A DNA stretch of 64,000 nucleotides from Bradyrhizobium sp. CIAT3101. Lineage in GTDB: Bacteria > Pseudomonadota > Alphaproteobacteria > Rhizobiales > Xanthobacteraceae. The translations under genes were made by a program, and so were the position numbers. Of this stretch, positions 1 through 64,000 are shown in pieces; position 1 is the first letter of the stretch, and every line of letters begins with the position of its first letter. The notes under the pieces are model-generated. The model had not been told where the DNA came from, ran no database searches, and was given only the letters and a program-made list of their open reading frames with translations. The stretch is from NCBI RefSeq assembly GCF_029714945.1, contig NZ_CP121634.1, positions 186,001 to 250,000 of the forward strand, written 5' to 3'.

Positions 1-312
1 CAGCGCCGCCAAGTCGACGTTCCGTCGGGTCTTGCACCGCGAGCATTCGATCTCGAGCGAGGCGAAGCCCCCGTTGATGGCCCGGTCGACCGTCGGTGAT
101 GGATCAATGGGCCCGCCATCTGCCCACATGCGCTCGTTCCAGGATTCGCAGAGCAGCTTGTCGGCCTGACGAATGAGAGCTTCGCCTTTGGCCCGGGCTT
201 CGGCGGCCTGTCCAGCGAGGATCGTCGTCATCGCGCGTGCCCGGCCGAGCTCCTTGGTGAGCGCCTTGCGGTCTCCTCCGGAGAGAGGCGTCGGGTGATG
301 TTTCGGTGCCAT
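1..312 (-). CDS. Hypothetical protein with CxxC motif (partial, runs off left edge)
   Basis: An open frame of 104 codons reads leftward from ATG at 312 and is still open at position 1, so the C-terminus is missing. The protein starts MAPKHHPTPLSGG, has an Ala-rich helical middle with many charged residues, and ends in view with a CSRCKTRR segment, half of a possible zinc-binding pair. I recall similar small proteins of unknown function in rhizobial genomes, but no function is known to me. It lies 30 bp downstream of another small Cys-containing gene on the same strand, so the two may share the LexA-type box at 748-762. Confidence 0.6.
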   Translation of the reverse strand, partial: MAPKHHPTPLSGGDRKALTKELGRARAMTTILAGQAAEARAKGEALIRQADKLLCESWNERMWADGGPIDPSPTVDRAINGGFASLEIECSRCKTRRNVDLAAL

Positions 313-342
313 GGCAGCATCCAGTTCCGGACGCGCCGGCGA

Positions 343-738
343 CTACTCGAACGCAGGCCAACAGCCATCTTCCTCATGGCGCCCGGTCCGCCGGGTGCAG
401 GTATTGTCCAACAGCCGCTGTCCGACATCCTTCCAGAGCGCGTCCGGACCGTAGAGACGAGCGGCATCTGCCTTCTGGATCTCGACCACCCTGGCGCAGC
501 GGCGGCAGCCCACCCGCAGAATATGTTGAGGAATTTGGCTCAGCCGCAGCCCCGCCCCGGATGGGACCGAGCGGGCCTCGGCGCGCGGGTCATCCAAGAG
601 CGCCTCCCAGTATTCCTGCGGCAGATCATCGTCCGGAGCCAATCCTCGCTCCCGGGGCACGCTTTTGCGGACGAGAGCTGCCATCTTTTCCATTTGCTTT
701 GGGGTCGGCATGCGCCAGCTCGCGGGTCGATCGATCAT
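343..738 (-). CDS. Hypothetical 131-aa protein, probably SOS-regulated
   Basis: This 131-aa soluble protein has an Arg/Glu-rich N-terminal half. Its C-terminal half contains a GCRRCARVVEI segment and a later lone Cys, which may bind a metal. I do not recognise a family with a known function. The ATG is at 738, and only 9 bp upstream (748-762) sits a GAAC-N7-GAAC direct repeat, the alphaproteobacterial LexA operator pattern, so repression by LexA is likely. The gene is divergent from ku and lies just upstream of the partial gene at 1-312 on the same strand. Confidence 0.6.
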   Translation of the reverse strand: MIDRPASWRMPTPKQMEKMAALVRKSVPRERGLAPDDDLPQEYWEALLDDPRAEARSVPSGAGLRLSQIPQHILRVGCRRCARVVEIQKADAARLYGPDALWKDVGQRLLDNTCTRRTGRHEEDGCWPAFE

Positions 739-747
739 GTCCGATTA

Positions 748-762
748 GAACATAACAAGAAC
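748..762. promoter_or_regulatory. LexA (SOS) box, GAAC-N7-GAAC
   Basis: Positions 748-751 and 759-762 both read GAAC, separated by exactly seven bases. This is the reverse complement of GTTC-N7-GTTC, the LexA operator of alphaproteobacteria. It sits just upstream of the minus-strand start codon at 738 and about 117 bp before ku, so it probably represses the small minus-strand genes and could also affect ku. No protein-DNA data are available here. Confidence 0.65.
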
Positions 763-878
763 AGAAGAGTCGAGTCCTCGACCGAAAATTTGGGCCTTAT
801 GGCGAGGCAGCGGTTGTCGGAACCATGGTCAGCCGTTCGTCTTGAATCCAGGCCGTCTCGAACCGGAGTTCTGCGTAC

Positions 879-1802
879 ATGGCCCCCCGCGCCAACTGGA
901 AAGGCTTCCTGCGTTTGTCGCTCGTGACGTGCCCTGTGGCGCTCTATCCGGCCACCTCCGAGTCAGAGAAGATCAGCTTCAACCAGCTCAACCGGCAGAC
1001 CGGCCACCGCATCAAGTATCTCAAGGTCGACGCCGACACGGGCGACGAGGTGCCCAACGAGGACATCGTCAAGGGATACGAGTTGGACAAGGGGCAGTAT
1101 ATCGAGGTCACGAAGGAGGAGCTTGAGGAGCTCACGCTGGAGTCCACGCGCACGATCGAGATCGACGAATTCGTCGACAAGGCCGATATCGACCCGCGGT
1201 ACTTGATCCGCCCGTACTACCTGCGTCCGGACGGAAAGGTGGGCCACGATGCCTTCGCGGTGATCCGCGAGACCATCCGTGAAATGGACAAGGTCGCGAT
1301 CGGCCGGGTGGTGCTGACCAACCGCGAGCACATCATCGCGCTCGAACCGCTGGACAAGGGACTCGTCGGCACGCTGCTCCGCTATCCGTATGAGGTGCGC
1401 GGCGAACAGGAGTATTTCGACGAGATCCAGGACGTCAAAGTGACGAAGGACATGCTCGATCTCGCCAGGCACATCGTGAACCAGAAGGCAGGGCGGTTCG
1501 AGCCCGAGAAGTTCGAGGACCACTACGAGACGGCGCTCATTGACCTGATCAACAAGAAGCGCGCCGGCAAGCCGATCACTCCGAAGGAGCGGCCCGCGGC
1601 GACCAACGTCGTCGACCTGATGGAGGCGCTCCGGCGAAGCGTTGGCCGGGAGGCCGCGCCGGCAAAGGCCGCAAAGCCGGCCAAGAAACCGCGCAAGGCA
1701 TCGAGCGGCCAGAAAGAGATGCTCATGCCGATCGAGGGCAAGAAGCCGAAGGAGACGGCTGCGAAGAAGCCGTCGGCTAAGCCACAGCGGAAGTCAGCCT
1801 GA
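879..1802 (+). CDS. ku: Non-homologous end-joining protein Ku
   Basis: Bacterial Ku forms a homodimeric ring that threads onto DNA double-strand ends and recruits a ligase (usually LigD). The 307-aa product opens with MAPRANWKGFLRLSLVTCPV, the typical bacterial Ku start, and keeps the core beta-barrel landmarks (YLRPDGKVGHDAFAVIR, IALEPLDKGLVGTLL). From about residue 260 it turns into a Lys/Ala/Pro-rich tail typical of rhizobial Ku proteins, which helps DNA binding. No ligD is in the window. The neighbours downstream are decayed, so this copy may be an accessory one; rhizobia often carry several. A compact ATP-dependent ligase is found 8.7 kb away. Confidence 0.95.
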   Translation: MAPRANWKGFLRLSLVTCPVALYPATSESEKISFNQLNRQTGHRIKYLKVDADTGDEVPNEDIVKGYELDKGQYIEVTKEELEELTLESTRTIEIDEFVDKADIDPRYLIRPYYLRPDGKVGHDAFAVIRETIREMDKVAIGRVVLTNREHIIALEPLDKGLVGTLLRYPYEVRGEQEYFDEIQDVKVTKDMLDLARHIVNQKAGRFEPEKFEDHYETALIDLINKKRAGKPITPKERPAATNVVDLMEALRRSVGREAAPAKAAKPAKKPRKASSGQKEMLMPIEGKKPKETAAKKPSAKPQRKSA

Positions 1803-1822
1803 GGTCGAAATAGGAGGACCGC

Positions 1823-2066
1823 GTGGATGTGAAGGAAGCTTCCGCGATGACGGAGCCTCTCGCCTGGTCAGCGATCAGGACGTTCTGGGTGCACCGCGGC
1901 CGAGCGGCCAGGCGGAGTCGGCCGGGACGCGAAGGTCGCAGCGCCAGCCTTCGAACGAGGCGGCGCTGCGCTGGGCCGAGCGGCTGCGCAAGGTGACGGT
2001 ACAAGCCCCTTGTCCTCGCTCTTCGTCGCGTTCCTACTCGGCACCTGGGTCGCGCGCCGGCGCTAG
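1823..2066 (+). pseudogene. Frameshifted small membrane protein downstream of ku
   Basis: A strong AGGAGG ribosome site (1812-1817) precedes a GTG at 1823, but the reading frame is broken. The start reads VDVKEASAMTEPLA. A second frame then carries sense from about 1860 (SDQDVLGAPR, later NEAALRWAERLRKVTVQ), and a third frame ends in LFVAFLLGTWVARRR and TAG at 2064-2066. Joined together these make a plausible 80-residue protein with a C-terminal membrane helix. At least two frameshifts are needed, so I call it a decayed gene. It lies 20 bp after ku and was probably in its operon. Confidence 0.45.
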
Positions 2067-2093
2067 GACCAAGTCGCAGGGCTGCCGACGTCC

Positions 2094-2285
2094 ATGGCAA
2101 GGAAGCTCAAGACATTTCAGACGTCGCTGGGCTTCTACGATCTTGCGATGGTGGCGCCGTCGATGAAGGCGGTGCTTGGGGCGCTGGCAGCAATTAATCC
2201 GGATCCCTCCGATAACGCCCTCGTCGAGCAGGGGCCGTCCTCGGAGTCTAGCTTAGTTATGAAAGCAGATTTACACCATCTATGA
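2094..2285 (+). pseudogene. Truncated gene of a Ku-associated rhizobial family
   Basis: The first 28 or so residues (MARKLKTFQTSLGFYDLAMV, then APSMKAVLGA) match what I recall of a conserved rhizobial protein usually encoded near ku. After that the sequence loses the expected pattern and stops at 63 aa, much shorter than the usual form. The break near 2180-2190 is followed by AT-rich DNA, so this may be where island material joins older sequence. The family assignment is from memory and needs a database search. Confidence 0.45.
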
Positions 2286-2411
2286 GCCAAAATGAACGAT
2301 CATCCCTCGGCAGAGATTGCGCTACCCTGGCGTCTGCTCTTAAATAATTGATATTATTCATCATTTTTTCTAGAAAACTGGACCAACCAAAAGGCCCGAA
2401 ATTTCTACCAA

Positions 2412-4433
2412 CTATGAAAATCCAGGCCGGCCGACCTCACGAAGCGCGCGGGAATTCCGCCACTGCACTTTCACAGCAGCGAGGGTAATGCCCGCGTCAA
2501 TCCGCTCCTGCGCGGCTGCTTCGAGGCGAAGGCGCTCATCAACTATCCGCTTCCGGTACGCGAACTCCTTCATCTCCCAGCCGGAGCAAGCGTCGGCTGT
2601 GGGATCTTCGAGCACGTGAAGCACTTGAAGATCCTCCGATGCAACAGCTTGCGCCTCACTGTCGATCCACCTCGAAAGACCGACCCGCTGGGGCGTCCGC
2701 TTTGGTCCCAGGGGGCGACATTGCATCGCAGGAATTCTCGTTCTGCGGAGAAACACTTGATGCTCGGGCTTAATCGGCATGAGACCGGTGCAAGCGCTTC
2801 GAATCAGCTTGAGATGCCGCTCGAATGACTCGCTCTCATCAACAGCATCGACCGACAGCGCCTCGTGGACAGAAGCGGCGCTCGCGCGGCGACAAAAGAA
2901 CGCTTGTATCCAACCGCTCACGTTCCGCTTACAACTGGGCAAGTGCGCGAAGATCATTGTAACTAGACCACCGTTCTTATCCGTCCGGTGCACATATATT
3001 GTGTGCAACTCCGCATTCGCGTCGACCTTGACCCGGTTTACAAAGATGCGTAGCTCCCGCAAGAAATCCGTTACAACTTGCTCTGGCCTCTTGGCAGGCC
3101 TCGGGACGAAGCTGCCATGCCGGATCTCTATGCGGGTGTTTAGTAGGGCTCCATAGACTTGCACCATAAATGATGCACCATGCCAAAGCTTCTTAGCTTC
3201 ATCCAACGTCAGTGACGTCACCTCAGTTGCCGTCTCCGCTTGAGAGGGTGCGGGCGCCTTCGACTCTCGCGCCTCGGCCGCCCTATAGTCACGGGTGCGC
3301 CGGTCTGCAGCTTGCCAACCTGCGATGGTGACGTCTGGATTTTTCACACCAGGAGCAGCGCTCCGGAAGAGCGCATCGAACTCGCTTGCCTTTCTGAGCA
3401 ATGTTGTTGGTCCAGCGAAAGGTTCTGGATCCCAGATCTGGAGCATGCGGTTTGCGAGCGCACGAGGATGCTGCCGCAGCATATCGGAGTGCCTGCTAAT
3501 GGCCCCTGAGAATTTTGCCTCACGCCCCAGTTGACGAAGACTGGCGAAGCTGACCCCGTGCCGAACGTCAAAGAGCCGACTTAGATACTCCCCAGTTCGC
3601 CGAATCTTCTCACTCTCGGGACACTGCCATCCTTCGAGCAACGACAACTGCTCCTCAAAAGGAGCTCCCTGCGCGACCAGATCAACATAGGCCGCCGCTT
3701 CGCCACTCACATAGTAGTCGAGTATGGCCGACGCGGTTATCTCGCCATTTGCGGACAGAACCTCAAGCGTAAGCCCAAGCTCCACGAAGGAAGACCGACC
3801 GAGATCCGCTAACACCTCCGCACTCTCTGCATCTAGCAGCATTCCTTCCCTGCTGCTGATGCTGTTGACGTACTCGATCGCCTCCAAGAAGCCGGGAGGA
3901 CGAACGGCAAGCGGGTAGAACAATGCGGATGCCTCTCGCGAAATCGCGTCCTTATCGATCGCACATAGAATGAAGGTTACCCGCTCGGATGGCCTCTTCA
4001 TCTGACCGTGCAAGATGTCGAACGCTTGGTTAGACAAGAGTTCCGCCCGGTCGATCAACACCACGAAATGGCCGTTGCCGAACGTCTCTGATCGAACATC
4101 AGCATTGATTCGATCGGCAAATTCCTCGTCGGAGGTCCGGCCATACTCGAAGTGCGCGAGGTTGAGGTGCGTCCCGTACATAAGCGCCGAGCACGAGGGG
4201 CAACTTTCAAGCCGGCATGGCCGCTCGGTTGCAGCCGTACAGAGCAGACCCGCTGCATACACTTCTCCCAAAGATGACTTGCCGCAGCCCATCGGGCCGT
4301 GCAGCAAAACGCTACGCCCGCGGCTCTCCTGGACCTGTGTGGAAAGATATCGTACCGCATCTGCTTTTCCGATGAAGTCACGGAACATGCGTGGGCGGTA
4401 CTTCTCCGAAAGACTCAAGTTGCCGGCAGCCAT
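2412..4433 (-). CDS. DnaX/RFC-like clamp-loader ATPase, divergent, with unknown C-terminal half
   Basis: The 673-aa product begins like a clamp-loader large subunit (LSEKYRPRMFRDFIGKADAV). It has a Walker A at 46-53 (GPMGCGKS) and the DnaX zinc module C65, C73, C78, C81 (PCRLESCPSC). The Walker B region reads VVLIDRAE (124-131), with Arg in place of the catalytic Glu. The SRC arginine-finger motif of DnaX is missing: the matching stretch reads AISREASALFYPLAV. ATP may therefore be bound but poorly hydrolysed, or a partner supplies residues. Residues beyond about 300 match no domain I know. ATG 4433 is preferred over an upstream GTG at 4481, which would overlap the divergent clamp promoter. 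Divergence from two clamp-like genes suggests it loads that clamp. Confidence 0.8.
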   Translation of the reverse strand: MAAGNLSLSEKYRPRMFRDFIGKADAVRYLSTQVQESRGRSVLLHGPMGCGKSSLGEVYAAGLLCTAATERPCRLESCPSCSALMYGTHLNLAHFEYGRTSDEEFADRINADVRSETFGNGHFVVLIDRAELLSNQAFDILHGQMKRPSERVTFILCAIDKDAISREASALFYPLAVRPPGFLEAIEYVNSISSREGMLLDAESAEVLADLGRSSFVELGLTLEVLSANGEITASAILDYYVSGEAAAYVDLVAQGAPFEEQLSLLEGWQCPESEKIRRTGEYLSRLFDVRHGVSFASLRQLGREAKFSGAISRHSDMLRQHPRALANRMLQIWDPEPFAGPTTLLRKASEFDALFRSAAPGVKNPDVTIAGWQAADRRTRDYRAAEARESKAPAPSQAETATEVTSLTLDEAKKLWHGASFMVQVYGALLNTRIEIRHGSFVPRPAKRPEQVVTDFLRELRIFVNRVKVDANAELHTIYVHRTDKNGGLVTMIFAHLPSCKRNVSGWIQAFFCRRASAASVHEALSVDAVDESESFERHLKLIRSACTGLMPIKPEHQVFLRRTRIPAMQCRPLGPKRTPQRVGLSRWIDSEAQAVASEDLQVLHVLEDPTADACSGWEMKEFAYRKRIVDERLRLEAAAQERIDAGITLAAVKVQWRNSRALREVGRPGFS

Positions 4434-4530
4434 CGACGTGCATCTCGCCCGGCATGGCAGTTGAACACTGTTGAGCCACACCGAATCGTCTATATCTTAT
4501 CGGTTCGCGGGAGCATGGACACCGTTTGGA
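4434..4530. promoter_or_regulatory. Divergent promoter region between loader and clamp genes
   Basis: The 97-bp gap between the two chosen start codons is more AT-rich in its middle (TATATCTTAT at 4491-4500), with TTGAAC (4461) and TTGAGC (4471) possible -35 elements for the rightward clamp operon. The fit is weak and no operator repeat is obvious. The short gap implies that the two sides are co-regulated. Confidence 0.3.
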
Positions 4531-5910
4531 ATGAGTGACGACAAACAAGATCTCAACGACTCCGCTGGAGGGCCCTTCAAGGAAGAGCATCGGGAAGGAA
4601 CGCCCATTGATCCCATGGAGAATGTTCACTTCGGTGATCTGGGATCGGAATTCGACGATCTGCTGAAAAACCTCGACGGGGGTGCGAACGCCTCCTTGGA
4701 CGGCGAGTTTGGCACGCTTGGCGCAGACGAAATCCAGCGAGGCGTGAGCGGCCTGACGGAACCCGAGCTGGGCGAAGAGCCACTTGGCCCGGGAGAAGTG
4801 GCATTCGGCGTCAGCGCGGCCGAACTCCAGACCATTCTCAAAGCGCTCACAGCGCTGCTAAAGTTTCAATCCGCAACTCAGCGCCGATGTCGGCTCACCA
4901 TAAGCTCGTCCGGAGTGGCTTGGCATGGCAACACGGGTAACGCATTCATCGAATATGTCACAAGGGGGCGTCCAACCAACTTGGACGCGTCCACCTCTTT
5001 CCCAATCATCGTCTCCCTCGCTGACTTGTATGCCGCAGCTCGAACCGTTCGCCACATCGCGACCTTCCGCATCAAGGAAGGCGCTCTTCGGTTCAGCGCG
5101 GATCGATTCCAGAGGCCGATACTCACGCACTCGATAAAGGGTTACCCCACCCACACAGATACTTTGCGCCGTGGGGTCGAGACCAGCGTTGATCGGCCAC
5201 AAGTGTCCTCGGCTACAATACATAAAGCGTTTTTCTTCCTCTCCAGGATCGCGCCGTCGGAGGAGGCAGCCCCGCACTTCAACTATATCGAGGTCAAGGA
5301 TGCGGTTGCTCGCGCTCTTCGGGTCAGCATGGGGGCTCAGGTTGCTTCGGCTGTATTCGAGGGTCTCAACTTGACCTTCAAACCGCGTTTTCTACGATGG
5401 GTGATCCCAGCGCTGAAGTTGAGAGCTACTTTCCAGATCTGGCACAGTGACAAATTCTGCCTGTTCAGGAATGATGAACTGACGTTCGGCTTCGAGCTGG
5501 CACAGCAGCAATTGCCTAAGCTTCCGGGCACATTCAATTTGTCAGACACCCTCTTGGTGCCAGCGAGCGCGTTCGCGACCTTTGTGCAGCGCGGTGCCCG
5601 GATGTTTCGGGAGAGGGGCAGAGTGATAATTCAATCTGATGAACAAGGCGCTGCGGCTCTCGTTCTCATGGCAGATGATGCTGGTGAAACGCCCCGCAAG
5701 CTTGAAATGTCGTTGGACGGCCACAGAACGGGCACGCACGTGGGCCCTCTTCGGCTTGAAATGCATGTAGAGCCGCTTCTCCGCACCCTATCCATGGGCA
5801 TTTCAAGCGCAAACATTGAAATCGCCATTGGCAGTAAGGCCGTCTACATCGAGGAGCCGCTGGATGACGCACGGCTCTCGGTCGTGATGACGGCGGAGGT
5901 CCAGAGATGA
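4531..5910 (+). CDS. DnaN-like sliding-clamp protein A with acidic N-terminal extension
   Basis: The 459-aa product has an acidic, Gly-rich extension (about 1-88) and then three segments that each follow the DnaN domain plan. Domain I is about 90-207 (FGVSAAELQTILKALTALLK; IIVSLADLYAAARTVRH; ending SIKGYPTH where DnaN has LPAADFP). Domain II is about 222-335 (SATIHKAFFFLSRIAPSEE; FLRWVIPALKLRATFQIW). Domain III is about 340-457 (PASAFATFVQRGARMFRERG; PLLRTLSMGISSANIEIAI; final SVVMTAEV where DnaN has YVVMPMRL). No polymerase gene is nearby. ATG 4531 is preferred; a TTG 60 bp upstream is in frame. It overlaps the next clamp-like gene by ATGA, which implies coupled translation. Confidence 0.75.
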   Translation: MSDDKQDLNDSAGGPFKEEHREGTPIDPMENVHFGDLGSEFDDLLKNLDGGANASLDGEFGTLGADEIQRGVSGLTEPELGEEPLGPGEVAFGVSAAELQTILKALTALLKFQSATQRRCRLTISSSGVAWHGNTGNAFIEYVTRGRPTNLDASTSFPIIVSLADLYAAARTVRHIATFRIKEGALRFSADRFQRPILTHSIKGYPTHTDTLRRGVETSVDRPQVSSATIHKAFFFLSRIAPSEEAAPHFNYIEVKDAVARALRVSMGAQVASAVFEGLNLTFKPRFLRWVIPALKLRATFQIWHSDKFCLFRNDELTFGFELAQQQLPKLPGTFNLSDTLLVPASAFATFVQRGARMFRERGRVIIQSDEQGAAALVLMADDAGETPRKLEMSLDGHRTGTHVGPLRLEMHVEPLLRTLSMGISSANIEIAIGSKAVYIEEPLDDARLSVVMTAEVQR

Positions 5911-7070
5911 CGTCCGAAGAGACAGGTCTAGCTCCGGCAGGCTTGCAACCAGCCAGAACCATCGAATGTGGCGTTGAACTCACGCGGCTGCGTGACGCAT
6001 GGCGCGCAGCATCGACTGTAAGTGGCGATGGCACTTTCACGTTGGCAATCTCTCGCGACTCAATCCGGCTTTTGGCTCAGGGAGAAGTCGCGGTTGAAGC
6101 AACGGTGCCGATCGCGAACACCACAGGCATTACAGTCGGGGAAGAATTTCACCTGAATCTATCGAGCGACAGCCTGGCCGCGCTCGGTCACGGTGATCTC
6201 GATGAAAGCGGCAAACTTTTATTCGGAGAGGTGCAATTAGAGGAAGGTTTCGTCGGCATCTTGAGGCTTCAGACGAGTTTTACGGTTACTTGGCCCTACA
6301 CGCTAACCAAGGTCGGTTCCGTCACTATCGACGATCATGAGGGCCTGGTCCTCCAATCAGTCGACCCACGTACGGTCAGACAGACGCTCGCCGAAATCCG
6401 CAACTTTGCCGGAGACAATGACAGAGCGGGAAACAACCTGAACACTTTGCAGATCTGGGACCAAGAGGCGCTCGGCATGTCGCCCTCTGCGTGCCAGTCG
6501 GTGAAATCGGATCGGTTGACCAGCGTCTGTCTACGCGTGCCGGCCTTCTGCGCCAAGGTATTAGGTGTCTTGCTCACGCAGTTGAAATCGTCCGAGACCC
6601 AGCTTGGCGTCTCCGGCGAGAAATGCGTGCTCCTCGACGGCCGGCTCAAAATAATTGCGCCGATGGCTCCGCCTTTGCCGAGTTGGCCAGACAACGGCCC
6701 GGCGACGGCTCAGTTTCAGCTCGATGTCACAGATTTCACCGCTGCTGTCGCAGCAATTGTCTGGCAAGCGCCCAGAGATAATCCAATCATCACTTTCGGC
6801 GTCGGAATGGACGCACGGGCTCTTACCCTTAGCACTGCCGTGCCGGGCGGCATGGCTATGGCTTCATGTCCTATCGCTTCAGCAAACCGCGTACAGCCGG
6901 CAGAGGTCTCGCTTCGATTCGGCGCGTCGACCTTGTCGAGCTTCTCAACACGCAACAATGATGCCGTTCAATTCCGAGTCTTCGAACGGTTTGTGGAAAT
7001 CGAGCAAGTTTCACCTGGTGAGCGGCGGAGAACGCTTTTGGCGGTGGAACGAGCGCGAAGCTATTCGTAG
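5907..7070 (+). CDS. DnaN-like sliding-clamp protein B
   Basis: The 387-aa product is a diverged second clamp-like protein. Three repeats can be traced: about 15-130 (CGVELTRLRDAWRAASTV), about 132-262 (SVDPRTVRQTLAEIRNF; VPAFCAKVLGVLLTQLKSS) and about 268-385 (LDVTDFTAAVAAIVWQAP; AEVSLRFGASTLSSFSTR). Each has the helix-then-strand order seen in DnaN. The C-terminus (ARSYS) lacks the canonical DnaN ending, and the protein is less like DnaN than its neighbour, so this call is weaker. The ATG overlaps the stop of clamp A (ATGA), so the two are made together, which fits a heterodimeric ring. Ordinary DnaN is a homodimer. Confidence 0.62.
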   Translation: MTSEETGLAPAGLQPARTIECGVELTRLRDAWRAASTVSGDGTFTLAISRDSIRLLAQGEVAVEATVPIANTTGITVGEEFHLNLSSDSLAALGHGDLDESGKLLFGEVQLEEGFVGILRLQTSFTVTWPYTLTKVGSVTIDDHEGLVLQSVDPRTVRQTLAEIRNFAGDNDRAGNNLNTLQIWDQEALGMSPSACQSVKSDRLTSVCLRVPAFCAKVLGVLLTQLKSSETQLGVSGEKCVLLDGRLKIIAPMAPPLPSWPDNGPATAQFQLDVTDFTAAVAAIVWQAPRDNPIITFGVGMDARALTLSTAVPGGMAMASCPIASANRVQPAEVSLRFGASTLSSFSTRNNDAVQFRVFERFVEIEQVSPGERRRTLLAVERARSYS

Positions 7071-7745
7071 CTTGCGCCGGGTTGACCGGTCCTGATCGTT
7101 CGCGTTGTTTGAATTTCTCCCGGCTACGCAGCAGCAATCCCGTCCGTCAGCGGACTGTCCCATTGCATCAATCAGGATCGCTCTGACCCCGTGGCAATCA
7201 TTGTTTCAACATTATCCGCGGTCGCTGGAGTTCGTCACAACGACGAACAAGCATAGCCAGCCCCTTATGGGCTCCGCGACTTCCGGCTAGCCAGGCTAGG
7301 AAGAATTAGCGGATCGCAAGCCGAAAGGCATCGGCAGAAGCTGACAGTTTCAAAGCTGGAAGCAGGAGCAGGCTCCGGTGACTCCCGACCTGCAGCAGTT
7401 GCGCAATTGATGGATGTGTTGCGCAATAGCCCCGCCAGACGAAGCGGCGCAACAAAGGCCGACCGGCTGACCCCGGCCTACCCTACTTAAGCAGGGTGCG
7501 CTTATCCAAAGACTGACCGACGGCGTGGCTCCGGGTTTCGGACACTCTATCGACAGCAGCTTCGCCTCCGCGCAGGCGAAGCTATGCCCTTCGGGCACAG
7601 AACCTCCCTCCGACGTTCACCAGGTTTCGGGAACGCGCCCCTCACAACTTCCCCTCCTTCCCTTCCTTCTCTCTCCCCATCCCGCACCGGCGTCCAGGTC
7701 GCGCGATCGCAACGGACGATATGCTCATTCGAGAGGAGAACTGCG
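7071..7745 (+). other. 675-bp non-coding stretch with structured and pyrimidine-rich segments
   Basis: No convincing gene is seen here. From about 7260 on, the DNA contains several short inverted repeats, including ACCCT/AGGGT around 7482-7498 and the two perfect tandem hairpins at 7558-7597. A C/T-rich run follows (about 7637-7680), and then the ribosome site of the 7746 gene. It could be a long 5' leader, a small structured RNA, or decayed sequence. I see no reverse transcriptase that would make it a retron. Confidence 0.4.
7558..7597 (+). ncRNA. Tandem perfect hairpins, candidate structured RNA
   Basis: Positions 7558-7567 and 7574-7583 form a perfect 10-bp stem (AGCTTCGCCT/AGGCGAAGCT) with a 6-base loop. 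Two bases later, 7585-7589 and 7593-7597 form a 5-bp stem TGCCC/GGGCA with a TTC loop. There is no U-run after them, so they are not ordinary terminators. They lie about 150 bp upstream of the gene at 7746. The call as an RNA is inference; it could also be a palindromic repeat element. Confidence 0.35.
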
Positions 7746-8258
7746 ATGATCGTGGGAGACGAATACCGCCGCTTGGAAAAGCGTCTCAACAACGCGCTGC
7801 TCAGCGGAAAGGCGAACCCTCGCGAGTCCATCTTCCTTCATAAGATCTCTACCCGAATTTCAGAATACGGAAAGAATGCCCGCCTTACGGACAGGCAAGC
7901 CTCATACTTGATGAGCATCCTCGATCGCCTCAGCCCGGCGAAAGCGCGAACAACAGCTTCAACGGCTCTTAAACCCGACGCCGACTCCAATCGCGGCGAG
8001 CCTAACAGTATGTCGATGGCCCAGGCCCCTGAGGCAAAATTGCCTGCTACCTCACCGGCGCTACCTTCTGAACGCGACGAGGCAATCCCACCCGACTCCA
8101 ACTTTTTCGTTCCACCTCCGTCCAACGAAGCCACGTTCTCCCAACTTCGCGCGGAAGATATACAAGTCCCAAAGGACTGGATTTCGAAAGCCTTGGCCAG
8201 GGCTGCGGCCCGCCGCGAACACGAAGAACTACTCAAGAAATTAGGCCGTCGACTCTGA
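7746..8258 (+). CDS. Hypothetical 170-aa charged protein
   Basis: No family is recognised. The N-terminal 60 residues look helical and charged (EYRRLEKRLNNALLSGK; LTDRQASYLMSILDRL). A Pro/Ala/Ser-rich linker of about 60 residues follows, and then a helical C-terminus (WISKALARAAARREHEELLK). The two-helix plus linker layout suggests an adaptor or DNA/protein-binding role, but this is a guess. The ATG at 7746 is chosen because GAGAGGAGAA lies just before it; a longer frame from 7584 would run through the hairpins and pyrimidine tract. It lies between the clamp operon and the nuclease gene on the same strand. Confidence 0.6.
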   Translation: MIVGDEYRRLEKRLNNALLSGKANPRESIFLHKISTRISEYGKNARLTDRQASYLMSILDRLSPAKARTTASTALKPDADSNRGEPNSMSMAQAPEAKLPATSPALPSERDEAIPPDSNFFVPPPSNEATFSQLRAEDIQVPKDWISKALARAAARREHEELLKKLGRRL

Positions 8259-8397
8259 TCCTAGATACTCCGGGATCCACATTCATTGGAACTCGGCTAA
8301 CCTGTTCGTCACCAGCATCTCGGCGTCAGGGTCAACTCATTAGCCGCTTCGCAGAATCTCTCTCGCCACAACGGCCCACAATAAAGAGAGAGACACC

Positions 8398-9591
8398 TTG
8401 ACCAACGCAGATCCAACGATCCCGCCTCATGCTTCATCTGGTACTCGTGGGCGGAAATCGAGATTTCAGCAGCTTGCGCGCACGCCATGGATACCCGAAC
8501 GCTTGCTCGCGCAGTTTGGGGGAGCGTGCGAGATTGATTCCCGGTTCCGGCGAGCGGCGCGCATGCTCCAGATATTGTGGATGCGCGACAACGATATCCC
8601 GAACGCGTTGGCCAACGGCGAGCCCGGATCGCATCTTGCTTCATATCTCCGTGCGGATGCTGCCGAGGAGGGGAAGAACTTCCTCACTCCGGACATTCAC
8701 CTCCTCGCTTTGAGGGACCTTCTGCTTCTCAGGGAAGAAGATGCGGCGGTCGATGAAGACCGACTCCTGATGAACAGCGTTTCGTCGATGCCCGCAACCC
8801 TGAATTGTCTTGGCCCATTGGCGTTGAATCTCAAACTTGCCGGCCGAGTGTTCAAACAACTCCTTCCAAACTTCGTTCAATCCGTGGACCGGATCATTTT
8901 CGAACATTCACCAGGCCGCCGAAGCGAAAAATATCTGAGCGATCGATCGGCGTTTGATGCAGCAGTGTTCGTAAAGACTCCCGATCAAGACAAGGGCGTA
9001 ATCTACCTTGAGTTGAAGTACACGGAAAGCTTGGATCATACCACAAAGCCGTGGAAACCCAGGCAGCTCGAAGCCCTCCGTGAGGTCGCTCTCTACAAAG
9101 ACCCAGATAGTCCAATCCTCCACTCCGGACCCTGCGAGCAGCTCACTCGCGAACACATGACCGCCCAGTTGGCAGTCCGAAATGGCGCGGTGCCCAGAGC
9201 CTGCTTCGTCGGGATTGGCCCAAGCCTAAACCGGCGTGTCCAAGCAGCTTTCCGCGTCTACGCGAACGAGCTCCTCCCGCTGGATCCTGCTGACGGATCC
9301 CAGGTGCCGTTCCATCACTTCACGCTCGAGGCTTTGATCGATGCGATTGATGTCGCCGGCGACAGGGACACGGCCGATCGCCTCTGGCAGCGCTACTGCA
9401 ACTTCCAGCGCATCTATGATGCGGCTCTTAACGTTCTGGCGCCGAGGCTCAGTTCAGACGTCGCGGCGGGCGGGTCGCAGGCGGCGTCATACGAGGACAG
9501 AGCAGACGGCGCCGGAAAGCGAGCCGTGCGAATCGACAAGGGCAATACCGACCCGGTTGTTGCCGCACCTGGGGCCAGCCGCCATGATTGA
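8398..9591 (+). CDS. PD-(D/E)XK superfamily nuclease (PGN_0703-like)
   Basis: The 397-aa product carries a PD-(D/E)XK-type core. It has an early acidic residue E169 (IFEHSPGR), D187 in SDRSAFDAAVF, and E205-x-K207 in IYLELKYTE, spaced as in restriction-like endonucleases. The pattern resembles the PGN_0703 family of putative restriction endonucleases. The start is probably TTG 8398 behind AAAGAGAGAGA. Its 3' end overlaps the DUF2958 gene (ATGATTGA), so the two are co-translated. It follows the clamp genes on the same strand, and a nuclease recruited by a clamp is one possible role. DNA cleavage is expected for the fold but not shown. Confidence 0.72.
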   Translation: MTNADPTIPPHASSGTRGRKSRFQQLARTPWIPERLLAQFGGACEIDSRFRRAARMLQILWMRDNDIPNALANGEPGSHLASYLRADAAEEGKNFLTPDIHLLALRDLLLLREEDAAVDEDRLLMNSVSSMPATLNCLGPLALNLKLAGRVFKQLLPNFVQSVDRIIFEHSPGRRSEKYLSDRSAFDAAVFVKTPDQDKGVIYLELKYTESLDHTTKPWKPRQLEALREVALYKDPDSPILHSGPCEQLTREHMTAQLAVRNGAVPRACFVGIGPSLNRRVQAAFRVYANELLPLDPADGSQVPFHHFTLEALIDAIDVAGDRDTADRLWQRYCNFQRIYDAALNVLAPRLSSDVAAGGSQAASYEDRADGAGKRAVRIDKGNTDPVVAAPGASRHD

Positions 9592-9925
9592 CACTGATCT
9601 GCTCACGGTCGAAGACCGCGTTCGGCTCTTGGTCAACGCTTTGGCTGACGACCAAGATCCAGTGCCTGTTGCCAAGCTTTTCACGCCTGACGCAGGCGCA
9701 ACTTGGTTGCTTGTGCAATGTGACCCCGATGAGCCGGACCGAATCCTCGCCCTGTGTGACCTTGCTCTTGGACATCCCGAGCTCGGTTGGGTCCATCTGG
9801 CCGAAATCAGGGAAGTTAGAGGCCGCCTAGGCCTCCCCGTGGAACGGGACCTTCATTTCACCGCGGACAAGCCGATCTCGGCATACGCGGCGGAAGCCCG
9901 AGCCAAGGGCCGCATCGTTGCGTAA
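9584..9925 (+). CDS. DUF2958 family protein
   Basis: The 113-aa protein matches the DUF2958 pattern: an early LAVKF-like segment (VPVAKLFTPDAGATWLLVQ), a middle LCDLALGHPELGWVHLAEI, and the conserved GLPVERDLHF near the C-terminus. The function of DUF2958 is unknown; it is common on plasmids and integrative elements. The start ATG 9584 lies inside the end of the nuclease gene, and the stop overlaps the next small gene, so three genes form one tight unit. Confidence 0.8.
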   Translation: MIDTDLLTVEDRVRLLVNALADDQDPVPVAKLFTPDAGATWLLVQCDPDEPDRILALCDLALGHPELGWVHLAEIREVRGRLGLPVERDLHFTADKPISAYAAEARAKGRIVA

Positions 9926-10136
9926 GAAGCGAAAGCACTGCGAACATCAGTGGGACCACGAGTCCCACTGCCAACCTGCCTTCATCAACAGCTACACGTG
10001 CGTAAGCTGCGGCACCGCGTGGGAGGACGCGTGGTCCTGCGGTTGCGATGACGAGTGTCCGAACTGCGGAGTAGATGCGTCACCGATTGACAGCCAGCAA
10101 GTCGCCCCTTGTGCTTGTGACTACCTCGGACACTGA
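9918..10136 (+). CDS. Cys-rich zinc-ribbon-like mini-protein (72 aa)
   Basis: The protein has nine Cys residues in CxxC and CxC arrangements (YTCVSCGTAW, SCGCDDECPNCG, APCACDYLGH) and an N-terminal CEHQWDH. This fits one or two zinc ribbons. The TTG start at 9918 overlaps the end of the DUF2958 gene by eight bases. Small zinc-ribbon genes often accompany DUF2958 on mobile elements. The role is unknown. Confidence 0.7.
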   Translation: MRKKRKHCEHQWDHESHCQPAFINSYTCVSCGTAWEDAWSCGCDDECPNCGVDASPIDSQQVAPCACDYLGH

Positions 10137-10533
10137 GACCGAAGACGCGCCCCGACCGAATGCCCGCACGTGCTCGTCCGCTATGAATCGCATTCAGGAC
10201 CACAAGCGGAGAGTTTGATCATTCGCTCCACCAACCACGCAAAAAAATGCAACTGCGAACCCGCACGAAACGGCTATATTTTCTTGCCCCCACCCACCGC
10301 CATCCACCTCCGCCCACCTACCTTCCCCTACCCCCTCCCAACCTTACCTTCCCAACCCGATCTCCCTGCCCTTACGCCACAGCTACATTGGGAAGCTCAA
10401 GAAGGACGGCGCTATTTCCGGCAAATGGCCCAGACCGGCGCGGTGCAACTTCTCCCTCATAGATGGGCTGCGCGAACGCAACATAACGACCCCGCAGCCG
10501 AATTCGCGAGAACCACTATCTGCGTGAGGAACG
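10137..10533 (+). other. 397-bp gap with C-rich tract and small coding remnant
   Basis: This gap holds the C-rich tract described separately (10272-10380). After it, one frame reads SYIGKLKKDGAISGKWPRP through to TGA at 10525-10527 without a clear start. It may be the end of a lost gene upstream of the ligase. Nothing else is seen. Confidence 0.35.
10272..10380 (+). repeat. C-rich tract, copy 1
   Basis: A TATATTTTCTTGCCCCCACC head is followed by about 95 bases made almost only of C, T and A with repeated CCACC/CCCACC units. The opposite strand is G-run-rich and could form G-quadruplex-like structures. A second tract with nearly the same head lies at 11312-11440, so the tract and the ligase behind it appear to have been duplicated together. 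Confidence 0.6.
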
Positions 10534-11232
10534 ATGACTGCCCCGGAGATCAGCAATCCACGTTCGTGGAACGGAATGGCTCTGGCCGGCGACTGGGCGG
10601 TGTCATTGAAACTAGATGGAGTTCGCGCAATCTGGGGCGAGGACGGTTGGGTCAGCAGAGCGAACAAGCCTTTGCATAACCTGCCGCCGTGGCGAGATGG
10701 CCAACCGAGAGATTGCGAGGTCTTCGTCAACAATTTCCGCGACACGATTCGAGCCACCCGTACCAAGTGCCTCAAACGAGACACGCCGCCGATCACGCGA
10801 CAGCACCTCTACGGTCTCGCCCCGCTCGATCCACGCCTTCATTGGGGCACCTTAACGAACCCCGCTCCCGCGGACATTCGGGCCATGTTAGGCCGCGCCA
10901 ACGCTTTAAACTACGAGGGCATCGTCCTGCGTCAGGGCGAACACTGGATTAAGGTGAAAGCGACGGAAACGCACGATGTCCTCATCACCTCGGTCTCAGA
11001 GGGGACGGGCAAACACCGCGGCCGGCTAGGCTTCGTCACAACAGCCAGGGGTGCCGTGGGCGCGGGCTTTACGGACAGCGAGCGCGAAATCCTGTGGGCT
11101 GAAGCCAACGCCGGGCGACTGGTCGGCCAAGTCATCGAAGTCACCTGCATGCAGCTGACGGACCACGGCAACTTTCGCCATCCGGTCTTCATCCGCATGC
11201 GCCCCGACAAGTTGATTGATGGTACTGCTTGA
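10534..11232 (+). CDS. Compact ATP-dependent DNA ligase
   Basis: DNA ligases seal nicks through a lysyl-AMP intermediate. This 232-aa protein has motif I KLDGVR with nucleophile K26, a shortened motif III region (CEVFVNNF, E62), motif IV YEGIVLR (E128) and motif V WIKVKA (K140, K142). An OB-fold of the bacterial ligase type starts near 150 (GTGKHRGRLG; VIEVTCMQLTDHGNFRHP). It is as small as the Lig E/phage-like class and has no nuclease or primase domain. The start ATG 10534 follows GTGAGGA. It could act with the island's clamp or Ku, but this is inference. A decayed second copy follows at about 11463. Confidence 0.82.
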   Translation: MTAPEISNPRSWNGMALAGDWAVSLKLDGVRAIWGEDGWVSRANKPLHNLPPWRDGQPRDCEVFVNNFRDTIRATRTKCLKRDTPPITRQHLYGLAPLDPRLHWGTLTNPAPADIRAMLGRANALNYEGIVLRQGEHWIKVKATETHDVLITSVSEGTGKHRGRLGFVTTARGAVGAGFTDSEREILWAEANAGRLVGQVIEVTCMQLTDHGNFRHPVFIRMRPDKLIDGTA

Positions 11233-11311
11233 TCGGTGACGGTCCGACGCCCGCGACCGTTTCGCTATGACCATTGGGCAAAAAATCAGCGGCACGAGGT
11301 GCTGTCAAATC

Positions 11312-11440
11312 GGTATATTTTTTGCCCCCACCGCCACCTACCGTCACCCACCCTCCCACCCACCGCCATTCACCCTCACCTTGATCGCCGCCGCCCACCC
11401 GCACCACCAACACTTACCTCCCTCTCCACGCCACTTTCAG
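11312..11440 (+). repeat. C-rich tract, copy 2
   Basis: It starts with GGTATATTTTTTGCCCCCAC and continues as a C/A/T tract with CCACC, CCCACC and CGCC units, matching copy 1 in head, length and base use. An A-run (GCAAAAAA) lies 30-35 bases before both heads, a further sign that the two are copies of one region. It precedes the decayed ligase. Confidence 0.55.
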
Positions 11441-11462
11441 ATAGCGCTAGTGAGCAAGGATG

Positions 11463-11735
11463 GCGCGGCTCTCCTCGATTCACGCCTTCGTTGGAGCACC
11501 GGCCCAAATTCTAGCCCCGCGGCCAAGTGCCCAGAGGCCGTGTCCTTGGTCAAGACCGGCAAGCGGGCAAGATCATGCGGTTTCGATCTTCGACCTCCTC
11601 ATCACCAATCGCAAGCAAAAGGGGGGACTAAGCCTCGCCCCAACGACGGCGGGAGCCAGCTCTACAGACGATTGCATAAGAGCCTAGGCGTTGATGCGCC
11701 ACGCCGTTTTCATCCGAATGTGCCCCGACAAAAGC
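11463..11735 (+). pseudogene. Decayed second copy of the DNA ligase gene
   Basis: Several blocks match the intact ligase at the DNA level in the same order. CTCGATTCACGCCTTCGTTG (11472-11491) corresponds to the ligase around 10828. A CTCCTCATCACC block (about 11597) corresponds to 10979. CATCCGAATGTGCCCCGACA (11711-11730) corresponds to the ligase end near 11190. Stretches between the blocks are missing and no frame stays open, so this is an internally deleted pseudogene from a tandem duplication. Confidence 0.7.
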
Positions 11736-11819
11736 TACGGCTTTGACTCCAAGGATGCGGGCCCGAGCGTAGGTTGCCATTTCATGCTCGCGCAACAAAG
11801 AACATAGGAGAGGAGTTTT

Positions 11820-11864
11820 ATGACACTTGGAAATCGCGGTAGAATTCATCTTACAATTCACTAG
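11820..11864 (+). CDS. 14-codon upstream ORF (possible leader peptide)
   Basis: AGGAGAGGAG followed by TTTT gives a strong ribosome site directly before ATG 11820, which encodes MTLGNRGRIHLTIH and a stop at 11862-11864. The next gene starts 15 bases later. The ribosome site is far better than that of the downstream gene, so coupled translation or a leader role is possible. It may also be a chance ORF. Confidence 0.35.
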   Translation: MTLGNRGRIHLTIH

Positions 11865-11878
11865 GGAAAGTTGATCGA

Positions 11879-12118
11879 ATGCCCAAGAAACGAATAAGAA
11901 AAGCCGGAACGAGTGATTTATCGCGCGCGGCCAAAAAGTGGCACAAAGAAGTCACACGCTACTTGGAGCGACGGATGAATGTAGCGGAGGACCGAGAGGA
12001 CGATATTGAGATGAGCTATTTGTACACCTGCCAATTGGCGCTCGCTATTTGTGAACAACTTGGCATCGGTTTGGAGCAACCAGATTTAGGGGTGATGACG
12101 CCCTCTTCTCACGCCTGA
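11879..12118 (+). CDS. Hypothetical 79-aa basic protein
   Basis: The protein starts with a basic MPKKRIRKAG segment and has a helical middle with charged residues (KKWHKEVTRYLERRMN; YLYTCQLALAICEQLG). No family is recognised. The gap before it holds a short ORF with a strong ribosome site. Codon use and AT content are like the island. It ends about 150 bp before the hairpin at 12271. Confidence 0.5.
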   Translation: MPKKRIRKAGTSDLSRAAKKWHKEVTRYLERRMNVAEDREDDIEMSYLYTCQLALAICEQLGIGLEQPDLGVMTPSSHA

Positions 12119-12270
12119 TAGCCTCCTCGAGGGCTCGCAAGATCCCTTTGCGCTGAATGAAACACAAATACGCTTCGTGCGAATCTTCCCAGAGCAGCGA
12201 CGAGGGGTACCGGCACGTGAGGGACTCAGAAAACGTGGCGTAGCCTGATGACTCGCAAGGTGCGAAGCTT

Positions 12271-12294
12271 AAAGAGCCCCGAAAGGGGCTCTTT
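12271..12294. terminator. Perfect hairpin with GAAA tetraloop between convergent genes
   Basis: AAAGAGCCCC (12271-12280) pairs fully with GGGGCTCTTT (12285-12294) around a GAAA tetraloop. The A/T ends give a short U-run in either direction. It lies between the plus-strand 79-aa gene and the minus-strand XRE gene, as expected for a bidirectional terminator. Confidence 0.8.
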
Positions 12295-12305
12295 CCATAA
12301 GAAGA

Positions 12306-12536
12306 CTACTTTTTCCGCGCTTTCTTGGGGGGCGGCTTCAGAAACTCGGCAGCCTCGACGTCCAGTACCTTTGCCAGCTTTCCGATTATTTCCAGGCCTA
12401 CGAACGTCCCACCCTTTTCCAGCTTGCTCATATACGTTCGATTCACGCCGGCCTCATAGGCCAAATCCTCTTGGGACAGTCCTTTGGCGTGCCGAAAGTG
12501 GCGCAGGTTCGCTGCAAAGACTTGGCGGAGGTCCAT
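12306..12536 (-). CDS. XRE-family HTH transcriptional regulator
   Basis: The 76-aa protein is nearly all one Cro/C1-type helix-turn-helix: VFAANLRHFRHAKGLSQEDL, then the recognition helix in NRTYMSKLEKGGTFVG, then IIGKLAKVLDVEAAEFL. A basic tail ends it (KKARKK). It is divergent from the membrane and signalling cluster starting at 12671 and may control it. The ligand and operator are unknown. Confidence 0.85.
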   Translation of the reverse strand: MDLRQVFAANLRHFRHAKGLSQEDLAYEAGVNRTYMSKLEKGGTFVGLEIIGKLAKVLDVEAAEFLKPPPKKARKK

Positions 12537-12670
12537 GCCTCAGCCAATCAAGGCACCGCTTATTAACCCACCGCTTTAAACAGACAAAATTCTGGACTTG
12601 GTGCCGATAGAAACATTACAACCCGACAACCGAACCTAGATTGCGCAGCGGGCTAACACTGGGGGCCAAT

Positions 12671-13243
12671 TTGACCAATACAGTCGCAAGCGACGAAGAG
12701 TGGTTTTATGCACAGGGCGGCCAACGCAAAGGCCCTGTACCCACAGGCACGCTACGCGAACTCCTGGCGACCCAGGCAATCGACGGAGAGACCCAAATCT
12801 GGCGTAAGGGCTTGGCTAACTGGCAACCGCTGCGCACAACGGAAATCGGGACACAGCTCAAGGATATCCCACCACCCATCGCCGCGAGCCATGTGAACAA
12901 CGGTTTGGTGTGGGCGCTCGCCTTCGCGCCGCTCGCCTATCTTTTCGTTGATGTCGCGCTGCTTAACTACCAAAACAGTCATCCGGCAGGTGACGAGTTT
13001 TTCGAGGCATTTCTATCACCGCTCAGTTGGCTCGTTCCGGTGCTGACGAATGCGGTGCTGTGCCTAGTCGACACAGAACAGCTCAAGCGTGCCGGCTACA
13101 GCTCCGGGTGGCTGACGCTCTTCGCGCTACTATTGGCACCGGTCTATCTTTTCGTACGCGCGCAACGCCTGGGCCAGACGCCGACTTATGGTTTCGTTTG
13201 GATCGCCACGTTCATCGTATCGATCATTTTACGGGCAGCGTGA
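12671..13243 (+). CDS. GYF_2 (DUF4339) domain membrane protein
   Basis: The N-terminal part (about 10-55) is a GYF_2/DUF4339 domain: EEWFYAQGGQRKGPVPTGTL, then IWRKGLANWQPL. Such domains bind proline-rich peptides. Several hydrophobic helices follow (WALAFAPLAYLFVDVALL; LTLFALLLAPVYLFV; FVWIATFIVSIIL), so it sits in the membrane. TTG 12671 is chosen because GGGGG precedes it; an upstream TTG at 12641 is possible. The stop at 13243 is directly followed by the GTG of the next gene. Confidence 0.75.
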   Translation: MTNTVASDEEWFYAQGGQRKGPVPTGTLRELLATQAIDGETQIWRKGLANWQPLRTTEIGTQLKDIPPPIAASHVNNGLVWALAFAPLAYLFVDVALLNYQNSHPAGDEFFEAFLSPLSWLVPVLTNAVLCLVDTEQLKRAGYSSGWLTLFALLLAPVYLFVRAQRLGQTPTYGFVWIATFIVSIILRAA

Positions 13244-13244
13244 C

Positions 13245-13676
13245 GTGCAAACAGATTCACATACAGACGACCTGATTTTCCTGGCCATATTTTTCCTCAC
13301 TATCGGCATCGTCTACATCGCACCGAGCATCGTGGCATTCCGGCGTAACCATCCAAACCGTTGGATCATCCTTGTCATCAACGTCGTCTTCGGGGGCACG
13401 ATCCTCGGCTGGGGGATTGCGATGGTTTGGGCGATGCGAGCGGCTCACCGCATAGGCGCTGTGAGCAGCGGCGGAGAGTCCGGCCTCAACCTGTTCGTTA
13501 ACGACGTGAGAAGGATTCAGATCGTGGATCCACCACCATTGCCGCAGACGTCCACCGCCCAAGAGCTGGAGCGCCTTCACGATCTCCTCGTCCGGGGAGC
13601 GATCTCCCAGGTCGAATTCGACAGCCTCAAGGCCAAACTGCTTGGCGCCGCCCCTCACATTGAGAAAGAACAATGA
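13245..13676 (+). CDS. Superinfection-immunity-type membrane protein with SHOCT domain
   Basis: The 143-aa product has two membrane helices matching the Imm_superinfect family (IGIVYIAPSIVAFRRNHPNR and INVVFGGTILGWGIAMVWAM; the family includes T4 Imm, which blocks DNA entry). A C-terminal SHOCT motif follows (ELERLHDLLVRGAISQVEF, ending KLL). Chromosomal members of this family are common and need not act in immunity. The GTG at 13245 comes one base after the stop of the GYF gene and is in frame, so the two are coupled. The next gene overlaps by ATGA. Confidence 0.8.
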   Translation: MQTDSHTDDLIFLAIFFLTIGIVYIAPSIVAFRRNHPNRWIILVINVVFGGTILGWGIAMVWAMRAAHRIGAVSSGGESGLNLFVNDVRRIQIVDPPPLPQTSTAQELERLHDLLVRGAISQVEFDSLKAKLLGAAPHIEKEQ

Positions 13677-14266
13677 AATTGCGACTGACTATCGTGGTTG
13701 CGCTTCTGCTCTCGGCCTTTCGAATCGGATATCTCAACGCGGAGGAACTCTCCTTCTATGAAAAGGAGACAGATAAGTGGTGGACAGTTTTCGGCGGAGC
13801 AAACGCGGAGACCGGGCAAGCCACTTGTTACGGTCGCGCGAACAAGAGGGACGGATCGTTCATTCAAATCCATCGCTCCCTCGTTGACGGTGAGGTCTGG
13901 GCCATCGTCCACGACACCGAATGGGAAATTCAAGGACCTGACCGAGGCCAGCTTCGCTGGAATTTCTTCAACGGTCTCAAGAACGGTCTCATCGCAGGTG
14001 CAAACTTCGACTATGTCCTCAAGGACAAGAACACGATCTTGATGCTGCAAATCGAGCCCAAGAACTTCTCGGAGGCGCTATGGAATGCCCGTTACTTCAC
14101 TCTTGTGATGCCCGGGAACGTTCCAAACATGTCGCTCAGTTTCGAGAACAAGGGCAGTTCGATGCTTTCATCGCTTGTAGAGTGCGTCAAACAGAACGAG
14201 ACGAAATACAAGAACTTCAAGCCGTCCCCGGAAAAAGTTCCGGACTCGGTGAAGGAACAGCTCTGA
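13673..14266 (+). CDS. Exported hypothetical protein (197 aa)
   Basis: A signal peptide is visible (MKLRLTIVVALLLSAFRIGY, cleavage near NAEE at about 23). The mature part has alternating strands and a late Cys pair that is far apart (TCYGRA and VECVKQ), possibly a disulfide. No family is recognised. It overlaps the superinfection-type gene by ATGA and so belongs to the same operon. Confidence 0.65.
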   Translation: MKLRLTIVVALLLSAFRIGYLNAEELSFYEKETDKWWTVFGGANAETGQATCYGRANKRDGSFIQIHRSLVDGEVWAIVHDTEWEIQGPDRGQLRWNFFNGLKNGLIAGANFDYVLKDKNTILMLQIEPKNFSEALWNARYFTLVMPGNVPNMSLSFENKGSSMLSSLVECVKQNETKYKNFKPSPEKVPDSVKEQL

Positions 14267-14366
14267 GGCCGCTTGCGCGTGCACCGGTTACGGCAATGGC
14301 CGGAAGTAGCTCAATGTGTCACACACCAGCGAAGCTGCCCACAATAGATCGAGCGAGTGTCTGAGT

Positions 14367-15128
14367 ATGCCGGGCTGGACCGTTGCTGCTTTCACCCATC
14401 GTGGTCGTGTGCGCCCGAACAACGAGGACGCTATCGCGATCGACAACCGTGTCCTCATCGGCGACATGGACGCGCCGATAGTCGTGACGTCACCGAATGA
14501 TTGCCGCCTCCTAATGATCGCGGATGGGATGGGTGGCCACGCGCACGGCGCGATGGCCAGCCGAGCGGTCCTCGATCATCTGGTCGCTGCGATCGATCGG
14601 CTTTCAAATCCCGCCTCTTGCGCCGAAGTGATCGAGGAAGCCAGTCAACACCTTTATGAACTCATGCAGGAGCACCCGGAAGCACTCGGCATGGGCTCCA
14701 CCCTCGTTGGAGCCGTCCTGAAGGTCGACCAGCTAGTCACATTCAACATTGGCGACAGCCGCAGCTACCTCTTCAGCGGAAACCAATTGGTGCAGCTCAG
14801 CCACGATGATGTACCCGAAGGCGAGAGCAGCCACTTCGGTCCCCGCCGGTCCCATGCCCTCACTCAGGCGCTGGGCGGCTCTTCGTTTCCGTTGTCGATC
14901 GGACCGCACGTCACCGTTGATGCGCCGCTCGCACCCCGCGAGACCTTACTTCTCTGCAGCGACGGCCTCACCGACATGGTCAGCGGCCAAGCGATCAGCG
15001 ACACGTTGAGAACAGCCAAGAACCCTCTTCAGGCCACGAAGAGACTCGCCGCCATGGCATTTAGCGCCGGAGCACGAGACAACATCTCCTTGTTGGTCGC
15101 ACGCTGCCTGGACGCGCCTGAATCGTAG
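14367..15128 (+). CDS. PP2C-family Ser/Thr protein phosphatase
   Basis: PPM/PP2C enzymes remove phosphate from Ser/Thr using two metal ions. The 253-aa protein shows the family signs in order: GRVRPNNEDAIAID near the start, MIADGMGGHAHGAMAS (metal-binding Asp and GG), FNIGDSRSYLF, LLLCSDGLTDMV and ARDNISLLVARC. The length is that of the stand-alone bacterial form. ATG 14367 is chosen; an in-frame GTG upstream would add residues with no PP2C match. No Ser/Thr kinase gene is in the cluster, so the substrate is unknown. Confidence 0.9.
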   Translation: MPGWTVAAFTHRGRVRPNNEDAIAIDNRVLIGDMDAPIVVTSPNDCRLLMIADGMGGHAHGAMASRAVLDHLVAAIDRLSNPASCAEVIEEASQHLYELMQEHPEALGMGSTLVGAVLKVDQLVTFNIGDSRSYLFSGNQLVQLSHDDVPEGESSHFGPRRSHALTQALGGSSFPLSIGPHVTVDAPLAPRETLLLCSDGLTDMVSGQAISDTLRTAKNPLQATKRLAAMAFSAGARDNISLLVARCLDAPES

Positions 15129-15144
15129 CGAAAGGAATCACCGG

Positions 15145-15684
15145 ATGGGGTTAGGATATCTTTTCAAGATCGGCTCCGTTGTTGCGACCTGCGCCGCCAT
15201 CAACTGCGCGAGCAGTCGCGCAGAGGTCATCGTGTACAAAGAAGCTTGCGGGCATGACGCATTTGAAAACTGGAACCTGACATGCAAGATCGAAAGGAAC
15301 ACCTTCACCGCTGACCCCAGCGATTACCGGTCTGCCGCATTCAAGGACATCCGATCGATAACGATCTGCGCTTCGTTCAACAACGGTGGCGGATTGAACG
15401 TCCCCGCAACCATCGTTCACAACTACGGCGACGGCAGGCAGTCCAAACCAACAGAGCTCTTCGACACCGTAAGGTTTGAGGGTGGTTTGACGACCCACAG
15501 AGTGTCCTGGGCGGGAACAAATCCGAGGCTCGTTCCGGCAGGGACCCCGGCGTGGAGCATGCGAGCCGATCTGCTCCAAACTGGCCGCCAGAATTCGTTC
15601 ACTTACACGGAGACCCTCCTGAACGGCCAACGGCCAATCGGAGAGATACGGGCCTCATGCAGCTTTCTTGAGGACGACAAATGA
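15145..15684 (+). CDS. Exported hypothetical protein (179 aa)
   Basis: The N-terminus looks like a signal peptide (MGLGYLFKIGSVVATCAAIN, cleavage near SSRAEV). The mature region has four or more Cys (ACGHDAF, LTCKIE, ITICASF, RASCSF), consistent with disulfides in the periplasm. No family is recognised. It starts 16 bp after the PP2C gene, with GAAAGGAA before the ATG, and its stop overlaps the ATG of the following broken gene. Confidence 0.6.
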   Translation: MGLGYLFKIGSVVATCAAINCASSRAEVIVYKEACGHDAFENWNLTCKIERNTFTADPSDYRSAAFKDIRSITICASFNNGGGLNVPATIVHNYGDGRQSKPTELFDTVRFEGGLTTHRVSWAGTNPRLVPAGTPAWSMRADLLQTGRQNSFTYTETLLNGQRPIGEIRASCSFLEDDK

Positions 15685-15997
15685 TCGGCTGTGCACTTAG
15701 AGGGATGCGATCCTGGGTTTGAGTCCTGCCGTGCTCGGCGGACTTAGCTCCGAACAGTCGTTTGCCGCAAACGTCTATCTTCACAAAGGCGAGGGCGGAA
15801 CGGGCATCGACGCCGAGTTGCAGCTCGGTGAGGCGGATCAGTTCAATTTGGCCCTGATTGGCTTCCGAAACGTCGGTGCCTCACAGCAAGTCCAGCTCGG
15901 TCTGTTTATTGGGGGAGATAACCGCGGTTTCGGCCCGCTGAATGCGTCCAAAACTGTCGCACCGACCCGATACATAAGTTCCACCAGGAGCTTGTGA
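15681..15997 (+). pseudogene. Small exported protein split by a frameshift
   Basis: ATG 15681 overlaps the stop of the previous gene (ATGA) and reads MIGCALRGMRSWV before TGA at 15720-15722. The next frame from 15719 continues with LSPAVLGGLSSEQSFAANVY and stays open to 15997. Joined, the two make a normal signal peptide plus a 70-residue mature part. One inserted or deleted base near 15718 explains this. If the read is correct, the gene is broken unless the TTG at 15719 is used. I saw no slippery heptamer in the right frame. Confidence 0.45.
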
Positions 15998-17058
15998 TGA
16001 AGAACACTATCGAACTTGATACCTCGGCTCCATCCGAAAGGCCGCCCGGTTTTCTGCTCGAACCGTTCAAATGGGCAATCCCGACTCTTATAGCCATGCT
16101 TCGGGACCAGCCTGAATATTTGTCAGATTTGGTCCACCTCAGCCGAACCCGGATGCATCTGATCGGAACGGCCCTCGCACACGTCGAGGCTAAGCCGAGT
16201 TCGGAGTTGGCGAGGGTGCTTTTTCGAGGATCCGCGGAAATAATTCTGGATGCGACCGTCGGTCACCAGCCATCGGGCCTTAAGCGTGCAGTGAGCGTCA
16301 TGCCGAGTTTCCTGATGGAAGCCGAAAGCTACCGCGGGCTTGTAAAGCTTCTTGCTGAGCCGGATGCAGCGCGGCTGATCTTTCACACGTTCGAGATCCG
16401 TGATTCGACGATTAGAGCAATGAATGATGTTCCGGCGCCGCTACGCCGGGTCGTTTTCCCGATGCATGAGAATATCGGAGACATGAGCTCTTTCTCGAGA
16501 GGGCTACGGTGCATCTCTTTGCGTAGCGGCAGGCTAAGCTTCGATCAGCTTGTCTCTGAGCTGGCACGTGCCCGTCAACCCAACCAGCTGCTCGCAAAAC
16601 TAAAGTCTATTGTCGAAAGCTTGCCACTGCCGGACGCTCTGCCGCCAGCTCGCGTGGAGTACGCGGAGCGCATCGATTCCGGACGTCAGCTACGGGCCCT
16701 TGGAAAAAAGTGGGGCAACTGCTTGGAAGGCTACGTCTGGAACGTAGAGCATGGACAGTGTGCGATTTACCTCTGGCGTGATGCTGGCTTGCGAGCTGCC
16801 TGCTCCGTCACCCGAAGCGGTCGTCTCGGTTGGTTTCTGGACGAGATTAAAGGCCCCGAGAACGCCGATCTCGAGCCTCAAGACCACGATAAGATCCTCA
16901 GCGCGTTCGAGGCTGTCCAAATTCCTTCTGCGGCAGTTATCAGTTCGATCGCGCAGATCGTTGCGAACGACAATCTGAATTGGAGGCCCCGACCGCGACA
17001 CCGGCGGATCAGAGGCGCTCCTCCGCCGGTCGACATGTCGTTGCCGGATCTTGTGTGA
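15997..17058 (+). CDS. PcfJ-like protein
   Basis: The 353-aa protein has a C-terminal block typical of PcfJ-like proteins of plasmids and integrative elements: KKWGNCLEGYVWNVEHGQCA, then IYLWRD, then GWFLDEIKGPENADL. The N-terminal 200 residues are helical and unassigned. The function of PcfJ-like proteins is unknown. ATG 15997 is chosen because AGGAG lies 6 bases before it; a GTG three bases upstream also exists. The gene starts where the broken small gene ends. Confidence 0.6.
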   Translation: MKNTIELDTSAPSERPPGFLLEPFKWAIPTLIAMLRDQPEYLSDLVHLSRTRMHLIGTALAHVEAKPSSELARVLFRGSAEIILDATVGHQPSGLKRAVSVMPSFLMEAESYRGLVKLLAEPDAARLIFHTFEIRDSTIRAMNDVPAPLRRVVFPMHENIGDMSSFSRGLRCISLRSGRLSFDQLVSELARARQPNQLLAKLKSIVESLPLPDALPPARVEYAERIDSGRQLRALGKKWGNCLEGYVWNVEHGQCAIYLWRDAGLRAACSVTRSGRLGWFLDEIKGPENADLEPQDHDKILSAFEAVQIPSAAVISSIAQIVANDNLNWRPRPRHRRIRGAPPPVDMSLPDLV

Positions 17059-17122
17059 GCCCGCTTGGCGAATCCTGTACCCCCGTAATATTCTTCTCGC
17101 CGGGAAGGGGTCGGGGACAAGA

Positions 17123-18106
17123 ATGCGGTATGAGAAACTGGAGGCACTGCTTCGCGTCGCTCTCGACATGCGAGGCGGTGCGGAGGGGATTTCGCTCGAG
17201 GAAATTCAGCACAGCTATCGGGTTAGCCGCCGAACCGCGGAAAGGATGCGCGATGCCATCGAACGGGTATTCCCGCAGATGGAGCAAGCGAATCCGGGAG
17301 AAGTCCCCAAACGATGGCGAATTCGCTCCGGGCCAATCGTCAACCTTGCTGGCATTTCAACTGACGAGCTGTCTGCTCTCACTACAGCCGCACTTATCGC
17401 AAAGCGGGACAATGTCGCGGATCTGTCCGCACGGCTTGAGACGCTCTCTGCGAAATTAAAGTCCCTCATACGCCCGGACGCTGCACGCCGGATTGGCCCA
17501 GATCTCGAGGCGCTGATGGAGGCAGAGGGAATCGCCCTGAGGCCAGGCCCAAGGCTAGCGATTCCGAGCACTCTCCTTGAGGAGCTCCGCACCGCGATTC
17601 TCGCTTGTCGAAAGGTCCGACTTCACTATCGAGCAAGAGGCACCGGGAAACTGAGCCGCCAGTTGGTCTGTCCCTATGGATTTCTGTACGGCAACCGGCA
17701 CTATCTCGTCGCTTACAGCCTGAGCGAGGGCATTAGCAACTACCGACTATTTAGTCTGGCCAATATCGAAAAGGTCGAAGTTCAGGAGGCGCCGTTTCGA
17801 AGACGAAAGGACTTCAGCTTGCAGGAGTTCGCCGAACGGTCGTTCGGTGTATTTCAGGAAGACCCTCTTGAGGTTGTATGGCGGTTTGCACCCCAAGCAG
17901 CGGCCGATGCCCGGCAGTATCTCTTCCACCCGACACAGGCTTTTGAGGAAGAGGATGATGGCTCACTTCTGGTCCGATTCCGCGCCGGCGGCGCTTTGGA
18001 AATGTGCTGGCACCTTTTTACCTGGGGCGACCAAGTGCAGATCATTGAGCCTAGGCGGTTGCGAACGCTGCTACGACAGCAACTGCAAAAGGCAACCAGA
18101 GGCTAA
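17123..18106 (+). CDS. WYL-domain transcriptional regulator (YafY/CapW type)
   Basis: The 327-aa protein begins with a DeoR-like winged HTH (EISLEEIQHSYRVSRRTAE-like region near 25-45). It has a WYL domain in its second half (RKVRLHYRARGTGKLSRQL, VCPYGFLYGNRHYLVAY, NYRLFSLANIEKVEV) and a C-terminal WCX-like region. WYL regulators bind nucleic-acid-like ligands and often control defence loci. ATG 17123 is chosen over a GTG at 17051 that overlaps the PcfJ-like gene. The nearest plausible targets are the AddAB-like cluster and the BREX operon, neither proven. Confidence 0.88.
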   Translation: MRYEKLEALLRVALDMRGGAEGISLEEIQHSYRVSRRTAERMRDAIERVFPQMEQANPGEVPKRWRIRSGPIVNLAGISTDELSALTTAALIAKRDNVADLSARLETLSAKLKSLIRPDAARRIGPDLEALMEAEGIALRPGPRLAIPSTLLEELRTAILACRKVRLHYRARGTGKLSRQLVCPYGFLYGNRHYLVAYSLSEGISNYRLFSLANIEKVEVQEAPFRRRKDFSLQEFAERSFGVFQEDPLEVVWRFAPQAAADARQYLFHPTQAFEEEDDGSLLVRFRAGGALEMCWHLFTWGDQVQIIEPRRLRTLLRQQLQKATRG

Positions 18107-18123
18107 CCACCGATCAAGCTAGC

Positions 18124-18804
18124 CTACGTGCTCGCCAGTGCCCTCATGCTCGTCTTTAAACATGCCGTCGGCGATGTAGCGATTCTTAAGGATGCCGTTC
18201 GATACGCAACGTTTTCGGGAGAGCAGGCGTCCTCTCCGGCCTTCTTATTGAGGCCTATTCGTGGCCCAATGAACAACTGCTCATTGCGCGAGGGCGTCTC
18301 GACCAATCTCAAAAGCCCAGAGCCAATTTGGCTTCCGTGGATTGATTGCTGAATGATCCGCTTTTCATCCGCAGACCAAGTGTTGTTCGTCCTTTCCCGG
18401 TTGACGTTCGCTCCCCGCACAATTCGCTGGAAGACCCAGCGATGTTCATTATCCAACTCACGTATCAGCAAGCCACCATGCCGGTCGCTCGAGCCGCAAG
18501 TAATGTCGATCCCCGAATAAAACGGCGCCCGGGCTCCACTATCGTGAACATACCATGTTCCGGATTCGAGCTGAGCGGGCGCGCCGTGCGTGTACGGATC
18601 CTGCCAAATATCCGATGCACGGCCGGTGTGAAGATACAACTCAAGAGCGGTAATACGCCAAGGCCGCTCTCGGTCACCGTAGACAAGTTCATGTGAGCAC
18701 ATGATCCGCCGCGCGACGTCGATGAACCTACTCGTTATCTCCTCAAGATTCTGAGCGCCCTGAAATCCCTTCTCTTTGAGAAAAGTCGTGACTGTCTCAA
18801 CCAT
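18124..18804 (-). CDS. AAG/MPG-like (3-methyladenine DNA glycosylase fold) protein, putative
   Basis: The 226-aa product has segments that recall the methylpurine-DNA glycosylase fold: ITALELYLH in place of the catalytic-Glu strand, then DPYTHG, GTWYVHDSG, GIDITCGSSDRHGGLLIREL. This pattern is seen in a poorly characterised group related to AAG. If correct, it would bind or excise modified bases. I am not sure the catalytic residues are intact. It lies 18 bp after the agmatine deiminase gene on the same strand, so the two form an operon. Confidence 0.5.
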   Translation of the reverse strand: MVETVTTFLKEKGFQGAQNLEEITSRFIDVARRIMCSHELVYGDRERPWRITALELYLHTGRASDIWQDPYTHGAPAQLESGTWYVHDSGARAPFYSGIDITCGSSDRHGGLLIRELDNEHRWVFQRIVRGANVNRERTNNTWSADEKRIIQQSIHGSQIGSGLLRLVETPSRNEQLFIGPRIGLNKKAGEDACSPENVAYRTASLRIATSPTACLKTSMRALAST

Positions 18805-18822
18805 CGTAAGATCTTGCCCCTT

Positions 18823-19878
18823 TCAGGCCGGCATCGGTTGGGCAAGGCAATGAATACCACCGCCCCCTTTTCCGATCGCGTCGATTCGCAAAAGAATAGC
18901 TTTGCGTCGAGGAAACGCTTTAGCAAGCGCTTTGCCCGCCAGTTCATCTCGTTCGCTATCGCCGAACATCGGACCGATCACCGCACCGTTGGCGATATAG
19001 ACGTTTAGATAGCTGGCAGCGAAACTATCGGGATATCCCTTCAAGTACTGCTTCCGTGGCGCGAGGACCCGCTCCACTTTCAACTTGCGCCCATGGCTCG
19101 TCCTCGCCTGTTTCAGGAGACGCACGTCGTGCTCGCGCCAGAAGGGCGGTTCGCTATCTGGATCGTCGATACTTTCGACTAAGACTTTGTTTCCTGGAGC
19201 GCAGAGGACATATCCGTCGATATGGCCGCTTGTGATCGGCTCGGAGGTATCCCCCTCGAGCCAAATTGTCCTGTGAATACCCAATTTCTTGAATTCTGAC
19301 GCGATGGCCAGTTGCCGATCGGCCTCCCCTCGCAAGGGATTGCGGTTTGGATTGAGCAGACAGCTCCGCGTCGTGATCAGCGTGCCGCGTCCATCGAATG
19401 CGAGCGCGCCGCCCTCAGCGACAAACGACGTTTCGACGCGCGGGACGCCAAAAATTGAAGCTGCGGACATAGCGAGTTGGTCACCAGCCCGCGCAGCGCG
19501 CTCGGGGGTACCGCCCCAGCCGTTGAAATTCCAATCAATTGCCACGACCTGTCTCTGACCGCGATCAGTATGGATAGCGAAGGTCGGCATGATGTCTCGC
19601 ATCCAGAAATCATCTACTGGCGCTTCAATGACTGTGACGGTCGAACAATCGGCAAACCGCTTGCTGGCCTCACGAAATGCGTGGCCGGGCGGGGCCAGCA
19701 GACTGACCGGCTCGAAGCGAGCGATCGCGTGCACGACTTTAGTCAAATCGCGCTTTATTCTGGCGGCGTCGCGAGCGCTCCACTCGCGATGAACTGCCCA
19801 AGCCATCCAGCAACGCTCGTGCGATTCCCATTCGGCTGGAATTCGTATGCATGCCTTGCGAATCTTGTCTTGGGCCAT
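18823..19878 (-). CDS. aguA: Agmatine deiminase family protein (porphyromonas-type PAD)
   Basis: Agmatine deiminase converts agmatine to N-carbamoylputrescine. The 351-aa protein shows the family marks: PAEWESHERCWMAWAV near the start, DDFWMRDIMPTFAI, DWNFNGWGG, FVAEGGALAFDG, TSGHIDGYVLCAPG, and the catalytic GGGGIHC with C344. ATG 19878 is chosen; a longer frame from 19944 adds 22 residues with no match. It is unusual to find this gene among defence genes and beside an AAG-like gene. A polyamine role or a base/peptide deiminase role are both possible. Confidence 0.85.
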   Translation of the reverse strand: MAQDKIRKACIRIPAEWESHERCWMAWAVHREWSARDAARIKRDLTKVVHAIARFEPVSLLAPPGHAFREASKRFADCSTVTVIEAPVDDFWMRDIMPTFAIHTDRGQRQVVAIDWNFNGWGGTPERAARAGDQLAMSAASIFGVPRVETSFVAEGGALAFDGRGTLITTRSCLLNPNRNPLRGEADRQLAIASEFKKLGIHRTIWLEGDTSEPITSGHIDGYVLCAPGNKVLVESIDDPDSEPPFWREHDVRLLKQARTSHGRKLKVERVLAPRKQYLKGYPDSFAASYLNVYIANGAVIGPMFGDSERDELAGKALAKAFPRRKAILLRIDAIGKGGGGIHCLAQPMPA

Positions 19879-20020
19879 TGGAAGCAGCTGAAGTCCTGAA
19901 GAGAGGCTAAGTTTTCCACGGCAGCACGTCAGATTTGGACGCACTTAACCCTTCTACCTGAGGCTTCCTATTGGCAGGGCTTCTAGGATGAGGAATAGTG
20001 GTTCGAACAATTGATTTTCT

Positions 20021-22708
20021 ATGACTTCTTTGCCGGGTGGGGCTCTTGTGAGCGCAATATTGCCAACGCGCCGTACCATTGTCGTCCACACAAATTTTGC
20101 GGCCCACATGGCCCGGGTGGCGGCCGCGCGGCGGGGAGAAATCGGGCTGCAGATCATGAGCATGGGGCAAGTTGCCGGACGCCTTGCGGGCGGCTTCCTT
20201 GGGCCTATCGATATCGATGCATTGCGTGAAGCTGTCCGAAACGCGTTGCCCGCCGTCTCTCTTGGTGAACTTGAGCCAATAAAGGGCCTGCCCGGGATGG
20301 TCCGTGCCGTCGTTGGCACTCTCGACAAAATCTGGCGTGCGGATATCGATCTCTCCATCTCTGAGCACCCTCGACTCAAGGCGATGGCCGCTCTGGAATC
20401 CCAGGTTTTGCAGCGGCTGCCGCCTTCAATGAAAACGCCGCGGGTATTGGTTGATCTCGCGCTTAGCCGGCTCACCCATGCGCCCGCGGTGTTGGGCCCT
20501 GTCGATATTCACAGCCATAGTGAAATGCCGGTTTGCTGGCGCCGTTTACTTCTCGCGCTTGCGGATCGCGTACCCGTGGTTTGGGTAGCCGGTCCGCGGT
20601 CGGTCCCGGACTGGGTCATCGGCAAGAACGTTGAAATCCGTCAAGATCCGCCATCGGGAATTGTGCCAGATGTCTATTCTTGCGCCACGCCGCAGCACGA
20701 GGTTTTAGAAGCCTTTCGATGGATGCGATCGCTTCTTGCTGATGGCAAGACAAGGCCGGAAGATATTGCCATAGCAGCCGCGAGCCCTTCAGATTACGAC
20801 GACTACGTCTCGACGCTATCCCACGAAGCGAACATCCCAATTCACTTCGTGCAGGGCATCCAAGCTGTCGCAACTCCAGCAGGTCAAACAGCCGCAGCGT
20901 TGGCTGACGTTCTCGTGAACGGGATTTCCCAAGCGCGCATACAGCGTTTGCTGCGCCGGCTGGATGGCACCGAATGTCTTGCCGGATTACCACGGGACTG
21001 GACCCGCGTTCTTCCTGCCGACGCCCCTCTTTCAACTCTCGAACGCTGGAAGCAGGCGTTCTCCTCAGTTGAGCCTACCGCTTGGCCGGGCGGGGTGGAC
21101 CGGTCCCAGACCGTGCTCGACGTGTTGCAGATCCTTGAAAAAGGCCCCGTAGGAGCTCAGGAAGCCGGAGAAAATCTGCTCCCAAAATTGCCTTTGAAGC
21201 TCTGGCGGCTCGCACTTGAGGATGGGCCGGCCACAGCACTTCCCGTTACCCTTACTCGGCTTCGCATTGCCGACGATCTCGAACCCGCTTCGCATCCAAT
21301 TTGGACACCGGCGATTTCACTTGCGGCCTCCCCCCGGCCTTTCGTTCGCTTGCTCGCACTGAATGCCGGTCGGTGGCCGCGCCGAATTTCAGAGGATCGC
21401 CTTATCCCCGATCACATCATTCCGATCGAGGATCTGGACCCACTACCCGTGTCAGACGCGGACCGCAGTGATTTTGCGACCATTGTTGCCAGCGCTACCC
21501 AAGCATCGATCTCCTTCAGCAGGCGTGACGTCGAGGGGCGCCTGTTAGGGCGTTCGCCTTTGATCGGCGAGTTCAAGGAGACCTACTTAAGTTACGGCAG
21601 GGTCCCGGAACATGCGGCAAGCGAGCCAGACCGTTTAACCGCTCGGCCGACGGAATTCCGGGTTACACCGACGGCGCAGTCCGGGTTAGCTGCATGGCAA
21701 GATTGGTATAGGCGCCAAATCAACTCACACGACGGCCTCGTCCGCCCAAAGCACCCACGTCTCTATAAGGTATTCCAGCAGCCCATGTCCGCGACTTCGT
21801 TGCGGATGTTATTGCGAGACCCTATTCGCTTTGTCTGGCGATACGCTCTGGGATGGCGTCAACCGGAGGAGACCGACGAACCGTTCAGTGTAGATCCACT
21901 CACGTTCGGCGTTCTCGTCCACGAAACTCTTCAGCTTGCCGTCGGCGCACTCGAGTCAAATGGCGGCTTCGGGAAAGCCAAGTTGGACGACGTCATCAAA
22001 GCGATCGAGGACGCAGTTCGTCTAACGGCCGCACAATGGGAAACCGAGCAACCCGTTCCGCCTCCGATAATCTGGCGCAACGCTTTGCAGGCAACGTGCA
22101 AAGTCGCGACTGCGGCGTTAGCTTATCGTCTTGATCAACTACCAAATCAAAAGAGTTGGACTGAAATTCCATTCGGCATGGCAGATGGCCGTGGCCGTAG
22201 CCTCCCATGGGACCCATCGGTATCTGTGGGAATTCCGGGAACGGGGATTGTCATTCAAGGCCAAATCGATCGGCTGGATTTGTCGGCCGACAATCGCCAG
22301 GCGCGAGTCATCGACTACAAAACTGGGCGCCTGAGTCGGGACATGGCGGATGTCGTGCTCAGAGGCGGCACTGAGCTGCAGCGCTGCCTGTACGCTTTTG
22401 CCGTCCGAACGCTGCTTGGTCCAAAAGTAAAGGTCGAAGCAGCTCTGCTCTATCCGAAAGCAGCCGACGGGGAGCAGGCATTGTTTCCGCTCAACGATAT
22501 CAACGGGGCTCTGGATACGCTGGCTACGGCCATAGCGTGTGCGCGGGCCAGCCTTGAAGAGGGGTTGGCGCTTCCTGGTATCGATGCGGGCGACAGCTTT
22601 AACGACTACTCTTTCGCGTTACCTGCCAACCCGAGCTATCTGGCTCGCAAGCGCCCTATTGCCGATAAGCGGCTCGGTGACGCCATCAAGATTTGGGAGG
22701 CGCCATAA
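20021..22708 (+). CDS. AddB-like PD-(D/E)XK nuclease with inactive helicase-like region
   Basis: The 895-aa protein resembles AddB/RexB and related partners of UvrD-type helicases. A long N-terminal helicase-like part has no Walker A (it starts near VVHTNFAAHMARVAAARRG). A C-terminal nuclease domain has FGVLVHETLQLAV and the catalytic VIDYKTGR with D about 765 and K about 767. In AddAB, this subunit helps cut DNA ends as the helicase unwinds. ATG 20021 has a poor ribosome site; GTG 20048 behind GGTGGGG is an alternative. Its stop overlaps the next start (TAATG), so the two are one unit. It is divergent from the agmatine deiminase gene. Confidence 0.75.
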   Translation: MTSLPGGALVSAILPTRRTIVVHTNFAAHMARVAAARRGEIGLQIMSMGQVAGRLAGGFLGPIDIDALREAVRNALPAVSLGELEPIKGLPGMVRAVVGTLDKIWRADIDLSISEHPRLKAMAALESQVLQRLPPSMKTPRVLVDLALSRLTHAPAVLGPVDIHSHSEMPVCWRRLLLALADRVPVVWVAGPRSVPDWVIGKNVEIRQDPPSGIVPDVYSCATPQHEVLEAFRWMRSLLADGKTRPEDIAIAAASPSDYDDYVSTLSHEANIPIHFVQGIQAVATPAGQTAAALADVLVNGISQARIQRLLRRLDGTECLAGLPRDWTRVLPADAPLSTLERWKQAFSSVEPTAWPGGVDRSQTVLDVLQILEKGPVGAQEAGENLLPKLPLKLWRLALEDGPATALPVTLTRLRIADDLEPASHPIWTPAISLAASPRPFVRLLALNAGRWPRRISEDRLIPDHIIPIEDLDPLPVSDADRSDFATIVASATQASISFSRRDVEGRLLGRSPLIGEFKETYLSYGRVPEHAASEPDRLTARPTEFRVTPTAQSGLAAWQDWYRRQINSHDGLVRPKHPRLYKVFQQPMSATSLRMLLRDPIRFVWRYALGWRQPEETDEPFSVDPLTFGVLVHETLQLAVGALESNGGFGKAKLDDVIKAIEDAVRLTAAQWETEQPVPPPIIWRNALQATCKVATAALAYRLDQLPNQKSWTEIPFGMADGRGRSLPWDPSVSVGIPGTGIVIQGQIDRLDLSADNRQARVIDYKTGRLSRDMADVVLRGGTELQRCLYAFAVRTLLGPKVKVEAALLYPKAADGEQALFPLNDINGALDTLATAIACARASLEEGLALPGIDAGDSFNDYSFALPANPSYLARKRPIADKRLGDAIKIWEAP

Positions 22709-25700
22709 TGAAGGGATGCGAACTTCCGGATCTAGCTGCCCGCACTGCGGCCCTGACCCACATCGACCGGTCCATGTTGGTAGAAGCTGGTGCGGGTTCA
22801 GGCAAGACGTCCATCATGGCCGGGCGCGTAGCGTACTTATTCGCTCAGGGCGTCAGCCCTAAGAATGTGGCGGCGATCACATTCACTGAGTTCGCTGCGA
22901 GCGAATTGCGGATCCGTATTGAAAGGTTCGTTAGCTCGCTTTCGGTCGGCGAGATTCCAGACGACATTGTGAGGGCTTTTCCCAACGGGGTACCAGACAA
23001 TCAACGTCAAAATCTCGTCCGCGCAAAGCGATCCCTCGATGAGCTACTCTGCACCACCATACATGGGTTCGCGCAAGTTCTGATTAAGCCCTACCCTGCA
23101 GAATCAGGAATAGATCCCGGCGCCGAGATTATTGATCCGACCGAGGGAGACATCGCCTTCAATGAGCGATATCTCAATTGGCTTAAGGAGCATCTCTCCG
23201 GCGAACGCGACGACGGCATCGTCGCCGAGCTCGTCCTCGCGGACGAAGCTCGCGGCCTTCGTCTTATTCGGAGCATTGCAGATTTTCTAAGAAGAAACCG
23301 TGATGCCAGACTCCCCAATCACGCCTGGTCAATCTCCCTTGCCAAAGACCTGTCTGTGGCAGCCGCGGCTTTTGAGAAGGAGATAGCTCAGCTCGAGTTT
23401 CAAGAGGAACAAACCAGCCAAGCGTGCACGGCATTCATCGAAATGGCAGTGGTGCTCGGTGGCTCTGATTTACTAGTCACCGAGCCTCACAACCGCGCCC
23501 TTGTTCAAGCGGCGACTATTCCTCGACATGTTGCTTGTTTCACCCAAACCGGAAGCAAAAGACAGCTGAGGACCAAAGGCGCTTGGGAGAAAGCTGCAGC
23601 TGCTGTGGGCAAGACCAAGGCCCAAGGCACGATGGCCTTCCAGGGCTGCGCCGCCCGCTATGACGCCTGTCATCAGGTGCTCAGTGAATTGATGGCTATG
23701 GTGGCCGGCGAGCTTCTTACTCGTGTTGTCAGCGCGATGGACCGGCTCTCCGCTGAGTGGCGCAAGTACAAGCGCTCTGCCGCGCTGCTTGATTTCGACG
23801 ATTTGCTAAATACGGCCAAGGATCTTCTGGTCGCCAACGAAGATGTGCGGAAGGCGCTTGGGAGGCGCTATCGGCACGTCCTGGTAGATGAATTTCAGGA
23901 CACAGATCCACTGCAGATCGAGATCCTGTGGCGCCTGTGTGGCGATCCCGCAATTGATGAAGACGGGGATCCTCTGACCAGAACCCTTCGCCCGGGCTCC
24001 CTTTTTCTGGTCGGCGATCCGAAGCAGGCCATTTATCGATTCCGCGGCGCGGACGTAAACGCCTATGTTCGGGCGCGAGAGGCAATCGGCAATCCATCGG
24101 TGGTCAACATCGTTGCGAACTTTCGCTCGGTTGAGCCAATTCTGTCATTCGTCAACAAAGCGTTCGCAAGCCCGCTCTCCGCGGCAGCAGGGCAGCCCGG
24201 TTTTACAGCTCTGGCAGCTACCCGTCTTCCAGAACAGAATGCGCTGACGGTCGCGGCACTCGATGTTGCGGTCGAGGATGGCGAGGATAGTACCGAGCAA
24301 TTGCGTGATGCAGAGGCGGACAGGGTCGCGGAACTCTGCTCAAGAATAGTTGGTAACCTCAAGGTCAGGGAGAAAGGGGAGTTACGGCCTTGCCGATTCG
24401 GAGATATTGCGCTTCTCGCCCCGGTCGGAACCGATCTCTGGCGGTTTGAAGAAGCGTTAGAACAATGTGGAATTCCAGTCTCGACGCAAGCTGGAAAAGG
24501 GTTCTTTCGACGGCAGGAAATTCAGGATCTCATCGCGCTAACTCGCGCAATCGCGGATGCGCGCGATACGCTTGCCCTGGGGGCTCTACTGCGCGGTCCT
24601 CTGGTTGGATTATCGGAAACCGAGCTGCTCGATATTGCCGACGGCATTCCCACCGACCCGAAGTATCCCGACCGCCTTCCGAATCTCACGCTTTGGACCG
24701 AGCTCGAGAAGATCGATCATGAGTTGGCGCGCGACGCCATCGAGATCTTGCAGTCTCTCGCGCGGAGAGTGCGTTCGACAACACCCTATGCGCTACTTTC
24801 GGACGCCGTCAGTCTGCTTAACGTCCGCGCGCATTTTCGTCATCGTTTCCCCGCCAGTGCTGATCGTGTGCTGGCAAATCTAGACCTATTCCTGGAGATG
24901 TCGCGCGCCTACGATGTGCGTGGGTTCCTCGCATTTGCGAGGGACATGAGGGCAAATTGGGAGGAACAGGTTCTCCAGGTCGAGGGGCGTCCGGACGCCG
25001 AGGAGCAATCTGTCGCTCTGATCACGATTCATGCCGCGAAAGGTCTCGAATGGCCCGTCGTTATTCCGATCAACATGACTGGAGCACCCAAGTCTGAGAC
25101 CGGGATCATGCACGATCGACGATCTGGCGAGTTTTCGGCTCCGGTCTTAGGAATCGAGCCGGCAGGCTACTCCCAGCTAAAATCCTGGAATGAGCTCGAA
25201 TTGGCTCGTGAACGCGTTCGGCTCTGGTATGTCGCTGCGACCAGAGCTCGAGATTTGCTCGTCCTGCCGCGGCATTCTGCACGGCTATCTGACAAGTCAT
25301 GGGCGCGGCTGGTTGACCTCGGTCTTCCGGCTCTGCCGGCGATTGAACCAGCCGATCTCGGCACCGAAAAAGCGGCGCTATCCACTCCCGAAGAAAACAA
25401 GCAGAGTGCCGAGCTGTTCGGAGAGCAGGCCGGTAAGATTTCAGAGGCATACCACACGATCGTTTGGAATCGGCCGAGCCGTCATGAGGTAGAGGCTGCG
25501 CCGCAGGCTGGTGGGGAACGGATCTTTTCTGATCCGGAGCAGGTCCACAGCACGCCAGAATCAATCGAGGTTCTTGGCAGCGCTACTCGCGGCACCATAC
25601 TGCACAAGCTGATGGAAGAGGTGTTAACGGGAGAAACACCAGATGCGCCGACGGAGCTTGAACGACGTTCGATCGAGCTGTTGTCTCAGCTTGGACTGGA

Positions 25701-26058
25701 GCCTAGCCAAAACCCCGGCGAAGGCATTTCGCCGGCTGAACTCGCGTCAACAGTTTCGAGGACCTTGACTCTGGTTGCAGTCGCCGCTCTGCGTGGATCT
25801 TTGGCTCCCGAGCAAATCGTTCTGGGTTGCGACCGCACCGGCACGACAGAGACACTTATTTCCGGCGTCATAGATGCTACTTCCCGCGATGGGGATGGCA
25901 GGATTAGCGTCGTCGTTGACTGGAAAAGCGACGTGGCTCTAGACCAGTCCAGGCTGGCCACATACGGTGAGCAGCTTGGGCATTATCGCAATCAAACCGG
26001 CGCCGCCCGGGCATTATTGGTGCTTATGACTGCGGAGCGGGTCTTGGATATTAAATGA
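22708..26058 (+). CDS. AddA-like UvrD-family helicase-nuclease
   Basis: The 1116-aa protein is an SF1 helicase with Walker A EAGAGSGKTS (about 26-35), motif Ia AITFTEFAASEL, motif II VDEFQDTDPLQ (about 393-403), motif III VGDPKQAIYRFRGADV, motif V TIHAAKGLEWPVV and motif VI LWYVAATRARDLLVL. A C-terminal PD-(D/E)XK nuclease ends with VVVDWKSD (D1071, K1073). The start ATG 22708 overlaps the upstream stop and has GGGAGG before it. AddAB repairs double-strand breaks, but this copy sits in a defence island beside a WYL regulator, so it may act on phage DNA ends. Whether the host also has a housekeeping addAB cannot be seen. Confidence 0.82.
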   Translation: MKGCELPDLAARTAALTHIDRSMLVEAGAGSGKTSIMAGRVAYLFAQGVSPKNVAAITFTEFAASELRIRIERFVSSLSVGEIPDDIVRAFPNGVPDNQRQNLVRAKRSLDELLCTTIHGFAQVLIKPYPAESGIDPGAEIIDPTEGDIAFNERYLNWLKEHLSGERDDGIVAELVLADEARGLRLIRSIADFLRRNRDARLPNHAWSISLAKDLSVAAAAFEKEIAQLEFQEEQTSQACTAFIEMAVVLGGSDLLVTEPHNRALVQAATIPRHVACFTQTGSKRQLRTKGAWEKAAAAVGKTKAQGTMAFQGCAARYDACHQVLSELMAMVAGELLTRVVSAMDRLSAEWRKYKRSAALLDFDDLLNTAKDLLVANEDVRKALGRRYRHVLVDEFQDTDPLQIEILWRLCGDPAIDEDGDPLTRTLRPGSLFLVGDPKQAIYRFRGADVNAYVRAREAIGNPSVVNIVANFRSVEPILSFVNKAFASPLSAAAGQPGFTALAATRLPEQNALTVAALDVAVEDGEDSTEQLRDAEADRVAELCSRIVGNLKVREKGELRPCRFGDIALLAPVGTDLWRFEEALEQCGIPVSTQAGKGFFRRQEIQDLIALTRAIADARDTLALGALLRGPLVGLSETELLDIADGIPTDPKYPDRLPNLTLWTELEKIDHELARDAIEILQSLARRVRSTTPYALLSDAVSLLNVRAHFRHRFPASADRVLANLDLFLEMSRAYDVRGFLAFARDMRANWEEQVLQVEGRPDAEEQSVALITIHAAKGLEWPVVIPINMTGAPKSETGIMHDRRSGEFSAPVLGIEPAGYSQLKSWNELELARERVRLWYVAATRARDLLVLPRHSARLSDKSWARLVDLGLPALPAIEPADLGTEKAALSTPEENKQSAELFGEQAGKISEAYHTIVWNRPSRHEVEAAPQAGGERIFSDPEQVHSTPESIEVLGSATRGTILHKLMEEVLTGETPDAPTELERRSIELLSQLGLEPSQNPGEGISPAELASTVSRTLTLVAVAALRGSLAPEQIVLGCDRTGTTETLISGVIDATSRDGDGRISVVVDWKSDVALDQSRLATYGEQLGHYRNQTGAARALLVLMTAERVLDIK

Positions 26059-26172
26059 AGTCCATCCACCCCTGCCGTACCCGATCGACGCAGACCGCAC
26101 ATAGCGAGCCTGTTGTGTCGATTTAGTTTGCCAAGCACTCGAGGATTTATTCTCAGGATTGAACCGCAGATC

Positions 26173-27369
26173 ATGACAAGCTTCTTTCAATCTGTACGAC
26201 AGTTTTTCCAGCAGCAATACGATGGTAGATATTTTTCGATCGTGCTTCTTGAGCTCTTTCGTACCGAGCCGGATTCGTTTCTCGCAATTCTCGAAACTCT
26301 CAAAGGATCGAGTTTCTGGATGCGATTCACAGATCAAATCAGAAGGGGAGAGCTGAACGCAGCATGCGAGCAGCCGTTTCCCGGACAAGGCGGCATTCGG
26401 CGAAGAGCCGATCTCTTGTTTAGACTGGGCCGGCAGCCAGTGCTCTTTGTTGAGGTGAAGGAATACGACAACAAAAGTCCAGCCAACGGAGCTCAGCTGA
26501 CAGATTATTTGAGAGCCGTAACGAATGAAGTCGGATTTCTTTACGTTTACCGTTTTCGTCCTAGCGAGGCTGACATCCGGAAGCTGACGGCCGCTCGTTC
26601 AAAGGGGCGGTCTGTAGCGGTCTTGAGATACGACGACATTTATCGGGCGCTAAACAATGGCGCTCAAGGACCGCTAGCGAACCTTGTCTGTCGCTATCTG
26701 GAGGACATTGGAGTGGGTGTATATCAGTCTATCAGTTTGAACAGAGAGGACAGTTCGACTGCCAAATTTCTTCTCGTTCAGATGTTGGGAATGCCGCACC
26801 AAACCGGCTTAGGAAGACTTCAAAGCGCGGCTTCTGTGACAGCCGGACCGCAGTTGATGAACAAGCTCCTGGGCAACGTGGAAGTGATCGGTGAGCGAGT
26901 TCGGGATGCAAATTCGAGTTTGCTTCCGGCGCGCTTCCAGAGGCGCTTCTACGTCAATCACTATTTCGACGTCACGAAGCTAAAGCGCGCCGTCCGTGAT
27001 CTTTCAACACATGACGAGTTGCCGAAGAGCACAGGCGCTTACGCCAACGGTGGCTACGTCTATTTTTGCGCGACCGGGACGTTAAGGGATTCGAGCCGCG
27101 TAAAGGGCCGGAGTTCCACCGTGCTTGAAGTTGGCTTCACATTGGAACTGGAGAAGCAGAAGCGGTCTCTCCAACTGTACGCGTACGTGGAATTAAGGGG
27201 AGACGGCTGGGAGCTCTTCGAATATCGACCTTTAAAAGAGTTTCCAAGTGAGGAGATTGCCCTGAACGTGTTTTCAGGCCTTCTGAAGAAGCTCGTATCC
27301 GCTGCGAAACCGAAGGTGCCCGCCTCTGCGTGGGTAGTCTTGAGACGATTCAGAGCGACCTTAGATTGA
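26173..27369 (+). CDS. PD-(D/E)XK nuclease-like protein of unknown family
   Basis: The 398-aa protein has an N-terminal nuclease-like core: D80 in RRRADLLFRLG and E94-x-K96 in VLFVEVKEYD, the usual D...ExK spacing. The rest is helical and then strand-rich with no match I know. ATG 26173 is chosen; an earlier TTG at 26113 is possible. It lies 114 bp after the AddA-like gene on the same strand and before the PLD gene. It may be an added nuclease of that module. Confidence 0.55.
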   Translation: MTSFFQSVRQFFQQQYDGRYFSIVLLELFRTEPDSFLAILETLKGSSFWMRFTDQIRRGELNAACEQPFPGQGGIRRRADLLFRLGRQPVLFVEVKEYDNKSPANGAQLTDYLRAVTNEVGFLYVYRFRPSEADIRKLTAARSKGRSVAVLRYDDIYRALNNGAQGPLANLVCRYLEDIGVGVYQSISLNREDSSTAKFLLVQMLGMPHQTGLGRLQSAASVTAGPQLMNKLLGNVEVIGERVRDANSSLLPARFQRRFYVNHYFDVTKLKRAVRDLSTHDELPKSTGAYANGGYVYFCATGTLRDSSRVKGRSSTVLEVGFTLELEKQKRSLQLYAYVELRGDGWELFEYRPLKEFPSEEIALNVFSGLLKKLVSAAKPKVPASAWVVLRRFRATLD

Positions 27370-27479
27370 TGCGCGGCATCTCACCTTAATTCATATGTTT
27401 CGATTGCACCCAAGCTTCCAGAGCCGAGTGACGTGCAACAAGTCATATCGGACGATTCGCTAAAGATTGGACATCTTTC

Positions 27480-28826
27480 ATGCGGCTCATAATGGGTGGC
27501 ATTAACGGACACTATCTTCGAAACATCACTATGAACTGCGCTTCAGACACTAGCGAGGTTCTGGCCGCTGTGGCGTACGCAACAGATGCGTCTCTTCTCT
27601 TTGACTGGTGCTGGCAAAACAGTATTCCGTTGAGGTTCTACGGCAGACTAGATGACGGTGTTGCCGTCAGTGTCCCAATCCTTACTGATTTCCTTCGCAA
27701 GAAGTCCCAGAAGTTTGTCTGCCGCCTCGTTCAACATCACCACGCCAAAGTCATTTGGTGGCGCGGAGTAGGGGTGTACATCGGTTCGGCAAATCTCTCA
27801 GGCGGCGCGTGGTACAGAAATGTCGAGGCTGGATGTTTCTTTTCCGACGAAGAAATCACCGATGATATGGCTAGCGACATCTTGGACCTGTTTGCGACCC
27901 TCGAGGCGAACGCTACACCGCTCACCGAGGAGCTGCTGGAGGAGATGAAAAGGAGAGCCCGGGTTCTTTCAGCCGCGATTCCCGACTCTAAGGATTTCTG
28001 GGCAAGCCCTAGCATCAAGAGGTGGCCGGGCTTGGTCCAAACCGCCCCCAAGAGCGCGATGGACCGAAAACGCCAAGTATTTCTCGAAGAATGGCATGCG
28101 ACGCTACAGGACCTTCGAGACATTGGAGCAACAATCAGCCGGGCCGAAAATCGTCCTGCGTGGATCAGTGAATCCGCATCTGCTGGATCTCAGGCAGATC
28201 AATTCTTACACGCACATTACTACCAGCGCACGTTTGATGGAAGGAAGGCCAACTACGCTGCGTTGTTCGAGCAGAATCACCACCATCGCGAACAGGCCGT
28301 GGCTGAGACTGTGCAGTGGTGGCGACAGCTCCGTACGGCTCCGTCCTCTGAAGAGGAGATGCTTAACATTACTGCTCCCTACCTCCGCACAGCCTTAGCG
28401 GAGCAGTCCTTGCACTCTATGACCGAGGAGGCCTTTCGTCAGGTCTGCATGAGGGTACATTCGATTAAGGACTACGCAAGACGTGTTCCGAACAAAGCGG
28501 TGGGGCTTCCAGACGACGGCACCCCTTACACCATACCGGATAAAGTGACCGCGCTTTCCAGGCGAATTTGGAATGATAAATCGACAAATGGAGTCCGCGT
28601 CAATGAACTCCTTCATTACGTCCTGTATGGAGGATCTAGCGAACAGTTGCCCGAGCGCCTCTGGCAGGCCGTCAGTGATCCCAAATGGAAAATTGATGGC
28701 CTTGGAATAAGTGCTCTTGGCGAACTGGTAGGATGGGCGCTCCCAGATCGTTTCCCTCCTAGGAACGGCCGCACATCGAAAGCACTTAGGTCGCTGGGCT
28801 ACGACGTGACAGTCCATGTTGAATGA
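27480..28826 (+). CDS. Phospholipase D-family (HKD) protein
   Basis: The 448-aa protein carries one HKD-type site: H88-x-K90 in QHHHAKVIWW, then GVYIGSANLSGGAW with the Asn and Ser of the motif. A single site suggests a dimer, as in Nuc/BfiI-type nucleases. The N-terminus (MRLIMGGINGHYLRNITMNC) and a long C-terminal helical region are unassigned. PLD proteins occur in several defence systems, such as DISARM drmC, but the neighbours here are not DISARM. It ends beside a hairpin shared with the BREX operon. Confidence 0.72.
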   Translation: MRLIMGGINGHYLRNITMNCASDTSEVLAAVAYATDASLLFDWCWQNSIPLRFYGRLDDGVAVSVPILTDFLRKKSQKFVCRLVQHHHAKVIWWRGVGVYIGSANLSGGAWYRNVEAGCFFSDEEITDDMASDILDLFATLEANATPLTEELLEEMKRRARVLSAAIPDSKDFWASPSIKRWPGLVQTAPKSAMDRKRQVFLEEWHATLQDLRDIGATISRAENRPAWISESASAGSQADQFLHAHYYQRTFDGRKANYAALFEQNHHHREQAVAETVQWWRQLRTAPSSEEEMLNITAPYLRTALAEQSLHSMTEEAFRQVCMRVHSIKDYARRVPNKAVGLPDDGTPYTIPDKVTALSRRIWNDKSTNGVRVNELLHYVLYGGSSEQLPERLWQAVSDPKWKIDGLGISALGELVGWALPDRFPPRNGRTSKALRSLGYDVTVHVE

Positions 28827-28837
28827 GGAAAGAAGCC

Positions 28838-28860
28838 CCAAAAACTACCGCCGTTTTTGG
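28838..28860. terminator. Hairpin between convergent PLD and BREX genes
   Basis: CCAAAAAC (28838-28845) pairs fully with GTTTTTGG (28853-28860) around a 7-base loop. It lies 12 bp after the PLD stop and about 150 bp beyond the brxL stop on the opposite strand. The short AT-rich stem makes it a modest terminator candidate. Confidence 0.45.
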
Positions 28861-29006
28861 ACTGACCCTCGCACCAAAGGAAGGCATTGAGCACAATCGT
28901 ACGTCAATATCTGGCGGACCACGGGGCTTTCAGTTGAGTTGCTACATGAGACGTCGTCCGGGACCTCGCACCTAAACAGGGCCCATACAGTGACCGGCTT
29001 TTGCTC

Positions 29007-31085
29007 TCATGTGAGTGGGCCGTTTGTCTTCAAGTATGTGACCTCAAAGGCCTTCACCGGACGATAGGCCTGCAGCCGATTAGCGAGGCTGAAAGCGTCA
29101 TTCATTTCAAACTTCTGATAGATGTCTAGGCCTCGATCGAGGCTGATTTTCCAGCCGGTGTCGCTCACAATGTGGCGCGCATGGATCGTGTTTGTTCCAT
29201 CGAATTCCCACGAGAATTTTATTCCGGCTGCCGTGCAGGCACTTTCGACGGCGACGAGATTCGCATGCTGCTTTTCCGAAGAGACCTCATCTGGACGGGT
29301 GACGAGGCGCACCGCGACCTCATCCTCCGGCGCCTTACGTACGGCGATCATCTCGATGAACTCCATCAAATTACGCACTTGATGGAACATCCGGATATAG
29401 GGATCTGTGATGACGATGTTAGTTGCACCTTTTAGCCAAGGCCAGAAAAGGTCCGCGTAGGTAACACCTTTCTGGTTCTCGCTGAAAACCTTGTGCCCTT
29501 CGCTCGCACCGACGAGCCCCCCATTTGTCTCGGCTGACTTCTTCACACCGCCCAAGACAGGCCCGTCACCACCTTCCTTCACGCCTTCAGGCACCGGCTC
29601 GTCATGGGTGGGGGCGCGCTTATTGTAATATTGCGGATATTCAGCCTGTTCGAGCGTTTTCACGACCACCTTGCGGCCATCGCGAGCCGTGAATGAGAAG
29701 TCCGTTTCTGGATATGTGCTGTCGATCCGAAGGAGCTGATCCTTGACTCGCTTCCGACCCTCAACCGCGAGATGCAGGATCTCCTCTACCTCTGCCTCTG
29801 TTGCATTGTCGGCCGGGAAGAGCAGCTTCATCATCCCGGAGAACGTCTTGTTCACGCCATCGCGGTCGCGCGTCGAAATATCCGATGAGAGCGTGAACAG
29901 GGCCTGGTAACGGTTGGAGTAGTCGTTATTGCGCATGTGCCGAAGGATTTCGGCCAGGTAGTCGACGACGAAGCCATACCCGGATGCGAACATTTCTCCG
30001 CGGATGACGTCGATCTCCCAGCCTGGGACATAGGTGTGCAGTCGATCGATGAAGGCAGAATCGTAATATTTCTCGGGAAGCTCCTCAAACAAATCGGTAT
30101 GCTTCAGCATGTAGGGAACATTATGCTTGGTGTTCCCGACAAAAACCATCGACGCCTCGGCGCCAAGCGTCTCTACTCCTCGCGAGAAGCTCTTGTTGGC
30201 CATGTAGTTTTTCATGATGTCGACAAGCGCCTTGTCGACTCTTTTTTGCCGGCCGGCGAACTCGTCAAAAGCTACAACGTCCCAGTAGCCAACCAATCCG
30301 ATCTTTCCCGAGCTGTTGTTGACGAACAGCTTCGGCACCGTCACTTCTCCCCCGGAGATCAGAATGCCGTGCGGCGAGAACTCCGAGAAGATATGCGACT
30401 TGCCAGTGCCCTTCGGTCCCAGTTCGATCAGATTGTAGTTTCGCTCGACGAAGGGCACGAGGCGCATCAGTTGCAGGAGCTTGCTGCGACGACCGAACAT
30501 CTCGGGATCGAAGCCGACCGTCTGGAACAGCAGATCGATCCATTCGTCGGTCGTGAATCCCGCGCGCGCGCCGAGAAAAGCCTCATAGTCAAACTTCGAT
30601 AGCTGGATCGGTTTGATGCTCCCCAAAATCCAGGGTTCAACGTTCTTGTCCTCGCTGTGCTCATATTCTACGTCGGCGATGCACCAGACACCGCTAACTA
30701 GCAGCTTAGGATGAGCCTTCACGGTGTCGGAGTCGATGATGACCTTCTTGATACCCAGGTTGGCGAAGGTCGCCTCATAGGCATCTTTGTCGGTGTTGAG
30801 ATCGACGCTAATCTTGTCGATCACCTTCCACCGGCCCTTTTCCCGGATGTTCGATCGGATCAGTCCCGCCTCGTTACGATGGACGTAGTGCTTGCGAAGG
30901 ATTTCCTTGACGGTCTCGATCCCTGATTGGATCGAGCTCTCATCATTGGTGGCGCAGTATTGTCCGAGCAGGAACTCCAACACGTAGGACGGGACAATGG
31001 CATTGCCCTTTACCGCGTTGACCAGGTCCTTGCGAACCACGAGGCCCGGGAAGCGTTCGTTGATCTTGTCATCCAGCGCGGTCAT
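29007..31085 (-). CDS. brxL: BREX type I BrxL (Lon-like AAA+ protein)
   Basis: BrxL is the last gene of type I BREX and forms a AAA+ ring on DNA that helps block phage replication. The 692-aa product has Walker A GPKGTGKS (223-230), Walker B VVAFDEF (270-276) and the conserved MSR-type region SFSRGVETLGAEASMVFVGN. After a variable linker near 480-530, the C-terminal part (YIRMFHQVRNLMEFIEMIA; TIHARHIVSDTGWKISLDRG) is a PLD-like MIT_C-type domain found in longer BrxL forms. ATG 31085 is chosen because GGGGGA precedes it. Confidence 0.92.
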   Translation of the reverse strand: MTALDDKINERFPGLVVRKDLVNAVKGNAIVPSYVLEFLLGQYCATNDESSIQSGIETVKEILRKHYVHRNEAGLIRSNIREKGRWKVIDKISVDLNTDKDAYEATFANLGIKKVIIDSDTVKAHPKLLVSGVWCIADVEYEHSEDKNVEPWILGSIKPIQLSKFDYEAFLGARAGFTTDEWIDLLFQTVGFDPEMFGRRSKLLQLMRLVPFVERNYNLIELGPKGTGKSHIFSEFSPHGILISGGEVTVPKLFVNNSSGKIGLVGYWDVVAFDEFAGRQKRVDKALVDIMKNYMANKSFSRGVETLGAEASMVFVGNTKHNVPYMLKHTDLFEELPEKYYDSAFIDRLHTYVPGWEIDVIRGEMFASGYGFVVDYLAEILRHMRNNDYSNRYQALFTLSSDISTRDRDGVNKTFSGMMKLLFPADNATEAEVEEILHLAVEGRKRVKDQLLRIDSTYPETDFSFTARDGRKVVVKTLEQAEYPQYYNKRAPTHDEPVPEGVKEGGDGPVLGGVKKSAETNGGLVGASEGHKVFSENQKGVTYADLFWPWLKGATNIVITDPYIRMFHQVRNLMEFIEMIAVRKAPEDEVAVRLVTRPDEVSSEKQHANLVAVESACTAAGIKFSWEFDGTNTIHARHIVSDTGWKISLDRGLDIYQKFEMNDAFSLANRLQAYRPVKAFEVTYLKTNGPLT

Positions 31086-31096
31086 CGCTTCCCCCT

Positions 31097-33598
31097 TCAA
31101 AAGTCGAAATCACTCGAGAAGCTACGGCGCAGCGTGTAGCGAGCCGTGCGGTACTCCCTGAAGTGAGAGGTGTCGCCATGTCGCTCTTCCAGCTTCAGGA
31201 TCACCTCCTGGCCGTCGAATTCGTCGGCCCGGCGGAGCAGGAGGAACCGGACCGGAACTTCGCGCTCTCGCGCGTTTTCGGATCGGAAGTCGAACACAAG
31301 TTCGTGGCTATCGGAGATCAATTCGCCCGACTGCGCATAAATGCCGGCTCTCAGTGTTCGCGCCTGGGTTTTCTCCGTGACGGCCTCCACCTGGTAGAAG
31401 CGGACCGAGATCTGGCTCGACGTGATCAACTTGTTCGAGCTTCCGATGATCTCCACGTCAACCGCGGTAGTGTCGCTCTGGCGTTTCTTGTTGATCTTGA
31501 CGACGGGAACGACAATCTCCTGAAGGGTCGCGCCGCCATGCACGAACCGGCTCCCCGATCCCTGCCGGCGAAGCCGGTTGATTGATTTCGGGATGAGCAA
31601 TTCCACGGAACCTTCGAGGCCGGCCTGCGCTGGCGTGAAGCGCCGCAGGCCATGATTGCCTTTCAGACCGTGTCCGAGAATGAAACGCCGGTCGCGGAAA
31701 AGGATCACGTCACCTTCGACCTGCGCAGACGAGAAGTCGCTCTCTTCGATCGGCCGGTGCTGGTAGATGAAGCCATGATCGGACGTGACGATCATGTTGT
31801 TGGCGTTCGCGCCATTGAGCTTTTTGACAACCCTCACGATCTCCTCGATCGTGTCCTCGGCCGCCTCGAAAACACGTTCCTCTGAATCCCGCTTGTCGCC
31901 GGTCGCGTCGATCAAATTGTGATAGACATAGATGACGTCATGATCGCGGACGAGCGCTCGCGCCTCGTCTTTGTCCAGCGCCATAAGCTCCTCCACCTTC
32001 ACGGCGGTCGTTCTGTCGCCCGTCCGTCCTGTCGCCAGGATTTTCTTGCGGTTTTCGATTCCCTGCGAACTCTGATCATTCACCAGCACGGTGCCGCTGT
32101 CGTTGTCCGCAATCTGCAACTCGCCATTGGGCAGAAGCGCTGCCATCCCAAGCTGGGTATAGCTCGGCAGGCAGCCGAACATCGGATCGAGGCCAGCCTC
32201 GTAGCGGTCTAGGCCGAGAATGCGTCCTCGCAGCTCCTCTGCCACCTCATAGCGAAGCGCGTCGGAAATTATGACACACACCTTCTGATCGCGCCGGCGA
32301 AATTCACCCACGTGTTCCCTGTAGAAAGTACGCTGCGCGGGGATCGAGGCCGCCGACCAGGTTTCAGCCTCGTCGACATGCGTCTGCCACGCCTCGTTCA
32401 GGGGCAGCAGGTAGCTGTTGACGTAGTGATTCTCAACCTGTTCGAACAGCTCGCGCATCAACGTGGCCTGCCCGGACTTCTGCATGCGCCAGATGAATTT
32501 CCGGTAGAGCTGATCGATCCTGAACCAGCTCTTCGCATAGCGCTCCACGCCTTCCGCGAGACTGGTCATGCCGAGCGTAACATGCGCCATCGCCTGCTGG
32601 AACTCGGCAGCGAAGCCGATCGCTTCGTAGAGGTCGCGATAGGCACCATACCAATAGCTTTGCCGCCGTTGGCGGATCCAATTCAGGACGTCGCCTTGCG
32701 ACACTGTCTGGGCGCCGACCTCATGGACCAATGCGCGGATGATCGCGCGATCGACCTCCTCGAAATAGTCGACCTCGATCAGGGTACGGAAGTCACGCTT
32801 GGCGAGATCCTGGGCCACGCCCAACGCCTCTGCATATTCGGCCGAGAGTCTTGCGAATGACTCTTCCGCATTGCGGCTATTCTTCCAACGACGGAAGAAC
32901 ACCAACACTTCAGGAGTCAAAATCGATTCGCCGCCGACCGCGCTCTGGTAGCAAGACTTGAACATCGTGATCGCGAAGTCACCGATACTCGCCTTATCAG
33001 CACGATAGCCGAAGATTCGCTCCATCTGATCCCAGAGGAAACCGTTCAAGCCGACACGACCGATCAGCCGTAGGCTGTCGTCCTTGCCGGCGGCCAGTTC
33101 TCCCAGCAGCGCCTCGACGACGGTGTCGAAGTCGCCATCAGCCCCGGTGCACACCCCCAACATCCTCAAGCGCAGCTTCGCCTTCGTGTCGTCGCCATGA
33201 ACGGCAACCTTGAGCTTCTCCAGCCGACGCCCGGAGCGAAAGAACTCGTGGTGCTCCCGAACTAGGTCCTCGAAACTGATAGGGAAACCTAGGTCCGCTA
33301 ACCAGATGGCGACCTGATCGGTCTTGAACACCCCGTGCGCCAGCTCGATGTCGAGTAGCCAGTTATCGACGTCGGCCGGACGTGGCCCGTCCCAATAGAG
33401 CAAAAACCGCCGCTTCGGTTCCTTCCGCAGAACGCGATGCTTCACCCCGAACTCAGTGCTGGCAACCTCGATTTTTTCGACGCCATCGAGAGTCAGCGAC
33501 TCGAACGCCTGCCGGAATTCGTGCGCCGGATCGTACCAGAAGACGATCCGGTGCTTGTCGAACTGGACTTCGAGTCCCTTGGAGATCCGGTCCTGCAT
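31097..33598 (-). CDS. pglZ: BREX PglZ (alkaline-phosphatase-fold protein)
   Basis: PglZ is a core BREX protein with an alkaline phosphatase fold. The 833-aa product begins with the typical KHRIVFWYDP (16-25) and has the metal-site segments IISDALRYE (443-451), YVYHNLIDATGD (557-568) and TSDHGFIY (605-612). The length fits type I PglZ. The start lies two bases after the pglX stop, and the end is 12 bp before the brxL ATG, so the three are co-transcribed. The exact reaction is not settled; nuclease activity has been reported for some homologues. Confidence 0.94.
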   Translation of the reverse strand: MQDRISKGLEVQFDKHRIVFWYDPAHEFRQAFESLTLDGVEKIEVASTEFGVKHRVLRKEPKRRFLLYWDGPRPADVDNWLLDIELAHGVFKTDQVAIWLADLGFPISFEDLVREHHEFFRSGRRLEKLKVAVHGDDTKAKLRLRMLGVCTGADGDFDTVVEALLGELAAGKDDSLRLIGRVGLNGFLWDQMERIFGYRADKASIGDFAITMFKSCYQSAVGGESILTPEVLVFFRRWKNSRNAEESFARLSAEYAEALGVAQDLAKRDFRTLIEVDYFEEVDRAIIRALVHEVGAQTVSQGDVLNWIRQRRQSYWYGAYRDLYEAIGFAAEFQQAMAHVTLGMTSLAEGVERYAKSWFRIDQLYRKFIWRMQKSGQATLMRELFEQVENHYVNSYLLPLNEAWQTHVDEAETWSAASIPAQRTFYREHVGEFRRRDQKVCVIISDALRYEVAEELRGRILGLDRYEAGLDPMFGCLPSYTQLGMAALLPNGELQIADNDSGTVLVNDQSSQGIENRKKILATGRTGDRTTAVKVEELMALDKDEARALVRDHDVIYVYHNLIDATGDKRDSEERVFEAAEDTIEEIVRVVKKLNGANANNMIVTSDHGFIYQHRPIEESDFSSAQVEGDVILFRDRRFILGHGLKGNHGLRRFTPAQAGLEGSVELLIPKSINRLRRQGSGSRFVHGGATLQEIVVPVVKINKKRQSDTTAVDVEIIGSSNKLITSSQISVRFYQVEAVTEKTQARTLRAGIYAQSGELISDSHELVFDFRSENAREREVPVRFLLLRRADEFDGQEVILKLEERHGDTSHFREYRTARYTLRRSFSSDFDF

Positions 33599-33600
33599 GT

Positions 33601-36600
33601 TCAGTCGTCCAAATCGTTGAGGCCCTTGATGGGCTTCAGGGCGGCGCCAAACTTCGGATAATTTGCTTTCACCCCGTCATCGAGATCTATCGCGATCTTT
33701 TGCGTCGCCAATGGGAATAGGACGTCACGCTCCCAGGCATCGAGCTCCTCGATCTGCCTGACCGTGGCCTCGATCTCCTTCAGGGCCTTGGTCTTCTGCG
33801 CGGACGAAGCGTCCCCGCTGATGCTGCGCGCTTCCTGCGCCCGGCGATAGCCTTCGAGCTTGGAACGGAACTCCCGCAGATAGTCGTTCAGCACCACACT
33901 CACGGTGTCGGGACGATAGCGGTGCATGTAGATCAGCGCGTTGAACGTGCCCTTCGGGCTGGCGAACAGCCAGTAGATCGGCCGTTTCTTGTACCGCTTC
34001 ACATGATCGTTGAAAAAGTCGCGCGTGAAGTACCTGCGGATGTCCTTACCTAGCGCTTTCTCGACGAAGGCGAGGTTCTCCTGGAAACGCTCCTCGCCGG
34101 AAGTGACTCGCAGGAAGCGGCGGAACCGCGCCGCGATGTCGTCTGCAAACCAGTCGCCATCGAGTACGGGGATCACATTGTCGGCATCTGGCTCAAATGT
34201 CGCGTTCGGCACTTTGGCGCGATAGTTCTCAAATCCCTCGCCTTGGCTTGCGAGGATCAGGCCAGGCGTATCGAGGCTATAGCGTCCAAACATGCAACCA
34301 ACGGCATAGGAGACAAACTCTCGCATCGTGTCGGCGAGCAGCAGCTCTTCCAGTTCCGCCTTCGTCTTCTCACCGCTATAGCGATACGCGGGATTGCAAG
34401 TAAGGGTGACTTCCTCAATCGGCACCTCATGGGTCAGTTCATGTTGCAGATCATAGGCGCCAATGAAGATGCGGTTATTCTCTTCCTCCAGCCTCTGCAT
34501 TTCGTCCGTCATGTTGCGCCAATGGGCGCGCAGTCGGGCGTAGGTAGCCTCCAGCGCTTCGCTCCGGTGGTCGAGTGAGAGCAAGGGAAAGGTGGCAAAA
34601 TCCCAAGAGCTTTCGAACGCATCCCAGTCGGCACGCGAAAGTTCAATCAGTTTCGTAGCAAACGGTTCGATCCTTTCCAACACATTCTCTCGAACAGGAA
34701 ACTGTCCGATGCTGCCTGGATTGAAGTCAATCGTTGGGCATAGAATTTCTAAGAATTTTGTTCCGACCTTCGAAAGCAGAAGCGCCATAAATGATGATTC
34801 CGAAAAATCTGCTTCGGAAAAAATCATGCTCCCTTTCTGGTCAAAAATGCCTTTTCCATCGACAAATCTAGCGGAGAAAGCGCCACTCGAAACGTTCGTA
34901 TAGGTAACTCCCGAACGAAAATAGAATTCGCGGTTTTGAGGACGCGCGCTTGGATGATGGATGATTGCGCTTCCGTCTTGCGACCAATTGAGAACCATAT
35001 CTCGATTCCCATACCATTTTCGGTATTCACCTCCCTTCACGTAAGGCACCCACACTGCGCCCTCGTCCGCCATTCGCGTATTGTCGAAAGATACTTCGGG
35101 CCACAATCTTATAAAGTGTTCGTTATCACCTGTTTGGAGGCCGACGAGCACTTTACCGAACGTTGAAAAAGGCGAGCAGATTTCGAAACTGCTTAGCACT
35201 TCCTCGCTTAGCCAGTAGGCAACAGGAGTTCCAGGAATATTCCTGAATCGGCTTTGATCGAACAGGAACTCGCCATCCCCTGCCGTGAGAAATCTCGATT
35301 CGATTTCCTGAGGTGATCTCACGTCAACGTGGCGATCAAACAGACGCCTGAAGGTGGCTTTTACGCCCTGACGCGGTTTTGAATTTCTGAACGAGAAGGC
35401 GGTAGAACCAAAGTCGGAGCCAAAAATTCCTCGGCCCAAATGCAGTAAGGATGATATTTCCCAGTGAGTGACGATTTGACTTCGAAACTTGCTGAAAGAC
35501 GCGAGAAACATCCAAGAAGGCAGGTTAATCATCCCCCAATAGCCGTTCTGGATGGCTAGTGAGGAGCAACGCTCCATGAAGCAGGTCATTAAGTCAAAGC
35601 GAGCATCAGAGTAAGCAAGTTTGACAAAGGCCTGAAGCTTCGCGTTCATTCCGTTCCAGCCCATATACGGTGGGTTGGCCACCACCACGCGATATTTAGG
35701 TGTAAGGGCCTCGGCCATGCGCAACACAGCTACCACGCGCGTCTGAACCTCTCGCAACAGGAGATCGCTACCAAAATCTTGCGACACCACCACCCGCAGC
35801 GTCTCAGCTGGGTCGCGCAATTTTGGCATGATCAGCGAGCCAAAGTTGCTAGCTTGCTCGAACTGCAGCAGCGTCTCACGTACATCATCCGTGAACAGGT
35901 CGCGCCCTACCACGGCGGCGACCTCAGTCATCTCGGCCGGGGTGAACGTTACGTTCTGCAGCACGACGACGTCGGGCTTTACCTCCATCCGCAGGAAGCG
36001 TCGCCGCCCAATCTTTGCGGCAGCCTTCATCGCCAGTGCAAAGGCGGCCAGCGCCCCAGCTCGGTCGTCGATCTCCAGTCCTGTCAGATTGTGCTTCAGT
36101 ATCAGGCCCGGGATCTCAGTCGCTTCGTATCCCTCTTCCTCATAAATCCCGTAAAGAAGATCGAAGGCATAGGTCAGCATGTGCCCGGATCCACAGGCAG
36201 GATCGCAGACCTTGATTTCCGTTGGTGACGCAACGCGCAGGAAGTCCGTCTCTGGCTCTTCCGGCGGAATGTAATATTCCATGCGCTTCTTCAACGGAGA
36301 GCCTGGCCGGTTCGACATCCAAAGCCGACCGAGCGAATTCTCGACCAGGTAACGCACGATCCAGTGCGGGGTGAACAGTTGCGTGGCGGCAGGGATGTTC
36401 TCGGCCGTGATCTTCACATTCTTCTTCAGCGCAGCGAAGACGTCGTCCTTCTTCTCGGAAATATAGAACTGATAGAGCCAGCCGATAATCTCCACATCGG
36501 CGCAGACATCGGGGGTCATGGCCTCCCGCAGATAGGCGAGGATGGAAGCATTCGACAGCAAGTCATCGGGTAGCAGCAGTTCGGTATAGTCATCGATCCG

Positions 36601-37074
36601 CTCAAACATGAACGACATCACCCGATGCCAGTCGTTGCAGATCGCAACGAGCAGCAAACGGTAAGCCTCGGCCTGCGCATCGACGCTTGGGGAGCGGCCG
36701 TCCAAGAGAGCGTGGACCTGGGCGCGGATTTTCTCCGGAACGCGATCCTCATCGATGTTTCCGGCCTTGGCCTCGGCCAGGATCTCAGGTTGGAACTGAC
36801 CAGACAAAGGCGAGACGACGCGAACGGGGTTGAGGTCGTTCATGTCCATGAAGCGCAAGGCCGAAAAGCGGTTGAACCAGATGTAAGCTACGCGCTCGAT
36901 CACCAGGCTCTTGCCGTCCCTCGTAGTGGCCTCATCGAGTTTTTTCATCGCCTCCGGATGCTCGCGCCGCGCGGCGGCATCTGGCGCGAGCACGGAGTCT
37001 AGCTTGGCGCTGACCTGCCCCATCAGGGTACGGCGGGCGAATTGCGCGAACTTCTTGAGCTTCGTGGTGTCCAT
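33601..37074 (-). CDS. pglX: BREX PglX (N6-adenine DNA methyltransferase)
   Basis: PglX methylates adenine in a non-palindromic site and so marks host DNA. The 1157-aa protein has SAM motif I DPACGSGH (291-298) and catalytic motif IV NPPYMGWNG (467-475), followed by a target-recognition region (about 500-800) that will set the site. The region around 34,700-35,600, which encodes this middle part, is noticeably more AT-rich than the flanks, as often seen for exchanged specificity segments. ATG 37074 overlaps the stop of the small nuclease-like gene. The frame is intact, so the system is probably active. Confidence 0.94.
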   Translation of the reverse strand: MDTTKLKKFAQFARRTLMGQVSAKLDSVLAPDAAARREHPEAMKKLDEATTRDGKSLVIERVAYIWFNRFSALRFMDMNDLNPVRVVSPLSGQFQPEILAEAKAGNIDEDRVPEKIRAQVHALLDGRSPSVDAQAEAYRLLLVAICNDWHRVMSFMFERIDDYTELLLPDDLLSNASILAYLREAMTPDVCADVEIIGWLYQFYISEKKDDVFAALKKNVKITAENIPAATQLFTPHWIVRYLVENSLGRLWMSNRPGSPLKKRMEYYIPPEEPETDFLRVASPTEIKVCDPACGSGHMLTYAFDLLYGIYEEEGYEATEIPGLILKHNLTGLEIDDRAGALAAFALAMKAAAKIGRRRFLRMEVKPDVVVLQNVTFTPAEMTEVAAVVGRDLFTDDVRETLLQFEQASNFGSLIMPKLRDPAETLRVVVSQDFGSDLLLREVQTRVVAVLRMAEALTPKYRVVVANPPYMGWNGMNAKLQAFVKLAYSDARFDLMTCFMERCSSLAIQNGYWGMINLPSWMFLASFSKFRSQIVTHWEISSLLHLGRGIFGSDFGSTAFSFRNSKPRQGVKATFRRLFDRHVDVRSPQEIESRFLTAGDGEFLFDQSRFRNIPGTPVAYWLSEEVLSSFEICSPFSTFGKVLVGLQTGDNEHFIRLWPEVSFDNTRMADEGAVWVPYVKGGEYRKWYGNRDMVLNWSQDGSAIIHHPSARPQNREFYFRSGVTYTNVSSGAFSARFVDGKGIFDQKGSMIFSEADFSESSFMALLLSKVGTKFLEILCPTIDFNPGSIGQFPVRENVLERIEPFATKLIELSRADWDAFESSWDFATFPLLSLDHRSEALEATYARLRAHWRNMTDEMQRLEEENNRIFIGAYDLQHELTHEVPIEEVTLTCNPAYRYSGEKTKAELEELLLADTMREFVSYAVGCMFGRYSLDTPGLILASQGEGFENYRAKVPNATFEPDADNVIPVLDGDWFADDIAARFRRFLRVTSGEERFQENLAFVEKALGKDIRRYFTRDFFNDHVKRYKKRPIYWLFASPKGTFNALIYMHRYRPDTVSVVLNDYLREFRSKLEGYRRAQEARSISGDASSAQKTKALKEIEATVRQIEELDAWERDVLFPLATQKIAIDLDDGVKANYPKFGAALKPIKGLNDLDD

Positions 37075-37574
37075 CAAGCCGCCCCTTCACTAATCCGCCG
37101 GATTGATCGATCACCGAAGCGCTTTTTCCATTGCTCAATATTCAAGATGATGCAGCTTGCCGCGCAATCACGCGCCCAATCCGCATGTCGTATGGGGATC
37201 GATTTCTTCAGTTCATCCTGCTTTGTTAGCAGTAATGGTGCTTCCAATATCTTCATTGAAAGCAGCACAACATAGACGACGCTTAGGTCGTCCTTTCCCT
37301 GAACGGATCGGAAGAAAAGAGTGTCTCGGAATTTCCCGGATAGGCTTTGCACTAGCTTGCCGGAGTTTAGTTTCTGCTCAAATGCAGGCACGTTCTGTGC
37401 TGCAGGATTATCGGGATCCTTTATTTCAACAAACACGGAGCGATCTTCATATTCGGCTATGAAATCGACCCGCTGCATGGTGCTATTGCCATGATAGGCG
37501 CTGTCATCGAAATGAATAACCGCCTTCGCCTCTGGGAACGCGATTTCCAAATCGTATTCCAGCACCGTTGTCAT
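37074..37574 (-). CDS. Small PD-(D/E)XK-like protein inserted in BREX
   Basis: The 166-aa protein has a nuclease-like core: D37 in QRVDFIAEYEDRS, and E50-x-K52 in VFVEIKDPD. No exact family is recognised. It overlaps the ATPase gene upstream (CTATGA) and pglX downstream (TGATG), so it is fully inside the BREX operon. An ATPase plus a small nuclease side by side resembles the two-gene logic of Septu, Gabija and PARIS, but the sequence does not match PtuB or AriB as I know them. It may be an accessory defence pair carried by BREX. Confidence 0.55.
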   Translation of the reverse strand: MTTVLEYDLEIAFPEAKAVIHFDDSAYHGNSTMQRVDFIAEYEDRSVFVEIKDPDNPAAQNVPAFEQKLNSGKLVQSLSGKFRDTLFFRSVQGKDDLSVVYVVLLSMKILEAPLLLTKQDELKKSIPIRHADWARDCAASCIILNIEQWKKRFGDRSIRRISEGAA

Positions 37575-38743
37575 AGCTTGACTCCCTCTAGGGAGCGCTC
37601 GATTTCAGCGTCGTACAACTCGCTGAAGGTCTTCGCTATGCCGGTATTTACGAGCTGGTCATAGTCATCAGTGGAGTGAACGACTATCGCCGCACCATTC
37701 TCCTCTCTAACTAGTACATGGAATCGGACATGATCCTCCTTGCCCTTTTCCATGAGCAAATCGAACCACTTCAATAGAACATAGTCGTGGGTCGCGAGGA
37801 CGATCTGCTGACCGTTGCGCGATAGCTCGAGAAGAAGCTGAACGAGCTTCTTCATCAGCTTCGGGTTCAGGTTTGCTTCAGGTTCGTCCCACAGGAGTAC
37901 GCCAGTGTCGCCAGGGTTAATCGAGCCGTTGCTGAGCAGTCGATGCAGCACGCCGATCTTCCGGTATCCCTCGGCGGTCATGCTGCTCGAAAGCGACCGA
38001 CCGTCCTTCGTGACGAAGCGGGTGACCGTCGAGTCCTGATAGGCTTGCCCTGCCTTCGACTTCGACCGGGCGGGATCGACCTTCTCCTCGTAGCGCCCGG
38101 GCTCGAAGCGGAAAGTCCCGCCGTCCGCCCAGCGATAACGTCCTCCGACGAGGTCGACTAACTCGCGGACGATGCTCGACAGCCTGGGATCCTCGGCAAG
38201 GCTCGAAGCCTCGTCCTCGAAACCGGGATGAACGAGGAGTTCCGCGAGGTCGATGTAGCCATCGTCGAAGATCATCTCGACGGTGGCACGATCATGATCC
38301 GGATGGCGCATGCCACGAATGAGCGATAACACCTCCTTCGTCGGAATGAACACGGGTTGCAGTTCATGCCCCGTGCCGCTGGCATCCACCTTGATCCGCA
38401 CTGATTGGGAGCGGCTGCCGAACGAAATCGCTACGCGGGTGTCATCGCTGCTCACCAGGCTGAGCCGCGTTTGCCCCTTCGCGCCGCTAGCGCGCAGAGT
38501 ACCGATCTTGTTTTCCTCGGGCGAGAAGAGCCGCAGCAGCTTCCTTGATATGTCGGCCCCCACCTCCTTCTCCGAACGATCGGCGGATAGAGGCAGGCCC
38601 GCCAGGGCCAGACCATAGATCGCCTTCAGGAGGTGTGTTTTGCCCGACCCATTAGAGCCTATGACCACGTTCACCCGCGGAGAGAGCGATAGCTGCAAGC
38701 TCCCGAACGCCGTGAAATTCTCGATCTCGATGCCGGCGATCAT
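37571..38743 (-). CDS. ABC-type (RecF/AAA_21-like) ATPase inserted in BREX
   Basis: The 390-aa ATPase has Walker A GSNGSGKTHLL (29-39), a signature-like region MTAEGYRKIGVLHRLLS, Walker B GVLLWDEPEANLNPKLM and a switch His in VLATHDYVLLKWFDLL. This is the short, coiled-coil-poor type seen in PARIS AriA, retron and Septu-like ATPases. ATG 38743 overlaps the brxC stop (TGATG). It is followed at once by the small nuclease-like gene. Core BREX does not need it, so it is probably an added sensor-effector module or a modulator of the system. Confidence 0.8.
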   Translation of the reverse strand: MIAGIEIENFTAFGSLQLSLSPRVNVVIGSNGSGKTHLLKAIYGLALAGLPLSADRSEKEVGADISRKLLRLFSPEENKIGTLRASGAKGQTRLSLVSSDDTRVAISFGSRSQSVRIKVDASGTGHELQPVFIPTKEVLSLIRGMRHPDHDRATVEMIFDDGYIDLAELLVHPGFEDEASSLAEDPRLSSIVRELVDLVGGRYRWADGGTFRFEPGRYEEKVDPARSKSKAGQAYQDSTVTRFVTKDGRSLSSSMTAEGYRKIGVLHRLLSNGSINPGDTGVLLWDEPEANLNPKLMKKLVQLLLELSRNGQQIVLATHDYVLLKWFDLLMEKGKEDHVRFHVLVREENGAAIVVHSTDDYDQLVNTGIAKTFSELYDAEIERSLEGVKL

Positions 38744-41700
38744 CACACAGTCACCCGCCTGCCTGCGCGGATTTCGGCGATCAGCCTCTCGCGCAGGGTG
38801 TCCAAATAGGCGTCAATGTCCTGCTCATCGGCGAGGTACGGCTTGGCATAAGTGACGCGCAGCGCGCTGGCGGCCACGTATCCCGGTTGGGCCGCCGCCG
38901 GCGGCGAGCCGCTCGCCCCATCTCTGAAGCCACGCTGCTCACTGTCCCCACCATCCTTCTTCACGGGAGGCGGCGCCGTCACACGACCGAGCAGCGCCGG
39001 ATAGCCGGACGCCCGGAATCCGCTCACGCGCTCCCGGATCACTGCGATCAACTTGCTGGCGTCAATGGCGTCCAGAACTGTTGAGAAGGCCGCCTCGATT
39101 TCCTGACGGTCAGGCTCTACAAAAGAGGCGAATTCGGGGAGCGCCCGCAGCTTGGCGCGAAGCTCCTCGATATCGGCAATCGCCGTCGCGCGTTCCGCCG
39201 CGAGCCGAGTGTCGACCTCAGCCTTGAGGGCATCAAGGGTGCCCTTGATCTGCTGAATGGCACTGCCCTTGAAGCAATTGGGATCGTCCAAAACCTCGCG
39301 GATGGCATGGGCCCGGTCTTCGCCCCCATATCCGAAATTGGCGTTTTGATCGGTCAGATAGTTCCGCGCCTCGTCATAGATCGTCTTCTGACCACCGCCC
39401 ATGAAGCGACGGATCGGGTCGAGAATGCTCTCCTTCAGGTCGAGTAGCCGATCCTCGTGGCGGCCGAGGTCCTGAAGATACCAGGCATAGGGCTTGCTCG
39501 CGACCTCACGGAGCGCATCCTGGAGCTGGCCCAGCGCGGACAGAAAGGGGTAGCGGGACGATTGCCCTTCCAGGGCCGCAAGTTCGGTCTTGAGCGCGCC
39601 GAAGGCCTCGGCCGACTCGATTCCGAGCGCTTTGCCCTCGGCGCCGGCCGGCTGCTGATCGAAAAATTCGCGGAAGAATTCCTTGAGCTTACGAGTCTGC
39701 GCCGGCGTGAACTCCACCTGGAGTTCGAGCACGATATTGCCGAGGGAGTGAGCGTTCTGAAGCCCGCGAAGCAAGGCATCGCCTTCCAACGGGCTGCCGT
39801 CCGAACGCGCTTCGATCTTGCCGCGTCCAAGCAGGCTGGCTGTGGTGCAAAGGATGGCGGCGTAGGACCAACCATAGGGCTTGCGTTCGAACCGCTCGGT
39901 GACGGCCTTCACTGTTGTCCTAATACCATTGCGCGCGTTTGACCGCGCGAAGTTGAGAATCTCCTGTTCAGTCTCGGTGAGATTGGTGCTGTCGCCGCCG
40001 AACATGCCGTCGTTGCCGTGCATGAAGAACCGGCCGATCTCGTTTTCGGAATAGGCGACGCCGCGCAGCATGCTAAGATTGACGTAAACCTTGTCGACGA
40101 GGGTCTGAAACGCACGCTCGATTCGGGCTTGAGCATCCTCCGAGCGAACCTCGACTTCCTCCCCGCGCACGAAAAGCCGGGCATCGCCCACCAGGGCGCG
40201 GGCTTTGAGCGTCAGATCGCGCTGCCGGCTGCTGTTCTGCTCGCCCTTCTCGCGGACGATGCGCTCGATGCTCGGCTGCTGCGTCACGGAGCGCGCCTGA
40301 CGGACATATTTGTCCGTCCGCTTGAACGTCATCAGGTCACTGACGAAGCGATTGTCGGCATTGAGAACGATGGCGAGTTCGTCCCTCGACATCGTGCGCA
40401 TGGCGGTCGCCTCGGCATTACCGCTCTGCTCGTGAAATGGCGTGATGACGTTGATCGCCAGCTCGTAGTCGCGGCCGAGCAGCCGGTCATCGAGGTAGCG
40501 CGCAAAGGCGTAGTCCTGCGAGGACGCCTCGTGCCGGAGCTTGCGACTCTTAATGACGCCATCAAAAATCAGCGTCTCCAGTTCCTTTGCGATCTCTGCC
40601 GTGTCGACGTCGATTGCCTTGATTTCCTGTTCGACGTCCTTCTCCTCGTCGGTCAGGAACTCGAACAGTTCGCCGTTGCGCTGGATGTAAGTGTTCTGCT
40701 CAAGCAGACTCAGCGCCTCATCAACCCGCCGCTTGTGCTTCGTCAGGTCCGTGTCGAACCTGTCCAGCATTAGGATCGCGACGTTGCGGGCCGTGGGCTT
40801 GAAGCCCTTGACATACTTGACCAGAAACAATGCCTTCAGAATCCGCGTCGCGAATTCATCGCCTAGGTTCTTCTCGGCAATCAGGATCGATTGCTGGACA
40901 TTCGATTTGAGCGCGGTGCGGATGCCCTCGAACATCTGGTCGAAGGTCGCAAGCCCGCCGACCAGCAGATCCGCGAGCCGCACCGCGACTTCCTGGAAAA
41001 CCCCAAGCATGGACCGTTCGCCGACGGAGCTGTGTTTTCCCTCAAAAGCGTTGTGTTGGGACAGGTTCTGGATCGCTAACTGGAACAGCGGATATTGGTA
41101 AGGAACAAAGGGATAGCTGTGAATGAAATGATCGCGGTCACGGAAGTTCTCCAACCTGATTGAGCCATCCGTGAAGTCGAACAGCGTCTTCAGATTGTTC
41201 GACTCGCGATGGTAGAGGTCGGACAGGCTGCTAATGCCGGACTCGGTCTTTTTGAGCAGCCGCTTCTGGATCACTTCGGCGACATCAGCGCTGTTGAGCG
41301 GCATCCGATTGGCGAAGCGTGCCTGAATCTTAGAGAAGTCGTTCTCCTGCCGCTGGTTCATATCGCCGATGACGGACGCCATATCCTGCTGCGCGGTGAC
41401 GATGATCCAGGCCCGACCGCGACACTTGGTGTTCAAGCTCTCCGCGATCGTCTGAAGATTCGTCATGAGCTTGACGTTGTCGGCGATGTACTGGCCCACC
41501 TCGTCGACAAAGAAATTCAGCCGGAAGCCCGGCTTCTGTGCGTCGATGTAAGCCTTCACCTTCTCGGCGAAGTCCTCGATCGATGACCGGAAATCCTGAC
41601 GATACCGGGTCAGGATGCCTTCGCCCTCGGACGGATTAGCGCCCGTGGCCTGTGCATAGGCTTTGGCGACATTCGCGCTCTCCAGCAGGGCCTGCTCGCG

Positions 41701-42276
41701 TCCGCGCTCCCAAGCCTTTCCGGCGACCGACTGATAGGCCTCCCTGAACGCCTGGAGCATCCCGCGACTGTCCAGATCGCGCTCGAACTGGGCGATGTGC
41801 GGCTGCTTGCCATAGTAGCCGCTCATTTCGTCGAAGACTTTCTGGAACACGGAAAGCAGCGCGTCGATCTGCCCCTTCGAGATGACGTCGGCCTTCTGGT
41901 CGATATTGAATAGGATGCTCTTCGACGGGGTCGACACCGCCTTGCGCAGGTCGGCCGCGAGGATCTCATTCTGCGCGCATTTCTGCTTGAAAAGCTCATA
42001 GGCGGGGCTTCCGCCGATGTCCCGATTCTCGAGAAGGAGCGCCAGCATTTTCAGCAGGTGCGATTTGCCCGAGCCGAAAAAGCCGGAGATCCAGACTCCG
42101 TTTGCCGTGCCGTAATTGTTATAGGCATCGAGGAACTTCTCGAGCTGACGCTCGATCTCATTCGTGATGACATACTCTTCAAGTTCGACCCTGAGACTGG
42201 CTTCGTCATCGGCCTTGATCACCCCTTCGATCGCGCGATCGACGGGTTTTTCGAAGATGTCGCGAAGTGTGGTCAT
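38743..42276 (-). CDS. brxC: BREX BrxC (large P-loop ATPase)
   Basis: BrxC (PglY-related, DUF6079-like) is a large ATPase needed for BREX defence. The 1177-aa product starts TLRDIFEKPVDRAIEGVIKA, has the typical EYVITNEIERQLEKFLDAY and Walker A GFFGSGKSHLLKML (65-78), then an AAA core with NFFVDEVGQYIAD as Walker B. ATG 42276 is chosen since GAGGGGGGC lies just before it. A longer frame from 42294 would read through this ribosome site. It is 7 bp from brxB and overlaps the ATPase gene downstream. Confidence 0.95.
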   Translation of the reverse strand: MTTLRDIFEKPVDRAIEGVIKADDEASLRVELEEYVITNEIERQLEKFLDAYNNYGTANGVWISGFFGSGKSHLLKMLALLLENRDIGGSPAYELFKQKCAQNEILAADLRKAVSTPSKSILFNIDQKADVISKGQIDALLSVFQKVFDEMSGYYGKQPHIAQFERDLDSRGMLQAFREAYQSVAGKAWERGREQALLESANVAKAYAQATGANPSEGEGILTRYRQDFRSSIEDFAEKVKAYIDAQKPGFRLNFFVDEVGQYIADNVKLMTNLQTIAESLNTKCRGRAWIIVTAQQDMASVIGDMNQRQENDFSKIQARFANRMPLNSADVAEVIQKRLLKKTESGISSLSDLYHRESNNLKTLFDFTDGSIRLENFRDRDHFIHSYPFVPYQYPLFQLAIQNLSQHNAFEGKHSSVGERSMLGVFQEVAVRLADLLVGGLATFDQMFEGIRTALKSNVQQSILIAEKNLGDEFATRILKALFLVKYVKGFKPTARNVAILMLDRFDTDLTKHKRRVDEALSLLEQNTYIQRNGELFEFLTDEEKDVEQEIKAIDVDTAEIAKELETLIFDGVIKSRKLRHEASSQDYAFARYLDDRLLGRDYELAINVITPFHEQSGNAEATAMRTMSRDELAIVLNADNRFVSDLMTFKRTDKYVRQARSVTQQPSIERIVREKGEQNSSRQRDLTLKARALVGDARLFVRGEEVEVRSEDAQARIERAFQTLVDKVYVNLSMLRGVAYSENEIGRFFMHGNDGMFGGDSTNLTETEQEILNFARSNARNGIRTTVKAVTERFERKPYGWSYAAILCTTASLLGRGKIEARSDGSPLEGDALLRGLQNAHSLGNIVLELQVEFTPAQTRKLKEFFREFFDQQPAGAEGKALGIESAEAFGALKTELAALEGQSSRYPFLSALGQLQDALREVASKPYAWYLQDLGRHEDRLLDLKESILDPIRRFMGGGQKTIYDEARNYLTDQNANFGYGGEDRAHAIREVLDDPNCFKGSAIQQIKGTLDALKAEVDTRLAAERATAIADIEELRAKLRALPEFASFVEPDRQEIEAAFSTVLDAIDASKLIAVIRERVSGFRASGYPALLGRVTAPPPVKKDGGDSEQRGFRDGASGSPPAAAQPGYVAASALRVTYAKPYLADEQDIDAYLDTLRERLIAEIRAGRRVTV

Positions 42277-42283
42277 GCCCCCC

Positions 42284-42895
42284 TCAGATTTCATAATGCG
42301 TTATGTCGAATGCCCGGTAGTATTTGTCGTCATGCAAGATTCCAAACAAATCGAGTGACGCACCGGTATCCAGGCTTTGCGTATATTTTCCGGGAAAGAA
42401 CATCACCGTCGGCTTTTCCTTGGCGGTGCTCTGAAGGTTATTCAATACATTGTGGGAGCGGATATATGGGTAGACCTCGCCGACCCCCGACAGGAACAGG
42501 ACATCGAACTCCCGCTTCGCAAGAAGGGCCCCAATTTCCGGAATGAGATGGGTTTCCGGATCGAGAACCCCTTGCAGAAGCTCCTTGAGCTCGTCCTTTC
42601 CGATGCTTGACTCCGCCGCAAGAACGTCATCCCAGATGCCGCGATTGTGCAGCAGGGAAATGCTGAGGTCGTAGAGGTTGATCTCGACCACGCGCACGCC
42701 GCGGTTCTCGAGTTGCTTCACGAGGCCGGCGCGCATCGTCTCCATGCCGACCGCTTCCTCGGCCGGATAGGGGCAGATGAAGAACGGCACTTCATTGCCA
42801 AGACCCTGCTTCTTGAGGAATCTTTCGCTCGCGATAACCTTGAGAAGGTGGTCGAAGCGGTCCTTGGCGGTTGCCATCTTGCTGAGCCTCGCCAT
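42284..42895 (-). CDS. brxB: BREX BrxB (DUF1788)
   Basis: The 203-aa protein matches DUF1788/BrxB: FDHLLKVIASERFLKKQGLG, PFFICPYPAEEA, LSGVGEVYPYIRSHNVLNNL and PTVMFFPGKYTQS. BrxB is a core BREX protein of unsettled function. It starts at the last base of brxA, so the two are translationally coupled. Confidence 0.95.
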   Translation of the reverse strand: MARLSKMATAKDRFDHLLKVIASERFLKKQGLGNEVPFFICPYPAEEAVGMETMRAGLVKQLENRGVRVVEINLYDLSISLLHNRGIWDDVLAAESSIGKDELKELLQGVLDPETHLIPEIGALLAKREFDVLFLSGVGEVYPYIRSHNVLNNLQSTAKEKPTVMFFPGKYTQSLDTGASLDLFGILHDDKYYRAFDITHYEI

Positions 42896-43515
42896 TATCC
42901 CTTCCTCCCTACCTGTCGTTCGGCGCCGGGGAAGTATCGCAGTTCATTGGCGTTTCCCGCCTGGATGACGGCCAACACGCGCGGTGACAACATCGCCCCG
43001 AGTATCTGGTCGTCCTGCGACAGGATCTCGGCTTCGCGCATCAGGCGGAACAGCACCGCGCGAAGCTTGGCGCGTGTGGTGACCGACAGCGTCGCCAGCT
43101 TCGGGGACCATTCCTCCTTCGCGGACAGAAAGGCGTCAAAATCGTCGTAAGTCAGGGTCGTGCGCAGTGACAGGAACCTGTCGCTGAGCACCTCGACGGC
43201 GAACTCGGCGATGAACCTGTAAGCGCGGCAGGCCGCAAGCCACAAGAGCGCTGCCTGTTCGCTCCGCTCGCCTTCGATAAGCAGCGCCAGTTCGTCCGGA
43301 GAAAGGCGCTTCAGGCGATTTACGATCTCCCGAATCGACCTCCGCGCCGAGCTGGCTTTGCGAACCGGGAACGCCCCGCTCTTTTGTGCGTCGATCACCG
43401 TGTCTTCCCAATCAGCGCCGGCGGTATGCAGACGGGCAACCGCCACACTCTCATTGACGTAAAGACCGCCAGTCCCGAATGACATCAGATAAGGCTGATG
43501 CAGCGCCCCCTTCAT
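42895..43515 (-). CDS. brxA: BREX BrxA (DUF1819, NusB-like)
   Basis: BrxA is the small DNA-binding, NusB-like first gene of type I BREX. The 206-aa product shows the family pattern: QPYLMSFGTGGLYVNESVAV, SARRSIREIVNRLKRLS, WLAACRAYRFIAEFAVEVL. ATG 43515 has GGAG upstream; a TTG three bases earlier is also in frame. The operon promoter must lie in the 43,516-44,126 gap. No brxR-like regulator is next to it. Confidence 0.95.
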   Translation of the reverse strand: MKGALHQPYLMSFGTGGLYVNESVAVARLHTAGADWEDTVIDAQKSGAFPVRKASSARRSIREIVNRLKRLSPDELALLIEGERSEQAALLWLAACRAYRFIAEFAVEVLSDRFLSLRTTLTYDDFDAFLSAKEEWSPKLATLSVTTRAKLRAVLFRLMREAEILSQDDQILGAMLSPRVLAVIQAGNANELRYFPGAERQVGRKG

Positions 43516-44126
43516 CAAGCGTCTCCAGTACTTCTATTTTGGAGCATGCTCAGCCTCCCCGAACTCAAAGTCTGATCGCCTCAATGCGCGCGGTCTCATG
43601 GTCGTTAAAGACAACGAAACGCCGAGCACGGGAATTTTCCTGAGTTGCAGGTGCCCGGAGAAGACCCCAAGTCGCTCTGCATATCAGACAGCAGCGCAAA
43701 ACAATCCGCTAAAATTGTATATTCCTCCTATCATAGCCTTTAATCGGATCGTTAATTGTGGACATCTATCAAGATCTTATTCTCCTTTCGACGGACGGCG
43801 CCGGCGATCTCCCCCTTCGAGGCTAAAGCCTGATTTGCGAGATTATCGATGGCTCCCGCAACATGGCTTCAGGTGGAAACTCTTCGCAAATGTCGGCCAC
43901 CGTGCGGACCTGTCATTGCTTCCGCAGTGAGCCCGTGGCAGCGACCAAGCGTCTTCAGTTGATTACACCACGAATGATTAGGCGAGAGCCCTCTCGTAAC
44001 CACGCGTTCATCCGCGAGCGAATAGCACATGCCCTTCGAGAGATCCTTTTCCCCTCCTTCGAGGCATGCGACGGTCCACGACGCCGACGGACCACGCTCA
44101 GGCCGTCGGACGAATGCCCGCAGCCT
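43516..44126 (-). other. 611-bp gap upstream of the BREX operon
   Basis: No gene is seen. The middle part (about 43,690-43,790) is AT-rich and probably carries the BREX promoter on the minus strand, but I could not pick a convincing -35/-10 pair. No clear operator repeat was found. The far end runs into the 3' end of the integrase gene, which points at BREX on the same strand. Confidence 0.4.
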
Positions 44127-45719
44127 TCAACTAATGTCTATGTTTGGGAACCGGTCGACGGCCTTCGCCTTCGCAGCAATGGTTACGTCCCCATAATCCT
44201 CAGAAGCATTGCGCGGAGCGTGGCCCTGTATGGCATCGAGCACACGCATAGCAACCTCCTGCTCAATGCCGACAGTCTTGAAACGATGGCGCCAGCCATG
44301 GCTCGGATCAACGTTCGGGTCGTTCACAACTTCACGCACGAACGTGTTGACCTTATTCCGCGCCGTCTTCACCGCCCTGCGAACGCCTAGCTCGCCGGGC
44401 TTGGGGTCAATGAATAGATACCCCCCTGGTGACCTCTCGTAGAACTCCGGGAAACCTTCGTCGATGATTTGCCGATGCAGCACCACGTCTCTGGCTTCGT
44501 CAGTCTTCACGGGGCCCGCCTCGGGCGTCACGTGCACGACCCAAGCTTCGCCTTCACGGCGAACGTCCTCTTTGCGAAGCTGAAGCATCTCGCCTACCCG
44601 CGATCCCGTGAAGGCACACAACCACGGCACCCACCGTTTCGCCAACGCCAGCTTGGGAGCAGCCCTCCCCGCAGCGGCATTCCGGGCATGCTTGAGAATG
44701 GCAGATGCTTCTCGGTCGTAAAATCCCTTTGATCTAAGTTTGCGCGACTTGCCGACCTTGATGGTAAGTCCTTCAGCAGGATTGGAGTGCATGCGGCGGT
44801 TCATGACCGCCCAGCCAAACACCGTCTTTAGGCCGGCTAGGTCACTATCCTTCACGGTCTTCGCACTCGCCCCGCCCTGCAGCCGGTGATCCTTGAAGCG
44901 GACGATGTCCTCCGGCGTTACGCGGCCAGCCTCGTCGTGCTTCAGGAAGGCCACGAGCTTCATCAGCGTCTTCTGATAGCTCTCATAGGTACTCTGCTTG
45001 CGACCGGCGGCCTTCGCCTCCTTCCACCAATCCTCGACCAATGCCGATAGCGACCCGTTCGAGGAGCTAGGCTCGAAGGCTGCCTTTCCTCGTTCTGCCG
45101 CAGCGTTCCTTTGCGGGAATGGAATTGCCTGAGAATCGGGCGAGTAATCGCCTTCGCCTCTCGCCAGCTTAGCCAGCGTCAGGCACGCGCGCTGTATGGC
45201 CGCGCCGATTGCCCTAGCCATAGTTTGTTGATTTTGCCTATCGGCGAAGATTCCGTGGGCGGTAAGATAGCCGTTTGCTGCTTCTAAACAGTCCTGCTCC
45301 ATAAGGCGGATCTTGAGCAGTTCTTGACTGGAGTCCGATCGGAGCGATCCCGGCTCGACCAGAGGTGCACTTCCCCGGGCTCCAAACAGCCAATCGCCTA
45401 ATCTGACGTCCCATCTCGTCTGTTGGCTCGGATTATCGCCGTACTGCTCGATCCATCGATCATGCTCGGCGATTGCCAATTGGTGCGCCTCGCGCTCCGT
45501 CAGGGGCTTCGGTCCGGCACGCAGGTTTGCCCAGCGCACCTCGAGCTCGGCAAGCGCCATCGCAAAGCGCTGTTTAGCCTCCCCCGGATCGCGGGTTTTA
45601 AGGCTTACCTTCTCCTCGCGCCTGCCGACGATCTTGCGCAGATCGTCCGGAACGGCTTTCCGGAGCTGATAGATTCCAGTTTTGGGATGCTTCCACGGAC
45701 GCGACATAGCCAACGGCAT
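44127..45719 (-). CDS. int: Tyrosine recombinase (site-specific integrase, DUF6538-type N-terminus)
   Basis: This enzyme inserts and excises the island. The 530-aa protein has an N-terminal DUF6538-like region (PKTGIYQLRKAVPDDLRKIV), a SAM-like core-binding domain (about 224-310) and a catalytic domain with all key residues: R374 (FTGSRVGEML), H474-x-x-R477 (SHGWRHRF), H500 (IQGHAPR) and Y509 (SEDYGD). ATG 45719 follows GGGTGG. It reads away from the tRNA-Leu gene, whose 3' end is 86 bp from the start codon, the usual arrangement of a tRNA-integrated island. Confidence 0.95.
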   Translation of the reverse strand: MPLAMSRPWKHPKTGIYQLRKAVPDDLRKIVGRREEKVSLKTRDPGEAKQRFAMALAELEVRWANLRAGPKPLTEREAHQLAIAEHDRWIEQYGDNPSQQTRWDVRLGDWLFGARGSAPLVEPGSLRSDSSQELLKIRLMEQDCLEAANGYLTAHGIFADRQNQQTMARAIGAAIQRACLTLAKLARGEGDYSPDSQAIPFPQRNAAAERGKAAFEPSSSNGSLSALVEDWWKEAKAAGRKQSTYESYQKTLMKLVAFLKHDEAGRVTPEDIVRFKDHRLQGGASAKTVKDSDLAGLKTVFGWAVMNRRMHSNPAEGLTIKVGKSRKLRSKGFYDREASAILKHARNAAAGRAAPKLALAKRWVPWLCAFTGSRVGEMLQLRKEDVRREGEAWVVHVTPEAGPVKTDEARDVVLHRQIIDEGFPEFYERSPGGYLFIDPKPGELGVRRAVKTARNKVNTFVREVVNDPNVDPSHGWRHRFKTVGIEQEVAMRVLDAIQGHAPRNASEDYGDVTIAAKAKAVDRFPNIDIS

Positions 45720-45788
45720 TGTACCACCCTTCTGTACCACTGAGGAGCGGGCAAGCCGTTGAATTTGCTAATTTGCTTTGGATTTCAC

Positions 45789-45802
45789 GCTCTTAGAAGA
45801 GC
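45789..45802. terminator. Short palindrome next to the tRNA 3' end
   Basis: GCTCTT (45789-45794) pairs with AAGAGC (45797-45802) around a 2-base AG centre. It lies two bases from the CCA end of tRNA-Leu. It could help end the tRNA transcript or be part of the attachment site. A stem with a 2-base loop would open a little, so the call is weak. Confidence 0.35.
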
Positions 45803-45804
45803 GA

Positions 45805-45891
<87 letters not shown>

Positions 45892-45915
45892 ATGCCGTTT
45901 GGGGCACGGAGGCGG

Positions 45916-45944
45916 TTACTACGGTTCGGTGACGCCGTTGTCAA
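45916..45944 (-). promoter_or_regulatory. tRNA-Leu promoter
   Basis: On the minus strand a perfect -35 TTGACA (45939-45944) and a -10 TAGTAA (45916-45921) are 17 bases apart. The expected start of transcription is about 18 bases before the tRNA 5' end at 45891. Confidence 0.75.
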
Positions 45945-46030
45945 TTCATGGTTCGGGATGCGGATTGCGCATTGCAAACTGGCCCGATACAAGCCTGATA
46001 ACACGCACTCTTCCCGCAGGATCTGACCCC

Positions 46031-46996
46031 ATGGCATCGAATCTGGAAACTCTCGTCACGGTTTTCGGCGGCTCGGGGTTTTTGGGCCGGAATGTCGTCC
46101 GCGCGCTGTGCCGGCGGGATTACCGGGTCCGGGTCGCGGTGCGGCGGCCGGAACTAGCCGGATACCTCCAGCCCTCGGGCAAGGTCGGCCAGGTCCACAC
46201 CATCCAGGCCAATCTGCGCTATCCGGCGTCGGTCGAGGCGGCGGTGCGTGATTCGCACATCGTCATCAATCTGGTCGGCATCCTCACCGAGGGCGGCGCC
46301 CAGACCTTCGACGCGGTCCAGGCCAAGGGCGCCGAGACCGTCGCCAAGGCGGCTGCCGCCGCCGGCGCCAGCCTGATTCATGTCTCGGCGATCGGCGCCG
46401 ACGCCGAATCAGCCTCGCGCTATGCCAAGGCCAAGGCGGCCGGCGAAGCCGCGGTCCTGGCCGCGGTGCCGTCGGCCACGATCTTCCGCCCCTCCGTGAT
46501 GTTCGGCCCCGAGGACCAGTTCACCAACCGCTTCGCCTCGCTGGCGCGGCTGTCGCCGGTGCTGCCGCTGATCGGCGGCGAAACCAGGATGCAGCCGGTC
46601 TATGTCGGCGACGTCGCCACCGCGATCGCGGATGCCGTCGACGGCAAGGCCAAGGCCGGCGCGACCTACGAGCTCGGCGGGCCGGAAGTGCTGAGCATGC
46701 GCGAGATCATCGAGGCCATCGTCGCCATTGCCGATCGCAAGCCGATGCTGGTGCCGCTGTCGTTCGGCCTCGCCCGCTTCCAGGCCAATTTCCTGCAATT
46801 CGCGCCGGGCGCGATGAAGCTGACGCCGGACCAGGTGACGCTGCTCGAGCGCGACAATGTCGTGTCGGACGCGGCGAAGACCGCCGGGCTGACGCTGGAA
46901 GGCCTCGGCATCACGGCCGATTCGCTGGAAGCGATCGCCCCGCAATATCTGTGGCGTTTCCGCCCGCAGGGCCAGTTCCAGCGCAAGAACGCGTGA
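46031..46996 (+). CDS. NDUFA9-like NAD(P)-binding protein (complex I-associated)
   Basis: The 321-aa protein is an atypical short-chain dehydrogenase with VFGGSGFLGRNVVRAL at the start (Rossmann GxxGxxG), INLVGILTEGGAQTFDAV, HVSAIGADAESASRYAKAKA, IFRPSVMFGPEDQF and QPVYVGDVATAIADAV. This is the pattern of the NDUFA9 subunit of respiratory complex I and its alphaproteobacterial relatives. It binds NAD(P)H but probably has a structural role. ATG 46031 is chosen; a frame from 45899 overlaps the tRNA promoter. It is the first core gene beyond the island. Confidence 0.85.
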   Translation: MASNLETLVTVFGGSGFLGRNVVRALCRRDYRVRVAVRRPELAGYLQPSGKVGQVHTIQANLRYPASVEAAVRDSHIVINLVGILTEGGAQTFDAVQAKGAETVAKAAAAAGASLIHVSAIGADAESASRYAKAKAAGEAAVLAAVPSATIFRPSVMFGPEDQFTNRFASLARLSPVLPLIGGETRMQPVYVGDVATAIADAVDGKAKAGATYELGGPEVLSMREIIEAIVAIADRKPMLVPLSFGLARFQANFLQFAPGAMKLTPDQVTLLERDNVVSDAAKTAGLTLEGLGITADSLEAIAPQYLWRFRPQGQFQRKNA

Positions 46997-47009
46997 GGGC
47001 TTCTTGCTT

Positions 47010-47190
47010 AACCTCGTTCCGCTTGCGGGGAGAGGTCGGATCGCCCCCGGCGATGCGAAGCATCGTCCGACGCGATCCGGGTGAGGGGGTACAGGTCTCT
47101 CGACGATTTCCCGTGCGGAGAGAGGCCCCTCACCCCAACCCTCTCCCCGTAAGAACGGGGCGAGGGAGCGCAGCGTCAATGCGGCGAGAT
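47010..47190. repeat. Rhizobial intergenic palindromic repeat
   Basis: The convergent gap between 46996 and 47192 holds a GC-rich element with inverted segments (GCGGGGAGAGGTCGGATCGC near its left end; CTCACCCCAACCCTCTCCCC and GTAAGAACGGGGCGAGGGAG near its right end). It has the look of the abundant interspersed repeats of Bradyrhizobium genomes. It may end transcription from both sides. Confidence 0.6.
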
Positions 47191-47191
47191 C

Positions 47192-47932
47192 TCAAAACTT
47201 CAGCTTCTTGAAAACCGCCTCGGGCAGCGTCTTGATGATCAGCATCACGAGACGCCATTTGCCGCTGACATAGACGACGTCGGTCTTCTTCTCGACCGCG
47301 TTGAGGATCGCATCGCCCACGACAGGCGCGTCGACGGTGAGCGGGCCGATCAGCTTCATGCCTTCGGTCATCTTGGTGCGGACGAAACCGGGCTTCACGG
47401 TGACGACGTGGACACCGCCGCGGCTGGCGCGGGCGCGCAGGCCGGACAGGAAGGCGGAGAAGCCGGCTTTCGCCGAGCCGTAGACATAGTTCGAGGCGCG
47501 GCCGCGATCGCCGGCGACCGACGACACGCCGACGATCGTGCCATTGCCGCGGCCTAAAAACTTTTCCGCGAACAGGCCGAGGATCAGCGACGGGCCCTCG
47601 TAGTTCGAGCGCATGATGGTGGTGGCGTGCGCGAGATCGCTCTCGGCGTTCGGCTGCACGCCAAGCAGGCCGATGATCGAGACGACGACATCGGGCAACG
47701 CCGGAAGGCCTGCGACAAAGCCGTCGAACGAGGCGGTGTCGAGCACGTCGAAGACCAGCGTGCTCGCTTCGATATTGTAGCGCGCGCGCAGATCGGCGGC
47801 ATCAGGCTCGAGCGCGGCGGCATCGCGGCCTGCGAGGCCGACATCGTAACCCGCCTTGGCAAAGGCGCGTGCCGCGGCGCGGCCGATATCGGAGGAGCCA
47901 CCGAGCACCAGAACGGTCTTGCGTGACGTCAC
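47192..47932 (-). CDS. SDR oxidoreductase, DprE2-like
   Basis: The 246-aa short-chain dehydrogenase has the cofactor motif VLGGSSDIGRAAARAFA, catalytic Ser in VGVSSVAGDRG and Tyr/Lys in YVYGSAKAGF. It follows a DprE1-like gene by four bases on the same strand. In actinobacteria DprE1 and DprE2 together turn decaprenyl-phospho-ribose into the arabinose form. The same pair here suggests a polyprenyl-phospho-sugar epimerase. The C-terminal hydrophobic patch (WRLVMLIIKTLPEAVFKKL) is also seen in DprE2. Confidence 0.82.
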   Translation of the reverse strand: MTSRKTVLVLGGSSDIGRAAARAFAKAGYDVGLAGRDAAALEPDAADLRARYNIEASTLVFDVLDTASFDGFVAGLPALPDVVVSIIGLLGVQPNAESDLAHATTIMRSNYEGPSLILGLFAEKFLGRGNGTIVGVSSVAGDRGRASNYVYGSAKAGFSAFLSGLRARASRGGVHVVTVKPGFVRTKMTEGMKLIGPLTVDAPVVGDAILNAVEKKTDVVYVSGKWRLVMLIIKTLPEAVFKKLKF

Positions 47933-47935
47933 GGT

Positions 47936-49261
47936 TCAAACCTCATCGAACAGGCGTTGTGAAAGTTTCGAGCGGATATTTTGGGCGGGATCGAGCGATT
48001 TGCGGATCGCGTTGAAGCGCGCCAGCGCGGGGTAACCGGCCTCGAACGTCGCACGCGACTGGCGCGCATCCTTGGCGAGGTAAAGCCGTCCGCCGGCAGC
48101 GACGACGAGGCGGTCGATCTCGTCGAGGAAATTCAGGATGTCGCCCTTCACCGGGAAATCCAGCGCCAGCGTGTAGCCGGGCAGCGGAAACGACAACAGG
48201 CCGTCGCCATGGCCGAGCTTCTTCAGCACCGCCAGGAACGAGGCATCGCCGCGCTTCGCAACAAGATCGAGGATATCAGCGAGCACGGCGCGTGCACCTC
48301 TCTCCGGAATCACGCATTGATGCTGGAGGAAGCCGCGCCGTCCATAGATGCGATTCCAGTCGGCAATGCTGTCGAGCGGAAAGAAATACGGATAGAGCGA
48401 GACCACGTGGTCGCCGCCGGCGCGCCTCGCGCCCATGCGGTAATAGAGCTCGTTGAAAGCGCGGATGCTGGTGCGATTGAGCGTGATCGACGGCAGATCG
48501 ATCGGCACCGCGAGCCCGGGATTTTTACCCACGGGAAAGCGATCGGCGCCCTCGGCAAGCTCGCTGGCCGCTGCGTGCTCGCCGAGATAGATCAGCGAAC
48601 GGCCGAGATCGTTGCCGCGCGCCACGCAATCGATCCACGCCACCGAATAGGTCGCGGAGTCACCGGCCTCGAGCGCGCGCATCGCGGCATCGAGATCGGC
48701 CGCCGAAATCACGCGCTCGCGAATCCAGCCGGTCTCGACCGGGCGCAGTCGCATCGTGGCTTCGAGGATGATTCCGGTGAGGCCGATGCCACCGACGGTC
48801 GCGAAGAAGGCATCCGAATTCTGCTCGCGCGAGATCTCGATGGTCTCGCCCTGCCCGGTGCGGAGCAGGATGCTGTCGACATAGCGGCCGAAACCGCCCT
48901 CGCCATGATGGTTCTTGCCGTGCACGTCGGCAGCGATGGCGCCGCCGACCGAGACGAACCGCGTGCCCGGCACCACGAACGGCAGGAAGCCGCGCGGGCC
49001 GAAGGTATCGATCAGGTCGGACAGCAGCACACCGGCTTCCAGGCGGATGCGGCCTGTTGCCGAATCGAACGACCTGACCCGGTCGAACCCGGTCATCCCG
49101 ATCGTCCTGACGGCACCGATCGCGGCATCGCCATAGGCGCGGCCGTTGCCGCGCGCCACGGAACCGGTCACCACGGCTTCGCCCACGGCCTCGAACGACC
49201 GCGGCCGCAGCACTTCGCTATCGACGACCGGGAAGCGCCCCCAGCCGCTGACGAGGGTCAT
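47936..49261 (-). CDS. FAD-binding oxidoreductase, DprE1-like
   Basis: The 441-aa protein has the FAD-binding type 4 fold with DprE1 marks: GWGRFPVVDSEVLRP, ARGNGRAYGDAA, VPGTRFVSVGGAIAADVHGK followed by NHHGEGGFG, and ATVGGIGLTGIILEATM. DprE1 oxidises the 2-position of polyprenyl-phospho-ribose; the DprE2-like gene next door would reduce it. The residue equal to mycobacterial Cys387, hit by benzothiazinones, cannot be assigned with certainty by eye. uppP, which recycles the polyprenyl carrier, is the next gene on the same strand. The product may be a D-arabinose donor. Confidence 0.85.
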   Translation of the reverse strand: MTLVSGWGRFPVVDSEVLRPRSFEAVGEAVVTGSVARGNGRAYGDAAIGAVRTIGMTGFDRVRSFDSATGRIRLEAGVLLSDLIDTFGPRGFLPFVVPGTRFVSVGGAIAADVHGKNHHGEGGFGRYVDSILLRTGQGETIEISREQNSDAFFATVGGIGLTGIILEATMRLRPVETGWIRERVISAADLDAAMRALEAGDSATYSVAWIDCVARGNDLGRSLIYLGEHAAASELAEGADRFPVGKNPGLAVPIDLPSITLNRTSIRAFNELYYRMGARRAGGDHVVSLYPYFFPLDSIADWNRIYGRRGFLQHQCVIPERGARAVLADILDLVAKRGDASFLAVLKKLGHGDGLLSFPLPGYTLALDFPVKGDILNFLDEIDRLVVAAGGRLYLAKDARQSRATFEAGYPALARFNAIRKSLDPAQNIRSKLSQRLFDEV

Positions 49262-49347
49262 CGTTCAGCTCCGCCCGCGGGCCATCCCGCTCCGGAAACT
49301 GCCTACCGGTCAAAAGCTGATATTGCGTTGAGGCGCATCAACAAAGG

Positions 49348-50154
49348 TTAATGGCCGAGCGCCAGTGCGATCAGGCCGAGCGTGCCGACGACGACGCGCC
49401 ACCAGGCGAACACCGTGAAACCATGCCGGGTGACGTATCCGAGGAACGCCTTCACCACGATGATCGCGGTGATGAACGACACCGCGAAGCCGATCGCGAC
49501 GATGCCCATGTGGTCCATCGTCATCTCGGAGCGGTTCTTGTAGAAATCGTAGGCGAACGCGCCGATCATGGTGGGGATGGCGAGGAAGAACGAGAACTCC
49601 GCCGCCGCGCGCTTGTCGGCCCCCAGGAACATTGCGGCGACGATGCTGGCGCCGGAGCGCGACACGCCCGGGATCATCGCGATGCACTGGGCGATGCCGA
49701 TATAGAGATACATCAGCAGCGGAAATTTGGTGGCATCATGCTCGCGCGCCTTGAGCTCGAGCCGGTCGACCCACAACAGGATGGCGCCGCCGACGATCAG
49801 CGAGAAGCACACGACCCAGGGATTGAACAGCAGGCTCTTGATGTATTTGCCGGCGACGAGGCCGACGATCACGGCAGGCAGGAACGCCACCAGCACGCCG
49901 ATCACGAAGCGGCGCGCATAGGCATCGCCCGTAAACATACCGATCGCGACGTCCCACAATTTCTTGAAATACAGCACGACGATCGCAAGGATCGCTCCGA
50001 GCTGGATCAGGACGGTAAACGAATCCCAGAAGGCGCCCTCGCCGAGGCCGAAGAAGCGTTCCGCAAGCAGCAGGTGGCCGGTCGAGGACACGGGAAGGAA
50101 CTCGGTCACACCCTCGATGATGCCGAGGATCACTGCCCGTATTGTATCTGACAT
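49348..50154 (-). CDS. uppP: Undecaprenyl-diphosphatase UppP
   Basis: UppP removes one phosphate from undecaprenyl diphosphate to renew the lipid carrier for cell-wall synthesis and gives bacitracin resistance. The 268-aa membrane protein has both signature segments: GIIEGVTEFLPVSSTGHLLL near the N-terminus and the IPGVSRSGASIVAAMFLG loop, and seven or eight hydrophobic helices. Its length is normal. It is divergent from the fzlA-like gene. Confidence 0.96.
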   Translation of the reverse strand: MSDTIRAVILGIIEGVTEFLPVSSTGHLLLAERFFGLGEGAFWDSFTVLIQLGAILAIVVLYFKKLWDVAIGMFTGDAYARRFVIGVLVAFLPAVIVGLVAGKYIKSLLFNPWVVCFSLIVGGAILLWVDRLELKAREHDATKFPLLMYLYIGIAQCIAMIPGVSRSGASIVAAMFLGADKRAAAEFSFFLAIPTMIGAFAYDFYKNRSEMTMDHMGIVAIGFAVSFITAIIVVKAFLGYVTRHGFTVFAWWRVVVGTLGLIALALGH

Positions 50155-50323
50155 ATTTACGGTCCATTTCCGCTGGAAAAGCGGGGTTCTTCTCGCCTAT
50201 TCGTCCCTCGCTCGCAATCGCAAAATGCGCTAACGCGCCCTTGCCTCGCGGTTTTGAGGAACTAGTGTGGCGCCACACAAACATTGATGGATTCTTAAGC
50301 ACCATCAAATAGTCAAAGGGTTC

Positions 50324-51016
50324 ATGTTTACGCTGTTTCATCATCCGTTCTGTCCGCATTCGCGTTTCATCCGCCTGATCGCGGGCGAATACGGGCTCGA
50401 ACTGAAGCTGACCGAGGAGCGCAGCTGGGAACGGCGCGAGGCATTTCTGCTGCTCAATGCGGCCGGCACGACGCCGGTGCTGGTGGACGACGAACAGCCG
50501 CCGATCCCCGGCGCGGCCATCATTGCCGAGTATCTCGATGAGGCCTATGGCGCCGAGATGGGCCCCAAGCGCCTGATGCCGGAGACGATCGCCGAGCGCG
50601 TCGAGGTGCGCCGGCTGATGGCCTGGTTCAACGAAAAATTCTTCGAGGAAGTCTCCCATCCGCTCGTCACCGAGCGCATCTACAAGCGCTTCATGAGCGA
50701 GGAGAATGGCGGCGGGCCGCCCTCGCCCGACGTGATGCGCGCCGCCAAGGCCAACGTGCGCTATCATCTCGCCTATATCGGCTGGCTGGCGCAGACGCGT
50801 AACTTCCTCGCCGGCGACCGGCTCAGCTACGCGGATCTCGCCGCCGCGGCGCATCTCTCGGCGATCGACTATCTGGGCGACGTGCCATGGAGCGAGGACG
50901 ACGCAGCAAAGGCGTGGTACGCGCGGGTGAAATCCCGTCCGTCGTTCCGTCCGCTGCTGAGCGAATGGCTGGCGGGCGTGCCGGCGTCGCGGACCTACGT
51001 GGACCTGGATTTCTGA
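50324..51016 (+). CDS. fzlA: FzlA-like glutathione S-transferase family protein
   Basis: FzlA is a GST-fold protein that binds FtsZ and is needed for division in Caulobacter and other alphaproteobacteria; it is not a known transferase. The 230-aa protein starts with a thioredoxin-like domain ([32 protein letters not shown]) and has a helical C-terminal domain with [20 protein letters not shown] and [20 protein letters not shown]. The C-terminal YVDLDF end agrees with FzlA, where the tail binds partners. The gene overlaps queG, a neighbour pair I recall from alphaproteobacteria. Confidence 0.8.
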
Positions 51017-52140
51017 ACTCCGATCCGACTGAACTGAAGGCGGCGCTGGCGCGCGAAGCGCGCGCGCTCGGCTTCGACTGCATCGGAATCACCGAGCCAG
51101 GCACGATCGAGAACGCCGGAAAACATTTCCTCGAATTCATCGCCTCCGGCGGCCATGGCGACATGGACTGGCTCGCGAGCCAGCCCGAGCGCCGGGTCGA
51201 TCCGCGCGGGCTGTGGGCTGACGTGCGCAGCGTGATCATGCTCGGCGTCAATTACGGCCCCGACTCTGATCCGCTGAAAATCCTGGAGCAGCGCACGCGC
51301 GCCGCGATCTCGGTCTATGCGCAGGGCGACGACTATCACGACCTCATCAAGAAGCGGCTGAAGGCGCTGGCGCGCTGGCTGGTCGCGACCGCGCCGTCGG
51401 AGGTGAAGGTGTTCGTCGACACCGCGGCGGTGATGGAGAAGCCGCTGGCGCAAGCCGCCCATCTCGGCTGGCAGGGCAAGCACACCAATCTGGTCTCGCG
51501 CGGATTCGGTTCGTGGCTGTTTCTCGGCGCGATCTACACCACGCTCGACCTGCCGCGCGACGATGCCGAGATCGATCATTGCGGCTCGTGCCAGGCCTGC
51601 CTCGACATCTGCCCGACATCGGCGTTCCCCGCGCCCTACAAGCTCGATGCGCGGCGCTGCATCTCCTATCTCACCATCGAGAACAAGGGACCGATCCCGC
51701 ACGAGTTTCGCAGGAGCATCGGCAACCGCATCTACGGCTGCGATGACTGTCTCGCCGCGTGCCCCTGGAACAAGTTTGCGCAGGAGGGACGTGAAGCAAA
51801 ACTCTCTGCACGCGACGAGCTGCGTGCACCCGGTCTTGCTGAACTTTCACGGCTCGACGACGCCGCGTTTCGCGCGCTGTTCACGAAGTCGCCGGTGAAG
51901 CGCATCGGCCGCGATCGCTTTTTGCGCAACGTGCTGATCGCGATCGGCAACTCCGGCGACGCGGCGCTGGCCGAAGAGGCGCGGCGATTGCTCGATGATG
52001 CGAGCCCGCTGGTGCGCGGGGCTGCAGTGTGGGCGCTGGGGCAGTTGGTGGCGCGCGATGCGTTCGAAGTGCTTAGAACAAATGTCAGCGCTAACGAGCA
52101 AGACGAAAGCGTTCGTCAGGAGTGGCAAGCCGCTTCCTAA
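50965..52140 (+). CDS. queG: Epoxyqueuosine reductase QueG
   Basis: QueG reduces epoxyqueuosine to queuosine in tRNA, using cobalamin and two 4Fe-4S clusters. The protein shows [20 protein letters not shown], the ferredoxin-like [16 protein letters not shown] and [15 protein letters not shown], and a C-terminal HEAT-like part ([15 protein letters not shown]). The exact start is unsure. ATG 50965 overlaps the end of the fzlA gene by 52 bases; the conserved part begins near 51016 ([15 protein letters not shown]). Length is about 390 aa, normal for the family. Confidence 0.93.
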
Positions 52141-52147
52141 TTTCCGG

Positions 52148-52252
52148 TGTCATGCCCCGGCTTGACCGGGGCATCCAGTACGCCGCGACGTATCGGCTCA
52201 ATCACTGCTGCCTCTGGAATGCTGGATCGCCCGATCAAGTCGGGCGATGACA
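52148..52252. repeat. 105-bp interspersed repeat, copy A
   Basis: TGTCATGCCCCGGCTTGACC opens the element and its end reads CGGGCGATGACA, so the outer ends TGTCAT/ATGACA are inverted. Two inner hairpins (GCCCCGG/CCGGGGC and TCGCCCGA/TCGGGCGA) are seen. A copy of the same length lies at 53680-53784 in the same orientation with a few differences. Confidence 0.85.
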
Positions 52253-52308
52253 GCGGAGTGTGAGGCGCGCCCTTGATTTCCCCGCGCATTCCCGCAAAGT
52301 CGCGCATC

Positions 52309-53109
52309 ATGACAACAACCATGCCTTTCTTCACCCGCGACGGCGATACATTCCATCCGACGGAAGTGGCCAATGGCCCCTGGGATCCGAAATCGCTGCA
52401 CGGGCGCGTCATCATCGGCCTGCTGGGCTTTGCCATCGAGGAGCGCCATTCCGGGCCTGAATTCGTGCCGGCCCGGCTCACCGTCGATATGTACAAATTG
52501 CCGACGATCGACAAACCGATCGAGGTCAAGACGCGACTGGTGCGTGACGGCCTGCGCATCCGCGTGGTCGAGGCGGAATTCTTTTCCGGCGGCGTCAGCA
52601 TGGCGCGGGCCTCGTGCCAGCTGTTGCGCAAAACGCAAAATCCCGACGGCAATGTCTGGTCGCCGCCGAACTGGGACGTGCCGAAGCCGTCGGACATTCC
52701 AAAGCCGACCGATCCCAGGCTCGGCATGAACGGCAAATGGACGACGCGGCCGATCGTCGGTCATATGGGTTCGTTGGGTGCGCGCCGGCTCTGGATGAGC
52801 GAGGTGCGCGAGCTCGTTGCTGGCATGCCGATGACCCCGTTCGTCCACGTCGCCACCGGCGCCGATTTCGCGAGCCCGTTTGCCAATGCCGGCGACAAGG
52901 GGCTCGGCTACATCAACAGCGACGTGACGATCTATCTGCATCGCCTGCCGGTGACGAACTGGATCGGCTTCGACGTGGTCAACCACCAGGCCACCGACGG
53001 TGTCGCGATCGGCGAATGCTGGCTCTATGACGAGCAGGGACCGATCGGCACCGCGACGGTGGCCGCGCTGGCGCAGCGCAAGCCGATGGCGAAACCGCCG
53101 CCGCCGTAG
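52309..53109 (+). CDS. Thioesterase-superfamily (hot-dog fold) protein
   Basis: The 266-aa protein reads as a double hot-dog acyl-CoA thioesterase-like protein (4HBT_3 type): LHGRVIIGLLGFAIEERHSG, PARLTVDMYKLPTIDKPIEV and VVEAEFFSGGVSMARASCQL in the first half; SDVTIYLHRLPVTNWIGFDV and GVAIGECWLYDEQGPIGTAT in the second. The substrate is unknown. ATG 52309 is chosen since earlier in-frame starts fall close to the repeat. It is flanked by the two 105-bp repeats. Confidence 0.78.
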   Translation: MTTTMPFFTRDGDTFHPTEVANGPWDPKSLHGRVIIGLLGFAIEERHSGPEFVPARLTVDMYKLPTIDKPIEVKTRLVRDGLRIRVVEAEFFSGGVSMARASCQLLRKTQNPDGNVWSPPNWDVPKPSDIPKPTDPRLGMNGKWTTRPIVGHMGSLGARRLWMSEVRELVAGMPMTPFVHVATGADFASPFANAGDKGLGYINSDVTIYLHRLPVTNWIGFDVVNHQATDGVAIGECWLYDEQGPIGTATVAALAQRKPMAKPPPP

Positions 53110-53147
53110 TTCGGAACAACAGACATCAGCGTCTCGCTCCGCTGCGC

Positions 53148-53172
53148 TCCCTCCCCCGCAAGGGGGGAGGGA
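53148..53172. terminator. GC-rich hairpin between convergent genes
   Basis: TCCCTCCCCC (53148-53157) pairs with GGGGGAGGGA (53163-53172) around a short loop. It lies between the thioesterase gene (plus) and the SnoaL-like gene (minus). There is no U-run, so it may be a repeat fragment acting as a terminator. Confidence 0.45.
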
Positions 53173-53188
53173 ATGAGAGAGCGGTGCA

Positions 53189-53656
53189 TCACGCCAGATG
53201 CCGCTTCATCTCGTCCCGCGCCTTCAGCTCTGCGCCCTGCTTGCCGACGATCTTGGCAATCCGCTCCGGCGCGAATTTCAGATCGACGAACGCCGGCGCG
53301 GTGTTGGCGACCTCGTGATAGCTGACGATCTTGCCGTCGCGCAGCGTCATGATCGCGACGCCTTCGAACATCGCACGCGCGCCGCCTGCTTCCGGCAGGG
53401 TTGATTTGTAGCTGAAGGTGTAGCGCGCATAGAGCGTGGTGCCGTTGCTGACGGGATCATGCATGTCCCAGCGGAAATCCGTCGCCGTGCGATAGAAGAA
53501 ATCATCGACCATCGCGGCGATCTTTTCGCGGCCCGCAAAGGCGCCGTAGAACACGTCGTGATAGACGCCGTCCTCGGTGAACAGGTCTGCAAAGGCGCGA
53601 CCGTTGCGTTGTTCGACCGCATCGCAGAAGGCGCGCAGCATGGCGGCGGTGGTCAT
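53189..53656 (-). CDS. SnoaL/NTF2-like fold protein
   Basis: The 155-aa protein has the cone-shaped NTF2-like pattern: AMLRAFCDAVEQRNGRAFAD, LFTEDGVYHDVFYGAFAGRE, FEGVAIMTLRDGKIVSYHEV. Such proteins are isomerases, dehydratases or ligand binders; no specific role can be named. ATG 53656 is chosen because GGGAG precedes it. A longer frame to 53785 would be translated through the repeat copy B and is not credible. Confidence 0.8.
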   Translation of the reverse strand: MTTAAMLRAFCDAVEQRNGRAFADLFTEDGVYHDVFYGAFAGREKIAAMVDDFFYRTATDFRWDMHDPVSNGTTLYARYTFSYKSTLPEAGGARAMFEGVAIMTLRDGKIVSYHEVANTAPAFVDLKFAPERIAKIVGKQGAELKARDEMKRHLA

Positions 53657-53679
53657 TGGCGTTTCTCCCTTCCATTCTC

Positions 53680-53784
53680 TGTCATGCCCCGGCTTGACCG
53701 GGGCATCCAGTACGCCGAGGCTTATCGGCTCTATCGCTGCTGCCTCTGGAATACTGGATCGCCCGATCAAGTCGGGCGATGACA
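53680..53784. repeat. 105-bp interspersed repeat, copy B
   Basis: It is nearly identical to copy A at 52148-52252 (same ends and same inner hairpins; differences cluster in the middle, such as CGAGGCTTATCGG for CGCGACGTATCGG). It lies between two minus-strand genes. Elements of this type are common in Bradyrhizobium intergenic regions. Confidence 0.85.
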
Positions 53785-53803
53785 CCGAGTGCTTAGCGGC
53801 ACT

Positions 53804-54592
53804 TCACCCGATCTCCGCCACCGCGGCAAGAATGCGCGCGATGTCCTGCGGGCGGGACAGGCGGTGATCGCCGTCCTGGATCATGGTCAACACGACATCG
53901 TCGGCGGGCAGGCGATGCGTCAGCGCGAACGCATGCTGCCACGGCACGTCAGGATCCTGGGCGCCTTGCAGGATGCGGACGGGGCAGCCGAGATCAATCG
54001 CGCTGCCGAGCACGAGATGGTTGCGTCCCTCCTCGATCAGCTTGCGCGTGATCGGATAGGGCGTGCCGTCACCATATTCGGACGGTCGCAGCCAAAACCC
54101 CTTGGTCTCGATCTCCTTCTTCACCTCGGGCGAAAAATTCTTCCACATCAGCTCTTCCGTGAAGTCGGGCGCCGGCGCGATCAGCACCAGGCCGGCGAGC
54201 GAGGCCTTTCCCGAGCGCTTCGTGATCTCGCGCGCGAGCAGCAGCGCCATCCAGCCGCCCATGGAGGAACCGATCAGGATTTGCGGGCCGGTGCAGAATC
54301 GCTCGAACACGGCGACGCTGTCCTCGAGCCAGCTTCCGATGGTTCCGTCGGCGAAATCGCCGCTGGATTCACCATGGCCGGAATAGTCGAACCGGACCGC
54401 GGCGCGGCCATGCTCGCCGGCCCAGCCGTCAAGCGCCACCGCCTTGCCGCCCTGCATGTCCGACTTGAAGCCGCCGAGCCAGACCACGCCGGGCCCTTGT
54501 CCGGCGCGGCGGCGCACCGCGATCCGGCGCGCCGACGGGCCCTCACCCACATCGATAAAATCAAGCACGGCATCTGGAATTGCTGAAGTCAT
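53804..54592 (-). CDS. Alpha/beta hydrolase
   Basis: The 262-aa protein has the serine-hydrolase core: VVWLGGFKSDMQGGKA after the first strand, FDYSGHGESSGDF, nucleophile Ser in LIGSSMGGWMALLLA, an Asp in GAQDPDVPW and His in DGDHRLSRPQD. It resembles the ABHD10/YqiA-like group, but the substrate is unknown. ATG 54592 sits about 110 bp from the infC leader peptide on the opposite strand, so the promoters are divergent. Confidence 0.85.
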   Translation of the reverse strand: MTSAIPDAVLDFIDVGEGPSARRIAVRRRAGQGPGVVWLGGFKSDMQGGKAVALDGWAGEHGRAAVRFDYSGHGESSGDFADGTIGSWLEDSVAVFERFCTGPQILIGSSMGGWMALLLAREITKRSGKASLAGLVLIAPAPDFTEELMWKNFSPEVKKEIETKGFWLRPSEYGDGTPYPITRKLIEEGRNHLVLGSAIDLGCPVRILQGAQDPDVPWQHAFALTHRLPADDVVLTMIQDGDHRLSRPQDIARILAAVAEIG

Positions 54593-54702
54593 GGAACGTT
54601 TACTCTGGCTGTGGGGTTTGAGCTGTCCGGGCGCATTCCGGGAAACAACCCTATATTGGTATTGTCCCTTTGGGACGCTTGCGGAACAGGTGCAAGGTGT
54701 CT

Positions 54703-54750
54703 ATGTCGAGCACCGTGTCGATGGGCGTGACCAAAAAGCCTCGCATTTGA
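54703..54750 (+). CDS. 15-codon leader ORF upstream of infC
   Basis: ATG 54703 follows AAGGTG by a few bases and encodes [15 protein letters not shown] before TGA at 54748. Its end overlaps a hairpin (54733-54758), and a second hairpin follows. The layout (short ORF plus two stem-loops before a translation-factor operon) resembles an attenuator, but no codon run points to a sensed amino acid. It could be a chance ORF. Confidence 0.35.
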
Positions 54751-54775
54751 GGGTTTTTCGCTCCCTGCAGGAGCG
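54733..54775 (+). promoter_or_regulatory. Tandem stem-loops in the infC leader
   Basis: AAAAAGCCTC (54733-54742) can pair with GAGGGTTTTT (54749-54758) with one mismatch, ending in a U-run like a terminator. CGCTCC (54759-54764) pairs with GGAGCG (54770-54775). The infC start is 70 bases further on. Leader regulation of infC operons is known in other bacteria; here it is inferred only from structure. Confidence 0.4.
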
Positions 54776-54844
54776 AGTTGCTTGCCCGCAAACGCATCTT
54801 CCTGCAAAATAGCCGCTTCCTTTCACAACTTTGGAGAACTACCC

Positions 54845-55384
54845 ATTCGCCGTCCCAATAGAGCCCCGGCGCCTGCCGCCAAAGACGGGCCGCGCATCAA
54901 TGATGATATTCGCAATGCGCAGATCCAGCTGATCGATCAGACCGGTGACAACAAAGGCACCGTCGAGACGATGCTTGCCATCAAGATGGCCCAGGAAGCC
55001 GGCATGGATCTGGTCGAGATTTCGCCAAATGTCAGCCCTCCCGTCTGCAAGATCATGGACTACGGGAAGTATAAGTATTCCGCCCAGAAGAAAGCCGCCG
55101 AAGCCCGCAAGCGTCAGAAGACCGTCGAGATCAAGGAGATCAAGCTCCGCCCGATGATCGACGATCACGACTATGACGTGAAGATGCGCGCGATGCTGCG
55201 GTTCTTCGAGGAGGGCGACAAGGTCAAGATCACCCTGCGCTATCGCGGCCGCGAAATGGCGCACCAGGAGATCGGCACCAAGCTGCTGGACAAGATCAAG
55301 ACCGACGTCGCCGAGCTCGCCAAGGTCGAGCAGGACGCCCGGTTCGAGGGTCGTCAGGTCGTCATGGTCCTGGCGCCGCGCTGA
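54845..55384 (+). CDS. infC: Translation initiation factor IF-3
   Basis: IF-3 binds the 30S subunit, keeps it free of 50S and checks the start codon. The 179-aa protein has [40 protein letters not shown] (family signature) and the C-terminal [19 protein letters not shown]. The natural start is ATT at 54845 (IRRPNRAP), eight bases after GGAG. An AUU start is a hallmark of infC and allows IF-3 to limit its own synthesis. A frame from ATG 54782 would add 21 unlikely residues. Confidence 0.93.
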
Positions 55385-55410
55385 GCGCAGCTCTTCAGGA
55401 CTGAGAGTTC

Positions 55411-55443
55411 AACGGCCCGTCCGGATCCCCGGCGGGCCGTTTT
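55411..55443 (+). terminator. Rho-independent terminator after infC
   Basis: AACGGCCCG (55411-55419) pairs with CGGGCCGTT (55433-55441) and is followed by a short T-run. It is 27 bp after the infC stop, so most infC transcripts end before rpmI, which lies a further 700 bp away. Confidence 0.8.
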
Positions 55444-55447
55444 GTTG

Positions 55448-55846
55448 TCAGGTCCGCGTCGCCTGCCACGTGCCGCTGCACTGGTCTCCGGAAATGATGC
55501 CCCTCCAGGAGCCTGCACCCGCCGCACCGCCGAGCCTTCCACCGCCGGCGGCGTGCGAGGCGCCGACCGACACCTGGACCGCAACGGCGCCGCCACGATT
55601 GACCGTGCCGGACACCCGGCCGCCGCCGGCCGACGACACCCGGCTCCCGGTGACGGTGAAGGGGACGCTGTAGCCCGAGCTGCAATTGCCGCGGGTGGTG
55701 GCGAAAGTGACATTCCAGACACCGTCATAGCTGCGGATGCGGGCATCGGCCGTCGACGGAACGGCGGCAGCGGCAAGCACGGCGAACAGCGCCAGATGGC
55801 GCGGACGGGCGACGACAGACAAAAGCGATTGGGAAAAATGGGCCAT
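55448..55846 (-). CDS. Small exported Gly/Ser-rich protein
   Basis: The 132-aa protein has a signal peptide (about 1-34; LALFAVLAAAAVPSTADA then RIRSY) and a strand-rich mature part (YDGVWNVTFATTRGNCSSGY; SSAGGGRVSGTVNRGGAVAV; GIISGDQCSGTWQATRT). The pattern recalls small rhizobial exported proteins of unknown function. ATG 55846 is chosen; a longer frame to 56062 has no signal-like start. The gene is transcribed toward infC, and the terminator at 55411-55443 can serve both. Confidence 0.7.
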   Translation of the reverse strand: MAHFSQSLLSVVARPRHLALFAVLAAAAVPSTADARIRSYDGVWNVTFATTRGNCSSGYSVPFTVTGSRVSSAGGGRVSGTVNRGGAVAVQVSVGASHAAGGGRLGGAAGAGSWRGIISGDQCSGTWQATRT

Positions 55847-56117
55847 TTTGGTCCTGCTCGAGTCACACGACTTGGACAAGGATGTAGTAACTCCGAATAG
55901 TCGGCGCCCGGGTTCGGGCGGTTCATCGTTGCCAATTCGCCCGTTCTCTGTCATAAGCCCGGCCTTCATCGCCCGGCTGATTAAGGGCTGCCGTGGCGGT
56001 GTTTCGTGCGGGTTTCGCGCTTGTTCGTAAAACCTGAGCACAATCAACGCTCTAACGAGCATTTTTGACGGCCAGCCGCCTTTGCGGGCGGAACTCTGTG
56101 GCCATTAGGAGAGCCAA

Positions 56118-56318
56118 ATGCCCAAGCTGAAGACCAAATCGGGCGCTAAAAAGCGCTTCAAGGTGACTGCCACCGGCAAAGTGATGTTCGCCCATCGCGG
56201 CAAGCGTCACGGCATGATCAAGCGGACGAAGAAGCAGATCCGTCAGCTCCGCGGCACATCCGTGCTGTTCAAGACCGACGGCGACAACGTCAAGAAGTAC
56301 TTCTTGCCGAACGCCTGA
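56118..56318 (+). CDS. rpmI: 50S ribosomal protein L35
   Basis: The 66-aa basic protein starts [20 protein letters not shown] and ends with the usual KKYFLPNA, and is the normal length for L35. AGGAG lies just before the ATG. It is followed 91 bp later by rplT in the standard order. Confidence 0.98.
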
Positions 56319-56409
56319 TCGCGTCCAGCGATCGTCGAAGATCATTGCCATCCGCGCCGCGCCTTTCGCGGCGATCCCAAACCGAAGTCATCTCTGAAGG
56401 ATTTTTGTC

Positions 56410-56769
56410 ATGTCTCGCGTCAAACGCGGTGTGACCGCTCACGCCAAGCACAAGAAAGTCTACAAGGCCGCCAAGGGCTTCTACGGCCGCCGCAAGAACA
56501 CCATCCGCGCCGCCAAGCCGGCCGTGGAGAAGGCCCAGCAGTACGCGTTCCGTGATCGCAAGCGCAAGAAGCGCACCTTCCGCGCTCTCTGGATCCAGCG
56601 TCTCAACGCTGCCGTCCGTCCGTTCGGCCTGACCTACAGCCGATTTATCGACGGTCTCGCCAAGTCGGGCATCACCGTGGACCGCAAGGTGCTGTCGGAT
56701 CTCGCGATCCACGAGCCCGCGTCGTTCCAGGCGATCGCCGAGAAGGCCAAAGCCGCCCTCGCGGCGTAA
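56410..56769 (+). CDS. rplT: 50S ribosomal protein L20
   Basis: L20 is an early assembly protein that binds 23S rRNA. The 119-aa product has [20 protein letters not shown], the signature segment [20 protein letters not shown] and [20 protein letters not shown]. Length is standard. In many bacteria L20 also represses the rpmI-rplT mRNA; I see no clear pseudoknot site here. Confidence 0.98.
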
Positions 56770-56804
56770 TACGGCAAGGCTGCTCTGGCGGCCTGAGGCT
56801 TGCG

Positions 56805-57230
56805 CTAGCGGGCCTTCGAGCCCACAGCCTTCAGCGCGCGTTGCGAGTAACGCTGGGCGACCTCCGCCCGGCAGAATGCCGTAAACGAGAGATACATGGT
56901 GCCGGACTTGTTCCGGTACTTGATATCGCATGCGTGCATCTCGCGCTTGTACGCCTGCGTTTGTGCGGCACTGAGGCCGGGCTTGAAGTCCGCCTCGCAT
57001 TTCTTTTCGACGGCGGCGCCGAGCTGGACGTCGCCGCTAGCGGTCAGCTCGCAATCCCTGAAGACCTTCATCGCGCTCTCGCAGCTCTTCTGCGCGCTGA
57101 TGGTGTCGGCGACCTCGTCCAGCGTCATGGATGTGTCCATGCAGACCATGGCGCGCGCCGGGGTGGCCGCGACCGACAGGACGATGGCCACGACGGCAAG
57201 GGAAGCGGCACGGCAGCATTTCGAAAGCAT
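56805..57230 (-). CDS. Exported hypothetical protein with six or more Cys
   Basis: The 141-aa protein has a signal peptide (MLSKCCRAASLAVVAIVLSV, cleavage near PARAM) and a mature part with several Cys (MVCMDTSM, KSCESAMKVFRDCEL, KKCEADF, HACDIKY, AFCRAEVA). It probably forms disulfides in the periplasm. No family is recognised. ATG 57230 follows GGAGA. It sits on the opposite strand between rplT and pheS. Confidence 0.7.
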   Translation of the reverse strand: MLSKCCRAASLAVVAIVLSVAATPARAMVCMDTSMTLDEVADTISAQKSCESAMKVFRDCELTASGDVQLGAAVEKKCEADFKPGLSAAQTQAYKREMHACDIKYRNKSGTMYLSFTAFCRAEVAQRYSQRALKAVGSKAR

Positions 57231-57381
57231 CGCAAAGGTCTCCTCGTATCCCCCTTGGTGCCCGGCCCCCGCGCGAGGTTCAACCCAGCTGGTCCCATGC
57301 CCGAAATGACCGGCTTTTTGCTTGACGTTACGGCCTTCGGGCGGCGACAACCCAGCCGAATTTGGCAGCAAGGATTTGACT

Positions 57382-58464
57382 GTGTCCGACCTCGCAACGC
57401 TCGAAACATCCATCCTCGACCAGATCGCCGGCGCCGGCGATGAAGCCGCGCTCGAAGCGGTGCGCGTCGCAGCCCTCGGCAAGAAGGGCTCGATCTCGGC
57501 GCTACTTGCCACGCTCGGCAAGATGTCGCCCGACGAGCGCAAGACGCAAGGTGCGGCCATCAACCTGGCCAAGGACAAGGTCACCGAGGCGCTCGCCGCA
57601 CGGCGCGACCTGCTGAAGTCCGCAGCGCTCGATGCGCGGCTGGCATCCGAAACAATCGACGTGACCTTGCCTCTGCGCGATGCCCAGGCCGAAGCCGGCC
57701 GCATCCATCCGCTGAGCCAGGTGTGGGACGAGCTGACCACGATCTTCGCCGACATGGGTTTCTCGGTCGCCGAAGGCCCCGACATCGAGACCGACGACTA
57801 CAACTTCACCAAGCTGAATTTTCCGGAAGGCCATCCGGCGCGCGAGATGCACGACACGTTCTTCTTCCACCCGAAGGAAGATGGCTCGCGCATGCTGTTG
57901 CGCACCCACACCTCGCCGGTGCAGGTGCGCACCATGCTGAGCCAGAAGCCGCCGATCCGCGTGATCTGCCCGGGCCGCACCTACCGCATCGATTCCGATG
58001 CGACCCACACGCCGCAATTCCATCAAGTCGAAGGGCTCGTCATCGACAAGCACTCGCATCTCGGCCACCTCAAATGGATCCTGCACGAGTTCTGCAAGGC
58101 GTTCTTCGAGGTCGATCACATCAACATGCGCTTCCGGCCGTCGTTCTTCCCCTTCACCGAGCCGTCGCTGGAAGTCGATATCCAGTGCCGCCGCGACAAG
58201 GGCGAGATCCGCTTCGGTGAGGGCGAGGACTGGCTCGAGATTCTCGGCTGCGGCATGGTGCATCCGAACGTGCTGCGCGCCTGCGGCATCGATCCCGACG
58301 AGTATCAGGGCTTTGCCTGGGGCATGGGCATCGACCGCATCGCCATGCTGAAATACGGCATCGCCGACCTGCGCCAGCTGTTCGACAGCGACGTCCGCTG
58401 GCTCAACCATTACGGCTTCAAGCCGCTCGAAGTGCCGACACTCGCGGGAGGGCTGAGCTCGTGA
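57382..58464 (+). CDS. pheS: Phenylalanyl-tRNA synthetase alpha subunit
   Basis: PheS holds the class II catalytic core of the alpha2-beta2 enzyme. The 360-aa product has the N-terminal coiled-coil, [20 protein letters not shown], then [34 protein letters not shown], motif 2 region [11 protein letters not shown] and motif 3 [17 protein letters not shown]. The GTG start at 57382 follows AAGGA; an upstream ATG at 57322 would add residues with no match. The stop overlaps pheT. Confidence 0.97.
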
Positions 58465-60869
58465 AATTCACCCTCTCCTGGCTGAAGGATCATCTCGACA
58501 CCGACGAGCCGCTGGAAAAGCTCGCCGACAAGCTCACCATGATCGGGCTCGAGGTCGAGAACATCGAGGACAAGGCGAAGGCGTTGAAGCCGTTCACCAT
58601 CGCGAAGGTGATCTCGGCCGAGCAGCATCCGAATGCAGATCGCTTGCGCGTCTGCATGGTCGACACCGGTGACGGTGGTGCGCCGGTGCAGGTCGTATGC
58701 GGTGCGCCGAATGCGCGCGCCGGGCTCGTCAGCGTATTCTCGCCGCCCGGCACCTACATTCCCGGCAAGGACATCACGCTCGGCATCGGCACCATCCGCG
58801 GCGTCGAGAGCCGCGGCATGCTGTGCTCGGCGGCCGAGTTGCAGATCTCCAACGACCATGACGGCATCATGGAATTGCCGGCGGATGCACCGATCGGCGC
58901 GGGTTACGCCGAATGGGCGGCCCTTGGCGATCCCGTGATCGAGATCAACCTGACGCCGAACCGGCAGGATTGCACCGGCGTGCACGGCATCGCGCGCGAC
59001 CTCGCCGCTGCCGACATGGGCAAGTTCAGGGATCCCTCGATCAAGCCGATCAAGGGCGAATTCCCCTGCCCGGTGAAGGTCACGGTCGAGGACGCCACGC
59101 TGTGCCCGGGCTTTGCGTTGCGCCTCGTGCGTGGCGTGAAGAACGGCCCGTCGCCGGAATGGCTGCAGAAGCGGCTGACCGCGATCGGGCTGCGCCCGAT
59201 CAATGCGCTGGTCGACATCACCAACTTCATGACCTACGACCGCGCGCGTCCGCTGCACGTGTTCGACGCCAAGAAGGTGGTGGGCAATCTCGTGGTGCGC
59301 CGCGCCCGCGACGGCGAGGCGCTGCTCGCGCTCGACGGCCGCGCCTACAATCTCGATCCCTCGATCTGCGTGATCGCGGACCAGCATGGCGTCGAATCGC
59401 TCGCCGGCATCATGGGCGGCGAAGCCTCGGGCTGCGACGAAAACACCACCGACGTGCTGATCGAATCGGCGCTGTGGAACGAGATCAACGTCGCCCAGAC
59501 CGGCCGCAAGCTCGGCATCAACTCCGATGCGCGCTACCGCTTCGAACGCGGCGTCGATCCGGCCTTCATGGTCCCGGGGCTCGAGCTCGCCACCAAGCTG
59601 GTGCTGGAGCTGTGCGGCGGCACGCCGTCGGAGAACGTCGTGGTGGGCAAGACCTTCGGCGACGATCGCGTGATCGATTTCCCGCTCACCGAGGTCAAGC
59701 GTCTCTCCGGCATCGAGGTGCCGCAGGTCGAGATGAAGCGCATCCTGAGCCATCTCGGCTTCATGATGGCGGGCCCGGGCCCCGTCGTGAAGGTCGCGGT
59801 GCCGTCGTGGCGCACTGACGTGCATGGCAAGGCCGACATCGTCGAGGAAGTCGTCCGCATCTACGGCGTCGACAAGGTGCCGATGACGCCGTTCGAGCGT
59901 GGCGAGGATGCACGCAAATCCGTGCTGACGCCGCTGCAGCTTCGCACCCGCCGCGCCCGGCGCGCGCTCGCGAGCCGCGGCATGATCGAAGCCGTGACGT
60001 GGTCGTTCATCACGAAGCCCGCGGCAAAACTGTTCGGCGGCGGCCAGCGCGAGCTCGAAGTCGCCAACCCGATCGCCGCTGACCTCTCCGACATGCGGCC
60101 GAGCCTGTTGCCGGGCCTGGTGGTAGCCGCGCAGGCCAATGCCGATCGCGGCTATGGCGACGTCGTGCTGTTCGAGGTCGGCCAGGTCTTCAAGGGCGAC
60201 CGTCCGCAGGATCAGTTCATGGCGGCGAGCGGCGTGCGCCGCGGCCTTGCGTCGTCGGACGGATCGGGACGGCACTGGTCGGGCTCGGCGCAGGCCGATG
60301 TGTTCGACGCCAAGGCCGATGCGCTTGCCGTGCTGGCCGCGGCCGGCGCGCCGATGCAGGCGCTCCAGATCGTCGCCGGCGGTCCCGCCTGGCTGCATCC
60401 GGGCCGCTCCGGCACCATCCAGATCGGCCCGCAGAACGTGCTCGGCACCTTCGGCGAGATGCATCCGCGCGCGCTGGAGGCGCTCGGCGCCGACGGCCCG
60501 CTCGTCGTGTTCGAAGTCACGCTCGACCGCATTCCGGAAGCCAAGAAGAAGCCGACCCGCGCAAAGCCGCTGATCGAGCTGTCGGCGTTCCAGCCGGTGT
60601 CGCGCGACTTCGCCTTCATCGTCGACCGCGCCGTGAAGGCTGGCGACATCGTGCGCGCTGCGCAAGGCGTCGACAAGAAGCTGATCACCGGCGTCAACGT
60701 GTTCGACGTCTATGAAGGCAAGGGCATCGACGACGGCAAGAAGTCGATCGGCATCGCCGTGACGATCCAGCCGCGCGAGAAGACGCTGACCGACCAGGAG
60801 ATCGAGGCGGTTGCCGCGAAAATCGTGGCGGAGGTCACGAAGAAGACCGGCGGCTCTCTGAGAGCATGA
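58461..60869 (+). CDS. pheT: Phenylalanyl-tRNA synthetase beta subunit
   Basis: The 802-aa product has the usual order of domains: [20 protein letters not shown] at the start, an EMAP/tRNA-binding domain (about 40-150), B3/B4 editing domain (about 215-385), B5 (about 405-475), a catalytic-like core, and the C-terminal FDX-ACB anticodon-binding domain ([20 protein letters not shown], end [16 protein letters not shown]). It overlaps pheS by four bases. Confidence 0.98.
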
Positions 60870-60908
60870 TGCCGAAAAGCGCGAAGCGGTTTTCGGACAA
60901 CGTCATGC
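60865..60908. repeat. Rhizobial palindrome after pheT
   Basis: GCATGA (60865-60870) and TCATGC (60903-60908) are inverted ends, and inside them CCGAAAA pairs with TTTTCGG around GCGCGAAGCGG. This is a very common palindromic unit in rhizobial genomes. It overlaps the pheT stop and may act as a terminator or mRNA stabiliser. Confidence 0.75.
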
Positions 60909-60924
60909 TCACGAGACATCGAGC

Positions 60925-61695
60925 ATGACGCTCACGGACTTCCTTCCCAAGGATGTCAGTCTCACTATCGCGATGGCGCTCTGTGCCATCGCTTTCGTTT
61001 CAGGCACTGCGCGCGGCTTTTCGGGGTTCGGCTCGGCGCTGATCTTCATGCCGCTGGCGAGCAGCGTCGCGGCGCCGCGGCTGGTTGCGGCGCTTCTCCT
61101 GGTGATCGATTTCGTCGCGGCGGCGCCGCTGCTGCTTGATGCGTGGCGGAAGGCGGATCGCAAGGCGACCGCGGTGATCGTGCTGGGCGCGCTGGTCGGC
61201 GTGCCCGTCGGCACCTATTTCCTCAGCGTGCTCGAGCCCGTCACCACGCGCTGGATCATCTCCTGCTTCGTCGCTGCGCTGCTTCTGCTGCTGCTGTCGG
61301 GCTGGCGCTATCGCGGCAAGGACCATGCCTGGCTTTCGGTCGGCATCGGCGGCCTCTCCGGCTTTTGCAGCGGACTGGCGCAGACCGGCGGACCGCCGAT
61401 CGTCGGCTATTGGCTCGGCCGCCCCATCGCTCCCATCGTGGCGCGCGCCAACATCGTGCTGTTCTTCGGCGCGTCCGATTTCTTCTCGATGGTCAGTTAT
61501 GCCACCACTGGCCTGATCTCGCGCGAGTCGCTGCTGCTGTCGCTGATCGTCGGGCCGGTCTACGCGATCGGCGTCGCCTTCGGCGCATCCCTGTTCGGCC
61601 GCGCGAGCGAGATCGTGTTTCGCAGAATCTGCTATGGGCTGATCGCGATCGCAGTGATCACCGGGTTGCCGGTGCTGGACGGGGTGCTGCGGTAA
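60925..61695 (+). CDS. TauE/SafE family sulfite/organosulfonate permease
   Basis: The 256-aa membrane protein has about eight hydrophobic helices and the two TauE half-repeats: FVSGTARGFSGFGSALIFMP near the start, and GIGGLSGFCSGLAQTGGPPI with IVGYWLG in the second half. Members carry sulfite, sulfonates or related anions, but the substrate is not known here. The gene begins 17 bp after the palindrome that follows pheT. Confidence 0.88.
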   Translation: MTLTDFLPKDVSLTIAMALCAIAFVSGTARGFSGFGSALIFMPLASSVAAPRLVAALLLVIDFVAAAPLLLDAWRKADRKATAVIVLGALVGVPVGTYFLSVLEPVTTRWIISCFVAALLLLLLSGWRYRGKDHAWLSVGIGGLSGFCSGLAQTGGPPIVGYWLGRPIAPIVARANIVLFFGASDFFSMVSYATTGLISRESLLLSLIVGPVYAIGVAFGASLFGRASEIVFRRICYGLIAIAVITGLPVLDGVLR

Positions 61696-61696
61696 T

Positions 61697-61842
61697 CTCC
61701 GCCGTCGTCCCCGCGAACGCGGGGACCCATAACCCCAGGGAGAAGCGATCGGGCGAGGTGATAACTCCGAGTCTTCGCCAAACCACTTCCTGTGGTTATG
61801 GGTCCCGGATCTGCGCTTCGCTTGTCCGGGACGACGGCGGAG
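61697..61842. repeat. 146-bp rhizobial intergenic inverted-repeat element
   Basis: The ends CTCCGCCGTCGTCCC (61697-61711) and GGGACGACGGCGGAG (61828-61842) are perfect inverted repeats, with an inner pair ACCCATAACC/GGTTATGGGT. This is the layout of an abundant Bradyrhizobium intergenic element. It separates two convergent genes. Confidence 0.85.
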
Positions 61843-61877
61843 TTTGTTGCGGCTTGGTTGCCTCTGCCCCTACTGCC

Positions 61878-63257
61878 TCAGCGACGCCGCTTCTTCGTCG
61901 ACTGCGTCGGCACCTCGGCCGGCTCGTCCTTCAGCGCGCCAATTTTACGGAGCGCGGCGTCGGCCGCGCGCTCGCCGCTGTCCCAGGCGCCGTCGACCGT
62001 GCCCCACAGCGTCTCGTGCGTGGCTTCGCCGGCGAGGAACACATTGCCGATCGGCTCGCTCAGGATTTTTCGCGACAGCTGGCCGCCGGGAGAGGCTGCC
62101 GACATCGCGCCCATGACATAGGGCGAGGCATTCCAGCGCGTCACGGCGGTCTTCTGCACATTGGCGGCCGCTTCGCTGCCGAACAGCTTCGTGATCCATT
62201 CCCTGGCGAAGGCCGCCATCGCCTTCTCGCCCTGCTCGGAGAGATCGCGGCCGAACGAACCGCCGACGTCGATCGAGCACAGCGAGGACCCGCCGATATT
62301 GGCGAACATCAGCGCGGTGCGCGTCGAGTTGCTCTGCTCGATCAGGATGTCGTCGCGCGAGAGCCCGAGCGGATTTCCCGGCAGTTGCAGCACGATGTGA
62401 TCGTAGCTGCCGAGCGTGAGCTTCGACGCCGCATCGAGCGTGCGCTTGGGAACGTCGGGCGCAAACTTGATCGCACCGCTCGTGAGCACGTTGGTCGAAA
62501 CCGTGATGATAGCGGCGCGCGCGGCGATCTTGCCCGCTTGCGTCTCCACGCTGACGTCGCGATTGCTCCAGACGACCCGGCTTGCCGGGGTCGAAAGCAC
62601 GACCGGCGCCTGCTCGCCGAGCTTGGCAATGAGGGTGCCGAGACCCTGGCGGCAGGCGATCGGAGCGTTGCGGTCCTGCGCACGCGCCTTGTCGATCGCC
62701 GACAGCTCTTTCAGGTCCTTCCCCGCGAAGCTCGCACCGAGCACGAACTCGGCGGCGCCCGCCCAATCGCCGAGCTCTTTTGGCAGGACCGATGCGCAGG
62801 ACGTGTCGAGCTTGCCGCGCGCGGCCTCGTCGATGGCACGGTTGGCGCGCACCAGCGCTGCCAAAAACTCCTCGGTCTCGCCCGCGCGGGCATTGCGGCG
62901 GCCGATGCGCATCTTCTGGCCGGACGGTGCCGGCGAGACATCGAGCCCGGCACTGCGCGCCAGCCGGATCATCGGGTTGGTGTCGGGATTGTGCATCCAG
63001 CGCGCGCCACGATCGAACGGGACGTCGAAGGTGGTGCTGTCGGTGATGCAGCGCCCGCCGATTTGCGACGCCGCCTCCACCACGACGACCTTGCGATTGG
63101 CCGCCATGACGCGCCGCGCCGCAGCGATGCCGGCCGCACCGGCGCCGATCACGACAATGTCAGCCTCGCGCGGCAGGGGTGCGGCAGTTGCGCCCAGGAC
63201 CGGCATCGCAGCAAAGGCCGCCGACGCCGATAGGAAGCTGCGGCGCGTGATTGTCAT
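61878..63257 (-). CDS. Tat-exported FAD-dependent amine oxidase
   Basis: The 459-aa protein starts with a Tat signal (TITRRSFLSASAAFAAMPVL), followed by the FAD-binding IVVIGAGAAGIAAARRVMAA, the GG-motif region VVVEAASQIGGRCITDS, and the C-terminal GNVFLAGEATHETLWGTVDG with the family FAD-contact pattern. It fits the flavin amine oxidase (monoamine/polyamine oxidase) family; the substrate is unknown. ATG 63257 is chosen because it makes the Tat signal start correctly. A C-terminal Lys/Arg tail (STKKRRR) follows. Confidence 0.88.
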   Translation of the reverse strand: MTITRRSFLSASAAFAAMPVLGATAAPLPREADIVVIGAGAAGIAAARRVMAANRKVVVVEAASQIGGRCITDSTTFDVPFDRGARWMHNPDTNPMIRLARSAGLDVSPAPSGQKMRIGRRNARAGETEEFLAALVRANRAIDEAARGKLDTSCASVLPKELGDWAGAAEFVLGASFAGKDLKELSAIDKARAQDRNAPIACRQGLGTLIAKLGEQAPVVLSTPASRVVWSNRDVSVETQAGKIAARAAIITVSTNVLTSGAIKFAPDVPKRTLDAASKLTLGSYDHIVLQLPGNPLGLSRDDILIEQSNSTRTALMFANIGGSSLCSIDVGGSFGRDLSEQGEKAMAAFAREWITKLFGSEAAANVQKTAVTRWNASPYVMGAMSAASPGGQLSRKILSEPIGNVFLAGEATHETLWGTVDGAWDSGERAADAALRKIGALKDEPAEVPTQSTKKRRR

Positions 63258-63444
63258 GTCATGGTTTCCGGAGACTTGCAGCGAACGGGAACAGCAAGCG
63301 AACCTTGCCGCATCTGATGTTGCGCAGCAACCATCATGGTGAATCAATCGTGCTTGACCTCACAGACCCATGAACTGAATTGCAACAGGTTTCGACCATG
63401 ATACAGATGGAAAAAAGATGGCCAGAAAGGCCCAGGGGGAGTTC

Positions 63445-64000
63445 ATGGGGACGGTCCTAGATTCAGTCGGCAAGGTGATTGCCGCGTACCTCTCGAAGGA
63501 GGTGCCGGGCTACGAGCCGTTCACGCCGAGCGACCCCGAGCACCTGCGCGGCGTGATCCAGCCCGGCGACGTGATGCTGGTCGAGGGCAACAACCGCATC
63601 TCCGGCATCATCAAATATCTGACGCAGTCGACCTGGTCGCATGCCGCGCTCTATGTCGGCCCGGTCGAGGGCGCGGTCGAGCCCAACGGCGAGCCGCATG
63701 TGCTGATCGAGGCCAATATCGGCGAAGGCGTCACCTCCGCGCCGCTGTCAAAATATTTTCCGTACCACACCCGCGTCTGCCGCCCGGTCGGGCTGTCCTA
63801 TGAGGACCGCACCACGGTGTGCCGCTATGCGATCAACCGCATCGGCTTCGGCTACGACACCAAGAACATCATCGATCTGATGCGCTTCCTGTTCCCGCTG
63901 CCGATACCGCAGCGATGGCGGCGGCGCATGATTGCGATCGGGTCGGGCGATCCGACCAAGATCATCTGCTCGGCGCTGATCGCGCAGGCCTTCGACGCCG
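63445..64000 (+). CDS. YiiX-like NlpC/P60 family cysteine peptidase (partial)
   Basis: The frame is open to the right edge, so the C-terminus is missing (185 codons seen). The pattern is that of permuted papain-like YiiX proteins: QPGDVMLVEGNNRISGIIKY, the catalytic-His segment WSHAALYVGP, IEANIGEGVTSAPL, and the likely Cys in IICSALIAQAF. These enzymes cut amide bonds in lipids or peptides; the substrate is unknown. ATG 63445 follows GGGGGAG; an in-frame ATG at 63418 is less likely. Confidence 0.8.
   Translation, partial: MGTVLDSVGKVIAAYLSKEVPGYEPFTPSDPEHLRGVIQPGDVMLVEGNNRISGIIKYLTQSTWSHAALYVGPVEGAVEPNGEPHVLIEANIGEGVTSAPLSKYFPYHTRVCRPVGLSYEDRTTVCRYAINRIGFGYDTKNIIDLMRFLFPLPIPQRWRRRMIAIGSGDPTKIICSALIAQAFDA

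Follow-up and report, generated by a model that had tools for sequence, protein, structure and literature searches.

Sliding clamps and clamp loaders are known in bacteria as housekeeping proteins. Phage T4 is a case of mobile DNA with its own loader (gp44/62) and clamp (gp45), and it also encodes a polymerase, a helicase and a primase. Papillomavirus E1 and polyomavirus large T carry an inactivated HUH domain. PMC6668415 attributes to such domains a structural or origin-binding role in papilloma- and polyomavirus initiators. The module reported here, located on a mobile island of the soil bacterium Bradyrhizobium sp. CIAT3101, resembles each of these systems in part. Like T4 it has loader-type and clamp proteins of its own, but none of polymerase, helicase and primase is seen in the window's module. 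Its clamps differ from the DnaN (beta) clamp in being two co-encoded paralogues, one of them with an acidic, disordered-looking tail. Its AAA+ protein is related to DnaX (gamma/tau) by a zinc module, a Walker A motif and an above-threshold family match; it lacks the Walker B DE and the SR arginine finger and bears a C-terminal Rep-like domain. This C-terminal third is homologous to stand-alone Rep-like proteins found beside the same nuclease, yet differs from HUH replication initiators (Rep, PF23343-like) in having neither catalytic motif and in its fusion to a clamp-loader AAA+. The inactivated HUH domain of E1 and large T is fused to an SF3 helicase, whereas here the partner is a clamp-loader-type AAA+ accompanied by clamps and a nuclease, making the likeness an analogy and not membership. 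The nuclease shares its family match with PDDEXK_13 (PF20796) and is set apart by its association with genes for Rep, loader and clamps. A literature search covering few subscription journals and no preprints turned up nothing that describes the module or this association. What lacks a description there is the combination; taken singly, the parts are members of known folds or families or resemble them.

The window is the whole stretch of DNA analysed, 64,000 nucleotides of contig NZ_CP121634.1. Its features are collected in Table 1.

Table 1. Features of the module and of its surroundings in the window.
Feature	Position	Strand	Remarks
Ku protein	879-1802		left flank
AAA+-REP protein, 673 aa	2412..4433	(-)	N-terminal AAA+ of DnaX type, zinc module included (residues about 1-300); C-terminal Rep-like domain, apparently degenerate HUH-Rep (about 395-650); tail RPGFS
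Clamp A	4531..5910	(+)	acidic low-confidence N-terminal tail (1-72), DnaN fold (about 88-458)
Clamp B	5907..7070	(+)	acidic, DnaN fold; ATGA overlap with clamp A gene
Cluster c9 small protein	7746..8258	(+)	start inferred from relatives; also adjoins some other nuclease loci
PDDEXK_13 nuclease	8398..9591	(+)	PF20796 E 4.7e-76, PF22558 E 4.4e-17
DUF2958 protein	9584..9925	(+)	directly 3' of nuclease; start inferred; cluster c2 profile match 5e-64
Cluster c12 small cysteine-rich, zinc-ribbon-like protein	9831..10133	(+)	open frame
ATP-dependent DNA-ligase-like protein	10534..11232	(+)	PF14743 2e-7, PF04679 1.3e-6
Cassette	12611-15681		GYF_2 membrane protein, Imm_superinfect/SHOCT protein, secreted-looking protein, PP2C phosphatase
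AddB-/AddA-resembling adjacent pair	20021-26058		PDDEXK_1; UvrD + PDDEXK_1
BREX cluster	29007-42294		brxL, pglZ, pglX, brxC
391-aa gene	37571-38746		between pglX and brxC; best PADLOC match HEC-02A
Integrase	44127-45740

An earlier note, made by reading the sequence, had taken the first gene of the module for a DnaX-like ATPase with zinc module and Walker A. Both elements are found, PF13177 (DnaX/delta-prime AAA+) matches the protein at 39.2 bits (cut-off 27), and DNA polymerase III gamma (1njf_A) matches it with E 4.3e-13. The Walker B motif reads LIDRAEL and not DExx, and DE is likewise missing in all 11 of the database relatives whose sequence extends over Walker B.

Profile-profile comparison of the loader C-terminus with the stand-alone Reps gives a probability of 99.4 and E 1e-21, unrelated pairs of the same run reaching 1.7 at most. 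GxHxH and YxxK are kept in 9/9 stand-alone Reps and in 0/17 distinct loader-type loci, window included (18 rows, as L104 repeats L002). The best Pfam match for six of the nine stand-alone Reps is PF23343 REP_ORF2-G2P, with E 9.4e-6 to 0.0071, all under the curated cut-off; Pfam gives no Rep match for the three others nor for two fused pieces examined, and the REP profile has no significant match in the PDB. The Rep assignment is based on these motifs together with the weak family matches, and the loader C-terminal domain looks like a homologue of HUH-Rep-like proteins with the catalytic motifs lost.

The two overlapping genes on the other strand had been read as encoding proteins of DnaN plan, and structure prediction gave the DnaN fold for both. 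Structural comparison also finds the three-domain clamp fold in clamp A and clamp B, at about 8-16% identity to DnaN in the structural alignments listed. Neither clamp has a DnaN family match in Pfam or NCBIfam, and either one alone attains a probability of 3.5 at most against a DnaN profile built from 21 of 30 sequences (nine dropped as longer than 392 aa). The combined profile of A, B and the single clamps of other loci aligns to it with probability 79 and E 1.6e-5, one domain out of register, five control profiles staying at or below 0.2. Against the PDB the clamp profile has no significant match, its second-best being DnaN with E 0.4. NCBIfam also gives no match for ten further proteins, including the VapE-like protein and two single clamps found at other loci. 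The core pI in the window is 9.7 for clamp A and 5.0 for clamp B, and the sequences make a heterodimeric A-B ring plausible. Elsewhere the genome carries the dnaN of the host and two further genes that match PF13177. With the host copies at other sites, and with no DnaN family model matched by either clamp, an ordinary second dnaN/dnaX pair was rejected.

The nuclease scores 256 bits with PF20796 (cut-off 27). Its D..ExK pattern is FD...ELK, with FD at residue 186 and ELK at 205. Pfam DUF2958 is matched by the L042 copy of the following protein (8.4e-39). The GYF_2-to-PP2C cassette recurs 3' of the nuclease in several loci. At L043 a cluster of DUF499, DUF3780, DUF1156 methyltransferase and PLD-helicase genes (10943-20000) directly follows the nuclease and DUF2958 genes, and L050 has clusters homologous to its DUF499/DUF1156/helicase set.

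We scanned 38 loci (35 fetched neighbourhoods, the window, L002 and L003) and obtained a nuclease match in 36; L095 and L096, fetched for weak PF20796 matches, match no module profile. The Rep-type domain is present at 27 of the 36 nuclease loci (26 distinct, L104 being a repeat of L002), always with the Rep and nuclease genes on opposite strands (27/27). Nine loci are without a REP gene (L037, L038, L093, L098, L099, L101, L103, L105, L106), several of them short contigs or holding a fragment only. Within the genus, 28 of 265 genomes have the nuclease and 24 of 265 the REP domain, the latter all with the nuclease too (24/24; P 2.6e-30 with genomes treated as independent, which they are not). 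Rep match and nuclease fall on different contigs in G501 and G632, and four nuclease genomes have no REP match (G457, G639, G528, G448). The nuclease is further found in 7/297 genomes across the order, where the genus accounts for two, in 4/398 genomes of the phylum including the same two, in 2/72,556 plasmid records and in 1/50,697 phage records. On plasmid p546-4 of Roseomonas haemaphysalidis (L110) the nuclease gene is accompanied, at a distance of about 6 kb, by a Rep relative that is not annotated.

Clamp genes number 7 and come from 5 of 257 genomes, every one inside a Rep/nuclease module. Clamp A is found in the window's genome only among 397 genomes of the order, and it has no relative in the viral or genome contigs scanned nor in the phage and plasmid collections; clamp B was not found in plasmids. 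The AAA-REP loader has no relative in the viral contigs scanned, and in the phage and plasmid collections it gives partial, DnaX-type matches only (35 records), as does the L049 loader (127 records). A phage- or plasmid-borne module was discarded on these grounds, clamp A being missing from both collections and clamp B from plasmids, and the loader matches being partial and DnaX-type. Scanning genome contigs with the loader alignment yielded two diverged relatives, L002 and L003, whose clamp A is 22-24% identical to that of the window in one comparison. Gene order at both is that of the window, from the loader through the two clamps and a small gene to the nuclease. The small gene is here of cluster c11, that of the window of c9, and no ligase-like gene was found at either locus. 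In L003, from a metagenome-assembled genome, clamp B occupies two separate frames (7409-8559) and the loader (9893-12025) has its Walker A lysine replaced, which may reflect decay or an assembly error.

The 26 distinct Rep+nuclease loci fall into four groups. Nine loci have a stand-alone Rep. Six combine AAA-REP with clamps, one in L034, L039 and L051 and two in the window, L002 and L003. Four others associate AAA-REP with a delta'-like AAA+ and a protein without assigned family, and the remaining seven have a VapE-like helicase, AAA-REP and a fused unknown-delta'-like protein (L041, helicase at 4159-5664, L046, L049, L053, L092, L097, L102). The AAA+ and REP parts of L053 are in separate frames. 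The delta'-like AAA+ is thus present at 11 of 26 loci; it has no DE and keeps the SR finger in 11/11. The unassigned protein of the loader operons had been suspected by eye to be the delta subunit (HolA), an identity that profile comparison does not support (HolA probability 0.4 or less). From the sequences, the four architectures suggest that a nicking initiator is being replaced by loader-based machinery, with loss of the nicking site.

All 14 AAA-REP proteins outside the two-clamp group are gamma-like: they retain Walker A, the DE of Walker B and the arginine finger SR, as well as a C-terminal WxxW that is missing in the stand-alone Reps and is possibly a partner-binding tail. The three two-clamp loci have neither DE, replaced by DR or DQ, nor the SR finger nor WxxW (0/3 against 14/14 for each), and all three proteins end in PG[FL]-type tails. 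Gain of the second ring and loss of loader chemistry go together across loci, though the number of two-clamp loci is small (n=3). The earlier note had described a "dedicated loader", a description that does not suit a two-clamp AAA+ protein devoid of Walker B glutamate and arginine finger and ending in a Rep-like domain without catalytic motifs. Other parts of its interpretation are supported: besides the DnaX-like protein and the DnaN folds, loader and both clamps co-occur in other genomes (L002, L003), no polymerase is seen in the module, the island holds BREX, and the effector partner it supposed has a conserved candidate in the nuclease. The missing residues mean that the two-clamp AAA+ would need partners. 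It could join or poison the host gamma/delta/delta' complex as an accessory loader, the A/B ring replacing or blocking the host beta clamp, and the host does have the dnaN and PF13177 genes mentioned above. We hold this improbable, as it leaves the nuclease link and the dead Rep domain unexplained.

The right edge of the island falls at a tRNA-Leu gene, and similarity to a genome labelled as the same species starts at 45804; that genome has no nuclease or Rep match. No left-side copy of the tRNA 3' end is found at up to 5 mismatches of 22. Ku, encoded at the left flank, also lies within the fetched stretch of L039, L040 and L100, pointing to a common site of insertion. The module could repair breaks at the island, working with Ku and with the ligase-like protein, which 10 of the 36 nuclease loci have. 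This appears very improbable: at 22 of the 26 REP+nuclease loci the fetched flanks contain no Ku, and Ku may do no more than mark an insertion site.

Defence is a more serious reading, possible if not the one we favour. The AAA+-dead-Rep protein would recognise replicating or nicked foreign DNA and deposit the A-B ring, which would deliver the PDDEXK_13 nuclease. The nuclease is indeed the constant part, its catalytic pattern kept in the window, L002 and L003, while the recognition side varies, with four architectures and a clamp A that shares only 12-14% identity with the single clamps and 21-24% with clamp A of L002 and L003. The spread across the genus is patchy, down to absence from the genome labelled as the same species, and the neighbours include BREX in the window and the L043-type clusters. 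BREX may, however, be mere cargo of the same element, and a helicase, a loader and a ligase-like protein are uncommon as defence components. PADLOC (PADLOC-DB 2.0.0) gives no credible match for five module proteins; there are two weak ones of the loader to IetA, the better with E 0.0066 and the other with E 0.042.

A set made up of helicase, loader, clamp, ligase-like protein and Rep resembles mobile-element replication or DNA processing at least as closely as defence. We favour the hypothesis, to which we give close to an even chance, that the module performs DNA replication or processing for the mobile island, built on an initiator without nicking activity. It is supported by the Rep homology, the Rep-nuclease linkage, the confinement of clamps to these modules, the VapE-like helicase, the delta'-like AAA+ and the integrases, a c5-type integrase lying within the fetched flanks of 7 of 26 Rep+nuclease loci. 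It is weakened by the near-absence from plasmid and phage records, unlike ordinary replication modules, by a constant nuclease and BREX-type neighbours that suit defence too, and by the distance of about 33 kb between the end of the window's module and the integrase. The lack of HolA relation of the loader-operon protein, the nuclease genomes without REP match (4/28), and the stand-alone Reps (3/9) and two fused pieces without Pfam Rep match weigh in the same direction.

Under this replication or processing hypothesis, the dead Rep domain would now only bind DNA, at an origin or at a nicked or branched structure, a role proposed from the parallel with the papilloma- and polyomavirus initiators. 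The AAA+ part would place or hold a ring at the bound DNA, an A-B heterodimer in the two-clamp variant, whose AAA+ protein could bind ATP and serve as a wrench or adaptor, perhaps alongside the gamma/delta/delta' loader of the host. The nuclease, and perhaps also the ligase-like protein, would be tethered by this ring, and the host would supply the polymerase.

At these loci much of the clamp and loader toolkit, gamma-like and delta'-like ATPases and DnaN-type rings, is found in a family of islands, with fusion to a Rep-like domain and linkage to a single nuclease. Loss of the nicking site parallels the inactivated HUH domains of the viral initiators. We consider it rather unlikely that the dead initiator, fused to a loader ATPase, marks chosen DNA with its own heterodimeric DnaN-type ring, which would carry the nuclease along this DNA in immunity or in competition between mobile elements. 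If so, a sliding clamp would serve targeting and not processivity, a use of clamps that the module makes a testable question.
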